The notes under the pieces are model-generated. The model saw nothing but the letters and a program-made list of their open reading frames with translations, was not told the origin of the DNA and did no database searches. A stretch of DNA of 64,000 nt from Beroe forskalii. Lineage: Eukaryota; Ctenophora; Nuda; Beroida; Beroidae. The DNA lies in the NCBI GenBank assembly GCA_011033025.1, contig WFMF01000225.1, positions 186,001-250,000 on the forward strand. Direction: 5' to 3'. The translations under genes were made by a program, and so were the position numbers. Positions 1 through 64,000 of this stretch are shown here, piece by piece. How positions within the stretch are numbered: the first letter of the stretch is position 1; each line of letters begins with the position of its first letter.

Positions 1-3000
1 GTGGTGGCTATAACCTGCACAGTTTGATCCTGTACACTGAGTGAACCGTGTGGCGGCTAAGGTGTAACCTGCACAGTTTGATCCTGTACACTGAGAGAAC
101 CGTGTGGCGGCTAAGGTATAACCTGCACAGTTTGATCCTGTACACTGAGTGAACCGTGTGGCGGCTAAGGTATAACCTGCACAGTTTGATCCTGTACACT
201 GAGAGAACCCGTGTGGCGGCTAAGGTATAACCTGCACAGTTTGATCCTGTACACTGAGTGAACCGTGTGGCTAGGTATAACCTGCACAGTTTGATCCTGT
301 ACACTGAGTGAACCGTGTGGCTGAGAGAACCGCTGCTAAGGTATAACCTGCACAGTTTGATCCTGTACACTGAGAGAACCGTGTGGTGGCTAAGGTATAA
401 CCTGCACAGTTTGATCCTGTACACTGAGTGAACCGTGTGGCGGCTAAGGTATAACCTGCACAGTTTGATCCTGTACACTGAGAGAGAACCGTGTGGCGGC
501 TAAGGTATAACCTGCACAGTTTGATCCTGTACACTGAGTGAACCGTGTGGCGGCTAAGGTATAACCTGCACAGTTTGATCCTGTACACTGGGAGAACCGT
601 GTGGTGGCTAAGGTATAACCTGCAGTTTGATCCTGTACACTGAGAGAACCGTGTGGCGGCTAAGGTATAACCTGCACAGTTTGATCCTGTACACTGAGAG
701 TGTGTGGCGGCTAAGGTATAACCTGCACAGTTTGATCCTGTACACTGAGTGGAACCGTGTAGGCGGCTAAGGTATAACCTGCACAGTTTGATCCTGTACA
801 CTGAGAGAACCGTGTGGCGGCTAAGGTATAACCTGCACAGTTTGATCCTGTACACTGAGAGTGAACCGTGTGGCGGCTAAAGGTATAACCTGCACAGTTT
901 GATCCTGTACACTGAGTGAACCGTGTGGCGGCTAAGTATAACCTGCAGTTTGATCCTGTACACTGAGAGAACCGTGTGGCGGCTAAGGTATAACTTCACA
1001 GTTTGATCCTGTACACTGAACCGTGTGGTGGCTAAGGTATAACCTGCACAGTTTGATCCTGTACACTGAGAACCGTGTGGCGGCTAAGGTATAACCTGCA
1101 CAGTTTGATCCTGTACACTGAGTGAACCGTGTGGTGGCTAAGGTATAACCTGCACAGTTTGATCCTGTACACTGAGTGAACCGTGTGGCGGCTAAGGTAT
1201 AACACAGTTTGATCCTGTACACTGAGTGAACCGTGTGGCGGCTAAGGTATAACCTGCACAGTTTGATCCTGTACACTGAGAGAACCGTGGTGGCTAAGGT
1301 ATAACCTGCACAGTTTGATCCTGTACACTGAGAGAACCGTGTGGCGGCTAAGGTATAACCTGCACAGTTTGATCCTGTACACTGAGTGAACCGTGTGGTG
1401 GCTAAGGTATAACCTGCACAGTTTGATCCTGTACACTGAGAGAACCGTGTGGCGGCTAAGGTATAACCTGCACAGTTTGATCCTGTACACTGAGAGAACC
1501 GTGTGGTGGCTAAGGTATAACCTGCACAGTTTGATCCTGTACACTGAGTAACCGTGTGGTGGCTAAGGTATAACCTGCACAGTTTGATCCTGTACACTGA
1601 GTGAACCGTGTGGTGGCTAAGGTATAACCTGCACAGTTTGATCCTGTACACTGAGAGAACCGTGTGGTGGCTAAGGTATAACCTGCACAGTTTGATCCTG
1701 TACACTGAGAGAACCGTGTGGCGGCTAAGGTATAACCTGCACAGTTTGATCCTGTACACTGAGAGAACCGTGTGGCGGCTAAGGTATAACCTGCACAGTT
1801 TGATCCTGTACACTGAGTGAACCGTGTGGTGGCTAAGGTATAACCTGCACAGTTTGATCCTGTACACTGAGAGAACCGTGTGGCGGCTAAGGTATAACCT
1901 GCACAGTTTGATCCTGTACACTGAGTGAACCGTGTGGCGGCTAAGGTATAACCTGCACAGTTTGATCCTGTACACTGAGAGAACCGTGTGGCGGCTAAGG
2001 TATAACCTGCACAGTTTGATCCTGTACACTGAGTGAACCGTGTGGTGGCTAAGGTATAACCTGCACAGTTTGATCCTGTACTGAGTGAACCGTGTGGCGG
2101 CTAAGGTATAACCTGCACAGTTTGATCCTGTACACTGAGAGAACCGTGTGGTGGCTAAGGTATAACCTGCACAGTTTGATCCTGTACACTGAGTGAACCG
2201 TGTGGCGGCTAAGGTATAACCTGCACAGTTTGATCCTGTACACTGAGTGAACCGTGTGGTGGCTAAGGTATAACCTGCACAGTTTGATCCTGTACACTGA
2301 GTGAACCGTGTGGCGGCTAAGGTATAACCTGCACAGTTTGATCCTGTACGCGGTGTGGTGGCTAAGGTATAACCTGCACAGTTTGATCCTGTACACTGAG
2401 TGAACCGTGTGGCGGCTAAGGTATAACCTGCACAGTTTGATCCTGTACACTGAGAGAACCGTGTGGTGGCTAAGGTATAACCTGCACAGTTTGATCCTGT
2501 ACACTGAGTGAACCGTGTGGCGGCTAAGGTATAACCTGCACAGTTTGATCCTGTACACTGAGAGAACCGTGTGGCGGCTAAGGTATAACCTGCACAGTTT
2601 GATCCTGTACACTGAGTGAACCGTGTGGTGGCTAAGGTATAACCTGCACAGTTTGATCCTGTACACTGAGAGAACCGTGTGGCGGCTAAGGTATAACCTG
2701 CACAGTTTGATCCTGTACACTGAGTGAACCGTGTGGCGGCTAAGGTATAACCTGCACAGTTTGATCCTGTACACTGAGAGAACCGTGTGGCGGCTAAGGT
2801 ATAACCTGCACAGTTTGATCCTGTACACTGAGTGAACCGTGTGGCGGCTAAGGTATAACCTGCACAGTTTGATCCTGTACACTGAGTGAGCCGTGTGGCG
2901 GCTAAGGTATAACCTGCACAGTTTGATCCTGTACACTGAGTGAACCGTGTGGCGGCTAAGGTGTAACCTGCAGTTTGATCTATACACTGAATGAACCGTG

Positions 3001-4285
3001 TGGCGGCTAAGGTATAACCTGCACAGTTTGATCCTACACTGAGTGAACCGTGTGGCGGCTAAGGTATAACCTGCACAGTTTGATCCTGTACACTGAGTGA
3101 GCCGTGTGGCGGCTAAGGTATAACCTGCACAGTTTGATCATGTGAGCCGTGTGGCGGCTAAGGTATAACCTGCAGTTTGATCCTGTACACTGAGTGAACC
3201 GTGTGGCGGCTAAGGTATAACCTGCACAGTTTGATCCTGTACACTGAGAGAACCGTGTGGCGGCTAAGGTATAACCTGCACAGTTTGATCCTGTACACTG
3301 AGTGTACCGTGTGGTGGCTAAGGTATAACCTGCACAGTTTGATCCTGTACACTGAGTGTGTGGTGGCTAAGGTATAACCTGCACAGTTTGATCCTGTACA
3401 CTGAGTGAACCGTGTGGTGGCTAAGGTATAACCGCAGTTTGATCCTGTACACTGAGAGAACCGTGTGGCGGCTAAGGTATAACCTGCACAGTTTGATCCT
3501 GTACACTGAGAGAACCGTGTGGCGGCTAAGGTATAACCTGCACAGTTTGATCCTGTACACTGAGAGAACCGTGGCGGCTAGGTATAACCTGCACAGTTTG
3601 ATCCTGTACACTGAGTGAGCCGTGTGGTGGCTAAGGTATAACCTGCACAGTTTGATCCTGTACACTGAGTGAGCCGTGTGGTGGCTAAGGTATAACCTGC
3701 ACAGTTTGATCCTGTACACTGAGTGAACCGTGTGGTGGCTAAGGTATAACCTGCACAGTTTGATCCTGTACACTGAGAAAACCGTGTGGCGGCTAAGGTA
3801 TAACCTGCACAGTTTGATCCTGTACACTGAGTGAACCGTGTGGCGGCTAAGGTATAACCTGCACAGTTTAATCCTGTACACTGAGTGAGCCGTGTGGCGG
3901 CTAAGGTATAACCTGCACAGTTTGATCCTGTACACTGAGAAAACCGTGTGGCGGCTAAGGTATAACCTGCACAGTTTGATCCTGTACACTGAGTGAACCG
4001 TGTGGCGGCTAAGGTATAACCTGCACAGTTTGATCCTGTACACTGAGTGAGCCGTGTGGCGGCTAAGGTATAACCTGCACAGTTTGATCCTGTACACTGA
4101 GTGAGCCGTGTGGCGGCTAAGGTATAACCTGCACAGTTTGATCCTGTACACTGAGTGAACCGTGTGGCGGCTAAGGTATAACCTGCACAGTTTGATCCTG
4201 TACACTGAGTGAGCCGTGTGGCGGCTAAGGTATAACCTGCACAGTTTGATCCTGTACACTGAGTGAACCGTGTGGCGGCTAAGTT
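1..4285. repeat. 54-bp satellite array, about 79 copies
   Basis: Head-to-tail 54-bp units anchored on GTGTGGCGGCTAAGG and CACAGTTTGATCCTGTACAC. Units differ mainly at two places: TGGCGGC or TGGTGGC, and GAGTGAACC or GAGAGAACC, often alternating between neighbours. Small indels are common. Because 54 is a multiple of three, long minus-strand reading frames repeat the 18-residue period HSVYRIKLCRLYLSRHTV, but they shift frame at each indel and have no unique flanking domain, so I do not call a gene. The array runs off the left edge and ends near 4285, where a short inverted repeat (GTGTGGCGGCT at 4270, AGCCGCCACAC at 4318) marks its border. Confidence 0.97.
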
Positions 4286-5400
4286 AGATAAAACCTCAAC
4301 ATGGTGAGGTCTACCTGAGCCGCCACACATTAACTGGCGGCTTAGGCATTAGCCCGTAAGCAGGGGCTACAGAGCCGTTTGCAGTGTCATGAAACTCATA
4401 CGATAGATTGGATTTGGAAGCTATTCAAGTATACCGTTGGCATTGATCGGGTCCATTTAGGGATACAATATACATCCTTAGGGCGTATCCCGAGAGATGT
4501 ATCCGGTTTAGACCCGCAGCCCGAAGGGTCTAAACTCTAAACCATTATTATAGTAATAGTATATGGACCGGAGCCGGGTCTGCACTTTACACCAGCATAA
4601 TAGCATATGGACCCGCATATATTAGGGCTATTGACAAGGTCCCATGGACAATGGAAACCGATGAAGATGTCAAAGGGGTGTATAAGAGGGTAACTGTTTG
4701 TAAGTAAGTAGTAAGAGGTTGAAAGAGCCCACCAGTAATAGAATATTAGAATAATGTCCCGGTATATAATACTACCCTGCATAGGGGAACATTTCTTATT
4801 ACACGCGTAACTCACTTAGTAACTACTGTTCGTCCTCCATACTATACTGATTACTAGGGGTGCTAATCGAGTGCAAATTGGGATGGAATTGGCTGCCCTT
4901 TACCATGGCAACCACCCTCTTTATAATATCTTATTCCCTTTACCATGGCAACCACCCTCTTTATAATATCTAATTCCACTGTGCTCACTCTTCACTGCAA
5001 CTTTCATACGAGCTCGTAAATAACACAAGCTCGCTGCCATGCTTCGTATGATTTCGCTGTAAGTCTAAAATTAGTAATCCTAGTGCACAGCTTCTCGAAT
5101 ACAGTCTGTATGTCGTGTGTACATTTGCTACTTTGCTAGTATATTCTCCGCACACTTGTTGAAATAATTCCAATCTTCCTTCTTGTAATACAGGAGATCT
5201 ACCTGTACTACTGTTGCTGTAATAACTAAGTACTTGCGTTAGAAGAAGCATGCTATGGCTGGTACACCTGTTGCTACACGTGATCCCTGGCCCCCTGGGA
5301 CCGCCAGACAGGCGCCTTGCTCCCAGATGGAAGCTCTTGTTGTCTCGTCAACCTCCTTACGAAATGTCGGTCGTTGTTGAGTGATCTTGCCACTGTTTGA
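4286..5400. other. Unique spacer between two satellites
   Basis: Non-repetitive DNA with no convincing gene. It holds one 40-bp direct duplication (4896-4935 and 4936-4975), each copy containing TTACCATGGCAACC, which resembles an RFX-type X-box palindrome. A minus-strand open frame at 4985-5251 has no recognisable domain. Confidence 0.6.
4896..4975. repeat. 40-bp direct duplication with X-box-like palindrome
   Basis: Two near-identical 40-bp copies side by side. Each holds ACCATGGCAACCACCC. The motif resembles GTTGCCATGGCAAC, the known RFX binding palindrome; any regulatory use is inference. Confidence 0.8.
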
Positions 5401-8400
5401 GACGTTCCTTGGGTAGTATGTCTGAAGGTACGTTCCTTGGGTAGTATGTCTGAAGGTACGTTCCTTGGGTAGTATGTCTGAAGGTACGTTCCTTGGGTAG
5501 TATGTCTGAAGGTACGTTCCTTGGGTAGTATGTCTGAAGGTACGTTCCTTGGGTAGTATGTCTGAAGGTACGTTCCTTGGGTAGTATGTCTGAAGGTACG
5601 TTCCTTGGGTAGTATGTCTGAAGGTACGTTCCTTGGGTAGTATGTCTGAAGGTACGTTCCTTGGGTAGTATGTCTGAAGGTACGTTCCTTGGGTAGTATG
5701 TCTGAAGGTACGTTCCTTGGGTAGTATGTCTGAAGGTACGTTCCTTGGGTAGTATGTCTGAAGGTACGTTCCTTGGGTAGTATGTCTGAAGGTACGTTCC
5801 TTGGGTAGTATGTCTGAAGGTACGTTCCTTGGGTAGTATGTCTGAAGGTACGTTCCTTGGGTAGTATGTCTGAAGGTACGTTCCTTGGGTAGTATGTCTG
5901 AAGGTACGTTCCTTGGGTAGTATGTCTGAAGGTACGTTCTTTGGGTATGTCTGAAGGTACGTTCCTTGGGTAGTATGTCTGAAGGTACGTTCCTTGGGTA
6001 GTATGTCTGAAGGTACGTTCCTTGGGTAGTATGTCTGAAGGTACGTTCCTTGGGTAGTATGTCTGAAGGTACGTTCCTTGGGTAGTATGTCTGAAGGTAC
6101 GTTCCTTGGGTAGTATGTCTGAAGGTACGTTCCTTGGGTAGTATGTCTGAAGGTACGTTCCTTGGGTAGTATGTCTGAAGGTACGTTCCTTGGGTAGTAT
6201 GTCTGAAGGTACGTTCCTTGGGTAGTATGTCTGAAGGTACGTTCCTTGGGTAAGGTCTGAAGGTACGTTCCTTGGGTAGTATGTCTGAAGGTACGTTCCT
6301 TGGGTAGTATGTCTGAAGGTACGTTCCTTGGGTAGTATGTCTGAAGGTACGTTCCTTGGGTAGTATGTCTGAAGGTACGTTCCTTGGGTAGTATGTCTGA
6401 AATTTACGTTCCTTGGGTAGTATGTCTGAAGGTACGTTCCTTGGGTAAAGTATATGTCTGAAGGTACGTTCCTTGGGTAGTATGTCTGAAGGTGCACGTT
6501 CCTTGGTAGTATGTCTGAAAATTACGTTCCTTGGGTGCCAAAATCTGAAGGTATAGAAAAATAAAAAAAGTATGTCTGAAGGTACGTTCCTTGGGTAGTA
6601 TGTCTCTCTCTCCTACCTCCACCTTGGGTAGTATCCTGAAGTATTCCGTCTACGTTCCTGTCAAGAAGGTATGTCTTTAAGGTACGTTCCTATTTAGTAT
6701 GTCTGAAGGTACGTTCCTTGGGTAGTATGTCTGAAGGGTACGTTCCTTGGGTAGTATGTCTGAAGGTACGTTCCTTGGGTAGTATGTCTGAAGGTACGTT
6801 CCTTGGGTAGTATGTCTGAAGGTACGTTCCTTGGGTAGTATGTCCACCGGGTAAATCTCTGCGCCCGATCAGCGTGCGTCAGTATGTCTGAAGGTACGTT
6901 ATTCTTGGAATGTGTCGTTCATGTCTAGGTACGTTTTTTGGGTAGTATGTCTGAAGGTACGTTCCTTGGGTAGTATGTCTGAAGGTACGTTCCTTGGGTA
7001 GTATGTCTGAAGGTACGTTCCTTGGGTAGTATGTCTGAAGGTACGTTCCCGAGTTGGTATGTCCTACGTTCCTTGTTTTTATGTCCTATAGGTACGTTCC
7101 TTGGGTAGTATGTCAGAGAGTTTCCTTGGGTAGTATGTCTGAAGGTACGTTCCTTGGGTAGTATGTCTGAAGGTACGTGAAGATGTCTAGGTACGTTCCT
7201 AGCATTGAAGGTACGTTCCTTGGGTAGTATGTCTGAAGGTACGTTCCTGATATGTCCAACTTGGGTAGTATGTCTGAAGGTACGTTCCTTGAAGTAATGT
7301 TGAGTTAAGGTATTCCTTGGACAGTATGTCTAGTACGTTCCTTGGGTAGTATGTCTGAAGTTCACGTTTTGTATATGTCTGTTGCTGTACGTTCCTTGGC
7401 TCCTGTTGAAGGTACGTTCCTTGGGTAGTATGTCGAAATACGTTCCTTGAACATTATGTCTGAAGGTACGTTCCTTGGGTAGTATGTCTGAAGGTACGTT
7501 CCTTGGGTAGTATGTCTGAAGGTACGTTCCATATGTCTGAAGGTACGTTCCTTGGGTAGTATGTCTGAAGGTACGTTCCTTGGGTAGTATGTCTGAAGGT
7601 ACGTTCCTTGGGTAGTATGTCTGAAGGTACGTTCCTTAGGTAGTATGTCTGAAGGTACGTTCCTTATCAATGACAAGTATGTCTGAAGTTACGTTCCTTG
7701 GGTAGTATGTGTAAATATTCCATTCTTAATTCTCCATTTAGGGATACGTTCTCAGGGCGTATGTCTGAAGGTACGTTCCTTGGGTAGAAGCAGCCTGAAG
7801 GTATGTTCCTTGGGTAGTATATCTGAAGGTACGTTCCTTGGGTAGTATGTCTGAAGGTACGTTCCTTGGGTAGTATGTCTGAAGGTACGTTCCTTGGGTA
7901 GTATGTCTGAAGGTACGTTCCTTGGGTAGTATGTCTGAAGGTACGTTCCTTGGGTAGTATGTCTGAAGGTACGTTCCTTGGGTAGTATGTCTGAAGGTAC
8001 GTTCCTTGGGTAGTATGTCTGAAGGTACGTTCCTTGGGTAGTATGTCTGAAGGTACGTTCCTTGGGTAGTATGTCTGAAGGTACGTTCCTTGGGTAGTAT
8101 GTCTGAAGGTACGTTCCTTGGGTAGTATGTCTGAAGGTACGTTCCTTGGGTAGTATGTCTGAAGGTACGTTCCTTGGGTAGTATGTCTGAAGGTACGTTC
8201 CTTGGGTAGTATGTCTGAAGGTACGTTCCTTGGGGTATGTCTGAAGGTACGTTCAGCAGGTAGTATGTCTGAAGGTACGTTCCTTGGGTAGTATGTCTGA
8301 AGGTACGTTCCTTGGGTAGTATGTCTGAAGGTACGTTCCTTGGGTAGTATGTCTGAAGGTACGTTCCTTGGGTAGTATGTCTGAAGGTACGTTCCTTGGG

Positions 8401-11400
8401 TAGTATGTCTGAAAATTCCTTGGAATGTGAAATCTTACGACGAAACGTTCCTCCTGCTCTCCCTGCTCCTCCTCCCAACCAAGTTCCTTGCGTAGGAAAC
8501 CTCTTAGAAGGTGTATGAAAAAAAAAAAAAACGTTTCTTGGGTCAGTATGTCACTGAAGGTACTTTTCCTATTTAAAGTCCGTTCGTTCTGAGGTCATGA
8601 AGGTAACGTTATTATTTTGGGATATTTTGCTAATTTTAATTATTTATCTGAAATTGGTACGTTCCTTGGGTAGTAAACGTGCGTCATAAAGGTACGTTAT
8701 GTGCAAACTTGTTGCATGAAATTTACGTTCCTTATGTCCCTCCATGTTCTGATAGGTATTCCGTCTGTTCCTTGTGTGAACGTATGTCCATAGGTATTCT
8801 GTCAAAGGTCATTGAATATTCCGTCTGTGTACGTTCCTATGAAGAGTAACATATGTCTGATGAGATACGTTCCTTGACCACCCAGTATGTATCTGAAGAG
8901 ATACGTTCATTGGGTGGTATGTCTGAAGGTACGTTCTGCGAGAACTTGTTGCATGATGTTTGGGTAGTATGTCTGAAGGTACGTTCATGTTGGGTAGTAT
9001 GTCTGAAGGTACGTTCCTTGGGTAGTATGTCTGAAGGTGCACGTTCCTTGGGTAGTATGTCTGAAGGTACGTTCCGGGTAGTATGTCTGAAGAGTATGTC
9101 TGAAGGTACGTTCCTTGGGTAGTATGTCTGAAGGTACGTTCCTTGGGTAGTATGTCTGAAGGTACGTTCCTTGGGTAGTATGTCGTACGTTCCTTGGTAG
9201 TATGTCTGAAGGTACGTTCCTTGGGTAGTATGTCTGAAGGTACGTTCCTTGGGTAGTATGTCTGAAGGTACGTTCCTTGGGTAGTATGTCTGAAGGTACG
9301 TTCCTTGGGTAGTATGTCTGAAGGTACGTTCCTTGGGTAGTATGTCTGAAGGTACGTTCCTTGGGTAGTATGTCTGAAGGTACGTTCCTTGGGTAGTATG
9401 TCTGAAGGTACGTTCCTTGGGTAGTATGTCTGAAGGTACGTTCCTTGGGTAGTATGTCTGAAGGTACGTTCCTTGGGTAGTATGTCTGAAGGTACGTTCC
9501 TTGGGTAGTATGTCTGAAGGTACGTTCCTTGGGTAGTATGTCTGAAGGTACGTTCCTTGGGTGGGTAGTATGTCTGAAGGTACGTTCCTTGGGTAGTATG
9601 TCTGAAGGTACGTTCCTTGGGTAGTATGTCTGAAGGTACGTTCCTTGGGTAGTATGTCTGAAGGTACGTTCCTTGGGTAGTATGTCTGAAGGTACGTTCC
9701 TTGGGTTGAAGGTACGTTCCTTGGGTACGTAGTATGTCTGAAGGTACGTTCCTTGGGTAGTATGTCTGAAGGTACGTTCCTTGGGTAGTATGTCTGAAGG
9801 TACGTTCCTTGGGTAGTATGTCTGAAGGTACGTTCCTTGGGTAGTATGTCTGAAGGTACGTTCCTTGGGTAGTATGTCTGAAGGTACGTTCCTTGGGTAG
9901 TATGTCTGAAGGTACGTTCCTTGGGTAGTATGTCTGAAGGTACGTTCCTTGGGTAGTATGTCTGAAGGTACCGTTCCTTGGGTATGTAGTATGTCTGAAG
10001 GTACGTTCCTTGGGTAGTATGTCTGAAGGTACGTTCCTTGGGTAGTATGTCTGAAGGTACGTTCCTTGGGTAGTATGTCTGAAGGTACGTTCCTTGGGTA
10101 GTATGTCTGAAGGTACGTTCATGGGTAGTATGTCTGAAGGTACGTTCCTTGGGTAGTATGTCTGAAGGTTCCTTGGTACGTTCCTTGGGTAGTATGTCTG
10201 AAGGTACGTTCCTTGGGTAGTATGTCTGAAGGTACGTTCCTTGGGTAGTATGTCTGAAGGTACGTTCCTTGGGTAGTATGTCTGAAGGTACGTTCCTTGG
10301 GTAGTATGTCTGAAGGTACGTTCCTTGGGTAGTATGTCTGAAGGTACGTTCCTTGGGTAGTATGTCTGAAGGTACGTTCCTTGGGTAGTATGTCTGAAGG
10401 TACGTTCCTTGGGTACGTTCCTTGGGTAGTATGTCTGAAGGTACGTTCCTTGGGTAGTATGTCTGAAGGTACGTTCCTTGGGTAGTATGTCTGAAGGTAC
10501 GTTCCTTGGGTAGTATGTCTGAAGGTACGTTCCTTGGGTAGTATGTCTGAAGGTACGTTCCTTGGGTAGTATGTCTGAAGGTACGTTCCTTGGGTAGTAT
10601 GTCTGAAGGTACGTTCCTTGGGTAGTATGTCTGAAGGTACGTTCCTTGGGTAGTATGTCTGAAGGTACGTTCCTTGGGTAGTATGTCTGAAGGTACGTTC
10701 CTTGGGTAGTATGTCTGAAGGTACGTTCCTTGGGTAGTATGTCTGAAGGTACGTTCCTTGGGTAGTATGTCTGAAGGTACGTTCCTTGGGTAGTATGTCT
10801 GAAGGTACGTTCCTTGGGTAGTATGTCTGAAGGTACGTTCCTTGGGTAGTATGTCTGAAGGTACGTTCCTTGGGTAGTATGTCTGAAGGTACGTTCCTTG
10901 GGTAGTATGTCTGAAGGTACGTTCCTTGGGTAGTATGTCTGAAGGTACGTTCCTTGGGTAGTATGTCTGAAGGTACGTTCCTTGGGTAGTATGTCTGAAG
11001 GTACGTTCCTTGGGTAGTATGTCTGAAGGTACGTTCCTTGGGTAGTATGTCTGAAGGTACGTTCCTTGGGTAGTATGTCTGAAGGTACGTTCCTTGGGTA
11101 GTATGTCTGAAGGTACGTTCCTTGGGTAGTATGTCTGAAGGTACGTTCCTTGGGTAGTATGTCTGAAGGTACGTTCCTTGGGTAGTATGTCTGAAGGTAC
11201 GTTCCTTGGGTAGTATGTCTGAAGGTACGTTCCTTGGGTAGTATGTCTGAAGGTACGTTCCTTGGGTAGTATGTCTGAAGGTACGTTCCTTGGGTAGTAT
11301 GTCTGAAGGTACGTTCCTTGGGTAGTATGTCTGAAGGTACGTTCCTTGGGTAGTATGTCTGAAGGTACGTTCCTTGGGTAGTATGTCTGAAGGTACCTTC

Positions 11401-11410
11401 TTTAAGTAGT
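5400..11410. repeat. 28-bp satellite array, roughly 200 copies
   Basis: Head-to-tail 28-bp units built on GTACGTTCCTTGGG and TAGTATGTCTGAAG. Blocks at 5406-6400, 7850-8410 and 9110-11390 are nearly invariant. The region 6500-7750 and especially 8410-9000 is degenerate, with truncated units and unrelated AT-rich inserts. A 28-bp period is not divisible by three, so all frames rotate through the unit; the long open frames are by-products and not genes. Confidence 0.97.
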
Positions 11411-12881
11411 ATGTCTTAAGGACTAAGGTAACCAAGCGGATCACGGCATCGTCTGATATTCAGGAGAGAAATGATATTGTTATTGGTGAATGACGTTCAT
11501 GATTCCCATGATATTACTGTGGCTAATGAAATCATACTATCCATTGCTTCGCTATTTAAAGGGGATGTAGGACACATGTTGCCGACATTAGTAAAGTAGT
11601 AAGGTAGCACCCTCCCTTGGAATTGTTGTCGTAAGTTAGGAAGTGCTTCCAAACCTCCCAGCGACCTAATTTGAAATATGTCTTGGGTTTGTGATTGCTA
11701 AACTCTGCATGCTTGGCTGAGTAACGCAGTCCTTTGGGCATGAAACAGCTAAACAGATAGTAACTTGCTAAGAAGCTCAGTAGGTGGGAAGGTTGTAGTG
11801 ACCATGTAGGAGGGAAGAAGCGTGTTTTGAACATTCACATTCCGCATGACGCCGTATTCCTTAGTTAGTTTGTTTGAAGGAAACGCCGCACTCTCGCAGG
11901 TGCTCCGACAATTTAGCAATTTAACTATCTGTAACTTCCTCAAAGGGCATCGGGATTTGGTATGCCGCTATGCAACTTTTTAAGATTTAGATTTGTCAAA
12001 AGCAGAAAACTGTTCACGGACCAACGTGGTACCTAATATAGGTTTATTTTTGTCGAAAAATTTGAACGACGAAAGTAACGGATATAAAATCATTGAGAGC
12101 CATTGCAGATTAGTTTCAGGCGTTTCGTCGGAACAGGGATGTTCTTTCGAGCAATTAAGCAGAAAACTCCTTATAGCGTAGCTGGGTTACTGGGTTAGAA
12201 TGTCATAACGTAATTTAGACGTGTGTAGACAGAACTGCTGCTATGTCTGACGGCTGACATACCCACCCTGTATTTAGTTTTGCTCTGTATTGCTCAGTTT
12301 TAGTGTAGTAAAACGATGAGTAATAAAGTTGAGCCCAGAAGGGACGAGCCATTATTAAGTTAACCGTATCGCGTACAATAATACTGCAATAATACTGAAA
12401 ATATTTTAATAAAATTTGTATCGAAAACCACTCGTTTTTAGCAGTTTTGCAAAAAAAATAATATGTTCGTCCTCGCTAACATTTTGCATAATCATTACAA
12501 CCCTGATTTAGCTAGTATTTTGGGATTAAACCTTTCAGTCATTGTTTCTTTGTTTGTTAAATTGTTAGTATTATCATGGACGCTCACTAAGCTTACCAGG
12601 TCCCATCTGTTCTTGTCCATACTTTCTGCATTCATAGTTTCCTGACTTAAAGAGTTCAAGGCCATTTTACGTAAGGGTTATGCAATGATGATTTGAAATT
12701 GAGTTAGACATCGCAGGTCCAGTCCCCGGCTAAATATTTCACAATAACCCTTATCTGCTGTATCACACGGTGCTCTCGTCACCTACCTGCTAATTACTTG
12801 GGCTCCTTTCACCCACACTAATCACTCAACTTGTTTCAATCTTAACTGTGCGGGTAATCTTATTGTTGCCATGGAACCCTA
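11411..12881. other. Unique intergenic region
   Basis: Ordinary AT-rich sequence between two arrays. Short open frames on both strands (for example 11556-11834 minus, 12463-12645 plus) show no known domain, no splice-supported context and no repeats, so no gene is called. Confidence 0.55.
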
Positions 12882-13825
12882 CAGGAGTTGTCTGGGGGCG
12901 CCCAGGCAACCCTCGCGACCACCATGTCCCTCTTCTTTGACTTCTTGAGTACTTGACCCCCCCCCCCCCTAGGATGAATGACACAGAGGAGTTGTCTGGG
13001 GGCGCCCAGGCCGCCTTCAGACCACCATGTCCCTCTTCTTTGACTTCTTGAGTACTTGACCCCCCCTAGGATGAATGACACAGAGGAGTTGTCTGGGGGC
13101 GCCCAGGCCGCCTTCGCGACCACCATGTCCCTCTTCTTTGACTTCTTGACTTCTTGACCCCCCCCCCCTAGGATGAATAACACAGAGGCTTTGTCTGGGG
13201 GCGCCCAGGCCGCCTTCACGCGACCACCATGTCCCTCTTCTTTGACTTCTTGAGTACTTGACCCCCTAGGATGAATGACACAGAGGAGTTGTCTGGGGGC
13301 GCCCAGGCCATACGCGACCACCATGTCCTCTTCTTTGACTTCTTGAGTACTTGACCCCCCCCCCCTAGGATGAATGACACAGGAGTTGTCTGGGGGCGCC
13401 CAGGCCGCCTTCGCGACCACCATGTCCCTCTTCTTTGACTTCTTGAGTACTTCACCCCCCCCCCCTAGGATGAATGACACAGAGGAGTTGTCTGGGGCGC
13501 AGGCCACCTTCGACCACCATGTCCTCTTCTTTGACTTCTTGGTACTTGACCCCCCCCCCCTAGGATGAATGACACAGAGGAGTTGTGTGGGGCGCCCAGG
13601 CCGCCTTCATGACCACCATGTCCCTCTTCTTTGACATCTTGAGTACTTGACCCCCCCTAGGATGAATGACACAGAGGAGTTGTCTGGGGGCGCCCAGGCC
13701 GCCTTCGCGACCACCATGTCCCTCTTCTTTGACTTCTTGAGTACTTGACCCCCCCTAGGATGAATGACACAGAGGAGTTGTGTGGGGGCGCCCAGGCCGC
13801 CTTCATGACCACCATGTCCCTCTTC

Positions 13826-13925
13826 NNNNNNNNNNNNNNNNNNNNNNNNNNNNNNNNNNNNNNNNNNNNNNNNNNNNNNNNNNNNNNNNNNNNNNNNNNN
13901 NNNNNNNNNNNNNNNNNNNNNNNNN
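13826..13925. other. Assembly gap (100 N)
   Basis: Exactly 100 N inside the exon-derived array, consistent with a scaffold gap of unknown real length. Confidence 0.99.
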
Positions 13926-14214
13926 TATGGACAAAATGAAAATTTTATTTCATCATAAGGGGTCTAATTTTGACTGGGGGGGCATTGTTGCCTAGACCCT
14001 GGGTTTGTTGGGGCCCCGGCCTTCCGGACCACCATGTCCCTTCTTTGACTTCTTATACTTGCCCCCCCTAGGATGAATGACACAGGGTTGTCTGGGGCAC
14101 CGAGCCGCCTTCGCGACCACCATGTCCCTCTTCTTTGACTTCTTTGAATACTTGACCCCCTCTAGGATGAATGACACAGAGGGACTGATACAGGGGCGCC
14201 CAGGCCACTTCGCC

Positions 14215-15938
14215 GGGGAGATTCAGGTACTAAGTTGCAGACACAGGGCCGACGATCCTGCATTTTGGCCTTTTTGAGTTGAGACCACCCACCTGTATTT
14301 TGGTACCTGGGTACTAAGTGGTTTTGGCATAAAATTAAGACACCCACCCTAAATTTAAGTTTTTTGGAGCAGTTCCAGAATAGAAAATTTAATTCCAGAC
14401 TCTGGTAGTACAAAGGAATCTGAAAAGTGCTATTTGAGTATTTGATATTGAAATAGGCACAATTACAATAGTTTCAATCATCATACAACTGAACTCCTCA
14501 TTTATTTTGTGCCAGGCAAAGTTGAAATTCAATGCCCACTGCCCTGCAATAACCTTGTGGGAAAACATCTTCCCACAGTTATAAGCAATTTTTATGCTCT
14601 TCAGTATATTTTTGGATTTATTTTGTCCATTGAAGGCTTTCATAACCAATTGACCCAAGCTCTCCCCTCCATTTCATTCCCTTCATTCCTTTTTATAAAG
14701 CCCTAGCCCTACATTTGGGTGCGTCGATTATTGTTGTTTTTTGAGATAATCATGATGGTGGAATGTTTTTGTTGCTTCATCTGTAATCTGGTTCTAAAAT
14801 GACTCTGGTAGCAGTTTTTGAGAACAAAACTGAAGTTTCATGGTTGAACCAGTCATATGATATTTTAGCACGTCATGCTTTTCCAAGTGAAGTTGGAGGT
14901 GATTCTTTAATTCTTTATCTTTACCTACAATCTTTCGAAATAGAGGGTATTCCAGCTTGTTTTATAGCTCTGAAAACCCTAACAGTATCCGAAAACTTTG
15001 ATTGGGCCCAAGCCAAAAGCATAGAATCAAAATTCCGGATTTTGATCGCGTGACTTAGATCACATGATCATGAAAATTAATAAAATGCGTTTTTTAATGT
15101 TTACATATTATGAACTTTAGATACTGCAATCGTTTTGTCAAAATATATAAAAATTAATTTGCGATCTGATAGTGATGAAGTGAAATTTTCCATTTCGGCT
15201 AAGGGGACGAGAACTAAAATGCTTAATATGGTCACGTGACTAGCTAAGAATTGCCCTAAAATCGCCACTTTAATGATTCCACTCGAAACTTTTGGATCTT
15301 TATCAAGGTTTCATAACCATTTAACACTTAAGTGTGTTGGTAAAGTACCTACGTCCTTACAGGATTTATGGGTGACTACACCATGTTCGAAGTTTTGTGA
15401 CCATCTTTGTAGCTTGCACAGCTCATTACACATTGAAAATGTAAGTTTCAATTCATGTGAGCACTCGCCACGAAAGCACTAGGTATTCGTAAGAGTGAGA
15501 TATTACAGAATATTACAGAATATGTTCATTGTACAAACAAAATTGCTAAATGTTTACAGAATGTTTGGTGGCCAGGTAGCTCAGTCAGTCATTAATAAGC
15601 GGCAATCGAGAAGTTGCTGTTCCCGCTCAATCTAATTTTGTGCTAACGTGCGTGTTATTTGGCTCCAAAATGTATTGCATTATCTAATTAATGTGATCAG
15701 GCAGAAAATTAAATTTGAGATGAATTTCCCGCAGTTTACGGGGAAAACGTAAATATTTCACACTCTGATACTACGAAATCAGTAGATATCGACGTATTTT
15801 AGTACCAAGGTACCAACTGATTTTTCAAATTCCAGCTGATGACCACGTATTTTAGTACCCAGGTACTAAACGACATTCGAGGGAAAAATAGACCCACCCA
15901 CCGGCCCTGTGTCTGCAACTTAGTACCCGAATCTCCCC
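14215..15938. mobile_element. DNA transposon with 37-bp terminal inverted repeats, non-autonomous
   Basis: The left end 14215-14251 and right end 15902-15938 are inverted copies matching at 36 of 37 positions; they start GGGGAGATTC and end CACAGGGCCG. Further in, both ends carry subterminal GTACCTGGGTACTAAG-like motifs in opposite orientation (near 14311 and 15803-15870). The element splits one unit of the GPCR-1 exon array; flanking CTTCGC sequence suggests a target duplication of up to 8 bp, but the repeated target makes this uncertain. Internal open frames (14389-14658 minus, 14799-15053 plus, 15273-15482 plus) show no transposase signature I recognise. Superfamily not assigned. Confidence 0.85.
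15570..15640 (+). other. Possible tRNA-related (SINE-like) promoter fragment
   Basis: GGTAGCTCAGTCAGTC resembles a tRNA A box, and GTTCCCGCTCAATCT about 45 bases later weakly resembles a B box. No cloverleaf can be drawn convincingly and no 3' tail is evident. It lies inside the 37-bp-TIR transposon. Low confidence. Confidence 0.25.
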
Positions 15939-18900
15939 CGCCTTCGCGACCACCATGTCCCTCTTCTTTGACTTCTTGAGTACTTGACCCCCCCCCCGCC
16001 CTAGGATGAATGACACAGAGGAGTTGTCTCTGGGGCGCCCAGGCCCTTCATGACCACCATGTCCCTCTTCTTTGACTTCTTGAGTACTTGACCCCCCTAG
16101 GATGAATGACACAGAGGAGTTGTCTGGGGGCGCCCAGGCCGTCTTCGCGACCACCATGTCCCTCTTCTTTGACTTCTTGAGTACTTGACCCCCCCCTAGG
16201 ATGAATGACACAGAGGAGTTGTCTGGGGGCGCCCAGCCGCCTTCGCGACCATGTCCCTTCTTTGACTTCTTGAGTACTTGACCCCCCCCTAGGATGAATG
16301 ACACAGAGGAGTTGATGGGGACCACCTTCATGTCCCTCTTCTTTGACTTCTTGAGTACTTGACCCCCCTAGGATGAATGACACAGAGGAGTTGTCTGGGG
16401 CGCCCAGGCCGCCTTCGCGACCACCATGTCCCTCTTCTTTGACTTCTTGAGTACTTGACCCCCCCCCCTAGGATGAATGACACAGAGGAGTTGTCTGGGG
16501 CGCCCAGGCCACCTTCGAGACCACCATGTCCCTTCTTTGACTTCTTGAGTACTTGACCCCCCTAGGATGAATGACACAGAGGAGTTGTCTGGGGGCGCCC
16601 AGGCCGCCTTCATGACCACCATGTCCCTCTTCTTTGACTTCTTGAGTACTTGACCCCCCTAGGATGAATGACACGGAGGAGTTGTCTGGGGGCGCCTAGG
16701 CCGCCTTCGCGACCACCATGTCCCTCTTCTTTGACTTCTTGAGTACTTGACCCCCCCCCTAGGATGAATGACACAGAGGAGTTGTCTGGGGGCGCCCAGG
16801 CCGTCTTCGCGACCACCATGTCCCTCTTCTTTGACTTCTTGAGTACTTGACCCCCCCCCCCCTAGGATGAATGACATAGTGGAGTTGTCTGGGGGCGCCC
16901 AGGCCGCCTTCGCGACCACCATGTCCCTCTTCTTTGACTTCTTGAGTACTTGACCCCCCCCCGCCCTAGGATGAATGACACAGAGGAGTTGTCTGGGGGC
17001 GCCCAGGCCGCCTTCGCGACCACCATGTCCCTCTTCTTTGACTTCTTGAGTACTTGACCCCCCCTAGGATGAATGACACAGAGGAGTTGTCTGGGGCGCC
17101 CAGGCCGTCTTCGCGACCACCATGTCCCTCTTCTTTGACGAGTACTTGTGATGAATGACACAGAGGAGTTGACTGGGGCGCCCAGGCCGCCTTCGCGACC
17201 ACCATGTCCCTCTTCTTTGACTTCTTGAGTACTTGACCCCCCCTAGGATGAATGACACAGAGGAGTTGTCTGGGGCGCCCAGGCCGCCTTCGCGACCACC
17301 ATGTCCCTCTTCTTTGACTTCTTGAGTACTTGACCCCCCCTAGGATGAATGACACAGAGGAGTTGTCTGGGGGCGCCCAGGCCACCTTCGAGACCACCAT
17401 GTCCTCTTCTTTGACTTCTTGAGTACTTGACCCCCCCCTAGGATGAATGACACAGAGGAGTTGTCTGGGGCGCCCAGGCCGCCCCCACCATGTCCCTGCT
17501 TTGACTTCTTGAGTACTGACCCCCCCAGGATGAATGACACGGAGGAGTTGTCTGGGGCGCCTAGGCCGCCTTCATGACCACCATGTCCCTCTTCTTTGAC
17601 TTCTTGAGTACTTGACCCCCCCCCCTAGGATGAATGACACAGAGGAGTTGTCTGGGGGCGCCCAGGCCGTCTTCGCGACCACCATGTCCCTCTTCTTTGA
17701 CTTCTTGAGTACTTGACCCCCCCTAGGATGAATGACATAGAGGAGTTGTCTGGGGGCGCCCAGGCCGCCTTCGCGACCACCATGTCCCTCTTCTTTGACT
17801 TCTTGAGTACTTGACCCCCCCCTAGGATGAATGACACAGAGGAGTTGTCTGGGGGCGCCCAGGCCGCCTTCGCGACCACCATGTCCCTCTTCTTTGACTT
17901 CTTGAGTACTTGACCCCCCCCTAGGATGAATGACACAGAGGAGTTGTCTGGGGGCGCCCAGGCCGCCTTCATGACCACCATGTCCCTCTTCTTTGACTTC
18001 TTGAGTACTTGACCCCCCCCTAGGATGAATGACACAGAGGAGTTGTCTGGGGGCGCCCAGGCCGCCTTCGCGACCACCATGTCCCTCTTCTTTGACTTCT
18101 TGAGTACTTGACCCCCCCCCTAGGATGAATGACACAGAGGAGTTGTCTGGGGGCGCCCAGGCCGCCTTCGCGACCACCATGTCCTCTTCTTTGACTTCTT
18201 GAGTACTTGACCCCCCTAGGATGAATGACACAGAGGAGTTGTCTGGGGCGCCCAGGCCGCCTTCGCGACCACCATGTCCCTCTTCTTTGACTTCTTGAGT
18301 ACTTGACCCCCCTAGGATGAATGACACAGAGGAGTTTTCTTGGGCGCCCAGGCCGCCTTCTGTCCCTCTTCTTTGGGTACTTGACCCCCCCCCAGGATGA
18401 ATGACACAGAGGAGTTGTCTGGGGCCGCCTGCGACCACCATGTCCCTCTTCTTTGACTTCTTGAGTACTTGACCCCCCCCCTAGGATGAATGACACAGAG
18501 GAGTTGTCTGGGGGCGCCCAGGCCGCCTTCGCGACCACCATGTCCCTCTTCTTTGACTTCTTGAGTACTTGACCCCCCCCCTAGGATGAATGACACAGGA
18601 GTTATGACCACCATGTCCTCTTCTTTGACTTCTTGAGTACTTGACCCCCCCCCCCCCCTAGGATGAATGACACAGAGGAGTTGTCTGGGGGCGCCCAGGC
18701 CGCCTTCACGACCACCATGTCCCTCTTCTTTGACTTCTTGAGTACTTGACCCCCCCTAGGATGAATGACACAGAGGAGTTGTCTGGGGGGCCCAGGCCGC
18801 CTTCGCGACCACCATGTCCCTCTTCTTTGACTTCTTGAGTACTTGACCCCCCCCCTAGGATGAATGACACAGAGGAGTTGTCTGGGGGCGCCCAGGCCGC

Positions 18901-20293
18901 CTTCAGACCACCATGTCCCTCTTCTTTGACTTCTTGAGTACTTGACCCCCCCCCCCTAGGATGAATGACACAGAGGAGTTGTCTGGGGGCGCCCAGGCCG
19001 CCTTCGCGACCACCATGTCCCTCTTCTTTGACTTCTTGAGTACTTGACCCCCCCCCCTAGGATGAATGACACAGAGGAGTTGTCTGGGGGCGCCCAGGCC
19101 ACCTTCGCGACCACCATGTCCCTCTTCTTTGACTTCTTGAGTACTTGACCCCCCTAGGATGAATGACACAGAGGAGTTGTCTGGGGGCGCCCAGGCCGCC
19201 TTCGCGACCACCATGTCCCTCTTCTTTGACTTCTTGAGTACTTGACCCCCCCTAGGATGAATGACACAGAGGAGTTGTCTGGGGGCGCCCAGGCCGCCTT
19301 CGCGACCACCATGTCCCTCTTCTTTGACTTCTTGAGTACTTGACCCCCCCCTAGGATGAATGACACAGAGGAGTTGTCTGGGGGCCCAGGCCCTTCATGA
19401 CCACCATGTCCCTCTTCTTTGACTTCTTGAGTACTTGACCCCCCCCTAGGATGAATGACACAGTGTCCGCCGAGGCCGCCTTCTGTCCCTTTCTTTGACT
19501 TCTTGAGTACTTGACCCCCCTAGGATGAATGACACAGAGGAGTTGTCTGGGGGCGCCCAGGCCGCCTTCGCGACCACCATGTCCCTCTTCTTTGACTTCT
19601 TGAGTACTTGACCCCCCCTAGGATGAATGACACAGAGGAGTTGTCTGGGGGGCCCAGGCCGCCTTCGCGACCACCATGTCCCTCTTCTTTGACTTCTTGA
19701 GTACTTGACCCCCCCCCCCCTAGGATGAATGACACAGAGGAGTTGTCTGGAGGCGCCCAGACCGCCTTTGCAACCACCATGTCCCTCTTCTTTGACTTCT
19801 TGAGTACTTGACCCCCCCCCCTAGGATGAATGACACAGAGGAGTTGTCTGGGGGCGCCCAGGCCGCCTTCGCGACCACCATGTCCCTCTTCTTTGACTTC
19901 TTGAGTACTTGACCCCCCCTAGGATGAATGACACAGAGGAGTTGTCTGGGGGCGCCCAGGCCGCCTTCGCGACCACCATGTCCCTCTTCTTTGACTTCTT
20001 GAGTACTTGACCCCCCCCCCCCCTAGGATGAATGACACAGAGGAGTTGTCTGGGGCGCCTTCAGGACCACCATGTCCTCTTGACTTCTTGAGTACTTGAC
20101 CCCCCTAGGATGAATGACACATTGGCGCCCAGGCCGCCTTCGCGACCACCATGTCCCTCTTCTTTGACTTCTTGAGTACTTGACCCCCCCTAGGATGAAT
20201 GACACAGAGGAGTTGTCTGGGGGCGCCCAGGCCGCCTTCGCGACCACCATGTCCCTCTTCTTTGACTTCTTGAGTACTTGACCCCCTCCCTAG

Positions 20294-22794
20294 GATGAAT
20301 GACACAGAGGAGTTGTCTGGGGGCGCCCAGGCCGCCTTCGCGACCACCATGTCCCTCTTCTTCCTGGTGGACATCCTGGGAAACTTCCTGGTTATCCTGG
20401 CCATCAGCACCAACGAGAAGCTCCAGATAACAAGCAACTTCTACCTCTTCGCGCTGGCAGTGGCAGACATCACCATAGGTAAATCACCATAGGTAAATCG
20501 TTAGCATTAGAATAGGTAAATGAAGCATGACACCCAACCTATGAAACTTGCCAACTATACTTCGCGTATTAGTAATCCGCCGGGCTATGCATCTTTTCTA
20601 GCGCGCGGCAGTACTAAGTGACGTCATATGCCCGGCGGATTACTAATACGCGAAGTATAACACTCATCACTCCCAGGAGTGAACACGATGTTGCCAGCTA
20701 CTATCACTGTGAGTGCTAACAGCGCCGTCCTTTCCCCGTGGATGTGCACTCTCACTAGCTTCATCGACACCGCCACTCTGCCCCTCTCCCTGTGGATACT
20801 GTCCGCGTCCTCACTAGACAGATGCGTCATGATCTACAAACCTCTCAAATACCAGTGAGTTTACCACAATTACTATTCACCAGTGTCATGGTCTACAAAC
20901 CTCTTAAATACCAGTGAGTTTACCACAATTACTGTTCACCAGTGAGTTGAAATTGTTAAGTTAAGCAACAACTTAACTTCGGGTCCAAAGTCCTTTTTGT
21001 TCTTTATTCCAGGACAAAAGGGACCTGGGAAATCAAACACTGCACAGATACTCACATCACGCTAGATACCAAACACTCCCGATCTGACCTGCCCAACCAA
21101 GTTTGTACAGGAAGTGGATCACTACGCAGAAGACGTTCACCTCCATCGCTCTGATCCTGGGAGGCTGTTCCTTGCTGTGCTGCCCCATCCTCAGCCCCCT
21201 CATCCCCAGCGATTGGAGTCCTCTCAGCTACACCTGCGCTCCGGACTTCTTCGGCAGCCTCAACTACTTCGCCGCCTACTGCTTCTTCACCTTCCCCGTC
21301 CCTATTATCATCGTCATGGTCTCCTACGTCATCATATTTACTGTGAGTTATAGGTCTCCTACGTCATCATATTTACTGTGAGTTATAGGTCTCCTACGTC
21401 ATCATATTTACTGTGAGTTATAGGCTACTCTACTCGTCCTTTTGGGTGCAGCCTAAAAAACAAAAGTAAAGCTCATTCTGTTGCCGTGTTTGGAGTATTG
21501 AAATGAAATTTTAGAATGTCACAGAGATTGGTCATAGATTTTTGCACCAAAATTTCAAATTTCTGTTTCAAAAGGAAAGTTGGAAATGGGCTGTGCATCC
21601 ATAAATTCTTGGCTAGCTAGTATCATTAGAAATAAATAAATTTGAATCCTGCACTGTGAGTATTAAATGTGAATCTTTCAATCCTTGCCCTATAAACTTA
21701 ATAAAACGTATGGAAGTTTAAACGTTTATTAACTTATTAACTGATACGAGAACACAGATTATCGTTGTCAGTTTGCCCATTTAGCTAAATAGTTGCCCTG
21801 TATGAGAGTTGGGTGCGGTAAATGGAAGTGAAAGTCCTGATCTGACAATAAACTCGGGCTCTGATAACCACTAGGTGACGCACTTCTAGTGCTGTTGACG
21901 TAGCATCTGACAGTTGGTGTAATATTGTTCACTGTCAGCATTCTACCTCATGATATTTCAACTATAGGCACAGGTTAGGTCTGGGTTAGTGCGTGGGTTT
22001 GGGTTAGGTTGGTTAGGGTTATAGTTATTTTCAGCGTTGGGGACAGAATGATGATTGCCGTGTGGTAAAATTTCGGTTCAAAGTCGGGCTGCCATCAGGG
22101 CGTGCTAAGAATTGAAAAAGTGAAGTGTTGTGACCTGTTTCAGGTGGTCACCTCGCTCCGTTGCAAAGTTAGTCGGCAGAAGATCCGGGCGACTATGACA
22201 GTGCTGGCAGTGATAGTGTGTCTGCTGGTGTGTGTGCTGCCCGTGTGGGGCAGGGCCCTCTACATCCTCTTCTACTTCCGTCAGCACGACCACCTGCCCC
22301 CCATATACCCCCTGCTAGAGATCTCCCTGCACTGGCTCCTCTTCAGTCACTCGGCTATCAACCCCTGCATCTACGGACTCGTCAACCCACAGTTCCAAGA
22401 TGCTTTCAAGCACATCGTCTTCTTCTTCCGGCGGGAGAAGAAAAGGCGCACTTTGGGGGATATAGACACGCGCCACAGAGGCTCCCAGAAGCGCTTCTCT
22501 AGCGTATACAGCATCGAGAACTCCGTGGTGAGAGACAAGCAGCCCTCACCCAACATTAACAACAATGTCAAGAACGAGAGTCTGTTCCAGGACATTTCCT
22601 GCTCCATTCTGAGGAACAATAACACTTTCCTGGGCCTCAAGTTCTCTAAAATAGAGGGCAAGGACGGTGCAGACGCGGGAGGGAAGTCTCAAAGCGGACT
22701 TGTACAAAATGTTAACAATATGGTTCACATCTCAGAAAATATGGATAGTGAGCAATACTGCGACTCAGTTGTCCAAACGACAACTCAGGTCTAG
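20294..22794 (+). CDS. GPCR-1: rhodopsin-like (class A) 7TM receptor, four coding exons, complete
   Basis: Exons 20294-20478 (ATG at 20295), 20677-20854, 21111-21342 and 22144-22794 join in phases 1, 2 and 0 into 414 residues with no stop. TM1 carries N30 of the GN motif; TM2 reads ALAVADITIG with D58. C85 and R110 are exactly 25 apart, as expected for positions 3.25 and 3.50; the DRY motif is D-R-C. The ECL2 cysteine is C163. TM5 has P185 and Y193 at the conserved spacing. TM6 reads CVLPVWG and TM7 NPCIY (271-275). A long polar C-tail ends TTTQV, a class I PDZ-binding pattern. Such receptors signal through G proteins at the plasma membrane. TM1, TM2 and TM7 look like aminergic or melatonin-type receptors, but I would not name a ligand. 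The exon begins at a splice acceptor (CCCTAG), so a 5' non-coding exon probably lies upstream of the array. Each of the three introns starts with a duplicated donor region. Confidence 0.93.
20469..20496 (+). repeat. Donor-spanning 14-bp tandem duplication, GPCR-1 intron 1
   Basis: ATCACCATAGGTAA occurs twice in direct succession. The first copy holds the exon 1/intron 1 junction (ATAG then GTAAAT); the second repeats the last exon bases and the donor. Using the second donor would add 14 nt and shift the frame. Confidence 0.9.
20556..20659. mobile_element. 104-bp MITE with perfect 30-bp inverted repeats in GPCR-1 intron 1
   Basis: Arms 20556-20585 and 20630-20659 are perfect inverted complements (TATACTTCGCG...CCGGGC). 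TATA at both ends could be the target duplication. The 44-bp loop holds TGACGTCAT, a CRE-type palindrome. No coding capacity. Confidence 0.88.
20826..20943 (+). repeat. Donor-spanning 59-bp tandem duplication, GPCR-1 intron 2
   Basis: Units 20826-20884 and 20885-20943 differ at three bases. Unit 1 holds the last codons of exon 2 (VMIYKPLKYQ) and the CA-GTGAGT donor; unit 2 repeats both inside the intron. Splicing at the second donor would insert 59 nt and break the frame. Confidence 0.93.
21319..21423 (+). repeat. Donor-spanning 35-bp tandem triplication, GPCR-1 intron 3
   Basis: Three perfect 35-bp units begin at 21319, 21354 and 21389. The first holds the last codons of exon 3 (SYVIIFT) and the ACT-GTGAGT donor; the other two repeat exon tail plus donor. 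Confidence 0.95.
21424..22143 (+). other. GPCR-1 intron 3
   Basis: The rest of the intron after the donor triplication has no exon-like signal. A short GGTTAG-rich patch at 21966-22024 is degenerate and is not a telomeric array. The acceptor is CTGTTTCAG at 22135-22143. Confidence 0.7.
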
Positions 22795-23674
22795 TGCTCC
22801 GTGGCAAGGAGCAAGTTATGTTGAGACCTTTTAATTCAGGAGAAGGGGAAGTGGTTCCATTTCCCGCCCTGTTCGCTACATCCATCTCTCTGGGATGGCT
22901 CCCCCTTCTTTTTATCCTTCCAAAGCATTAATTTAATATGTTCCTGCATATAAATATGAGTAGGTTTATGTTTTTATATGAGACATAAGAATTTGGGAAT
23001 GATACCTTTTAACATTATGGCCTTTATTTAGCCACCTTTTTTAAGTTTAACGAATCATTTTTGAACATATTTCTTTCTTTCTTTACCGGACAAATGCTTT
23101 TCGGCATATGAGCACCTTACAATCGGCGCCGATCAGCGCCGATTGCAAGCCTATTTTCTAGTGGTTGCCTGTTCAAGGATTTTTCTGCTCTCAAATAACC
23201 ACTTAAATCCATTTACACCCAATAAATTGCATCAGAAGATCCAAAGAATTAGGCCATTATCTGTGTTGTTATCTAATGATGGTCATGTGATTTAGTGAAC
23301 TGGACAGTGCATAAGCAGAAGCTAAGGAATAGAAATTTTATTTGACAAGAAGTCGCATTTGTCTTTCAATTTCAAGGCCTGTTAAATAAGGGTCAATAAG
23401 TTATACAATTGAAAAGGTATCTTTCTCAAAGTCAAATGTATAAATTATGACTTAAGATGGATGGCTTACTGTGCCACGCTGCAGCACATTGGCGCACTGT
23501 ACCATGAAATTAAATGCTTATTTATCGTGTTAATGATTGATTTGTTCTTTTCCATATAACCTGAAAATGTGATATAAATTTCATGAAATGATATCTTTCA
23601 TTCTTTCCTAGTCTTAAGAAACCACGATGGGAATTCACGTGCAATATCGATCAGTATCATAGTACTCAGTACTG
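22795..23674 (+). other. GPCR-1 3' flank, probable 3' UTR
   Basis: Sequence after the TAG stop has no further coding frame. An AATAAA at 23221-23226 is a candidate polyadenylation signal. A small inverted repeat AATCGGCGC/GCGCCGATT lies near 23121-23146. Confidence 0.55.
23221..23226 (+). promoter_or_regulatory. Candidate polyadenylation signal of GPCR-1
   Basis: Canonical AATAAA about 430 bases after the stop codon. Only the hexamer and its position support it. Confidence 0.35.
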
Positions 23675-25326
23675 CATTATGCACCTTCCAAGCATGTTTA
23701 TGCTATGTATTCAAAAACCCTATAGGCACCAGGGTACCGTGCGCAATAAATTATTACGCACTGTAGTGCCGAAATCCGGATTTATTACGCACTGTAGGTC
23801 ATAATAATTTATTATGGTGCAGTAGAACAGTGCGTAATAATTTATTTCGCACAGCTGAGCAAACTGTACCTTCATATTTTAATTTAAAACATTTCCTTGT
23901 GTTTGAAAATATTGCCATTTTCCGAGTAAATTCGGTGCATAATTCAGTTTAATAACTCGTAAAAAAGTACTAAACTCAGCATTAAAAACCTCGGCCTTCG
24001 GCCTCGGTTTCTTAATGCCATATTACACACTCGGGCCTCCGGCCCTCGAGTGTGTAATATGACGTTTAGTACTTTTTACTCGTTACTAAACCCTTCATTA
24101 TATCACTGCATTTCAGCAATAGATGTTTTCGATAATGATATGAGAGTAAAACTTAATTAAAATACTTTATTCAGCGTGATATTTATCTTTGCTTCATCAC
24201 ATTTCACAATGGATGCAAAACTTTGGTTGTTGAAGACTAGATTTAGATTGTTTAACTTGACCTAAAAATTAGTTGTGAATAACTATATGTACTTTAGAGG
24301 CGTAAGACGAACACGCAGACAATATAGAGCCCTGCGAGAGCAGGGCTCTATATAATATTTAAATGTCGACAGCGCAGCTGGAGACATTTAAATAATTTAG
24401 AGTGCGAGGCGAAGCGTAGCTGAGCCGAGTGCTCTAAATCATATTTCTGCGGTGAGTTTGAGCCTCTAAAGTACTATAGTAGTCGAACGGTGTATACAAG
24501 ACACACCCTGTACACAACAAGCGCACATTACCTTATATGGTAATAAGCAAAATGCTTGTTTACACATAACAAAAAGCGCATAACTCAGCCGTTTTTGAGC
24601 AATTTTGATCAAATTTTCAGGATATTACGGGCAACATATGACCAATATAATCCTAGAATAGCTAACATTTTGACCTTCAGAAATTGAGATATCTTAAATA
24701 AACCGGTTTTATGTTAAAAGTTATCGCTTAACAACTGGCTTTTCGGTCATAACTCCCACTTCTGGGGCTCAAAATGAATCTAAACTTCACTGAGATGTTG
24801 CTCATATCTAGCTCTAAATATCCTGAAAGTTTCATCAAGTTTGCTCAAAAAACCTCGGAGATATGCACATTTTTGTAACACAAAAGCAAAGGTCGCGTAG
24901 ATGTGTATTTTTTTATAGTAACGAGTAAGAATTGCTAACCGGGATATAACACACGAGGGCCGAAGGCCCGAGTGTGTTATATCGCATTAAGAACCGAGGC
25001 CGAAGGCCAAGGTTTTTATTGCAGAGGTTTGCAATTTTTGCGAGTTATTAAACTGAATTATGCACCGTAATTACTCGTAAAAAAATGGATAATTTCAAAC
25101 ACAAGGAAATGTTTTAATCTATGATATGAAGCTACAACTGGGTCGACTGTGCGAAATAAATCATTACGCACTGTTCCACTGCACCATAATAAATTATTAT
25201 GACCTACAGTGCGTAATAAATCCTGATTTTGGCACTCCAGTGCGTAATAATTTATTGCGCACGGTGCCCTGGTGCCTATAGGGTTTTTGAATACATAGCA
25301 AAAACATGCCTGGAAGGTGCATAATG
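23675..25326. mobile_element. Fold-back element with ~400-bp inverted arms
   Basis: The left arm (23675 to about 24085) and right arm (about 24915 to 25326) are imperfect inverted copies over their whole length. The outer ends read CATTATGCACCTTCC and GGAAGGTGCATAATG. Both arms carry repeated GTGCGTAATAAT/TTATTACGCAC motifs and two GC-rich hairpins (GGCCTTCGGCC; GGGCCTCCGGCCC). The loop (24086-24914) holds three more perfect hairpins at 24330-24470, among them AGAGCCCTGC/GCAGGGCTCT and ATTTAAATGTC/GACATTTAAAT. No open frame of interest and no clear target duplication. Known fold-back transposons share this form; family not assigned. Confidence 0.88.
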
Positions 25327-25638
25327 GTATTTAATTACAGTGTCATAACAAACACATGATATAAAACGCGTGTAGAACACGACTCTACGCATATAGTACT
25401 ACCCTTTAAATCGGTCAAAACTTGTCGTGAGACTACTATAAGTATTTAATATGTTCAATTTAATATATTTTAATTTAAATACTTGAAATTTTCATGATGA
25501 TCCTTTTCAACAACCATTTCAATATTCGAGTCTCCCTTTGGGGTTCCCCGGGATAAGCCATCGTTCCTTTTTTAATTACCTTTTTTTTTAAAACCCCGGT
25601 TTTTTTTTCACAAAAATTTTCCTTGGGGCAAGGGGTTT

Positions 25639-25738
25639 NNNNNNNNNNNNNNNNNNNNNNNNNNNNNNNNNNNNNNNNNNNNNNNNNNNNNNNNNNNNNN
25701 NNNNNNNNNNNNNNNNNNNNNNNNNNNNNNNNNNNNNN
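25639..25738. other. Assembly gap (100 N)
   Basis: 100 N placed within exon 4 of GPCR-2. The ~100 bases to its left (25540-25638) are rich in homopolymer runs and look like low-quality consensus. Confidence 0.99.
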
Positions 25739-27844
25739 ATAACAAGGAAATTATCTCGGTAGTTCCCATGGCGTATGTGATAGAGTCGTAGCAGAGAAGC
25801 ATCAGGATAGGAATCCAGGTGAGGGCTACCATGATCTTAGCAGTCGTAGTGTTTATTATGGTCTTGTAGTGGAGGGAGAAGACAACGGCAACGAATCTGT
25901 CAAATGTCAGAGGGACGAGGACAGGGATAGCCGCCATCCTGGGAGAGAGGGAAGTGTGACAGCAGCTCACAATGACAACAGCTCACTTTGACAACAGATC
26001 ACTCTGACAACAGATCACTCTGACAACAGTTTACTCTGATAACAGTTCACTCTGACAACAGATCACTCTGACAACAGATCACTCTAACAAAATTTCACTT
26101 TGTCAACATTTCACTCTGACAACAGCACACTCTGACAACAGATCACTCTGACAACAGATCACTCTGACAACAGATCATTCTGACAACAGCTCAGTAGCTC
26201 ACTCTGACAACACACCGTCACACCATGACAACACCCCATGACAACACACCATGACAACACTGATCACCCACCAAATAGAGTAAGCTGTGATTGTGTACAT
26301 GTAGCACCACCAAGTCAGCACCCCGTTATCATCAATACCAACGTAGTTAGCATTGACAACACTCATCATGACAACACACCATGACAACTTGACAACACAC
26401 AGTGACAACACTGATCACCCACCAGATAAGATAGAGTTAGCTGCGATAGTGTACATGTAGCACCACCAAGTCAACACCCCGTTGTCATCAATACCAACGT
26501 AGTTAGCATTGACAACACTCGCCATGACAACTTGACAACACACCATGACAACACACAGTGACAACACTGATCACCCACCAGAATATAGAGTTAGCTGCGA
26601 TAGTGTACATGTAGCACCACCAAGTCAGCACACCGTTGTCATCAATACCAACGTAGTTAGCATTGACAACACTCACTATGACAACACACCATGACAACAC
26701 ACAGTGACAACACTGATCACCCACCAGATAGAGTTAGCTGCGATGGTGTACATGTAGCACCACCAAGTCAGCACTCCGTTGTCATCAATACCAACGTAGT
26801 TAGCATTGACAACACTCACTATGACAACACACCATGACAACACACAGTGACAACACTGATCACCCACCAGATAGAGTTAGCTGCGATAGTGCATGTAGCA
26901 CCACCAAGTCAGAACAACCGTTGTCATCAATACCAACGTAGTTAGCATTGACAACACTCACTATGACAACACACCATGACAACACACAGTGACAACACTG
27001 ATCACGCACCAGATAGAGTTAGCTGCGATAGTGTACATGTAGCACCACCAAGTCAGCACCCCGTTGTCATCAATACCAACGTAGTTAGCGTTGAGAATGC
27101 CCAGGCCTCGGAAAATACCAACAATCGCAATCAGGATGTCGCTAACAGCCACGTTCAGGATGAAGAAATTCTGAAAATGTAATCAGTTACACAGGTGTGA
27201 TCAGTTACAGTGATTAAATCTGCATAGATTCTCAGATTTAATCAATAACAATGATTTCAAAGTGAGAAGGTATTTTGTTTTTATGAATTCGACGCACTAT
27301 ATTGAATTTCGATAATACAATGTGATTTGTTTGCTATAAAATCGAAATATGAAAAGCCGCGCAATCGTACCCAACGTACACCAAAAGCATACCAAACCTG
27401 CCTCAATTTCAGCACGGTAAAGTTTAAGGTTTTACCTGGCAGTAGGGCAGCTTGACGTGGAAGATAAGGCAGTAGATAGTGAAGGTACTCATGATGGTTC
27501 CAATAACTCCGATACCGAACAAACACGTGCCCTGAAACACAAGGAAATGTCATTTGTAAGAGAACAGAAACATAAGGAAATGTTATTTGTAAGAGGGCAA
27601 AAACACAAGGAAATGTTTTGCGAGAGGGCAGAGTTGATTTATCAATCGTGAAATGAAGGAATCGGTCAGACTCAATCGAAGACCTCGCGAGCGACATCTT
27701 AAACGTTATGATAAAGGTATAATTACGTTATAATAACGTTTTACGTTATAACAACGTGTAACTACTCACATTTGCCACGAGAAAGGCGCAAGTCTCAGTG
27801 ATATTGGTGTCAAGACAGACACTGTCGTCAATGTTATACCCCAT
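25739..27844 (-). CDS. GPCR-2: rhodopsin-like 7TM receptor, 5' four exons, truncated by a gap
   Basis: Minus-strand exons are 27844-27770 (N-terminus MGYNIDDSV..., sequon NIT), 27531-27436 (TM1), 27170-27010 (TM2 NFFILNVAVSDILIAI, ECL1, start of TM3) and 25938-25739 (rest of TM3, TM4). Phases are 0, 0 and 2; the split tryptophan TG/G is restored at the exon 3-4 join. Across that join, the cysteine in TWWCYMY and the arginine of FDRF are exactly 25 residues apart, as in class A TM3, which confirms the join. TM4 keeps its tryptophan (VALTWIPILML). The frame then enters the N gap in ECL2; TM5-TM7 are not seen. Ligand unknown. Between exons 3 and 4 lie tandem copies of the exon 3 tail. Either the gene continues in the gap or it is a fragment. 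Confidence 0.8.
25965..26210. repeat. Short tandem repeat in GPCR-2 intron 3 (CTCTGACAACAG units)
   Basis: About 15-17-bp repeats of CACTCTGACAACAGATC and variants. The same repeat occupies 39270-39840 at the left end of the second segmental copy. Confidence 0.9.
26210..27009 (-). repeat. Array of GPCR-2 exon 3 tail plus donor (five extra copies, ~145 bp)
   Basis: Five intronic copies (near 26277, 26426, 26586, 26727, 26873) repeat the last 27 codons of exon 3 (ANYVGIDDNGVLTWWCYMYT plus IAANSIW) with the following GTGGGTGATC donor and about 60 bp of TGTTGTCA-rich intron. The coding part is nearly unmutated; one copy (26873) has a small deletion. The TM2 half of the exon is not in the unit. 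Confidence 0.95.
27535..27631 (-). repeat. Acceptor-adjacent 33-bp triplication before GPCR-2 exon 2
   Basis: Three units (27535, 27568, 27601) each carry AAACACAAGGAAATG or a close variant; on the minus strand this is the pyrimidine-rich TTTCCTTGTGTTTCAG acceptor region. Copy B at 40465 has one unit only, so the expansion followed the segmental duplication or was lost in B. Confidence 0.88.
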
Positions 27845-29196
27845 ACGTCTCAAAACAAATGTGATACGATTAGATAAATATTTAGTAAATAAACTTGGCA
27901 ATACTAAAACGGTTTTAGAACTATCAGTTTTCCAAAATTGATCCACGTCAACATTAAGAATGCCCAAAATTCGATGCCCAATCAATAACAGTTGACAATA
28001 ACAGAGCAACAAAATCAACAAAGCCTCCTATTCCGTCCACAAAGAAAAGAATTCTTCAATTTTAATCTGGATCTAAAAGTGGTATCCTATTACAATTCAA
28101 ATTTCGGCTGCACTTACAAAACCACTAAAAGTTCCTCTTCTACTCATGTTAAGATTTACGCAGAAATATCGAGCTTGCATTGGCTGAGAATGATCGTGAA
28201 TGTGATGAGAACTATCAGTATGTATTACATCATGTACCATGAGGTGATCAGAACAACTTACTAAAATAGGTATTCACGTAATCATAGAACCCTCTGATGT
28301 TCTTCTTGGTGTCTATAATACATAGAAACTTGCCCGATGGGGTCAATATATTATTGGCACTGAACCTCGCCCTACGGGCTACGGGTCAAAACCGGACACA
28401 TCCCTCGGGCTGTGCCCTCGGAAATATCCCGAAATATTGAAATAATAGGGCAATAGGCACGTTAGGGAGGTTCAGAAAACAATTTTTCGTCAAATAATTA
28501 GGAGTATTTGTTTAAAAGTTGACATAGGGGGTCATTAACTCCCAGGCACGTGTTTATGTAAAATATTATTGATGCTCTGATTAATATCGGACATACGACC
28601 TGTAAATGACTACTGACGCTGATTGCAGTTCTAAACTGACATATCGGAACTGCAATGAGCTATATCGAACACCAGAAACAAGGAACGTCCCCCGAATGAT
28701 AAGTAAATGGAACGAGTTAAGAAGATCGGTGTTTATAAGTCCGCTACACTTCCCAGGAAATCACGGGTTTGATCGGGTGGGTGCAGTCACGTGATGAATA
28801 GGTCCCATGATAGGAATGACCGGATATGTCACGTGATTGGATATGTTACGTGACATTCTTATCCGTTACTCTTCATTCAACTTGAAATGAACTAGAAGGA
28901 ATCTATTCTTTAGGAATTTACTTAGGAATGGAATGTATTCTGGTCTACATAAGTCTACCTCAATATATAAATGATAACATCAACATCAAATCTGCCTACT
29001 CAATGAATCAATTTAAGGGAAGGAACGCCTTTCACAAGAGTCCTAACTCTATCTACTCAGTGCACAGAATAATGAAGGAATATTTCGGATCTGTGGTACG
29101 TGACAGCATTGCACATGTTTCACATGGTTACAACTATGTTCTCATTGTTACAACCATGTTTTCATGGTTACTATGTTCTTATCTCATCTGTAAATA
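27845..29196. other. Intergenic region between GPCR-2 and GPCR-3
   Basis: AT-rich DNA also present in copy B (40845-41960). An open frame at 28928-29227 is conserved as DNA but disrupted in copy B, so it is probably non-coding. GC-rich palindromic bits lie at 28365-28425. Confidence 0.5.
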
Positions 29197-29341
29197 CACC
29201 ACCAAAACCGTTGGACGGTTGGTCTAGTAACCCCCCGCTGGTTTGGATGTGATTAGCCCATTTTGTCTCTTTTCAGGTTCCGTTGTCACATCCAAACCCG
29301 CGGGGGGTTACTAGACCAACCGTCCAACGGTTTTGGTGGTG
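29197..29341. repeat. Inverted repeat with ~56-bp arms
   Basis: CACCACCAAAACCGTTGG at the left is mirrored by CCAACGGTTTTGGTGGTG at the right; the arms run inward to GGTTTGGATGTGA and TCACATCCAAACC. Confidence 0.93.
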
Positions 29342-29876
29342 ATATCTTGACAGATGTATGTAGTTTGAACCCATGTAACTTGCCCAAACGCAGTTTGAAC
29401 CCACGTTACTTGCCCTCACGTAGTCCAAACCCACGTAACTTGCCCACACGCAAGTCTAACCCACATAAATCACCCTGAGGAAGTCCAAAACTAAGTTATT
29501 CTAACTTGGAATTACTAGAATTGATATATGTCTTAATTTCTACAAAACTTCCGTGTGTACTCATGTGCTGAAATATAGCAACCAGATCTAATTTCACGTG
29601 CATTAGTCCTATTTGAACTCATTTCAACGTAACCATGTCGAAAATCCCGTGTAAATCTCAATTTCTTCAAATCCCCTAATTTCTACAAAACGTCCGTGTG
29701 TACTCACGTGCTAAAATATGGCAACCAGATCTAATTTCATGTGCATTAGTCGTATTTAAACTCATTTCAACATAATCAAGTCGAAAATCCTGCGTAAACA
29801 TCAATTTCTTCAAATCCCCTAATTTCTACAAAACGTCCGCGTGAACTCACGTGCTTCACTAGTCCATCGTATATTT

Positions 29877-30093
29877 CCCCGTTATTCGGACCCCCGTTAT
29901 TCGGACCCACGTTATTCGGACCCCCGTTACTCGGACCCCCGAAATTCGGACCCCCGTTATTCGGACCCCCGTTATTCGGACCCCCGTTACTCGGACCCCC
30001 GTTATTCGGACCCCCGTAATTCGGACCCCCGATATTCGGACCACCGTTATTCGGACCCCCGTTATTCGGACCCCCGTTATTCAGACCCACATA
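29877..30093. repeat. 15-bp minisatellite, about 14 copies
   Basis: Units of CCCCCGTTATTCGGA with point variants (GTTACTCGG, GAAATTCGG). The minus-strand frame repeats NNGGP because 15 is a multiple of three; no gene is inferred. Confidence 0.96.
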
Positions 30094-32374
30094 ATCCGAT
30101 GAAAACTCTATGAGTTGGAGATGTAAAAGTAGCGCAAAATAGCGTTCTATCACAAAATACGCTATTTTAGTGGTTTTACGCGATTTTGATGACGTCATCA
30201 CAGCACCCAAATAAGCTCAAACCAACTTTCCATATAGCCTATAAGACAATTTCGCCTTAGTACAACATACTTTGACCGGTCTCATCTCAAGATAAGCTGC
30301 AGTTCTTGACATATCACTCGTTTAAGTTTTTCTCCTAAAATTTTGAAATCGATTTTTCACCGTACCTTAGAAAATCGCGTATATCTCGATGAAAAATCGA
30401 GATAGCCCAATAATCCGTATGATTTTCTGAAAGCTCTTTAAATTTGCTAAAAATTGTTCCGAAAAATCAGACCGCTATCTCCTTTCCTTCTTGGTGAAAA
30501 ATGCGCTCAAATATAGCCTATTTTCGCTAAAAAAGAAATAAAATTTCGCTAAGTTGATGACGTCATAATGACGTGAAAATGACGTCACCAGAACTTCTCT
30601 TATAGCCTATAACATTTTCCCATCTTAGATCAACAAAACCTGACCTCGATCATGGCTCTACCATTTCCCGTTCTTGAGATCTCATCGTTTTAAATTTGCT
30701 CCCAATTATCATGATATTATATATTATTAATCTTATATCTTATTATTCTTATGCTATCACCCTGTGACACTCGTTCGTCTAATATATACCCTGGCCAGTC
30801 TTTTTTATTACCGCGGGGGGTTACCGCCCTGGCCAGGGCGGGAATAACCATGATATGAAATAACTTTTGTAGCCGAACGTTTATTATAAAAAGTAAAACA
30901 CTGACACTGAAACCTGTGAGTTGAGTACTAGACCAGTATATTAACTCATTAAGTAGCGATCTTGTAAAACAGTATCATAGTTCAATAGAATCAAACAGAC
31001 ATGCAGTACTCAGTAAAAAGTCACATGAAGGATCCAGTCAGCCGTGAGAATTCTTTAAATTCTTGGTAGGAATTTATCCGAAAATCGGAATGATAATAAC
31101 ATAATAATATCGGTTTGGAGGATTTCAAGCGGCAGATATATGTGATTTAACATTATCGTTATTCAAAACTCGAAATGTGATGTTTGTTGGAGAGAAAGAT
31201 AAAATAATGAATGAAATAAAATTGGTGTATATTTTAATTTTTCCGATTCCTAGAGGTGGGGGAATTGATAATATTATTTCAAATCGAAGTTTATAATTTG
31301 TGATCAAGATACGCAATAAAAACCTCACTTGTCTAAAACGAATAAAATCAGATAACCAAAATCAAAGCTTTAAAACATATCTGTAAACTAAATCAGCAAT
31401 AATTTAATATATTCAATATGATGAAATAAATTAAAAACATAAAATATACTAGCTCTACACAAATCAAACAATAAATCAAGCAAGCGCAACAAATATAATT
31501 GAATAATGATTTGAATGGAGAAATCAAATAATTTACTTAAAAATAAGTAATTCGATTAATAATGTACCCATACTTTGGATTTAGATGATTCAGAAAATTT
31601 AAGCAATTGAATTATTAAAAACACTTCCAATTCTAATCAGAAGTTGAATTTGACTCCCATTAATATACAGCAATGTCGGATTAAGAAACTGCCAAAATTG
31701 AAATACTGTAATATGTCAATTATATTATAACGTTTTTAAATCGCTGTGTTAGATAACAAATACTGAAAAATTGAAAATCAGTTTTAAAATTATATGAAGC
31801 ACCTGTTTGCCTGGGTGATTTCATACTGGCTATGCGTGAAACAGACCTAAAATATCAGATAAATCATAAATTGATTAAGATATCAGAAATTTTACAAACG
31901 AGATAAAAATATTTGATCATTTTCTAAATAATCTCAAAGTGATGAAGTATAATTTTAATAACGTGTCCTGCATCAAATTTACCATATGGCAAATAATTCT
32001 TAGCTCTTGTTCTCGTATCATCAATATCTAGCCAGAAATTTGGCAAAGTTCTGAAAACAATACGTTGTAGTATTATATAAAATTAAATTGTTAAACTTAA
32101 AATCTGGACTTTCAACTTCAAGTGTAAGTATAGGAAAAAAAACTAAAATCTACAGCAATCTGACAACATGCGAAGTCAGAAAATACGTGAACATGGTATG
32201 TTGATCATATTGAAACGTTGCTTTGTAAAATAGTGTCATTATTTTCGTAATGCAATTTTTGACATCTTACTTTGTCGTTCTCTTTATTCTCAAATTTGCT
32301 AAGAATTTAACGTTCCTAAAATACGCATGCCTCAAACATATTACGTTGACAGCTCGAACTGCAGCTTGTGCATC

Positions 32375-32450
32375 TTTTGTGTGCGCGGCTTAAGTTTGCG
32401 CGGCGTACAGACATATGTCTATACGCCGCGAAAAAGCCGCGCGCACAAAA
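32375..32450. repeat. GC-rich inverted repeat
   Basis: Arms TTTTGTGTGCGCGGCTTAAG and AAGCCGCGCGCACAAAA surround inner arms GCGGCGTA/TACGCCGC and the palindrome AGACATATGTCT. Copy B (43318-43360) keeps only the right half. Confidence 0.85.
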
Positions 32451-32480
32451 GACAAGCATACTGTTCTAAACGCCGCGCAC

Positions 32481-32557
32481 GAGAAATAGGCGGTACAACG
32501 TCATCAACTCACTACCTTGAGCTATGATAATGACGTCATCCTACCCGCCTATTTCTC
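32481..32557. mobile_element. AGGCGG-family MITE, copy 1
   Basis: Ends GAGAAATAGGCGG and CCGCCTATTTCTC are perfect 13-bp inverted repeats. The interior has ATGACGTCAT. Other members are at 37700, 39250 (half), 49156, 50624 and 58167. Confidence 0.85.
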
Positions 32558-33004
32558 ACAAATTATTACATAATCAGGGCTTCAAAAGATAACGCTACAA
32601 AAATCAAACAAATGTGATGTAAACTTGATAACAGGCCGGGGGTTAAAAGTCGCTATTATTGATAACGTGAACGACCCCTTTTATGACGTTTAAAAAGTGT
32701 ACATTGTACGTATGTACATTGTACATCAGTTAATCAAAGCTACATTCTTCAATTATCCTATTTTGTTATAACATCAATCAAACATCAATTTATGAAATCA
32801 TCAAAATATGCTTGGATCACCACCAAGCTTCAATCATTATTCAGCTGACGACATGAATCGCTTGATTTTCGAAAGCTTCTGACATTAAAATCATAAAATG
32901 TCTTGTATCAATTCAACGTTCCTCAACTTTCCTAATCCTACTTCAAGAGTATAAGTTCTTGTTCAGTCCATCATTGAGATAGTACTATGTCGCTCAAGTC
33001 CTAG

Positions 33005-33150
33005 GTCATCTGAATCCTGTTCAGAGTTCGCTTATCAAGTGTACGGAACCTGTTCAGAGTTCACTTATCTTCAAGTGTACGGAACCTGTTCAGAGTTCAC
33101 TTATCTTCAAGTGTACGGAACCTGTTCAGAGTTCGCTTATCTTCAAGTTC
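33005..33150 (-). repeat. Stop-codon-spanning 36-39-bp array at the GPCR-3 last exon
   Basis: Units with CTTATCTTCAAGTGTACGG and CCTGTTCAGAGTTC repeat the last codons (LKISEL) and the TGA of GPCR-3, about four copies, immediately downstream of the real stop at 33126. Copy B has two. Confidence 0.9.
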
Positions 33151-36100
33151 ACAGCCAGGTAGAGCTTATTCTGGTGTATCTGGTACACATCGTTCCGTGG
33201 CAGGATCTTACGGATTTCTTCTGAGTCAACCGGCGTCCCAGTGGTCTTCTTATCTGGATGTGAAACCTGGGTTAGACGAAGTTTATTAATGCATTTTATG
33301 CCTATATGTTTCATGATTTTTTGTTGTTTTTGTTTTGTTTTTTTAATGATATTTCATTGATTTAGGTTTCAATGCATTTATGTAGGCTTCAAGCATTTAA
33401 CGGTATTTCAAGCATTCCTTGATCTATAATTTATTCAATGTGAAAAAATATCGGTGAGAATGGTACTCGCTTTCATATGCAGTACTATAAAAGCTCAAGA
33501 ACTATAGACCTGCACTCCGAATAAAATAGACAATGGGCATGGCTCTCGATATAATTCAGAGCAGCAGAAAGCATAGAGGCGAATTAAACTTTGAAGGCTA
33601 TCGGATTCATGAAAAGAAGCAATTAAGCACTGACGTCAATAATTTCGTCAATTCCCATGTTTTAGCACGACGTGATATAGTACGTTATAGCACGTGATAT
33701 AGTTCGTCAATAATTTAGTCACGTTCCGTAGCACAAATGCATGGAATGGAAGGGAACAAAGGGTGATTTGCAGGCCCTATATTAGGCATTCTCATATACT
33801 ACAAGCATTATTGGTATTTCAGTAATCTGAGGTGAACAAAAAGCCCCCACCCCTGATTGAAAAAAGTGCTTGATAAAGGAGGACAATCAAGGCCTTGCAA
33901 GAATATCTTGGAATACTGCTGGGTTGGAATACTGCTGTTCTAGAAGCATTAATATTATTCGGGATATTGCTACGTTGATGCATTCAACTACAGAGGTATG
34001 TGGTAGAAGGAAAATATTTCACTGGAGTAAAAGGAATGTATATTTCAAGGTATCTCACCTTTAGACATTGAGAGCGTAGACCTCAAGTAATCCCTCAGTG
34101 ACGCTCCCCTCGTAAACAAGATGACAGGTTTTATGAAGGAGTTCAGGAACACCGATATATTCCCGGTAAAGTACAGCACGTAAAACTCCGCCTTGAGTAG
34201 CTTAGTCCCAAACCCGTGGATATTAAACACGATTTCTGTAACGAAGTAAACCGAACAGAGGAAGAAACTAGCTGTGGTTAGCTGCAGTACCGTTCCCGTG
34301 ATCTTCCTGTTCTGCCCCCGTGTAACTGTGGTAGTCCGGGTTCTCAGCAGGGATACTGAGATAAGAGCAGCACACACTACAGCGATCAGAGCCGGGATAA
34401 CAAAGGGTAGTCCGAGGAGTATCATGAAGTAGATCCACCCCGAGATATCATGTGATATCAGCTCACTGCCCGTCAGGGGGTTGAGCACTAGAAACACCAC
34501 GCTGTACATCAGATCCCCGGATGTTTTGGTGTGCATTACCACGCTCCGTATCTCGTATATTGACAGCACCACCCAGATTAGCGGGTATATCAGCATTACG
34601 CACTTTATGCTGAACACGTGTACTGGGTAGGTCGGCGCGACAACGTTTATTGTGCGCGTCACGCAGAGGACCAGGCTGTAGATTGTCTCGGTACGGGAGG
34701 CGACCGCGAAGATGAAACTCTCGAAGGGAACGAGGATTTCTAGGTAGTCTGTGGAGCAGTCGATGGAAGCGATGAGGATGGCGCAGTGTAGGATCGCACA
34801 TCTGGGGATAGGAGAGGGTTAGTTGTCATGGTGATGGAGGGTTAGTTGTCATGAAACTGGTCTTCAAAATGGTGTCAAAGAGAACTGATGTCAAATTTAT
34901 GTCAGAGAGAAGAGACGCAAAAAGTGGTGTCAAAGAGAACTGATGTTAAATTCATGTCAGAAAAGAGATGCAAAAGTGGTGTCAAAGAGAACTGATGTTA
35001 AATTTATGTCAAAGAAAAGAGATGCAAAAGTGGTGTCAAAGAGAACTGATGTTTAATTTATCAAACAGAAGAGATGCAAAAGTGGTGTCAAAGAGAACTG
35101 ATGTCAAAGTGATGTCAAAGAGAATTGATGTCAAAGTGATGTCAAATGAAACTGGTTTTCAAAGTGGTGTCAAAGAGAACTGATGTAAAGTTTATGTCAA
35201 AGAGAAGATACGTAAAAAGTGGTGTCAAAGAGAACTGATGTAAAGTTTATGTCAAAGAGAAGCGATACAAAAAGTGGTGTCAAAGGAACTAGTGTCAAAG
35301 AGAAGTGGTGTCAAAAACACCTGGTGTCAAAGTACTCATATTCCTATTGAGCAATCCAGTACTGAGTTGTATCTGTAGATGATGTGCTGGATATTGTTGT
35401 TCTTGCCTCGGTAAAACAGGTAGATCATAATGTTCATCGCCACACTGAAAAATAATTAGTTTTAAAATCAATTTATAAAAAAACAACACGTTCAATAAAG
35501 CTCTGTTTTCAATCAATAAGTATCATTAATTTGTCTCAGTAAATCCAATATGTAGTAAACATCACAATTGATGTATGGGGGGGGGGGGAGGTAAGTCAAA
35601 CTTGGGCAAGAAATAGAATTATTTGCCAAAATTTGCCTTATTCCCCTGATGTAAGACATAAAAATGTAGCAAGACACATCAAAATCTAATAAATATAACC
35701 CATTGATTAAACATAAGTCATTGATTATTTGATTAAACATAATTACAATATCAAACCTGCACATTCCTAGACAGGCAGTAAGACACATGATGGTCTCAGT
35801 AAATCCGATATGTAGCAAACATCACAATTGATGTAAGGGGGGGGGGGGGGGGGGCAAGGCATTAAGGCAAACGCTTCTTTGACAAGTTTGCCAAAATGGG
35901 AATTACTTGCCAAAATTTGCCTTATTCCCCCCCCTACCCCCCTGATGTAAGACATGTTGCAAGAACTGTATCAAGAACTGTATCAAAATCTAATAAATAT
36001 TACCCATAATAAGACATTAATAATTAATTATTAAACATTATTAAAATCATACCTGCACATTCCTAGACAGGCAGTAAGACACATGATGGTCGTGTTGAAG

Positions 36101-36177
36101 TTCTTATCTGACAGGAAGGTTAGGAGAGTGACGGGGGAGGTGGAGTTGAAGGCGAAGGGGGTGTTCGTACTGACCAT
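33126..36177 (-). CDS. GPCR-3: divergent 7TM receptor, four exons
   Basis: Minus-strand exons: 36177-36053 (start MVSTNTPFAFNSTSP, sequons NST and NTT, start of TM1), 35444 to about 35345 (end of TM1, ICL1), 34801-34059 (TM2-TM7, helix 8) and 33253-33126 (tail DKKTTGTPVDSEE..., stop). Joins 1-2 (phase 2) and 3-4 (phase 1) fit. Exon 2 to 3 lacks a GT donor in the needed phase: the frame reaches TGA before GTACTT, so this join is unresolved and the allele may be defective. TM3 ends CVTRTINVV in place of DRY, position 3.25 is valine, ECL2 has no cysteine, and TM7 reads FIKPVILF in place of NPxxY. It is seven-helical by hydrophobicity but outside classical class A rules; it could be a lineage-specific chemoreceptor or peptide receptor. 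Confidence 0.72.
34805..35335. repeat. Tandem repeats filling GPCR-3 intron 2
   Basis: Repeats of GTGGTGTCAAAGAGAACTG alternate with ATTTATGTCAAAGAGAAG and GATGCAAAA, about 54 bp per full unit. The array starts at the exon 2 edge (AGTACTTTGACACC on the minus strand) and reaches the exon 3 acceptor, where GAGGGTTAGTTGTCATG is duplicated. Confidence 0.9.
35515..36060 (-). repeat. Two ~285-bp copies of GPCR-3 exon 1 tail plus intron
   Basis: ACATTCCTAGACAGGCAGTA with AGACACATGATGGT occurs at 36057 (real exon 1 end) and again at 35760 within intron 1, including a donor-like CAG-GTTTG. The linked ACATCACAATTGATGTA and poly-G tract is also duplicated (35559, 35820). Confidence 0.9.
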
Positions 36178-37030
36178 ACTGTCCTATTAAGAGGGTGAGA
36201 GGGTTAGTATTTATGTGAGGGGGTGTTTGTACTGACCATACTGTCCTATTAGAGGGGGGAGGGTTAGTATTTATAGGTTAGGGGGTGTTCGTACTGACCA
36301 TACTGTCCTATTAGAGGTGGGAGGGTTAGTATTTATAGGTTAATTATTAAGTTATTAGATGAAGGGGGTGTTCGTACTGACCATACTGTCCTATTAGAGG
36401 GGGGAGGGTTAGTATTTATAGGTTATTCATTAAGTTATTAGAAAGAAGATAAAAGGGGGTGTTAGTACTGACCATACTGTCCTATTTAAGGTGGGAGGGT
36501 TAGTATTTATATGTTGGGGGGTGTTTGTACTTTGTACTGACCATACTGTCCTATTTAAGGTGGGAGGGTTAGTTATAAGGTTACTTATTAGAACTAAGAT
36601 GAAGGGGGTGTTCGTACTGACCATACTGTCCTATTTAAGGTGGGAGGGTTAGTTATTAGGTTAGGGGGTGTTTGTACTGATCATACTGTCCTTTTAAATA
36701 GTGAGAGGGTTAGTTATTAGGTTTTTTATTAAGTTATTAGAAAGAAGATAATAGGGGGTGTTTGTACTGACCATACTGTCCTATTAGAGGTGGGAGGGTT
36801 AGTATTTATAGGTTATTCATTAAGTTATTAGAAAGAAGATAAAAGGGGGTGTTAGTACTGACCATACTGTCCTATTTAAGGTGGGAGGGTTAGTATTTAT
36901 ATGTTGGGGGGTGTTTGTACTTTGTACTGACCATACTGTCCTATTTAAGGTGGGAGGGTTAGTATTTAAATAGGTTAGGGGGTGTTCGTACTGACCATAC
37001 TGTCCTTTTAAATAGTGAGTGGGTTAGTTA
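36178..37030 (-). repeat. Array of the GPCR-3 start codon region, about 11 extra copies
   Basis: Units of 60-90 bp repeat GGTGTTCGTACTGACCATAC and TGTCCTATT, which on the minus strand encode the GPCR-3 start MVSTNTP preceded by AATAGGACAGT. Copies lie near 36234, 36298, 36379, 36470, 36540, 36620, 36680, 36769, 36860, 36930 and 36988, all upstream of the genuine start at 36177. Each unit therefore carries a start codon and an AATAG acceptor-like sequence. Confidence 0.95.
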
Positions 37031-38467
37031 ATGTGGTATCCTATTTCATGATTGGAGGGCAAGCATTTTATATGGTGTGGATTAAAATTACCGGCAGCCA
37101 ATAAGGTTAACTATATTGAACAATCACCGTGCAATCATCGTGCAAGTTGACGGTCAATTACTAGCACATGTGATTGAAAGACAGGCAGGTTGGCATAACT
37201 GGCGTGGTGCCAATGATATGTTAATATTCAGGTGTAATTAAGAATATTGGATCAAGCACAAGCTGTTTATAGACTCAATTTCAATCATATTCTCGATATT
37301 TGCTGAACTTGCATACTGGTGTATATTGACAAGTGATATAGTGGAGCTGTGATTGACTTGATCCTGGAATTGATCCAGAGAGAAAGGGGGGAATACGAAA
37401 TTGCTAAATTGAAAGAAAGTTTATAATATAGGGAAATTAGAAATAGAGAATATGGAAAATGAAGAAAGAAATTCTGGGTGAAATCTTTTAACTAAGTTTT
37501 TATGATTCATCTCAAGAAAACTCAAAGTGATGGTAATAAGTAGCGTTGCAAAATTCATTAAAACCACACCTTAAAAGTAAACGCAATGGTCTAGATTACC
37601 AAGAATCGCTTTAAAACTTGGGAAACTTTACGACCGCTTAATAATCACTCTCATGTGTGTCTAGCAGTTAATGGAAATCAAAGCAATCTTCCCGCACAAG
37701 AGAAAAAGGCGGTTAAGATGAAGTCATTATAATAGCACGGTGTAGTAAGTTGAAGACGTTGAACCGCCTATTTTTCGCTCAAGCGGTTTGGTTAGTACTA
37801 TTTAAAGCCTATAAATGGCTTTTTACTTATCTACTTAACGCCGTAAACGTGGAGATAAACAACTTGCAAGTGTTAGGAGTTTCGTGTAGTTAGATTGGTT
37901 TGAGGAAAACTTGCACGGCGTAAAGAAAGTATAAAGACCCATTTAAAAGATCGAGAGTGGGGGACTCACTCACTCAAGTCAACTTTGATAGCAACTCAAA
38001 GTGCTTTAAGAGTCTTTATTCACAAGCGGTGGAAAGTAGTGCCCCAATTAAGGTGTCCGCAAGGTAATCAAACAGTCTACAATTATAAAACTTTCTAAAT
38101 ATTGCCAGGGGCTCTTTAAAACTTTGAATAGCCCTGGTGACGCCAGGTCATGTGATCAATCTAGACAATAGATTAAGAGGGACTGATTTCAAGCACCGGA
38201 CTCACAATGATTGGGTATTTCTCTGCAACTTGGATATTCCATTATTCCAACTTCCAAGTAGCACAAAAATACCGGATATAACAAAATACAGAATATTCTT
38301 AATGGAATATATATCGCAATATCCGCATCAACGTTAAATTTGTTTAACATACCACCACGTGAAACGAATCAAATTCTTTCAAAATGATTTTCACATTTAT
38401 CAACGGGGTAGGTCAAAATTGACCATAGTTTGTGATAATGAATTCAAAAAAATGAAATACCCAATAT
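37031..38467. other. Flank of GPCR-3, conserved in copy B
   Basis: AT-rich DNA matching 46230-46735 and 49027-49903. It contains a MITE (37700-37776) and the empty TTAA site (37572-37575) corresponding to the piggyBac-type insertion in copy B. An open frame in B at 46237-46512 is interrupted here, so it is not called. Confidence 0.55.
37700..37776. mobile_element. AGGCGG-family MITE, copy 2
   Basis: Ends GAGAAAAAGGCGG and CCGCCTATTTTTC; the interior resembles copy 1, with the CRE-like centre decayed to GATGAAGTCATTAT. Confidence 0.8.
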
Positions 38468-38792
38468 AGTCTGATGAGACTTAAAAACACAAAGAGATTG
38501 GAGTTGTTTTATAGTTTGATGCTTCTAAATGTCGAGGCTTTCGACATCTAGAAACAAATGGGGTGCACTATCAAATAGGGTGCGCTAATATTTATGTGCA
38601 TGGATAAAGAAATAAGGCACAAGCTATATTGCAAACACATGCTTGTTTGCAATATAGCTTGTGCCTTATTTCTTTCTTTATGCACATAAATATGAGCTGC
38701 ACCCTATTTGACAGAGTAAAATATGTCGACATCTGACATCTGACAACATAAAACAACACCCATCTCTTTGTGTTGCTAAGTCTTATCAGACT
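38468..38792. mobile_element. Fold-back MITE with ~160-bp arms (copy A)
   Basis: The outer ends AGTCTGATGAGACTT and AAGTCTTATCAGACT, the AACACAAAGAGAT blocks, and the central AAGGCACAAGCTATATTGCA/TGCAATATAGCTTGTGCCTT arms form one long hairpin. Copy B has the orthologous element at 49904-50248. Confidence 0.9.
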
Positions 38793-39249
38793 TCTTGAGA
38801 AGCATTTGAGATGCTGCTGACCTCTCTGCAACGCAGAACAACGAGAGCTGGTTAAGTGGTAGGTAGGAAAGCAAATACTGAGGATTTCATAACACCGAAA
38901 GTAAGTGATTGAAATGAGTGATTTGCATTTTAAATGCAAAGTTAACATTTTCATGAGCAATTTACGAGTAATTTATATTTAGAAAGCCACCCTTTTATAT
39001 GCTGTTGACCGGAAACAACACAGACTATAAAAAAGTATTCATTAAATAAATAAGTATATATTCATTAAATCCCAATAAAACTTTTAATGAGATATTCCCC
39101 CGGTAACTAATGGAGTTCAACCAAACACTGAGTCTAGCCGGTGTTTCATTGGTTAGTGGTTAATGAATTCCAGCTCAGTTCAACAGCGCAGTGGTTAATG
39201 AATTCATTCCAGCTCAGTTCAACAGCGCGTGCTATTAAAGCTCTCTCAC

Positions 39250-39268
39250 GAGAAATATAGGCGGTTGG
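39250..39268. mobile_element. Half MITE at the duplication junction
   Basis: GAGAAATATAGGCGGTTG matches the left end of the complete element at 50624, then switches abruptly to the GPCR-2 intron 3 repeat (GACAACAGCTCAC). This is the breakpoint of the segmental duplication. Confidence 0.88.
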
Positions 39269-39269
39269 A

Positions 39270-39840
39270 CAACAGCTCACAATGACAACAGTTCACTCTG
39301 ACAACAGATCACTCTGACAACAGCTCACAATGACAACAGTTCACTCTGACAACAGCTCACAATGACAACAGATCACTCTGACAACAGCTCAGTAACTCAC
39401 AATGAGAACAGCTCAGAAGCTCACTCTGACAACAGCTCAGTAGCTCACAATGACAGCAGTACGTCAGTACACTCTGACAACAGATCCCTCTGACAACAGC
39501 TCGCATTGGCAACAGCTCACAATGACTATATAGTTCACTCTGACAACAGCTCACAATGTCAACAGCTCACTCTGACAACAGATCACTCTGACAACAGCTC
39601 ACTCTGACAACAGCTCGGTAGCTCACAATGACAGCAGTACGTCAGTACACTCTGACAACAGATCACTCTGACAACAGCTCATTCTAACAACATTTCACTC
39701 TGACAACAGCTCAGAAGCTCACAATGACAGCAGTACGTCGGTACACTCTGACAACAGATCACTCTGACAACAGCTCATTCTAACAACATTTCACTCTGAC
39801 AACAGCTCAGAAGCTCACAATGACAACACACTGACACACC
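39270..39840. repeat. CTCTGACAACAG short tandem repeat, copy B
   Basis: Same 15-17-bp repeat as 25965-26210, longer here, with a higher-order unit including AGCAGTACGTC. Only one exon 3-tail copy follows it, in contrast to six in copy A. Confidence 0.9.
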
Positions 39841-39861
39841 ATGACAACACTGATAACCCAC

Positions 39862-40844
39862 CAGATAGAGTTAGCTGCGATAGTGTACATGTAGCACCAC
39901 CAAGTCAGCACCCCGTTGTCATCAATACCAACGTAGTTAGCGTTGAGGATTCCCATTCCTTACCAAAAATCGCAATAGAGTTATCAGATGTCGCTTACAG
40001 CCACGTTCAGGATGAAAAAATTCTGAAAATGTAACCAATTACACAGTGTAATCAATTACACAGGAGTGATCAATTACACAGGTGTGATCAGTTACACTGA
40101 TTAAATCTGCATAACTTCTCAGATTTAATCAATAACAAGGATTTCAAAGTGAGAAGGTATTTTGTTTAATGAATTTGACGCACGGGCCACTATATTGAAT
40201 TTCGATATTTCAATGTGATTTGTTTGCTATAAAATCGAAATATGCGAAGCCGCGCAATCGAAATCGTACCGAACCTAAAAACGCACCAATTCAGCACTGT
40301 TAAGTGTAAGGCAACTTAACTGCCTCAAGTTCAGCACTGTAAATATTTGCAGTGTAAGGTTTTACCTGGCAGTAGGGCAGCTTGACGTGGAAGATAAGGC
40401 AGTAGATAGTGAAGGTACTCATGATGGTTCCAATAACTCCGATACAGAACAAACACGTGCCCTGAAACACAAGGAAATGTTTTGTGAGAGAACAGAATCG
40501 GTGAAAATGATAAGGAATCGGTCAGACTATAAATCGAAGTAACCTTCAAGTTGAACCAATACACAAGTGGAAAGCCTGTATGAGTGGTGAAATGGTCAAA
40601 ATAAAGTCATTTATTCAAGAACGCTTATCTAAATCTTGACTCACGTTAGTTGATATACCGTTATTAAATCAGTATCACGCACGTACAAATCGCGATCGCA
40701 CGTACAAATCGTGGTAATCTGGAAATTTCAAAATGCGTGCTAAGCACATCTATAACAAGTTATACTCACATTTGCCACGAGAAAGGCACAAGTCTCAGTG
40801 ATATTGGTGTCAAGACAGACACTGTCGTCAATGTTATACCCCAT
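39862..40844 (-). pseudogene. GPCR-2 copy B: exons 1-3 only, exon 3 frameshifted
   Basis: Exon equivalents are 40844-40770, 40461-40366 and 40022-39862, with splice signals kept. Exon 1 and exon 2 stay open (one G-to-C residue change in FGIG). Exon 3 breaks at AVSDI, where a TGA and indels disrupt TM2; the ECL1/TM3 part (ANYVGIDDNGV...) is intact in another frame. Exon 4 was left behind by the duplication breakpoint, so a full receptor cannot be made from this copy. Confidence 0.87.
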
Positions 40845-43800
40845 ACTTCTCAAAAAAGTGTAGTACGATTAGATAAATATTTAGCAAATTAACTTGGCAA
40901 TACTTAAACGGTTTTATAACTATCAGTTTTCCACGCAACATTAAGAATGCCCAATCAATAACAGTTGACAATAACAGAGCAACAAAAACAACAAAGCCTC
41001 CTATTCCGTCCACAAAGAAAAGAATTCTTCAATTATAATCTGGATCTAAAAGTGGTATCCTATTACAATTCAAATTTCGGCAGCACCTACGAAACCACTA
41101 AAAGCTCCTATAATTCTACTCATGTTAAGATTAACGCAGAAATATCGCTTGCATTGGCTGAGATTGATCGAGAATGAGGTGAGCACTATGTATTACATCA
41201 TGTACCATCAGGTGATCAGTACAAATTACTAAAAAAGGATATTACGTAATCATAGAACCCTCTGTCGTTCTCGGAAAATATCCCGAAATAGTCCCGATAG
41301 GGCAAAAGGCACGTGTCTACGTAAAAATATTATTAATGCTCTGATTAATATTGGACATGAGACCTGCAAATGAGACTGACGCTGATTGCATTTCTAAACT
41401 GACATATCGGAACTGATAGATCTAGTTATATCCAACACCAGAAAGAAGAAACGCCCCTCGAATGATAAATAAATGGAACGAGTTAAGAATATCGGGTGCT
41501 TATAAGTCCGCTACACTTCCCAGGAAATCACGGGTTTGATGGGTACAGTCACGTGATGAATAGGTCCCATGGTAGGAATGCCTGGATATGTCACGTGATC
41601 GAATATGTCACGTGAAATTCTTATCAGTTACTCTTTATTCAACTTGAAATGAACTAGAAGGAATCTATTCTTTAGGAATTTACTTAGGAATGGAATGTAT
41701 TCTGGTCTACATAAGTCTACCTCAATATATAAATGATAACGTCAACATTCGATCTGCCTACTCAATGAATCAATTTAAGGGAAGGAACGCCTTTCACAAG
41801 AGTCCTAACTCAATCTACTCAGTCAGTGCACAGAATAGTGTAGAAATATCTCGGATCTGTGGTACGTGACAGCAACTTCACATGTTTCACATTACCATGG
41901 TTACAACTATGTTCTCATGGTTACAACCATGTTCTCATGGTTACTATGTTCTTATCTCATCTGTAAATATAACCATGATATGAAATAACTTCTGTAACCG
42001 AATGTTTTTATAAAAAGTAAAAAAACAGACCCTGAAACCTGTGAGTTGAGTACTAGACCAGTATTAACTCATTAAGTAGGGATCTTGTAAAACAGTATCA
42101 TACTCATAGTTCAATAGAATCAAACAGACATGCAGTACTCAGTAAAAAGTCACATGAAGGTTCCAGTCAGACGTGGGAATTCTTTAAATTCTTGGTAGGA
42201 ATTTTTCCGAAAATCGGAATGATAATAGTTTGCGATATCATATAATAATATCGGTTTGAAGGATCTCAAACGGCAGATATATGTGATTTAACATTACCGT
42301 TATTCAAAACTCGAAAGGTGATGTTTGTTGGAGGGAAAGATAAGATAAAGAATGAAATAAAATTTGTGTATATTTTAATTTTTCCGATTCCTAGAGGTGG
42401 GGGAATTGATAATATTATTTCAAATCGAAGTTTATAATTTATTATCAAGTTACGCAATAAAATCCTCACTTGTCTAAAACGAATAAAATCAGATAACCAA
42501 AATCAAAGCTTTAAAACATATCTGTAAACTAAATCAGCAATAATTTAATATATTCAATATAATGAAATAAATTAAAAACATAAAATATTCTAGCTCTACA
42601 TAAATCAAACAATAAATCAAGCAAGCGCAACAAATATAATTGAATAATGATTTGAATGGAGAAATCAAATAATTTACTTAAAAATAAGTAATTCGATTAA
42701 TAATGTACCCATACTTTGGATTTAGATGATTCAGAAAATTTAAGCAATTGAATTATTAAAAACACTTCCAATTCTAATCAGAAGTTGAATTTGACTCCCA
42801 TTAATATACAGCAATGTCGGATTAAGAAACTGCCAAAATTGAAATATAAAGCTTTTAAATCGCTGTGTCAGATTAAAATACTGAAAATTGAAAATCAGTT
42901 TTAAAATTATATGAAGCACCTGTTTGCCTGGGTGATTTCATACTGGCTATGCGTGAAACAGACCTAAAATATCAGATAAATCATAAATTGATTAAGATAT
43001 CAGAAATTTTACAAACGAGATAAAAATATTTGATCATTTTCTAAATAATCTCAAAGTGATGAAGGACTGTATTATGAAGTATAATTTTAATTACGTGTCC
43101 TGCATCAAATTTACCTTATGGCAAATAATTCTAAATTCTTAGCTCTTGTTCTCGTATCATCGATATCTAGCCAGAAAATTGGCAAGGTTCTGAAAACAAT
43201 ACGTTGAAGTATTATAAATTGTAAAACTTGAAATCTGGCTACGGACTTTCAACTTCAATTCTAAGTATAGGTAAAACTCAAATCTACAGCAATCTGACAA
43301 CATGCGAAGTCAGAAAATACGTCTATACGCCGCGTTCTGTAAGCCGCGCATACAAAAGACAAGCATACTGTTCTAACAGCCCATGTGAGGGATGGTTCAC
43401 AAATTATTACATAATCGGGGCTTCAAAAGATTACGCTACAAAAATCAAACAACTGTGATGTTAACTTGATTACAGGCTGGGGGTTAAAAGTCCCGAAAAT
43501 TGATATAGTGAAGTGTGAACGACCCTCTTTATGAAGTTTAAAAAGTGTACTATGTACGTATGTACATTGTACATCAGTTAATTAAAGCTACATTCTTCAA
43601 TTAGATCTATTTTGTTATAACTTCAATCAAACATCAATTTATGAAATCATCAAAATATGCTTGGACCACCAAGCTTCAATCATTATTCAGCTGACGACAT
43701 GAATCGCATGATTTTCGAAAGCTTCTGACATTTAAATCTTAAAATGTATCATTCAATTCAACGTTCCTCAACTTTCCTAATCCTACTTCAAGAGTATAAG

Positions 43801-43899
43801 TTCTTGTTCAGTCCATCATTGAGATAATACTATGTCTCATGTCGTATGTCATCTGAAACCTGTTCAGAGTTCGCTTATCTTCAAGTGTACGGAACCTGT
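40845..43899. other. Intergenic region of copy B
   Basis: Matches 27845-33125 without the 29197-30840 block. No gene recognised. Confidence 0.55.
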
Positions 43900-46080
43900 T
43901 CAGAGTTCGCTTATCTTCAAGTTCACAGCCAGGTAGAGCTTATTCTGGTGTATCTGGTACACGTCGTTCCGTGGCAGGATCTTACGGATTTCTTCTGAGT
44001 CAACCGGCGTCCCAGTGGTCTTCTTATCTGGATGTGAAACCTGGGTTAGACGAAGTTTATTAATCCATTTCATGCCTACGTTTCATGAATTTAACTAAAT
44101 TTCATGCATTTAATGATTTTTTTGTTTTGTTTTTTAATGATTTTTCATTGATTTAGGTTTCAATGCATTCATGTAGGCTTCAAGCATTAAACGGTATTCC
44201 AAGCATTCCTTGATCTATAATATATTCAATGTGAAAAAATATCGGTGAGAATGGTACTCGCTTTCATATGCAGTAGTATAAAAGCTCAAGAACTATAGAA
44301 CTGCACTCCAAGCCGAATAAAATAGATAATGGCAGCTCAATAAAAGGAGTAACAATCAAGGCCTTGCAAGAATATCTTGGAATACTGCTGGTTTAGAAGC
44401 AAATATTTGGGATATTTGGTGGTATGCATAACTAGGGGACCTCTTATGGTTATAAAAGTTTTGCTTTATGCTTAAGGAAAATGCCTTATAATACATGCTT
44501 TGCCTTATGCATATAGCAATTGCTTTATGCATAGTTACGTTGATGCATTCTAAGGAAGTATGGAGTATAGAAGGTGCCTATTTCACTTCTACTTTAAAAG
44601 GGATGTATATTTCAAGGTACCTCACCTTTAGACATTGAGAGCGTAGACCTCAAGTAATCCTCAAAGGCTCCCCTGTAAACAAGATGACAGGTTTTATGAA
44701 GGGAGTTCAGGAACACCGATATATTTGTAAAGTACAGCACGTAAAACTCCGCTTTGAGTAGCTTAGTCCCAAAACCCGTGGATATTTTCTTGATTTCGCA
44801 ACGAATACACTGAACAAGAAACCAGCGTGGTGTTTTCGCCAGCACAGAACCGTTCCCATGATCTTCCTGTTCTGACCCATATGTTTGTGTAGTCCGGGTT
44901 CTCAGCAGGGACACTGAGATAAAGAGGCCGCACTACGAGCGATAAACCGGCCGGTATCGGGGAGTATCATGGTAGATCCCCCCGAGAATCATGGATATCA
45001 GCTACGCCCGTCAGCGGTTTAAACACTGAAACACCCCCTTTTCAGATCTCGGATGTTTTGGTGTTTACCCCCCCTATCTTTTTAAAACCACCCCCCAGTT
45101 GGGGGGGGTTACACAGACACATTTAATCCCAACATTATGGGGAAAGCGGCCGACAACGTTTTTGGCTAGAAGGCCATGGGGCCGGGGAGGCGACTGCAAA
45201 ATGAAACCTCGAAGGGCAGTTTTCCGAAAAATCTTTGAAAGCGATGGAGGGATGAGATGGCACAGTGGGATCCAAATCGGGGGAGGGGGAGGTTAGTTAG
45301 GGAAAAAGGAGGGAAAAGTTGGCGGTAATTAAAGGGGGTTAGTTGGCATGAAACGGTTTTTCAAAGGGGTGTCAAGAGAACTGTTTTAAATTTATGTCAA
45401 AGAAAGGTATAAAAAAGTGGTCTCAAAGAGAACTGATGTTATATGTCAAAAAAGGGAATTAAAGTGGGAAAAGAAACTGTGTAAAAGGAAGTGTCAAAAA
45501 AAAAGGATGCAAAAGGGGAAAAAGGAGGGGTTTTTAAAAGAAATCAAAGAACGGTTAAAAGAGTGGTTAAAAAGTGTTTCAAAGGGGTTCAAAAGGGTGT
45601 CAAGAGGGGGTTTCAAAGAGCATTGCAAGGAAGGGTGTGAAAGTGGTGTAAAAGCCACATTCTTTTGGGGCAACCCAGTACGGTTTTGTATCTGAGATAT
45701 ATTGAATATTGTTTTTTTTAAAACAGGGATCAATTTCATCAAAATTGAAAAAAAATTTTTTAAACAAACTAAAAAAACAACCCAGTGTTTTTTCAACCAA
45801 AAAATCAGATTTCATAAATAATATGTCCAAAACACAATTAGAGGGGGGAAATCAAAGAAAAAAAATTTTTAAAAATTTTTTCCTATAAAATAATATGTAA
45901 AGAATATTTAAAATCTTAAAAATTATTAAATTAAAATAGTTTGATTTTGATTAAACTAAATATAATTAAAATCATCCCCATTCCCCAAGACAGGCTAGCC
46001 TGATGGTTTTTTAAAGTTTTATCTGACGGGAAGGGGAGGGGGTGGGGGGGGTGGAGTTAAAAGGGGGGGTTTTGTATGAC
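43900..46080 (-). pseudogene. GPCR-3 copy B: degraded
   Basis: The tail exon 44027-43900 is intact, and the TM7/helix 8 part (LNS...YLRSTLSMSK, about 44930-44626) is recognisable but frameshifted in TM6 and TM7. Further upstream (44930-46080) exons 2 and 1 survive only as scattered similarity (for example TTATCTGACGGGAAGG at 46018) amid G and C runs. The homopolymer-rich texture could partly be poor consensus, so the degree of decay is uncertain. Confidence 0.8.
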
Positions 46081-46735
46081 CTACTCCCCCATTAGAGGGG
46101 GGTTTTGAAATTGGGTTGGGGGATTGTTCCTATTCCCAAAAGGGGGGAGGTTGTTTTATGTGAGGTTCACACCATCCACAAAAAGGGCCCCAAACTAAAA
46201 GTTCTATTTCATGATTGGGGGCAAGTTTATTAGGGTTTGGGAAAAAATGGGCAGCCAATTAGATTAACTATATTGAACAATCACAGTGCAATCATCGTGC
46301 AAGTTGACGGTCAATTACTAGCACATGTGATTGAGAGACAAGCAGAATGGCGTAACTGGCGTAGAGCCAATAATATGCTAATTATATGCAGTTGTAATTT
46401 AGAATATTGGATCCAGCACAAGCTGTTTATAGACTCAATTTCAATCATATTCTCGATATTTGCTGAACTTGCATACTGGTGTATATTGACAAGTGATATA
46501 GTGGAGCTGTGATTGACTTGATCCTGGAATTGATCCAGAGAGAAAGGGGGGGAATACGAAATTGCTAAATTGAAAGAAAGTTTATAATATAGGGAAATTA
46601 GAAATAGAGAATATGGAAAATGAAGAAAGAAATTCTGGGTGAAATCTTTTAACTAAGTTTTTATGATTCATCTCAAGAAAACTCAAAGTGATGGTAATAA
46701 GTAGCGTTGCAAAATTCATTAAAACCACACCTTAA

Positions 46736-49026
46736 CCCATATTCTCCCGAACCTCGAAAACGTCAATCTTTTGAGCTGATTTTTTGTCTGAAGACTAGTA
46801 TAACCCTAACTAAGGTTTGAGGAAAGTTTTGAGCCCCAACCATCTTCTGCACGTGCGCGGCGGCCCGTACTATATATAGGACGTTATTTGAAAAATACCC
46901 GTAGCTGTACTATATAAAGGACATTATTTCAAAAATGATGTACTATATATAGTACGGGTCTCATAAAACGTAGTAGGAGTCAATAAGTGGACAATCCGGG
47001 CGAAATTTACAGATGTTTTCAAACATATTGAAGGAAAAACTGGAGCAAAACTTATTTTGGTCCTATGAAAGTGTACAAATGACTCTGACTCCTGGCAACC
47101 CTCTACTGACCCCTGATGAACCTCTCCCTGACCCCTTGGTTAACCTCTCCTGACCCTTAGTTAACGCTCCCTGACCCCCTTGGTTAACCTCTCCTGACCC
47201 CTTGGTTAACCTCTCCTGACCCCTTGGTTAACCTCTCCTGACCCCTTGGTTAACCAGCTCCTGACCCCTTGGTTAACCTCTCCTGACCCCTTGGTTAACC
47301 TCTCCTGACCCCTTGGTTACTCTCTCTGACCCCTTGCTAACCTCTCCTGACCCCTTGGTTAACCTCTCCTGACCCCCTTGGTCGCTGGTCCCTCTGGTCC
47401 TTGGTTAACCTCTCCTGACCCCTTGGTTAACCTCTCTTGATCCCTTGGTTAACCTCTCCTGACCCCCTTGGTTAACCTCTCTTTGACCCCTTGGTTTTTA
47501 ACCTCTCCTGACCCCTTGGTTAACCTCTCCCTGACCCCTTAAGTTGGCACCTCTTGACCCCTGGTTAACCCCTTGGTTAACACCCCCTACACCCTCTCCT
47601 GATCCCCTTGGTTAACCTCTCTTGATCCCCCTTGGTTAACCTCTCTGACCCCTTGGTTAACCTCTCCTGACCCCTTGGTTAACCTCCTCCTGACCCCTTG
47701 GTTAACCTCTGACCCCTTGGTTAACCTCTCCTGACCCCTTGGTTAACCTCTCCTGACCCCTTGGTCAACCTCTCCTGACCCTTGTCAACCCCTGACCCTT
47801 GGTCAACCTCTCCTGACCCCCTTGGTTAACCTCTCCTGACCTATGAAAGTGTACCAATGGCTAAATAAATGGACAAGACGTGTTGATAAGCGATTGAAAA
47901 TGGTCAGTTTAAATAGTGATCAGACGGTGGTCAAGAGGGATCAAAGTTGGGGTTTGTATACACGTACTAGTTCATGTTTTGCACGGCATTTAAATTAATC
48001 ATTCAGTAACTTTTAACTTGGAGGAGGAAGTTGATATAATTTCCTGTAAAATGCAGCAGTTCAAATAGACGCCAGGAATTTGCGAGGTGATGTCCAGTGG
48101 CCCCTACATGCTGGCAATTACAGTGTCCTTATCCATTGAAACGAGGCTCAATCAATGCGAATATTACCACAATATGATAGATGTAGACACCACTTGGTAG
48201 AATGTAAACTGTTTTTCATACATGTTGATTCCTGGGCAAAATAGACTCCGCTGGTGGACTGAGGAGTTCGTTATGAACTATTTTTCGCTAATGTAGAGCA
48301 CATGCATGATATAGGAGCAGAGTTAACTTGCGGAGCAAATTCTGCAAGCAACTTCCATCAGTAGAATTGATTGACGGACTAAAACTCCACTACAGGCTTT
48401 ACTCCATGGTGGTTTTTTACTCTGCAGCAAACTTTTTTTGGTGCTAAAGGCCCAATCAAGTCCACCAAACATATTTAAGTGAGCTTTAGCCGAGTCTGTT
48501 GAGGCTTATATGTCGAGATACGTGCTATATGTAGAGCATTATTCAGAAATTGATGTCCTACATATAGTACGTGCTATATTTAGGACATGAATTTTCATAT
48601 AATGTCCTACTTATAGGACGTACCAGATATAGTACGTCTATTTTCAAATAACGTACTATATATAGTACACTCAATTATGCATGAATTTTATGCAATTATG
48701 CATTTCTTATATACAAAATTTAACCGCCCATAATTATTTGCACATGCCTTGGCTATCGATAACAGGTAAAAACAAGATTCATGCTGGTTCAAATTTTGGG
48801 AAATATCACGCTAGGTCATGTTAATTGGAAATCATGAAAATTGTACCACTTTCTATGCATATATCATGCATTCAAAAAATAACCATGCATTCAGGTTTGT
48901 TTCTACGACCCAATACATCCTTCAGGCATGCAGTGCAAAAGAAATTGAGTAAAAATAACGTTTCTCTGCAAAATGAGGCTTCTATATAGTACCTGTCCTA
49001 TATATAGGACAATGGGAGAATATGGG
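46736..49026. mobile_element. piggyBac-type TTAA element, 2291 bp, non-autonomous
   Basis: Perfect 13-bp inverted ends CCCATATTCTCCC (46736-46748) and GGGAGAATATGGG (49014-49026) are flanked by TTAA on both sides (46732-46735, 49027-49030). Copy A has a single TTAA at 37572-37575 with identical flanks, the empty site. TTAA duplication with ends starting CCC is the piggyBac hallmark. Subterminal zones (46868-46970 and 48520-48670) carry many palindromes such as GTACTATATATAGTAC and CCTATATATAGG. There is no transposase frame; the middle is a 22-bp minisatellite. Confidence 0.92.
47090..47842. repeat. 22-bp minisatellite inside the TTAA element, about 33 copies
   Basis: Units of CCCCTTGGTTAACCTCTCCT plus GA with small indels, running CTGACCCC... 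to 47842. Confidence 0.95.
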
Positions 49027-49155
49027 TTAAAAGTAAACGCAATGGTCTAGATTACCAAGAATCGCTTTAAAACTTGGGAAACTTTACGACCGCTTAATAA
49101 TCACTCTCATGTGTGTCTAGCAGTTAATGGAAATCAAAGCAATCTTCCCGCACAA

Positions 49156-49231
49156 GAGAAAAAGGCGGTTAAGATGAAGTCATTATAATAGCACGGTGTA
49201 GTAAGTTGAAGACGTTGAACCGCCTACGTTT
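49156..49231. mobile_element. AGGCGG-family MITE, copy B counterpart of 37700
   Basis: Same element as 37700-37776, with the right end mutated to CCGCCTACGTTTC. Confidence 0.8.
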
Positions 49232-49903
49232 CGCTCGCGCGGTTTGGTTAGTACTATTTAAAGCCTATAAAGGGCTATTTACTTATCTACTTAACGCCGT
49301 AAACGTGGAGATAAACAACTTGCAAGTGTTAGCAGTGTCGCGTAGTTAGATTGATTTGAGGAACACTTGCACGGCGTAAAGAAAGTATAAAGACCCATTT
49401 AAAAGAGTGAGAGTGGGGGGACTCAAGTCAACTTTAATAGCAACTCAAAGTGCTTTAAGAGTCTTTAATTACAAGCGGTGGAAAGTAGTGCCCCAATTAA
49501 GGTGTCCGCAAGGTAATCAAACGGTCTGCAATAAAACTTTCTAAAGATTGCAAGGGGCTCTTTAAAACTTTAAATAGACCTGGTGACATCAGGTCATGTG
49601 ATCATTCTAGACAATAAATTAGGAGGGACTGATTTTAAGCACTGGACTCACTATGATTGGATATTTCTCTGCAACTTGGATATTCCAAGTAGCACAAAAA
49701 TACAGAATATCACAAAATACAGAATATCATAAAAATGGAATATATAATATCGAAGGATCCGCATCAACGTGAAATTTGTATAATCTATCACGATGTGAAA
49801 CGAATCAAATTCTTTCAAATTGATTTTCAAATTTATCAACGGGGTTGGTCAAGATTGACCATAGTTTGTGATAATGAATTCAAATAAATGAAATACCCAA
49901 TAT

Positions 49904-50248
49904 AGTCTGATGAGACTTAAAAACACAAAGAGATTGGAGTTGTTTTATGCTTCTAAATGTCGAGGCTTTCGACATCTAGAAACAAATAGGGTGCACTATC
50001 AAATAGGGTGCGCTAATATTTATGCGCATGGATAAAGAAATAAGGCACAAGCTGAATTGCAAACAAGCATTGCTATATTGCAAACACGCAATATAGCAAA
50101 CACGCAAGCTTGTGCCTTATTTCTTTATTTATGCACATAAATATTAGCTGCACCCTATTTGACAGAGTAGAATATGTCAAAAAGCCTCGACATCTGACAA
50201 CATAAAACAACACCCATCTATTTGACGTGTTGTTAAGTCTAATCAGAG
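49904..50248. mobile_element. Fold-back MITE (copy B)
   Basis: Counterpart of 38468-38792; the centre has a local duplication of the GCAATATAGCAAACACGC type. Confidence 0.88.
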
Positions 50249-50623
50249 TTCTTCAGAAGCATTTGAGATGCTGCTGACCTCTCTGCAATGCAGAAAAAGC
50301 AAATACTGAGGATTCCATAACACCGAAGGTAAGTGATTGAAATGAATGATTTGTTAACATTTTTATGAGCAATTTAAGAGTAATTTATATTTAGAAAGCC
50401 ACCCTTTTATATGCTGTTGACCGGAAACAACACAGACTATAAAAAAGTATTCATTAAATAAATAAGTATATATTCATTAAATCCCAATAAAACTTTTAAT
50501 GAGATATTCCCCCGGGGAGCTAATGGAGTTCAAACAAACACCGAGTCTAGCCGGTGTTTCATTGGTTAGTGGTTAATGAATTCCAGCTCAGTTCAACAGC
50601 GCGTGCTATTAAAGTTCCCTCAC

Positions 50624-50694
50624 GAGAAATATAGGCGGTTGTTATGACGTCATTAAAAGAGCGCAATGCAGTTAGTTGAACCGCCTATTTTTCG
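50624..50694. mobile_element. AGGCGG-family MITE, complete copy at the end of copy B
   Basis: GAGAAATATAGGCGG to CCGCCTATTTTTCG, with TTATGACGTCATTA inside. It is the intact form of the element cut in half at 39268. Confidence 0.85.
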
Positions 50695-50699
50695 AGCGT

Positions 50700-52194
50700 G
50701 GCGTTTAGTCAGGCAATATATCAGACAGCAGAGGTTGAGTTCAGTATCAGTACTTAAAACGGCGAATCTGTGACGTCACCCACGACTATTCCTCAAATAC
50801 GCCGTAATACTATCTTTACCGTAAAATGCATATGTTTTTTTGTGATTGGAAATAACATGGGGGCTGAAAAAGCACACGTCTGAGAAGATCAACTATGATT
50901 AAAGTGGGCCAACTGGAACATATACTCATATATTATCGGAGTACGTGAAACTGTATAGACAATCTCTAGTACAGAATAAAAGCGTCAAATTGGTTTTAAA
51001 GTGGTTCTTTTTTGTCTGGATTATAAGAATATCGGATGAATATGTAATACCAATCAGGGAAAATAAAGTGGTATGATTCTCCAGTATATCACACCATTCT
51101 ACTCTGCACCCATACGAGATCACAGCGCAATATGGGAGAAAATAGAATCATGGTTTCTCCAGAAATATTCCTCAGAATTATTCAAGATATGATATTGTTG
51201 TCTTAATTTCTCTAAAGTGCTTCGTCAGGAGTATGGATACCATTACTCCATTATTCGGTGGTGATATAAAGTGGAAAAACTGTGGGAATTGGTCGAGAAT
51301 TAGTCAAATCGCTTAAAAAAGTAAAATTCCTGAGGATTTCCTAAATAAGGTGGGTTTATTGAACAAGCAGCAGGAAGAAACTCGGCAAAAAAATTAAAAA
51401 ATTAAAAAAAAGAAAAAAGAAGCTCGGCTAAAAAAGAGAAAATTATGGGCAAAGAAATCAAAGAATATAAAATGAAGAGAAAGATGGATAGAATGGGACC
51501 ATTAGAAATTCATTAGAAACGCAGCATTAAATCATTAAATCACGATTCCAAAGCTCGGAGTTGCGTCACATGCACCAATTCAAAAGTCACGTGTTGCATT
51601 GCTTTCTTCTAAGACAGAAAAAAAAGCTCCCACGCTTTTGACGCTAGAATGAAAATAACCAAGATTTTCGCAAAAAAAACAAGTAGAAGCTCATACTTTG
51701 AAAAGCAATGTATTGATTTTGGAAAAATACCAGAATATTATCTACAAAGAAAATTCTTGCTTATTGTCGAATATCAAGATGAGTGAAATTGAAGTGAGAA
51801 ACTTTTCAATCATCATGAGTGAATGAGTGAGTCACTGAATCAGAGGTGTACTTATCTCCTACTTGCAAAAAACAATCATAGATGATCAATTTGTACAAAA
51901 GGGAGACCAAGAAAATTGGTAAATTGCTAGAAATTGGCGACAAAAATTCACGCAATTCTCAACTTTGAAGTCACTCTCCACTATATTGAATCAAATCAGA
52001 GGGCGGATTGGCTACAAAATATTTGGGAACGAGGACCGTAATGACGGGGACGAAATAAAATGCAGATTTTTATAGTTTCGAAGGAACCTTTTGAATTTTC
52101 TGAGAAAGTCGCTGTAATGAGTTTCAATGAATAAAAGAAATATCATTTTATGCAATGCAATAATGCATTATGGTATTTCAAAAAGGCCAATAGT
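50700..52194. other. AT-rich intergenic DNA
   Basis: No gene, array or long palindrome recognised. Open frames are short and featureless. Confidence 0.5.
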
Positions 52195-52540
52195 CAATAT
52201 TTCGCCATTTTAATTTTCCCAAGAAATTCTTTATATCTTTGAGTTGCCCACCGCTATGGGAGACATAAAAGAACAATCTGAAACGGTTCAATTGTAGCAG
52301 AGCGTACGCCGTACGGGGTTTTTCCACAAAGGCCGATTTCTTTTCAGTGATTTCTTATTTCAAGATACTGTAAGATATCTTGAAATGCGAAACCGCGCTA
52401 CTACAATTACAAAGTTTCAGATTAATCCTTTTGTGTTTTAAAAACGTAAGAGAAACTGAAAGATATATTTATATATCACTCAGTTTCTCAGAAAAGCCTT
52501 ATAAGGCTTTTCTGGAGAAAGTGACAATGGCGAAATATTG
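52195..52540. mobile_element. Imperfect inverted repeat, probable MITE (346 bp)
   Basis: Ends CAATATTTCGCCATT and AATGGCGAAATATTG are exact complements. Inner blocks AATCTGAAAC...CAATTGTAGCAG and CTACTACAATT...GTTTCAGATT also pair. Smaller hairpins (AAGATATCTT; AGCCTTATAAGGCT) lie inside. Confidence 0.7.
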
Positions 52541-54480
52541 AGCTCTGAAACTTGACGGTCTGAAATTATGAAACGCTAAATATTTCTAAAAGTGAGTGGA
52601 AACAATATAGAGAGCTTTCTCAGCTCCAACTCACATCTATTGACTATTATAATGATTTCAGGAGACACATGGATCGATCGATAAAACGCGTTAAAATACT
52701 ACAGTATACTTTCAACAGAAATTTTATCAATTCCTTCATCGATCAATACATGTGCAAATATATGGGTTTTAATCAAAAGTCGCGTTTAGTTTAACGAGGA
52801 TTTACTTTTATTGAGTGATATAAGAACAATCTTGAGGACTGACTGAACAAACTCCACTTTAAGACTGCTATCTTGACTTAGTGATCTTGAGAAATATCGA
52901 ACTCTTATAATTAGACCGTCTCCCTAAAATACACAGAATGACGGTATGTGACAGCTCAAGAGATTAAAGTTTAAACGAAATCACTGATACAAGAGAATAT
53001 TATAATCAGAAGCAATCAATAATCTTGTGATTATCGTCGTCAGCTGAGAGTGGAGTAAGGAGCGGTGTTTAAATATGAGTGATTGAGAAGGAGGGTTAGG
53101 GGTGTCGGGTGGATGGTGGCATCATGATGTGACAGGTTTGACCATGTTGTGTCTGGGAAATTATTGGTCCCATGAGAAATCAAGAAATCATACCAAGGTT
53201 CGACAAAATATTATAAGGTATAAAACACAGTTCAAAGTTGCAGCGATTAGACCAAGTCATATTTCTCGGGGGTTTTAGTAAATTTTATCTAAAATATAGG
53301 TATGAATAAAATATTATCATAACAACCATAATTTGAAATTATGAATATTGCAATATCTACGATAGATATTATGTCTGCATACGGGCACACTTCGCGGCCC
53401 AGACTCAACCATCTAATTTCTACTTCTAGTTGCTCTATTAACCAGCACGGAAATGGTTATTAAGAATATAAAACACGTTCTGATGAATGCGTCTGAATGA
53501 CCCCTAACCTGGCTTAAGGTAAGATATTGTGTTAATGAATTCTTCTTGAGACTATGAAATTCTCCAATTATTTGAGACATTATAAATCACCAAATCAATC
53601 ATCATTATGTTGATTAAACAACATTTCTATCATTCCATCAGCATTAATAATGTCAGGATAAGACAAATAACTTTGCGACGGAGCATGTGACTGCACCACA
53701 TTCATACACCTACCCCCTGCACTGGAGATTGAAGTGTTATCTTGTGCAAAAGATCAATAGGCGATTATAAGATGATGTCATTATCATAGCTCAATGTGGT
53801 GGATCTTATACTCGTACGAGGTATTATAAAGTGGTGGACTGAGTGCAATCAAGATGTGTCTTGTATGTGTTCATTGAAGTGTGCGATATTATGTACATCG
53901 TGAAATTACCCGCGATAGTGCAGGCCTTTTTGTAGCTTACAGTTGAGCAGTTGTTCGAGTTCACAGATGGATTGATAATATACTAGGCTTCGATCATTGA
54001 CTCACCGAAATACATTTAATGCCATTTATTTTGTATTATCTTATTATTTAAAATCTATTTGAGGTATCCATTCCGAATACCAAACTTTCTGAAATCACTC
54101 TAATTTTAATGTTATTATAGAATATAGCATGAAATTTCGGTAATCGAACTGTTTAATCGAAATCTCTAATTATAATTCTAAAATTCTTACTTTCTTACTT
54201 TCTTTGAAAAGTTCCCAGAGATTTTCATAGCTAATAGTTGATAACATTATCTCTGACGAATGCTAAAAGCTTTTTAAATGCATTAAAACTGTTTCTTGAT
54301 TTCACGTCCAGAGAGGTCAAAACGCGAAGTCAAAATAGTCTAAAATTCGTTATATTAATGCATTTTGAATATAATATGCGAATATGGTGCATAATATATT
54401 ACGCCTTCGTCACGTCAAAGAGATGAGAGAGATAAAACCATTTAATCGGCAAGTAGACATTATAAAGTAGAGCCTGAATT
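52541..54480. other. AT-rich intergenic DNA
   Basis: No recognisable gene. A decayed relative of the AGGCGG MITE (AATAGGCGATTATAAGATGA) lies near 53755. Confidence 0.45.
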
Positions 54481-54485
54481 TTAAA

Positions 54486-54715
54486 GAACTTGCATTTTAA
54501 ATAGTGAGAGTAAATAGTGAGAGAACAGATAAGAAATGAAGAGAACTGAATAAATAGTGATAGGACAGATAAAAACTGAAGAGAACTGAATAATAACCGG
54601 AATTATAAATAGTGATAGGGCTGATAAGAACTTGCATTTTAAATACTGAGAGTAAATAGTGAGAGAACTGATAAGAACTGAAGAGAACCGAATAATAACC
54701 GGCATTATAAACAGC
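54486..54715. repeat. 142-bp imperfect direct duplication
   Basis: GAACTTGCATTTTAAATA begins at 54486 and again at 54628, followed in both by AGTAAATAGTGAGAGAAC and GAAGAGAAC.GAATAA blocks. Confidence 0.8.
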
Positions 54716-56871
54716 GGATTAGAGTGGCTGAGAGTAACGCAGTGATTCATCGAAACAGATAATAATTCATTGAAACAGATAATAAATCATCTAATCTGTG
54801 TCATTAAAGTGGGGTGAAGGTTAGAAGGTGGCCCCAGCAGATACCAAAGTGCCAAGGTGTCCCTCCTAAGAGGGCTAAATCGTCCTTTTAATGGTCGCTA
54901 GTGGTGCAAAGTAATATATTCACTTTAAAATCCATTAGCTCTCATTCCTTGGTGGAATCAATTCCAAGGAAATTTCGAACTGAAAGCTTAATTCCAATGA
55001 TGTTTCAAACTTTAGAATTAATTCTCAGTGATACTTTCAACTGGAAGATAAATCTAAATGATATTTCAAAGTTGAGACAAAGTCGAGGCGGTTGCTCAAT
55101 TCGAAAAGATTGTGATCGGCGCATTAAAATGCACGACAGATTGCGGGTGTTCCATTTTATATCGAACTAGGGTAGTCGACGCATTTTGTTCAGAGTATTA
55201 TCAGATATCATAGAATCATTAATCCAGTAATTATCTGATGCAGTGACCATATTGTAACAGAGCCATTATAATTTAATGTTGCCAGAGAGTGGCAAGCCCC
55301 TCTACATGGTTCGTTTTCTTGTGGTTTAATATAACGCTGGGAGAGTATTATAATGGTCTGACAGGTTGCGTAAATTGTTGTTACTTAATACGTAAATAGG
55401 TCTTAGTCTTGATTTCGTGAGAAATTCAGAAATTCTTCATTTCGTGAGAAACGTTCCGTGGAATGAAAGAAATAAACAAGTGAGAAATGTCGCTATAGTA
55501 GGAAATGATATATCGTGATCAAGGCCGAAGAAGACAAAGAGGAATCAACCACGCCCAGGCCCCGTACGGTTGCTCTCATCAGGGATTGTTAGAAACGCAA
55601 CTTGAAGAATTTGTTAAAATTCTGATTCTCGACCAAACTCCCCTGTCTTCTATTTCTTCTCAACTTTCTAACCAAAAGGTCAATCTGCTTCTAAGAAAGC
55701 AAAGCTAAACTCGAGATCAATTATCAATGAGATTGAGCAAAATTTCAGCAGTTCTTAAGTCTTGAGAAGCCATAAAATCATCTTAATCACATCCATAAGC
55801 TAGCTTTATCAGATCCAACATTTATTACAGATCCAACATTGATTGCATAATTGCATAAAATATTCTTCCTTTCCTGTATTATTTCAAATTAAAAGTTTTA
55901 ATGTGAAATAAAATCCTAGAGCATATTGCGTGGTTTTAATCCAAAACCACGCAATATATGGTCAAGAATAGACCTGAGATGTTCTTCTTCTGCGTCCCCA
56001 TGACATGTCCTTCGTATAAATACTTCTAGAGTCCTAGACGCCCTATAAGAAGGTCTTATCTAATGACTTAATCAAATGATCAACAAGCAGGTAATCGACC
56101 AAGATGGCCGCACACAGCGCAAAACACAGCAAATAATCATATGTACGGCAATAAGAAACCATGAATTAGAAGTCATATTTTGTTATGTGCTCTATGATCA
56201 TATATGAGTATGGCCATGATTATAGATTGGGCGCATTTCCGGGTAAAATATATGCAACAGGAACTAGAACATAATCCATTAAATGATGGTTTAGGGCTTT
56301 GGCAGGGCGCAAAATCTTCAGATTTTTGATGAAATCCTCGCCATCTCTGGAGATAAGATAAACTCGACACATTCCGAATGACAGACCATCCTATTCCTAC
56401 TGCTGTCTAGACAGAACTCTATGATGAGGTGCTGCTCTCAGGTGGCCTAAACGAGATTTAATCGAAATTATATTGGAAGGCTAATCATCGAATGAGGAGT
56501 ACATTCCATAGGATGGTGATCAAGAAGTGTTGACTTAAATTGCCATTTTTGGAAATATTTCGGAGGTTTTCATCCATATATAGAAGGGCAAGTGACGTAA
56601 CCCTTCAATTCAAGTACTTGTGAATGACTTTAGTTCGGTCACTTATATCGTACTATCAGCGTAGTGTAATTGTTATATCCATTGGGCTATCAGTGATGCT
56701 TGAGATGGTGATTGAAGGTACTTGATACGGGTGGTGGATGGTGGCTTACGATTTCAAATGCAATCCATCGAGTGATTTGTCGAAATATCCGATGATAATG
56801 GCATGTTTTAAAGCTTTCAGTGGAAGCTTACTTTGTTGACATTGATATTTAACGTATTTTTATCTCTAGAA
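54716..56871. other. Intergenic region upstream of the Ig gene
   Basis: No gene recognised. Open frames at 54901-55170 and 55505-55708 lack domains or splice support. The last few hundred bases should hold the Ig gene promoter, but I see no decisive motif. A hairpin lies at 55923-55957. Confidence 0.45.
55923..55957. repeat. Perfect hairpin
   Basis: ATATTGCGTGGTTTT and AAAACCACGCAATAT are separated by 5 bases. Confidence 0.85.
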
Positions 56872-59800
56872 ATGGCGACGATTGTATTTTTGATCGTTTT
56901 GCAGTTGTTTTCCCAGATAGCAAGTAAGTTTTGAACTCAAATACAGTACCTCTCCAAAGTCATTGAAAACGAGAATCGTCAAACTATCAAATCGTCAAAT
57001 GAGCCAAATGAGCAAATTGGAATTGCAAATCATTGAATTTTTGCAGCAGGATAATCAATTCTAAACGGTCATTAGGGAAAAGCCGATTCTTTAATACTTT
57101 GAAATGGATGACCTCAGATTTTCGTCTATATTTTTTGTAATACTAAACAGAAAAAAGATTGCCCCCACTCAAAATTCATATTATGCAACCTCACCCCTTT
57201 AACACTATTCAATATTCATGTAAGTCATGTAGTTACTACGTGAGGAAAAAAATCTCATTATTTTCTTGATTCTTCAATAATTTCAAAATCAAAATCCTGA
57301 GATTATCAATTCAATGCCCGGTACAATTGACTAACAGCGATACAGATTTCGATATTACAGATACGGATTTTTGTGAGGTATTTGTGCTGCCAATAACGGA
57401 TACACTGGTTGCTTTTTACGAGAAATCCGCTAGTTTACAGGTAAGAAATATGAGTAACCATGGTAATTCTGAGCGTAGTTTTTATGATACCATAATTTTA
57501 TTGGTTGCCATGGTAGCAGCATATTCTTTCAATTGGTTACCATGGTTGCCCAGTGTTAAGTTGGAAGTATGATCTATGAAAGTAATTATTATATGTGATT
57601 CTAAATTCATCGATAGAATGTCAAACATTCGAGATCAAACCAAACACAGAATTTCAAAGTGGGTGCTACGCTAGTTTTTATTTTTATTTTCGTAACGCTA
57701 ACCCCTCACGCGTTACTAACCTCCCATACCCGCCAATGAAATAGCGTTTTGAACCAAACCGACCAATGAAATAGTGTTTCGTTATGAAACGAATAATATA
57801 GTAAAACATGACCGGAGAGATTTTCCTAATGGAGATTCGCAGCAATAAATTCGAAGTAAACATAATATTTCAGGATTTGGATTTTAATCTCATAACCCAA
57901 ACGACCAAACAGTTTGTAAACAACTTTATAAACAGAAAGTTAAGGTAGATTGGATTGTGCAATCTAGTTTTACGATGGTTAAGTTGGTGGTGATTGCTAT
58001 CTTGTCGGTAAATTACAAAAATTGCATATTCCATCAAATAAATCAAAATTTATCCTTATGTCACGAAGGAAGAAAAGATGGGATTCCTTCGTCAAAAAAC
58101 CCAAATTTCGAATCAAATTAAATCCCCTGCAAGGTAACACAAACTGTCATGTTATACGACGCTCACGAGAAATAGGCGGGTAGGATGACGTCATTATCAT
58201 ATCACGATGTAGTGCGCTGATGACGTTGATCCGCCTATTTCCGAGTTGGAACTGCCCTGTTTCCGTGGAATGAAATGTTATGAAGAGTTCAGTTCTCTGT
58301 GACACTGATGAATAAATACTTAAATTGCTATAACTAGGTCGAAACTACAAAACTGAAGCAGTTATTCCTCAACGAGCATCTTTAATCAAACTTGTGCCAA
58401 TTTAAGACAGGTCTGACGGTTTCATGGTCTAATACTTCTAGTTCTCTAAGACCTACATGTGTGAGCTTAGCAACACGTGTATATTTAGCATCAGGTGCCA
58501 TGGTGACAGTCAGTCAATGATTAGACTTGATTCTTCGATTTTATTGGGCACGACGACGCTCCTTACCAGTCATGACGCTCCTTACATTCATGAAAACCAT
58601 GCTAATCATCATGGCGGAAAACCTTATCAACATTACAACCCACATAATTACAAATTAACATAGCGAATCTTATTTACAAACTAACGCACTTAAATACCCT
58701 AGCAACCCACCTTTTACCCTAGCAACCCACCTCATTACCCTAGCAACCCACCTTATTACCCTAGCAACCCATATAACCCTAACTCTGTAGGTGTACGTGT
58801 ACCCGTTACCAGAGAACTGTCAAGCCATTGACAGGAACAACATAACATGGGTCAAAGTGGGGGGAAGTCTACCGATAAGCAGGTAATAATAGACTATATA
58901 CACGGCCGTGTTGTTTTCGCGCGTGCTGTATACGTATAACCATCACTGATGGAGTTACGAAACCAGAGATGGAGTTATATAAACACGCGCGAAAGTCTCT
59001 CTCTAAAAACTCCATCAGTAGATTTCAAAAGTCCATCAGTAGATTTCGAAAGTCCATCTCTAGATTTTATTCAGTTCTGACACGCTGAATTACCGAATGT
59101 TACAAAAGTTAATTAATCATGCTTACACTGTTTATTTACCCTGCTTATTTACCCTGCTTATTTACCCTGTCTATTTACCCTGTTTGTTTACCCTGTTTTA
59201 CCTGACCCATTTATCGTATTAAACAAAGATACACATGCAGAGTAACGAACACCAAATACCAATCAACTTCAACACATTGTAATTACTGTGTACATTTGCA
59301 AACCTTTATATGCTAGACAAGTATGTCACGTGACGTCTGCTCGTAACAAAGGTATAGAATGGAATGTGGCTGCTATACAATTGCAATTCCAAAAAGCGAT
59401 GTGCACCATGAGCGGTGCCTCTTTAGTGTACACTATGTTTGGTCGGACGTGTTCAGTGTTCACATTTCGATGTATTGGTCTGTTGCTGCTGATTTATACA
59501 TACTCAATTATGTTGTACTCCTACAATGATCAATCCAATGTGAGTGGATTCTTGAGAATGTGAGAAAGTGTGTGTGTGTATGTGTGTATTATTGTATTGA
59601 ATATTCACTTCGTGATTGTAATTGTATCTTTTCGATTTGTCTGTACATTGATTTTGCAGAAGTTCATCGAAATGAACGTTTTGATGGATCTTTGTTGATT
59701 GCTGCTTTTTCAAAATATCTTCAAAATGTACAAATGTGAAAACTAAGATTGATAATTTAATAAGGTGTGCTGGGTGCTAAATCTGTTCATTTTATGCTTG

Positions 59801-62800
59801 CCGAATCGGCCGTGTATACTATATAACCACGCGCCAAGAGAGACTTTGATCTTCACATATGGCACTCACTGGCGTTTCGTACTATATGAGCAATTAGACA
59901 CTCACTGCGTTTCGCGCCTAATTGTAATTCACCACGCTGCGCGTGGCGAATTGCAAAAGTCTCTCTAGTCGCGTGGTTATATAGTCTATATAACCACGCG
60001 ACTAGAGAGAGACTTTGCAATTCGCCACGCGCAGCGTGGTGAATTACAATTAGGCGAACGCAGTGAGTGTCTAATTGCTCATATAGTACGAACGCCAGTG
60101 AGTGCTATATGTGTCTCTCTCTTGGCGCGTGGTTATATAGTATATACACGGCCGATTCGAAGTAAGTTTAATTTGGACAGATTTAGATCCTAGCAGGACA
60201 CTTTATGAATTATTTATATTAGTCTTCACATTTGTGAATTGACCAAAGTATTTTGAAGCTTTTTTGAAGAGGCAGCAATCAGCATAAGAACATAGATTCC
60301 ATCAAAATCTTCATTTCCATAAACTTTTGCAAAATCAATGGTACAAACAAATCGAAAAGATACAATCACGAAGTGAATATTAAAGACACACACATTCTCA
60401 CATTCTCAAGAATCCATTCACAATTGAATGATAATTGTACGAGTACAACATAATTGGTAATGTGTAAATCATCAGCAACATACCAATACATCGGAATGTG
60501 AACACTGAAGGACCGACCAAACAAAGTGTACAATATCAAAATTGAGAACGAAAGAATTAGGTACCACCGATGGTGTACATCGACATTTGCAATTGCAATT
60601 ACTCTCAAAATGTATAGCAGCCACATTCCATTCTATACCTTTGTTACGAGCAGACGTCACGTGACATAATTGTCTAGCATATAACGGTTTGCAAATGAAC
60701 ACAGTAATTACAATGTGTTATGTTGATTGGTATTTGGTGTTCGTTTTTGTGCATGTGTACATTTGCTAAATCCTACAGTAAACGGGTCAGGTAAAACAGG
60801 GTAAGTAAAGGTAAATAAACACTAAACAGGGTAAATAAACAGGGTAAATAAACAGGGTAAATAAACAGGGTAAATAAACAGGGTAAATAAACAGGGTAAA
60901 TAAACAGTGTAAGCATGTTTAATTAAGTTTTGTAACATTCGGTAACTCAGCGTGTCAGAATCCGAATATAAATCTAGAGATGGACTTTCGAAAACTACTG
61001 ATGGAGTTTTGAAATCTACTGATGGAGTTTCTAGAGAGAGATTTTCGCGCGTGTTTATATAACTCCATCTCTGGTTTCGTAACTCCATCAGTGATGGTTA
61101 TACGTATGCAGCACGCACGAAAACAACACGGCCGTGTATATAATGCTTTAAATGCTTGATATCGAGTTGTAATGAACTCGTGAGTTATGTTTGACAGGGA
61201 CTTGAGTTATGATCGATTTTACACGTTTTAAGTCAAGGCATTTCTGGAATTTGCCACCATGTCATTCGTGAGAAACTAAGATATGATTCCAAATTTGGAT
61301 TTTACGCTGTCATTGCCAGACGTTGTCTGTCCCGACTCTGCGAGCCGGGGCGCGCGCGCTTCGCGCGCGCAGGGGGCCAGGCAACGCCTGGCAACGCTGT
61401 CAAGGGTCATGAAAGTCAATATCGGAATTGAATTGCATTATTTTTATTCAAGAAGTGAAAGATCATGCATTGAAAGATCAAAGCGATTCGCTTTCAAGTT
61501 TGTTGTGGTGATTGATACTTTGATCTTTTTGATACTAATACAGCAAGCACCAAATTGTCAAATTACTGGCAAAATTGGGCACGTTTTTTCAACATTTGCG
61601 TCAGCCGCGAAACGAAATCTGTGCTACAATTTCGCGCGCGTAGTTGTAAGTAATTGATTAATTAATTACGTACGGTACCGTGGGAACTTTTGTCTTTTAG
61701 CTGAATGTTTCAACACAAAGTCTGGCAATCGCTAGTCGCTACTAGGTTTTGAAACATTCAATCAGACCTGAGAATGAAGGAATGAGGCTGAGTCGGGTCG
61801 AAAACTTTCTTCTTTTACATTTGTGAAACAAGCCGAAAGAGCAGTCCTAAAATTTTAATTTTTTTCCTTCGACTATTAGTTTCAAGAATCGAAATCGAAA
61901 TTCGAGAAAGAAAAATCCCTTTTTATGATGATCAACATCACAGGATTGAAATGACGTACAGTGAGGAAGACACCTTGGCTTCCCTGAAGATGAGGGCTCT
62001 AGAAACTATCGATCTGGGAACTTACAGGTAAATTATAGTAACCAATTATAAATGAGTAAATGTGACTAAATCTTTCATAAATCATGCAGGTATTTTACCG
62101 TTGCAAGATTGAACTATTTCGAGAAGATCGTTTAAATGGAACTTGTAGTTCCTTTGATCAATAGTTAACAGGCTGCAATGACTAAGATGTCTTAATCCTG
62201 CGAGACTTTTGCTCATATATCAATTGATATATGTAAATTGAAATCCTACGCAAAAATGTTCCTAAATTTCTGCTCAGTTTCTAATGAAAAGAGCCTGAGA
62301 GTAACCTGGTAACTGATCAGGCAGTCTGATATAACTTCAATTCCCGACGATATATGGTTGAAGCGTATTAAACATTTCATAAATGATTTCCTGGATACGA
62401 CGACAGAAAATCACTTACGTTGTATTTAAACGTTACAACAGCTACAATTTAACTGATCTCAAACCATTAAAAATTTAAGATATTTTAAATGAAGGCGTGG
62501 GATCACTGCGATAAAATAATTTGATGAATACTTTAAGCTTTACATTATATCAATGGACAACATACAGCAGTCTTATAAGTTATCCATTTCAGATGCGAGG
62601 TGGACTACCAAGGAACAATCTACAGGAGCGAAGATATTGTGCTCGATCTGAGAAGTAAGTTTAGTGGAGTGACGTCAGACTTAATCAATGATCGTCTGAA
62701 TCCTCAGCCTTGGATTAGTGACCGAGGCTTAATGTTCTACAGAGGACTCAGCCAAGGTTGTCGCACTTCGCTACGGGCTACCCCAAGAGCTGATAAAGAG

Positions 62801-63244
62801 ACTCCCAAGCATTCACAACTCAACTTGATTAATCCCATCTCGAATGAGGAATGCTCATTTATTCTCAGGGCTCAGTGCACCAATCAAACATCGACATGAA
62901 ATGAAATGAAATAAACAAGAAATAACATGAAATTAACAAGAAGTAACAATGCGATTAATTTGGTCAAGGACTGGATCAACGATCTCTGACTAAATATCAA
63001 ATCAGCATTACATAACGCTTACGTACGTGAAATTACATGAGACACCAAAGATTCCAAGAAATAACCGAATCAACATGAAATACCTAATCAGGAAATAACG
63101 ATAGACACAACATAACATAACCCCAACAGGAGCCCCAGAAGTTGAGCCAGTAGAAGCCATAGTAACGGCTATCCTGGGTTCCACTGCTACTCTTCTGGTT
63201 ACGGTGACAGCTGACCCTGAAGCTACGCCACAACAGATCGTCTG
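56872..63244 (+). CDS. Secreted or membrane immunoglobulin-domain protein, 5' six exons (partial)
   Basis: Exons 56872-56923 (signal peptide MATIVFLIVLQLFSQIA), 57361-57440, 58791-58882, 61944-62027, 62593-62654 and 63130-63244 join in phases 1, 0, 2, 2 and 1 with GT-AG sites and no stop, giving 161 codons. Ig domain 1 (about 20-118) has W64 on strand C and the strand F signature D98-L-G-T-Y-R-C104, plus cysteines at 22 and 54 and a sequon at N61. A linker enters Ig domain 2 (APEVEPVEAI...GSTATLLVTV...), cut after its strand C tryptophan at the last donor. The usual strand B cysteine is valine in domain 2 and apparently in domain 1. The role is probably cell-surface recognition or adhesion. 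The rest of domain 2 and any membrane anchor lie beyond 64000. The exon 2 start was chosen by phase: the nearer CTAACAG acceptor at 57337 gives a stop. Confidence 0.8.
58167..58245. mobile_element. AGGCGG-family MITE in Ig gene intron 2
   Basis: GAGAAATAGGCGGG at the left, CCGCCTATTTCCGAG at the right, with ATGACGTCATTATCAT inside; very similar to copy 1. Confidence 0.85.
58689..58775 (+). repeat. ~21-bp tandem repeat just before Ig exon 3
   Basis: ACCCTAGCAACCCACCTT and variants occur four times, ending about 15 bases before the exon 3 acceptor at 58790, so the array forms the pyrimidine-rich end of intron 2. Confidence 0.92.
58895..61142. mobile_element. 2.25-kb fold-back palindrome in Ig gene intron 3
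   Basis: Outer arms (58895-59811 and 60160-61142) are inverted copies starting TATATACACGGCCGTG and ending CACGGCCGTGTATATA. Both include CTGATGGAGTTACG blocks, TTTACCCTG repeats and a decayed open frame (59288-59563 plus, 60472-60702 minus; CKPLYARQ, HVTSARNKGIEWNVAAI). The loop is itself a nearly perfect 348-bp palindrome (59812-60159). The element begins 12 bases after the exon 3 donor. No transposase recognised. Confidence 0.93.
59812..60159. repeat. 348-bp near-perfect palindrome
   Basis: The outer ends CGAATCGGCCGTGTATAC and GTATATACACGGCCGATTCG invert on a centre at about 59985; there is almost no spacer (TATATAGTCTATATA). Arms of 174 bp contain GC-rich TCACCACGCTGCGCGTGG-type sub-hairpins. 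Its termini share CGGCCGTGTATA with the outer element, suggesting a related element nested inside. Confidence 0.93.
61143..61943 (+). other. Ig gene intron 3, distal part
   Basis: No exon-like signal. A GC-rich hairpin (GCGCGCGCTTCGCGCGCG) lies near 61350. Confidence 0.5.
62028..62592 (+). other. Ig gene intron 4
   Basis: Plain AT-rich intron between exons 4 and 5; nothing else seen. Confidence 0.6.
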
Positions 63245-64000
63245 GTGAGAACTTTAAAAAGCTCATTTAGATATTTGAAACATTAGAAAATTATAATCTA
63301 TCAATTTAAGGAAAAAATGAACTATACCGAGCTTCGAATCGCACCAATGCCCCCAAAAGCTATGGCTGGAAGGGAGTAAGATACTAAGATTTATCACGAT
63401 CAAACATTCTTTCAAGGAATTCATATTCATTCCAAAACTACAGTGAAACAAGTTACATAGATTGATATGCCATGTCTGTCGAAATAAATTAGAAAAACAA
63501 AATTCAAATTGACAATTGTGTAAGAGCGCATGATGTAAATCTTAGCAAGAATTCCGTCAAACCATTGGAACGTTATGAAACTAAAAGCTATCTGTGATTC
63601 TGCAGAAGCTTTTATAGATTCTGCTAAGCAACTTTTAAAAGCTTTAACTACCATTTATCATTTTCATGACAGCCGTGTTTGTGTGACGTGTATATTTACT
63701 TTAACCTTAACTTAAACTAGTTCACATGATTTTCGAAAGCACCTGATTTTAATAAACTTTATCGAATCATGGAACGTTTTAACTTGCTCCCCAAGTAGTA
63801 CTGAAACAATTTAACCCATCAACTCATAAACTCGATACCCGTTTTTCCTGTAGCGCGACGGGTTAAGTTAAATTGAAGTAATAGCCGGGAGCGTCGAGAT
63901 TATACGTTGAATGATTAAGTTCGGCTTAATTAGTTCAATTGAGGAAGTACCTGATGCACCAAGTTCATAACGTAGATGGGTTAAATTGTTCACAAAACTA
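63245..64000 (+). other. Ig gene intron 6, 3' incomplete
   Basis: Starts with GTGAGA. No acceptor followed by an in-phase Ig frame was found before the window end; the MITE at 63805-63990 is the only structure. Confidence 0.5.
63805..63990. mobile_element. MITE-like inverted repeat (186 bp)
   Basis: AACAATTTAACCCATC and GATGGGTTAAATTGTT are perfect 16-bp inverted ends; the flanks TAGT and ACTA extend the symmetry. Confidence 0.78.

Follow-up and report, generated by a model that had tools for sequence, protein, structure and literature searches.

Short tandem arrays that straddle exon edges occur in the ctenophore Beroe forskalii in several unrelated genes and not in receptors alone, and in a small sample of such genes the arrays of high identity lie across edges more often than random placement predicts. 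The phenomenon is known in amphioxus under the name of "mirages"; the structural features match and the lineage differs. On balance, and by a modest preference, we read the arrays as mirages, short tandem duplications that arise preferentially at exon-intron junctions, survive there and may grow into minisatellites. The window, i.e. the whole stretch of 64,000 nucleotides that was analyzed, lies on contig C276 of a genome of 216 Mb and holds 116 TRF rows. Tandem copies had been predicted there at nine or more exon edges of three receptor genes, and at seven of the nine named edges a repeat unit indeed spans the edge.

Exon edges of the three receptor genes

The clearest case is GPCR-1, on the forward strand. 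Its four coding exons (20295..20478, 20677..20854, 21111..21342 and, with the stop, 22144..22795) join into a single open 7TM frame, that of an intact class A receptor whose first 309 residues match the Pfam profile PF00001 (E=4e-29). Upstream, interrupted 98-bp tandem arrays found by TRF extend over 12883..20362, with a run of 100 N at 13826-13925, and the last unit crosses the 5' edge of the first coding exon, as had been proposed for this acceptor, its exon part being 20294-20362. The three donors are also crossed, in agreement with the prediction, as TRF and a re-reading of the edges indicate: donor 1 (edge 20478/20479) by a 14-bp unit present 2.2 times (20469..20499), donor 2 (20854/20855) by a 59-bp unit present twice (20826..20944) and donor 3 (21342/21343) by a 35-bp unit present 3.1 times (21318..21424). 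The exon parts of these units measure 10, 29 and 25 bp, respectively. When the genome was searched with the GPCR-1 stretch and 40 of 198 candidates were scored, no other place was listed for the 59- and 35-bp units. Intron 1 also carries a near-palindromic, MITE-like element of 104 bp (20556-20659) that was found at 38 or more other places of the genome, again with 40 of 198 candidates scored.

GPCR-2 lies on the reverse strand. We re-read the edges of the exon with TM1 (27436..27531) and of the exon with TM2 and the start of TM3 (27010..27170); the joined piece matches PF00001 with E=6.5e-8. The donor of the second of these, the exon ending at 27010, is crossed as predicted by an array of about six copies of a 143-bp unit (26221..27094, from TRF and the comparison of copies described below), with 85 bp of exon inside the first unit. 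The acceptor of the TM1 exon, for which the same had been claimed, does not follow the pattern. Here three copies of a 33-bp unit (27535..27630, TRF and alignment with the neighbouring copy) abut the exon: the array ends at 27535, ahead of the CAG, and the exon starts at 27531. Upstream of the next acceptor TRF detected a purely intronic 16-bp minisatellite of the TGACAACA type (25957..26193). Related TGACAACA-type minisatellites are found in introns of unrelated genes (39268-39809 in the window and C664:54369-54605), and TGACAAC is present in the unit of 3 of the 81 tandem arrays of the gene sample described in the next section.

This gene is part of a segmental duplication of about 12 kb, with one copy at 25.7-38.5 kb (25700-38500) and the other at 39-50 kb (39000-50000). 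The identity is 82 to 94% in the longer blocks and 70% over a forced end-to-end alignment, and many short deletions mark the second copy, which is decayed. Where the first copy has six 143-bp and three 33-bp units, the neighbouring one has a single unit of each. Copy number thus differs between neighbouring copies that are paralogues, not haplotypes, and one of which is decayed. Because of this decay we did not take the neighbouring copy to represent a clean ancestral state, and used its single units alone. Elsewhere in the window there are long satellite arrays with units of 54 and 28 bp (9-4283 and 5402-11421), and Rfam gave no match within the window at gathering thresholds.

The third gene, a putative GPCR-3 on the reverse strand, is less certain, as its hand-joined protein had no Pfam match. 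A mixed-period array (36156..36992; TRF, edge re-read) covers the 5' edge of the putative start exon and includes the ATG (36177) and 22 coding bp, and the donor of the same exon (edge 36053/36052) is crossed by a diverged duplication whose two copies lie about 296 bp from each other (35742..36091, by alignment and re-reading), with a matching stretch of 54 columns at 94%. Both agree with what had been proposed. The stop codon is the second edge of the original prediction that fails: the array with 16/27/54-bp periods (34864..35332; TRF, re-read) begins just 3' of the TGA (35338-35336), which is outside it. The stop itself is doubtful because the preceding exon has no clear donor. Two further receptor loci show comparable arrangements. 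In a gene adjoining a GPCR the donor is repeated about four times (L018:3228-3319), and at L036:1112-1357, on the reverse strand, a 37-bp array seems to begin within a coding tail that follows the GPCR domain, and to include the stop codon of that tail.

Placement of arrays in an independent gene sample

As an independent sample we analyzed genes for myosins, kinesins and SNF transporters, 31 stretches covering 111.6 kb, with splice sites inferred from profile hits (280 edges, 49.2 kb noncoding). The splice consensus that emerged, CAG|GTAAGT at donors and a pyrimidine tract with CAG|G at acceptors, supports the edge calls, with the caveat that the search started from a generic model of the same kind. 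TRF found 81 arrays in the sample, compared with 1 to 7 in each of five dinucleotide-shuffled versions of it, so the arrays are far beyond chance. Eighteen of them were excluded because they lay over 80 bp beyond the spans of the profile hits, and of the 63 that remained a further 26 were removed as their units were shorter than 14 bp.

Seven arrays of the sample straddle an edge. In myosin genes these are a donor at C29 (37 bp, three copies), a donor at C785 (22 bp, 2.2 copies, borderline with only 4 bp of exon) and an acceptor at C225 (34 bp, eight copies). A kinesin gene has one at a donor (C664, 43 bp, two copies), and the remaining three share one gene, the SNF transporter of C281, with 38 bp present 2.2 times at a donor, 39 bp twice at an acceptor and 16 bp twice at another donor. 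An assembly artefact would have some appeal given the gap of 100 N in the 98-bp array and a neighbouring copy that looks decayed or poorly sequenced. We regard it as the least probable explanation of all, since assemblers are blind to exon edges and these are small, often perfect duplications, present on several contigs at splice edges of genes that are unrelated to one another.

For units of at least 14 bp and identities of at least 90%, 7 of 13 arrays straddle an edge against 1.37 expected by random placement (P about 1e-4), and at 95% or more all five do, the cut-offs of identity and unit having been chosen after the data were seen and the sample being small. Twelve of these 13 arrays were read by eye, while C173:211982 comes from the solver alone. 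With the three arrays of C281 collapsed to one the count is 5 of 11 (P 0.003), and with C785 besides counted as intronic it is 4 of 11 (P 0.009 to 0.02). Over all identities, 7 of 37 straddle against 4.34 expected, which is not significant (P about 0.12-0.13). When units from 9 bp are admitted the values become 7/31 against 1.75 at identities of at least 90%, 5/16 against 0.85 at 95% or more, and 7/61 against 4.84 (P 0.20) over all identities; of the 16 arrays of at least 95% identity, the 11 with units of 9 to 13 bp were all counted as not straddling. The proposal that independent events cluster on edges is therefore borne out in fresh genes for arrays of high identity, but not when arrays of all identities are pooled.

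The way the edges were called weighs on these numbers. Automated pairing of profile hits started from 132 consecutive pairs, of which 116 were kept and 95 solved, plus eight introns inside hits, and its first count gave one straddling array in 34 against 4.63 expected. Edges with arrays escaped it, either because the profile extended across the copies or because an adjoining exon was lacking. An improved edge caller found four of the seven straddlers alone; the other three came from hand reading, which began with the arrays near hit ends.

The main competitor is tolerance alone, by which duplications arise everywhere and at a high rate, exonic ones are removed, those in introns or over edges persist, and readers notice those at edges as the copied exon is recognisable. 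We consider it a serious possibility, though a clearly less probable one than a preference for junctions. It draws strength from the lack of a significant excess over all identities, from the single straddler of the automated count, and from how common tandem arrays are, as the TRF rows of the window illustrate. However, introns should be at least as tolerant, and most young arrays whose units measure at least 14 bp are found at edges (7/13, and 5/5 at 95% identity or more). Tolerance alone also predicts more purely intronic young arrays than are observed. In 134 kb of loci of the MITE and of GPCRs there are 13 arrays with identities of at least 95% and units of at least 14 bp, one of them counted twice in overlapping loci. 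Setting aside, on our reading (in which L022 was judged by its unit), two that are coding or likely coding and two on an edge or stop, about eight are left. At that density 3 to 4 purely intronic ones would be expected in the 49 kb of sampled noncoding sequence, and none was seen. Of the two causes originally offered, tolerance by itself is the disfavoured one, as introns would be expected to bear such copies at least equally; the other, R-loop or breakage repair at junctions, is a candidate.

The placement of arrays that do not cross an edge weighs against the preference for junctions. Among the purely intronic ones, 14 of 36 lie within 30 bp of an acceptor against 5.9 expected, and without the pyrimidine-rich arrays 9 of 28 against 4.6 (P 0.016); near donors, within the same distance, there is no excess (7/36 against 5.9). 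Older arrays may abut edges, with 20 of 35 within 30 bp against 10.7, but the excess is restricted to acceptors and weaker without pyrimidine-rich arrays.

Origin and fate of the copies

We suggest the following course of events. A segment across an exon-intron (or start) edge, in most cases 14 to 150 bp long, would be duplicated in head-to-tail order, the joint showing little or no homology. The exon-side copy would retain its native neighbours, so that the true splice site, the frame and the exon stay whole, and the remaining copies would become intron and be spliced out. Through slippage or unequal exchange some arrays may afterwards grow into minisatellites, such as those with units of 98 and 143 bp, and later decay. 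At the joints the overlaps, as estimated from array lengths, are 0 to 7 bp, rough values taken from TRF ends, and suggest end joining or slippage over homologous recombination.

The prediction had stressed that the original exon is left intact. This is true, but it follows from geometry for every duplication across an edge and is no separate finding. Because the exon-proximal site keeps its native context, such duplications can be harmless whatever their cause. That context accounts for their survival and not for their enrichment over introns, and for this reason we lean towards a mutational bias at junctions, rather than selection, as the source of the edge excess. Candidates for the bias are breaks linked to transcription or splicing, or the step in base composition between exon and intron (48% and 37% GC, respectively).

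Splicing probably uses the exon-proximal copy. In GPCR-1 the exon-proximal donors are needed for the intact frame, and splicing from the distal copy of any one of these donors would cut the protein of 414 residues short, with a stop at residue 66, 122 or 228. These stops argue against the extra copies being functional as decoy or alternative splice sites, and so do the differences in the units read from gene to gene and the fact that only 1 of 14 straddling units (the 39-bp one) is a multiple of three in length, the GPCR-3 start array being excluded for its mixed periods. A good GT or AG is often preserved in the copies, and the copy of the 39-bp acceptor unit of C281 would add 13 residues in frame; even so, we find a function of this kind very improbable.

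Slightly less probable still is that the repeats are birth marks of the introns themselves, gained by tandem duplication or from introner elements. Part of PMC3087553 presents a model in which mirage repeats make new introns. In the introns with both ends placed, though (GPCR-1 introns 1 to 3, C664 and C225), the opposite splice site is outside the duplicated unit. The available text on intron gain by tandem duplication (potato RdRp, PMC4974935; the Rogers model as cited in PMC3087553) describes, as here, tandem duplication involving AG/GT sites. Here, in contrast, the copied segment contains a single edge of an intron that already exists, and no new intron was observed. Introner elements, as far as the consulted part of PMC9860276 portrays them, are likewise sequences linked to splice sites, but no family sequence is shared among the units that we read. 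Ordinary intronic minisatellites also expand and decay, whereas the unit here contains exon sequence and a splice site.

Relation to amphioxus mirages

There is prior evidence of this pattern, which is therefore not new in kind. The mirages of amphioxus are described, in the portions of PMC3087553 and PMC3902484 that we consulted, as minisatellite-like tandem repeats across exon-intron edges in the genes for Adh3, globin, troponin C and PGBD5, located at 5' and 3' edges, with a unit length that varies by gene and regular splicing reported as unaffected. Judged against those portions, the likeness is close. In Beroe the tandem unit also spans the exon-intron boundary, at donors (GPCR-1, C29, C664, C281) and at acceptors (C225, C281), and the units of 14 to 143 bp fall within the quoted 10 to 160 bp, with one exception of about 296 bp. 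The differences, with the same proviso, are that the host is a ctenophore, a non-bilaterian, that several unrelated gene families and also a putative start codon are involved, and that a placement test reveals an excess among young arrays. At the level of titles and the openings of abstracts, with subscription papers mostly outside the scope, we found no report of mirages outside amphioxus.

The mitochondrial contig bears on the identity of the genome. The only COX1 match found is on a contig of 13.3 kb (L069, C1134), which has 20% GC over 2.8 kb and whose cox1 is very derived. At conserved places TGA stands for tryptophan and AGA for arginine, and CGN codons are absent from the approximately 500 codons read. 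Bilaterian invertebrate mitochondrial codes read AGA otherwise than as arginine, so the genome is not that of an amphioxus. The derived protein, together with code 4, would fit a ctenophore, code 4 being given as the ctenophore mitochondrial code in the part of PMC6991124 consulted.

A wider reading, that in animals as distant as amphioxus and a non-bilaterian short tandem duplications have a mutational hotspot at exon-intron junctions, and that these are a nursery of many intronic minisatellites, is one that we put forward tentatively and hold somewhat short of an even chance. If junctions do attract small duplications, they would be a general source of intron growth, of spare splice sites and perhaps of new introns, and a mutation bias would be tied to gene structure. 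The occurrence beyond amphioxus makes the cause testable by comparison of species. It also carries a warning, that annotation may misplace exon edges where copies of a splice site follow one another.
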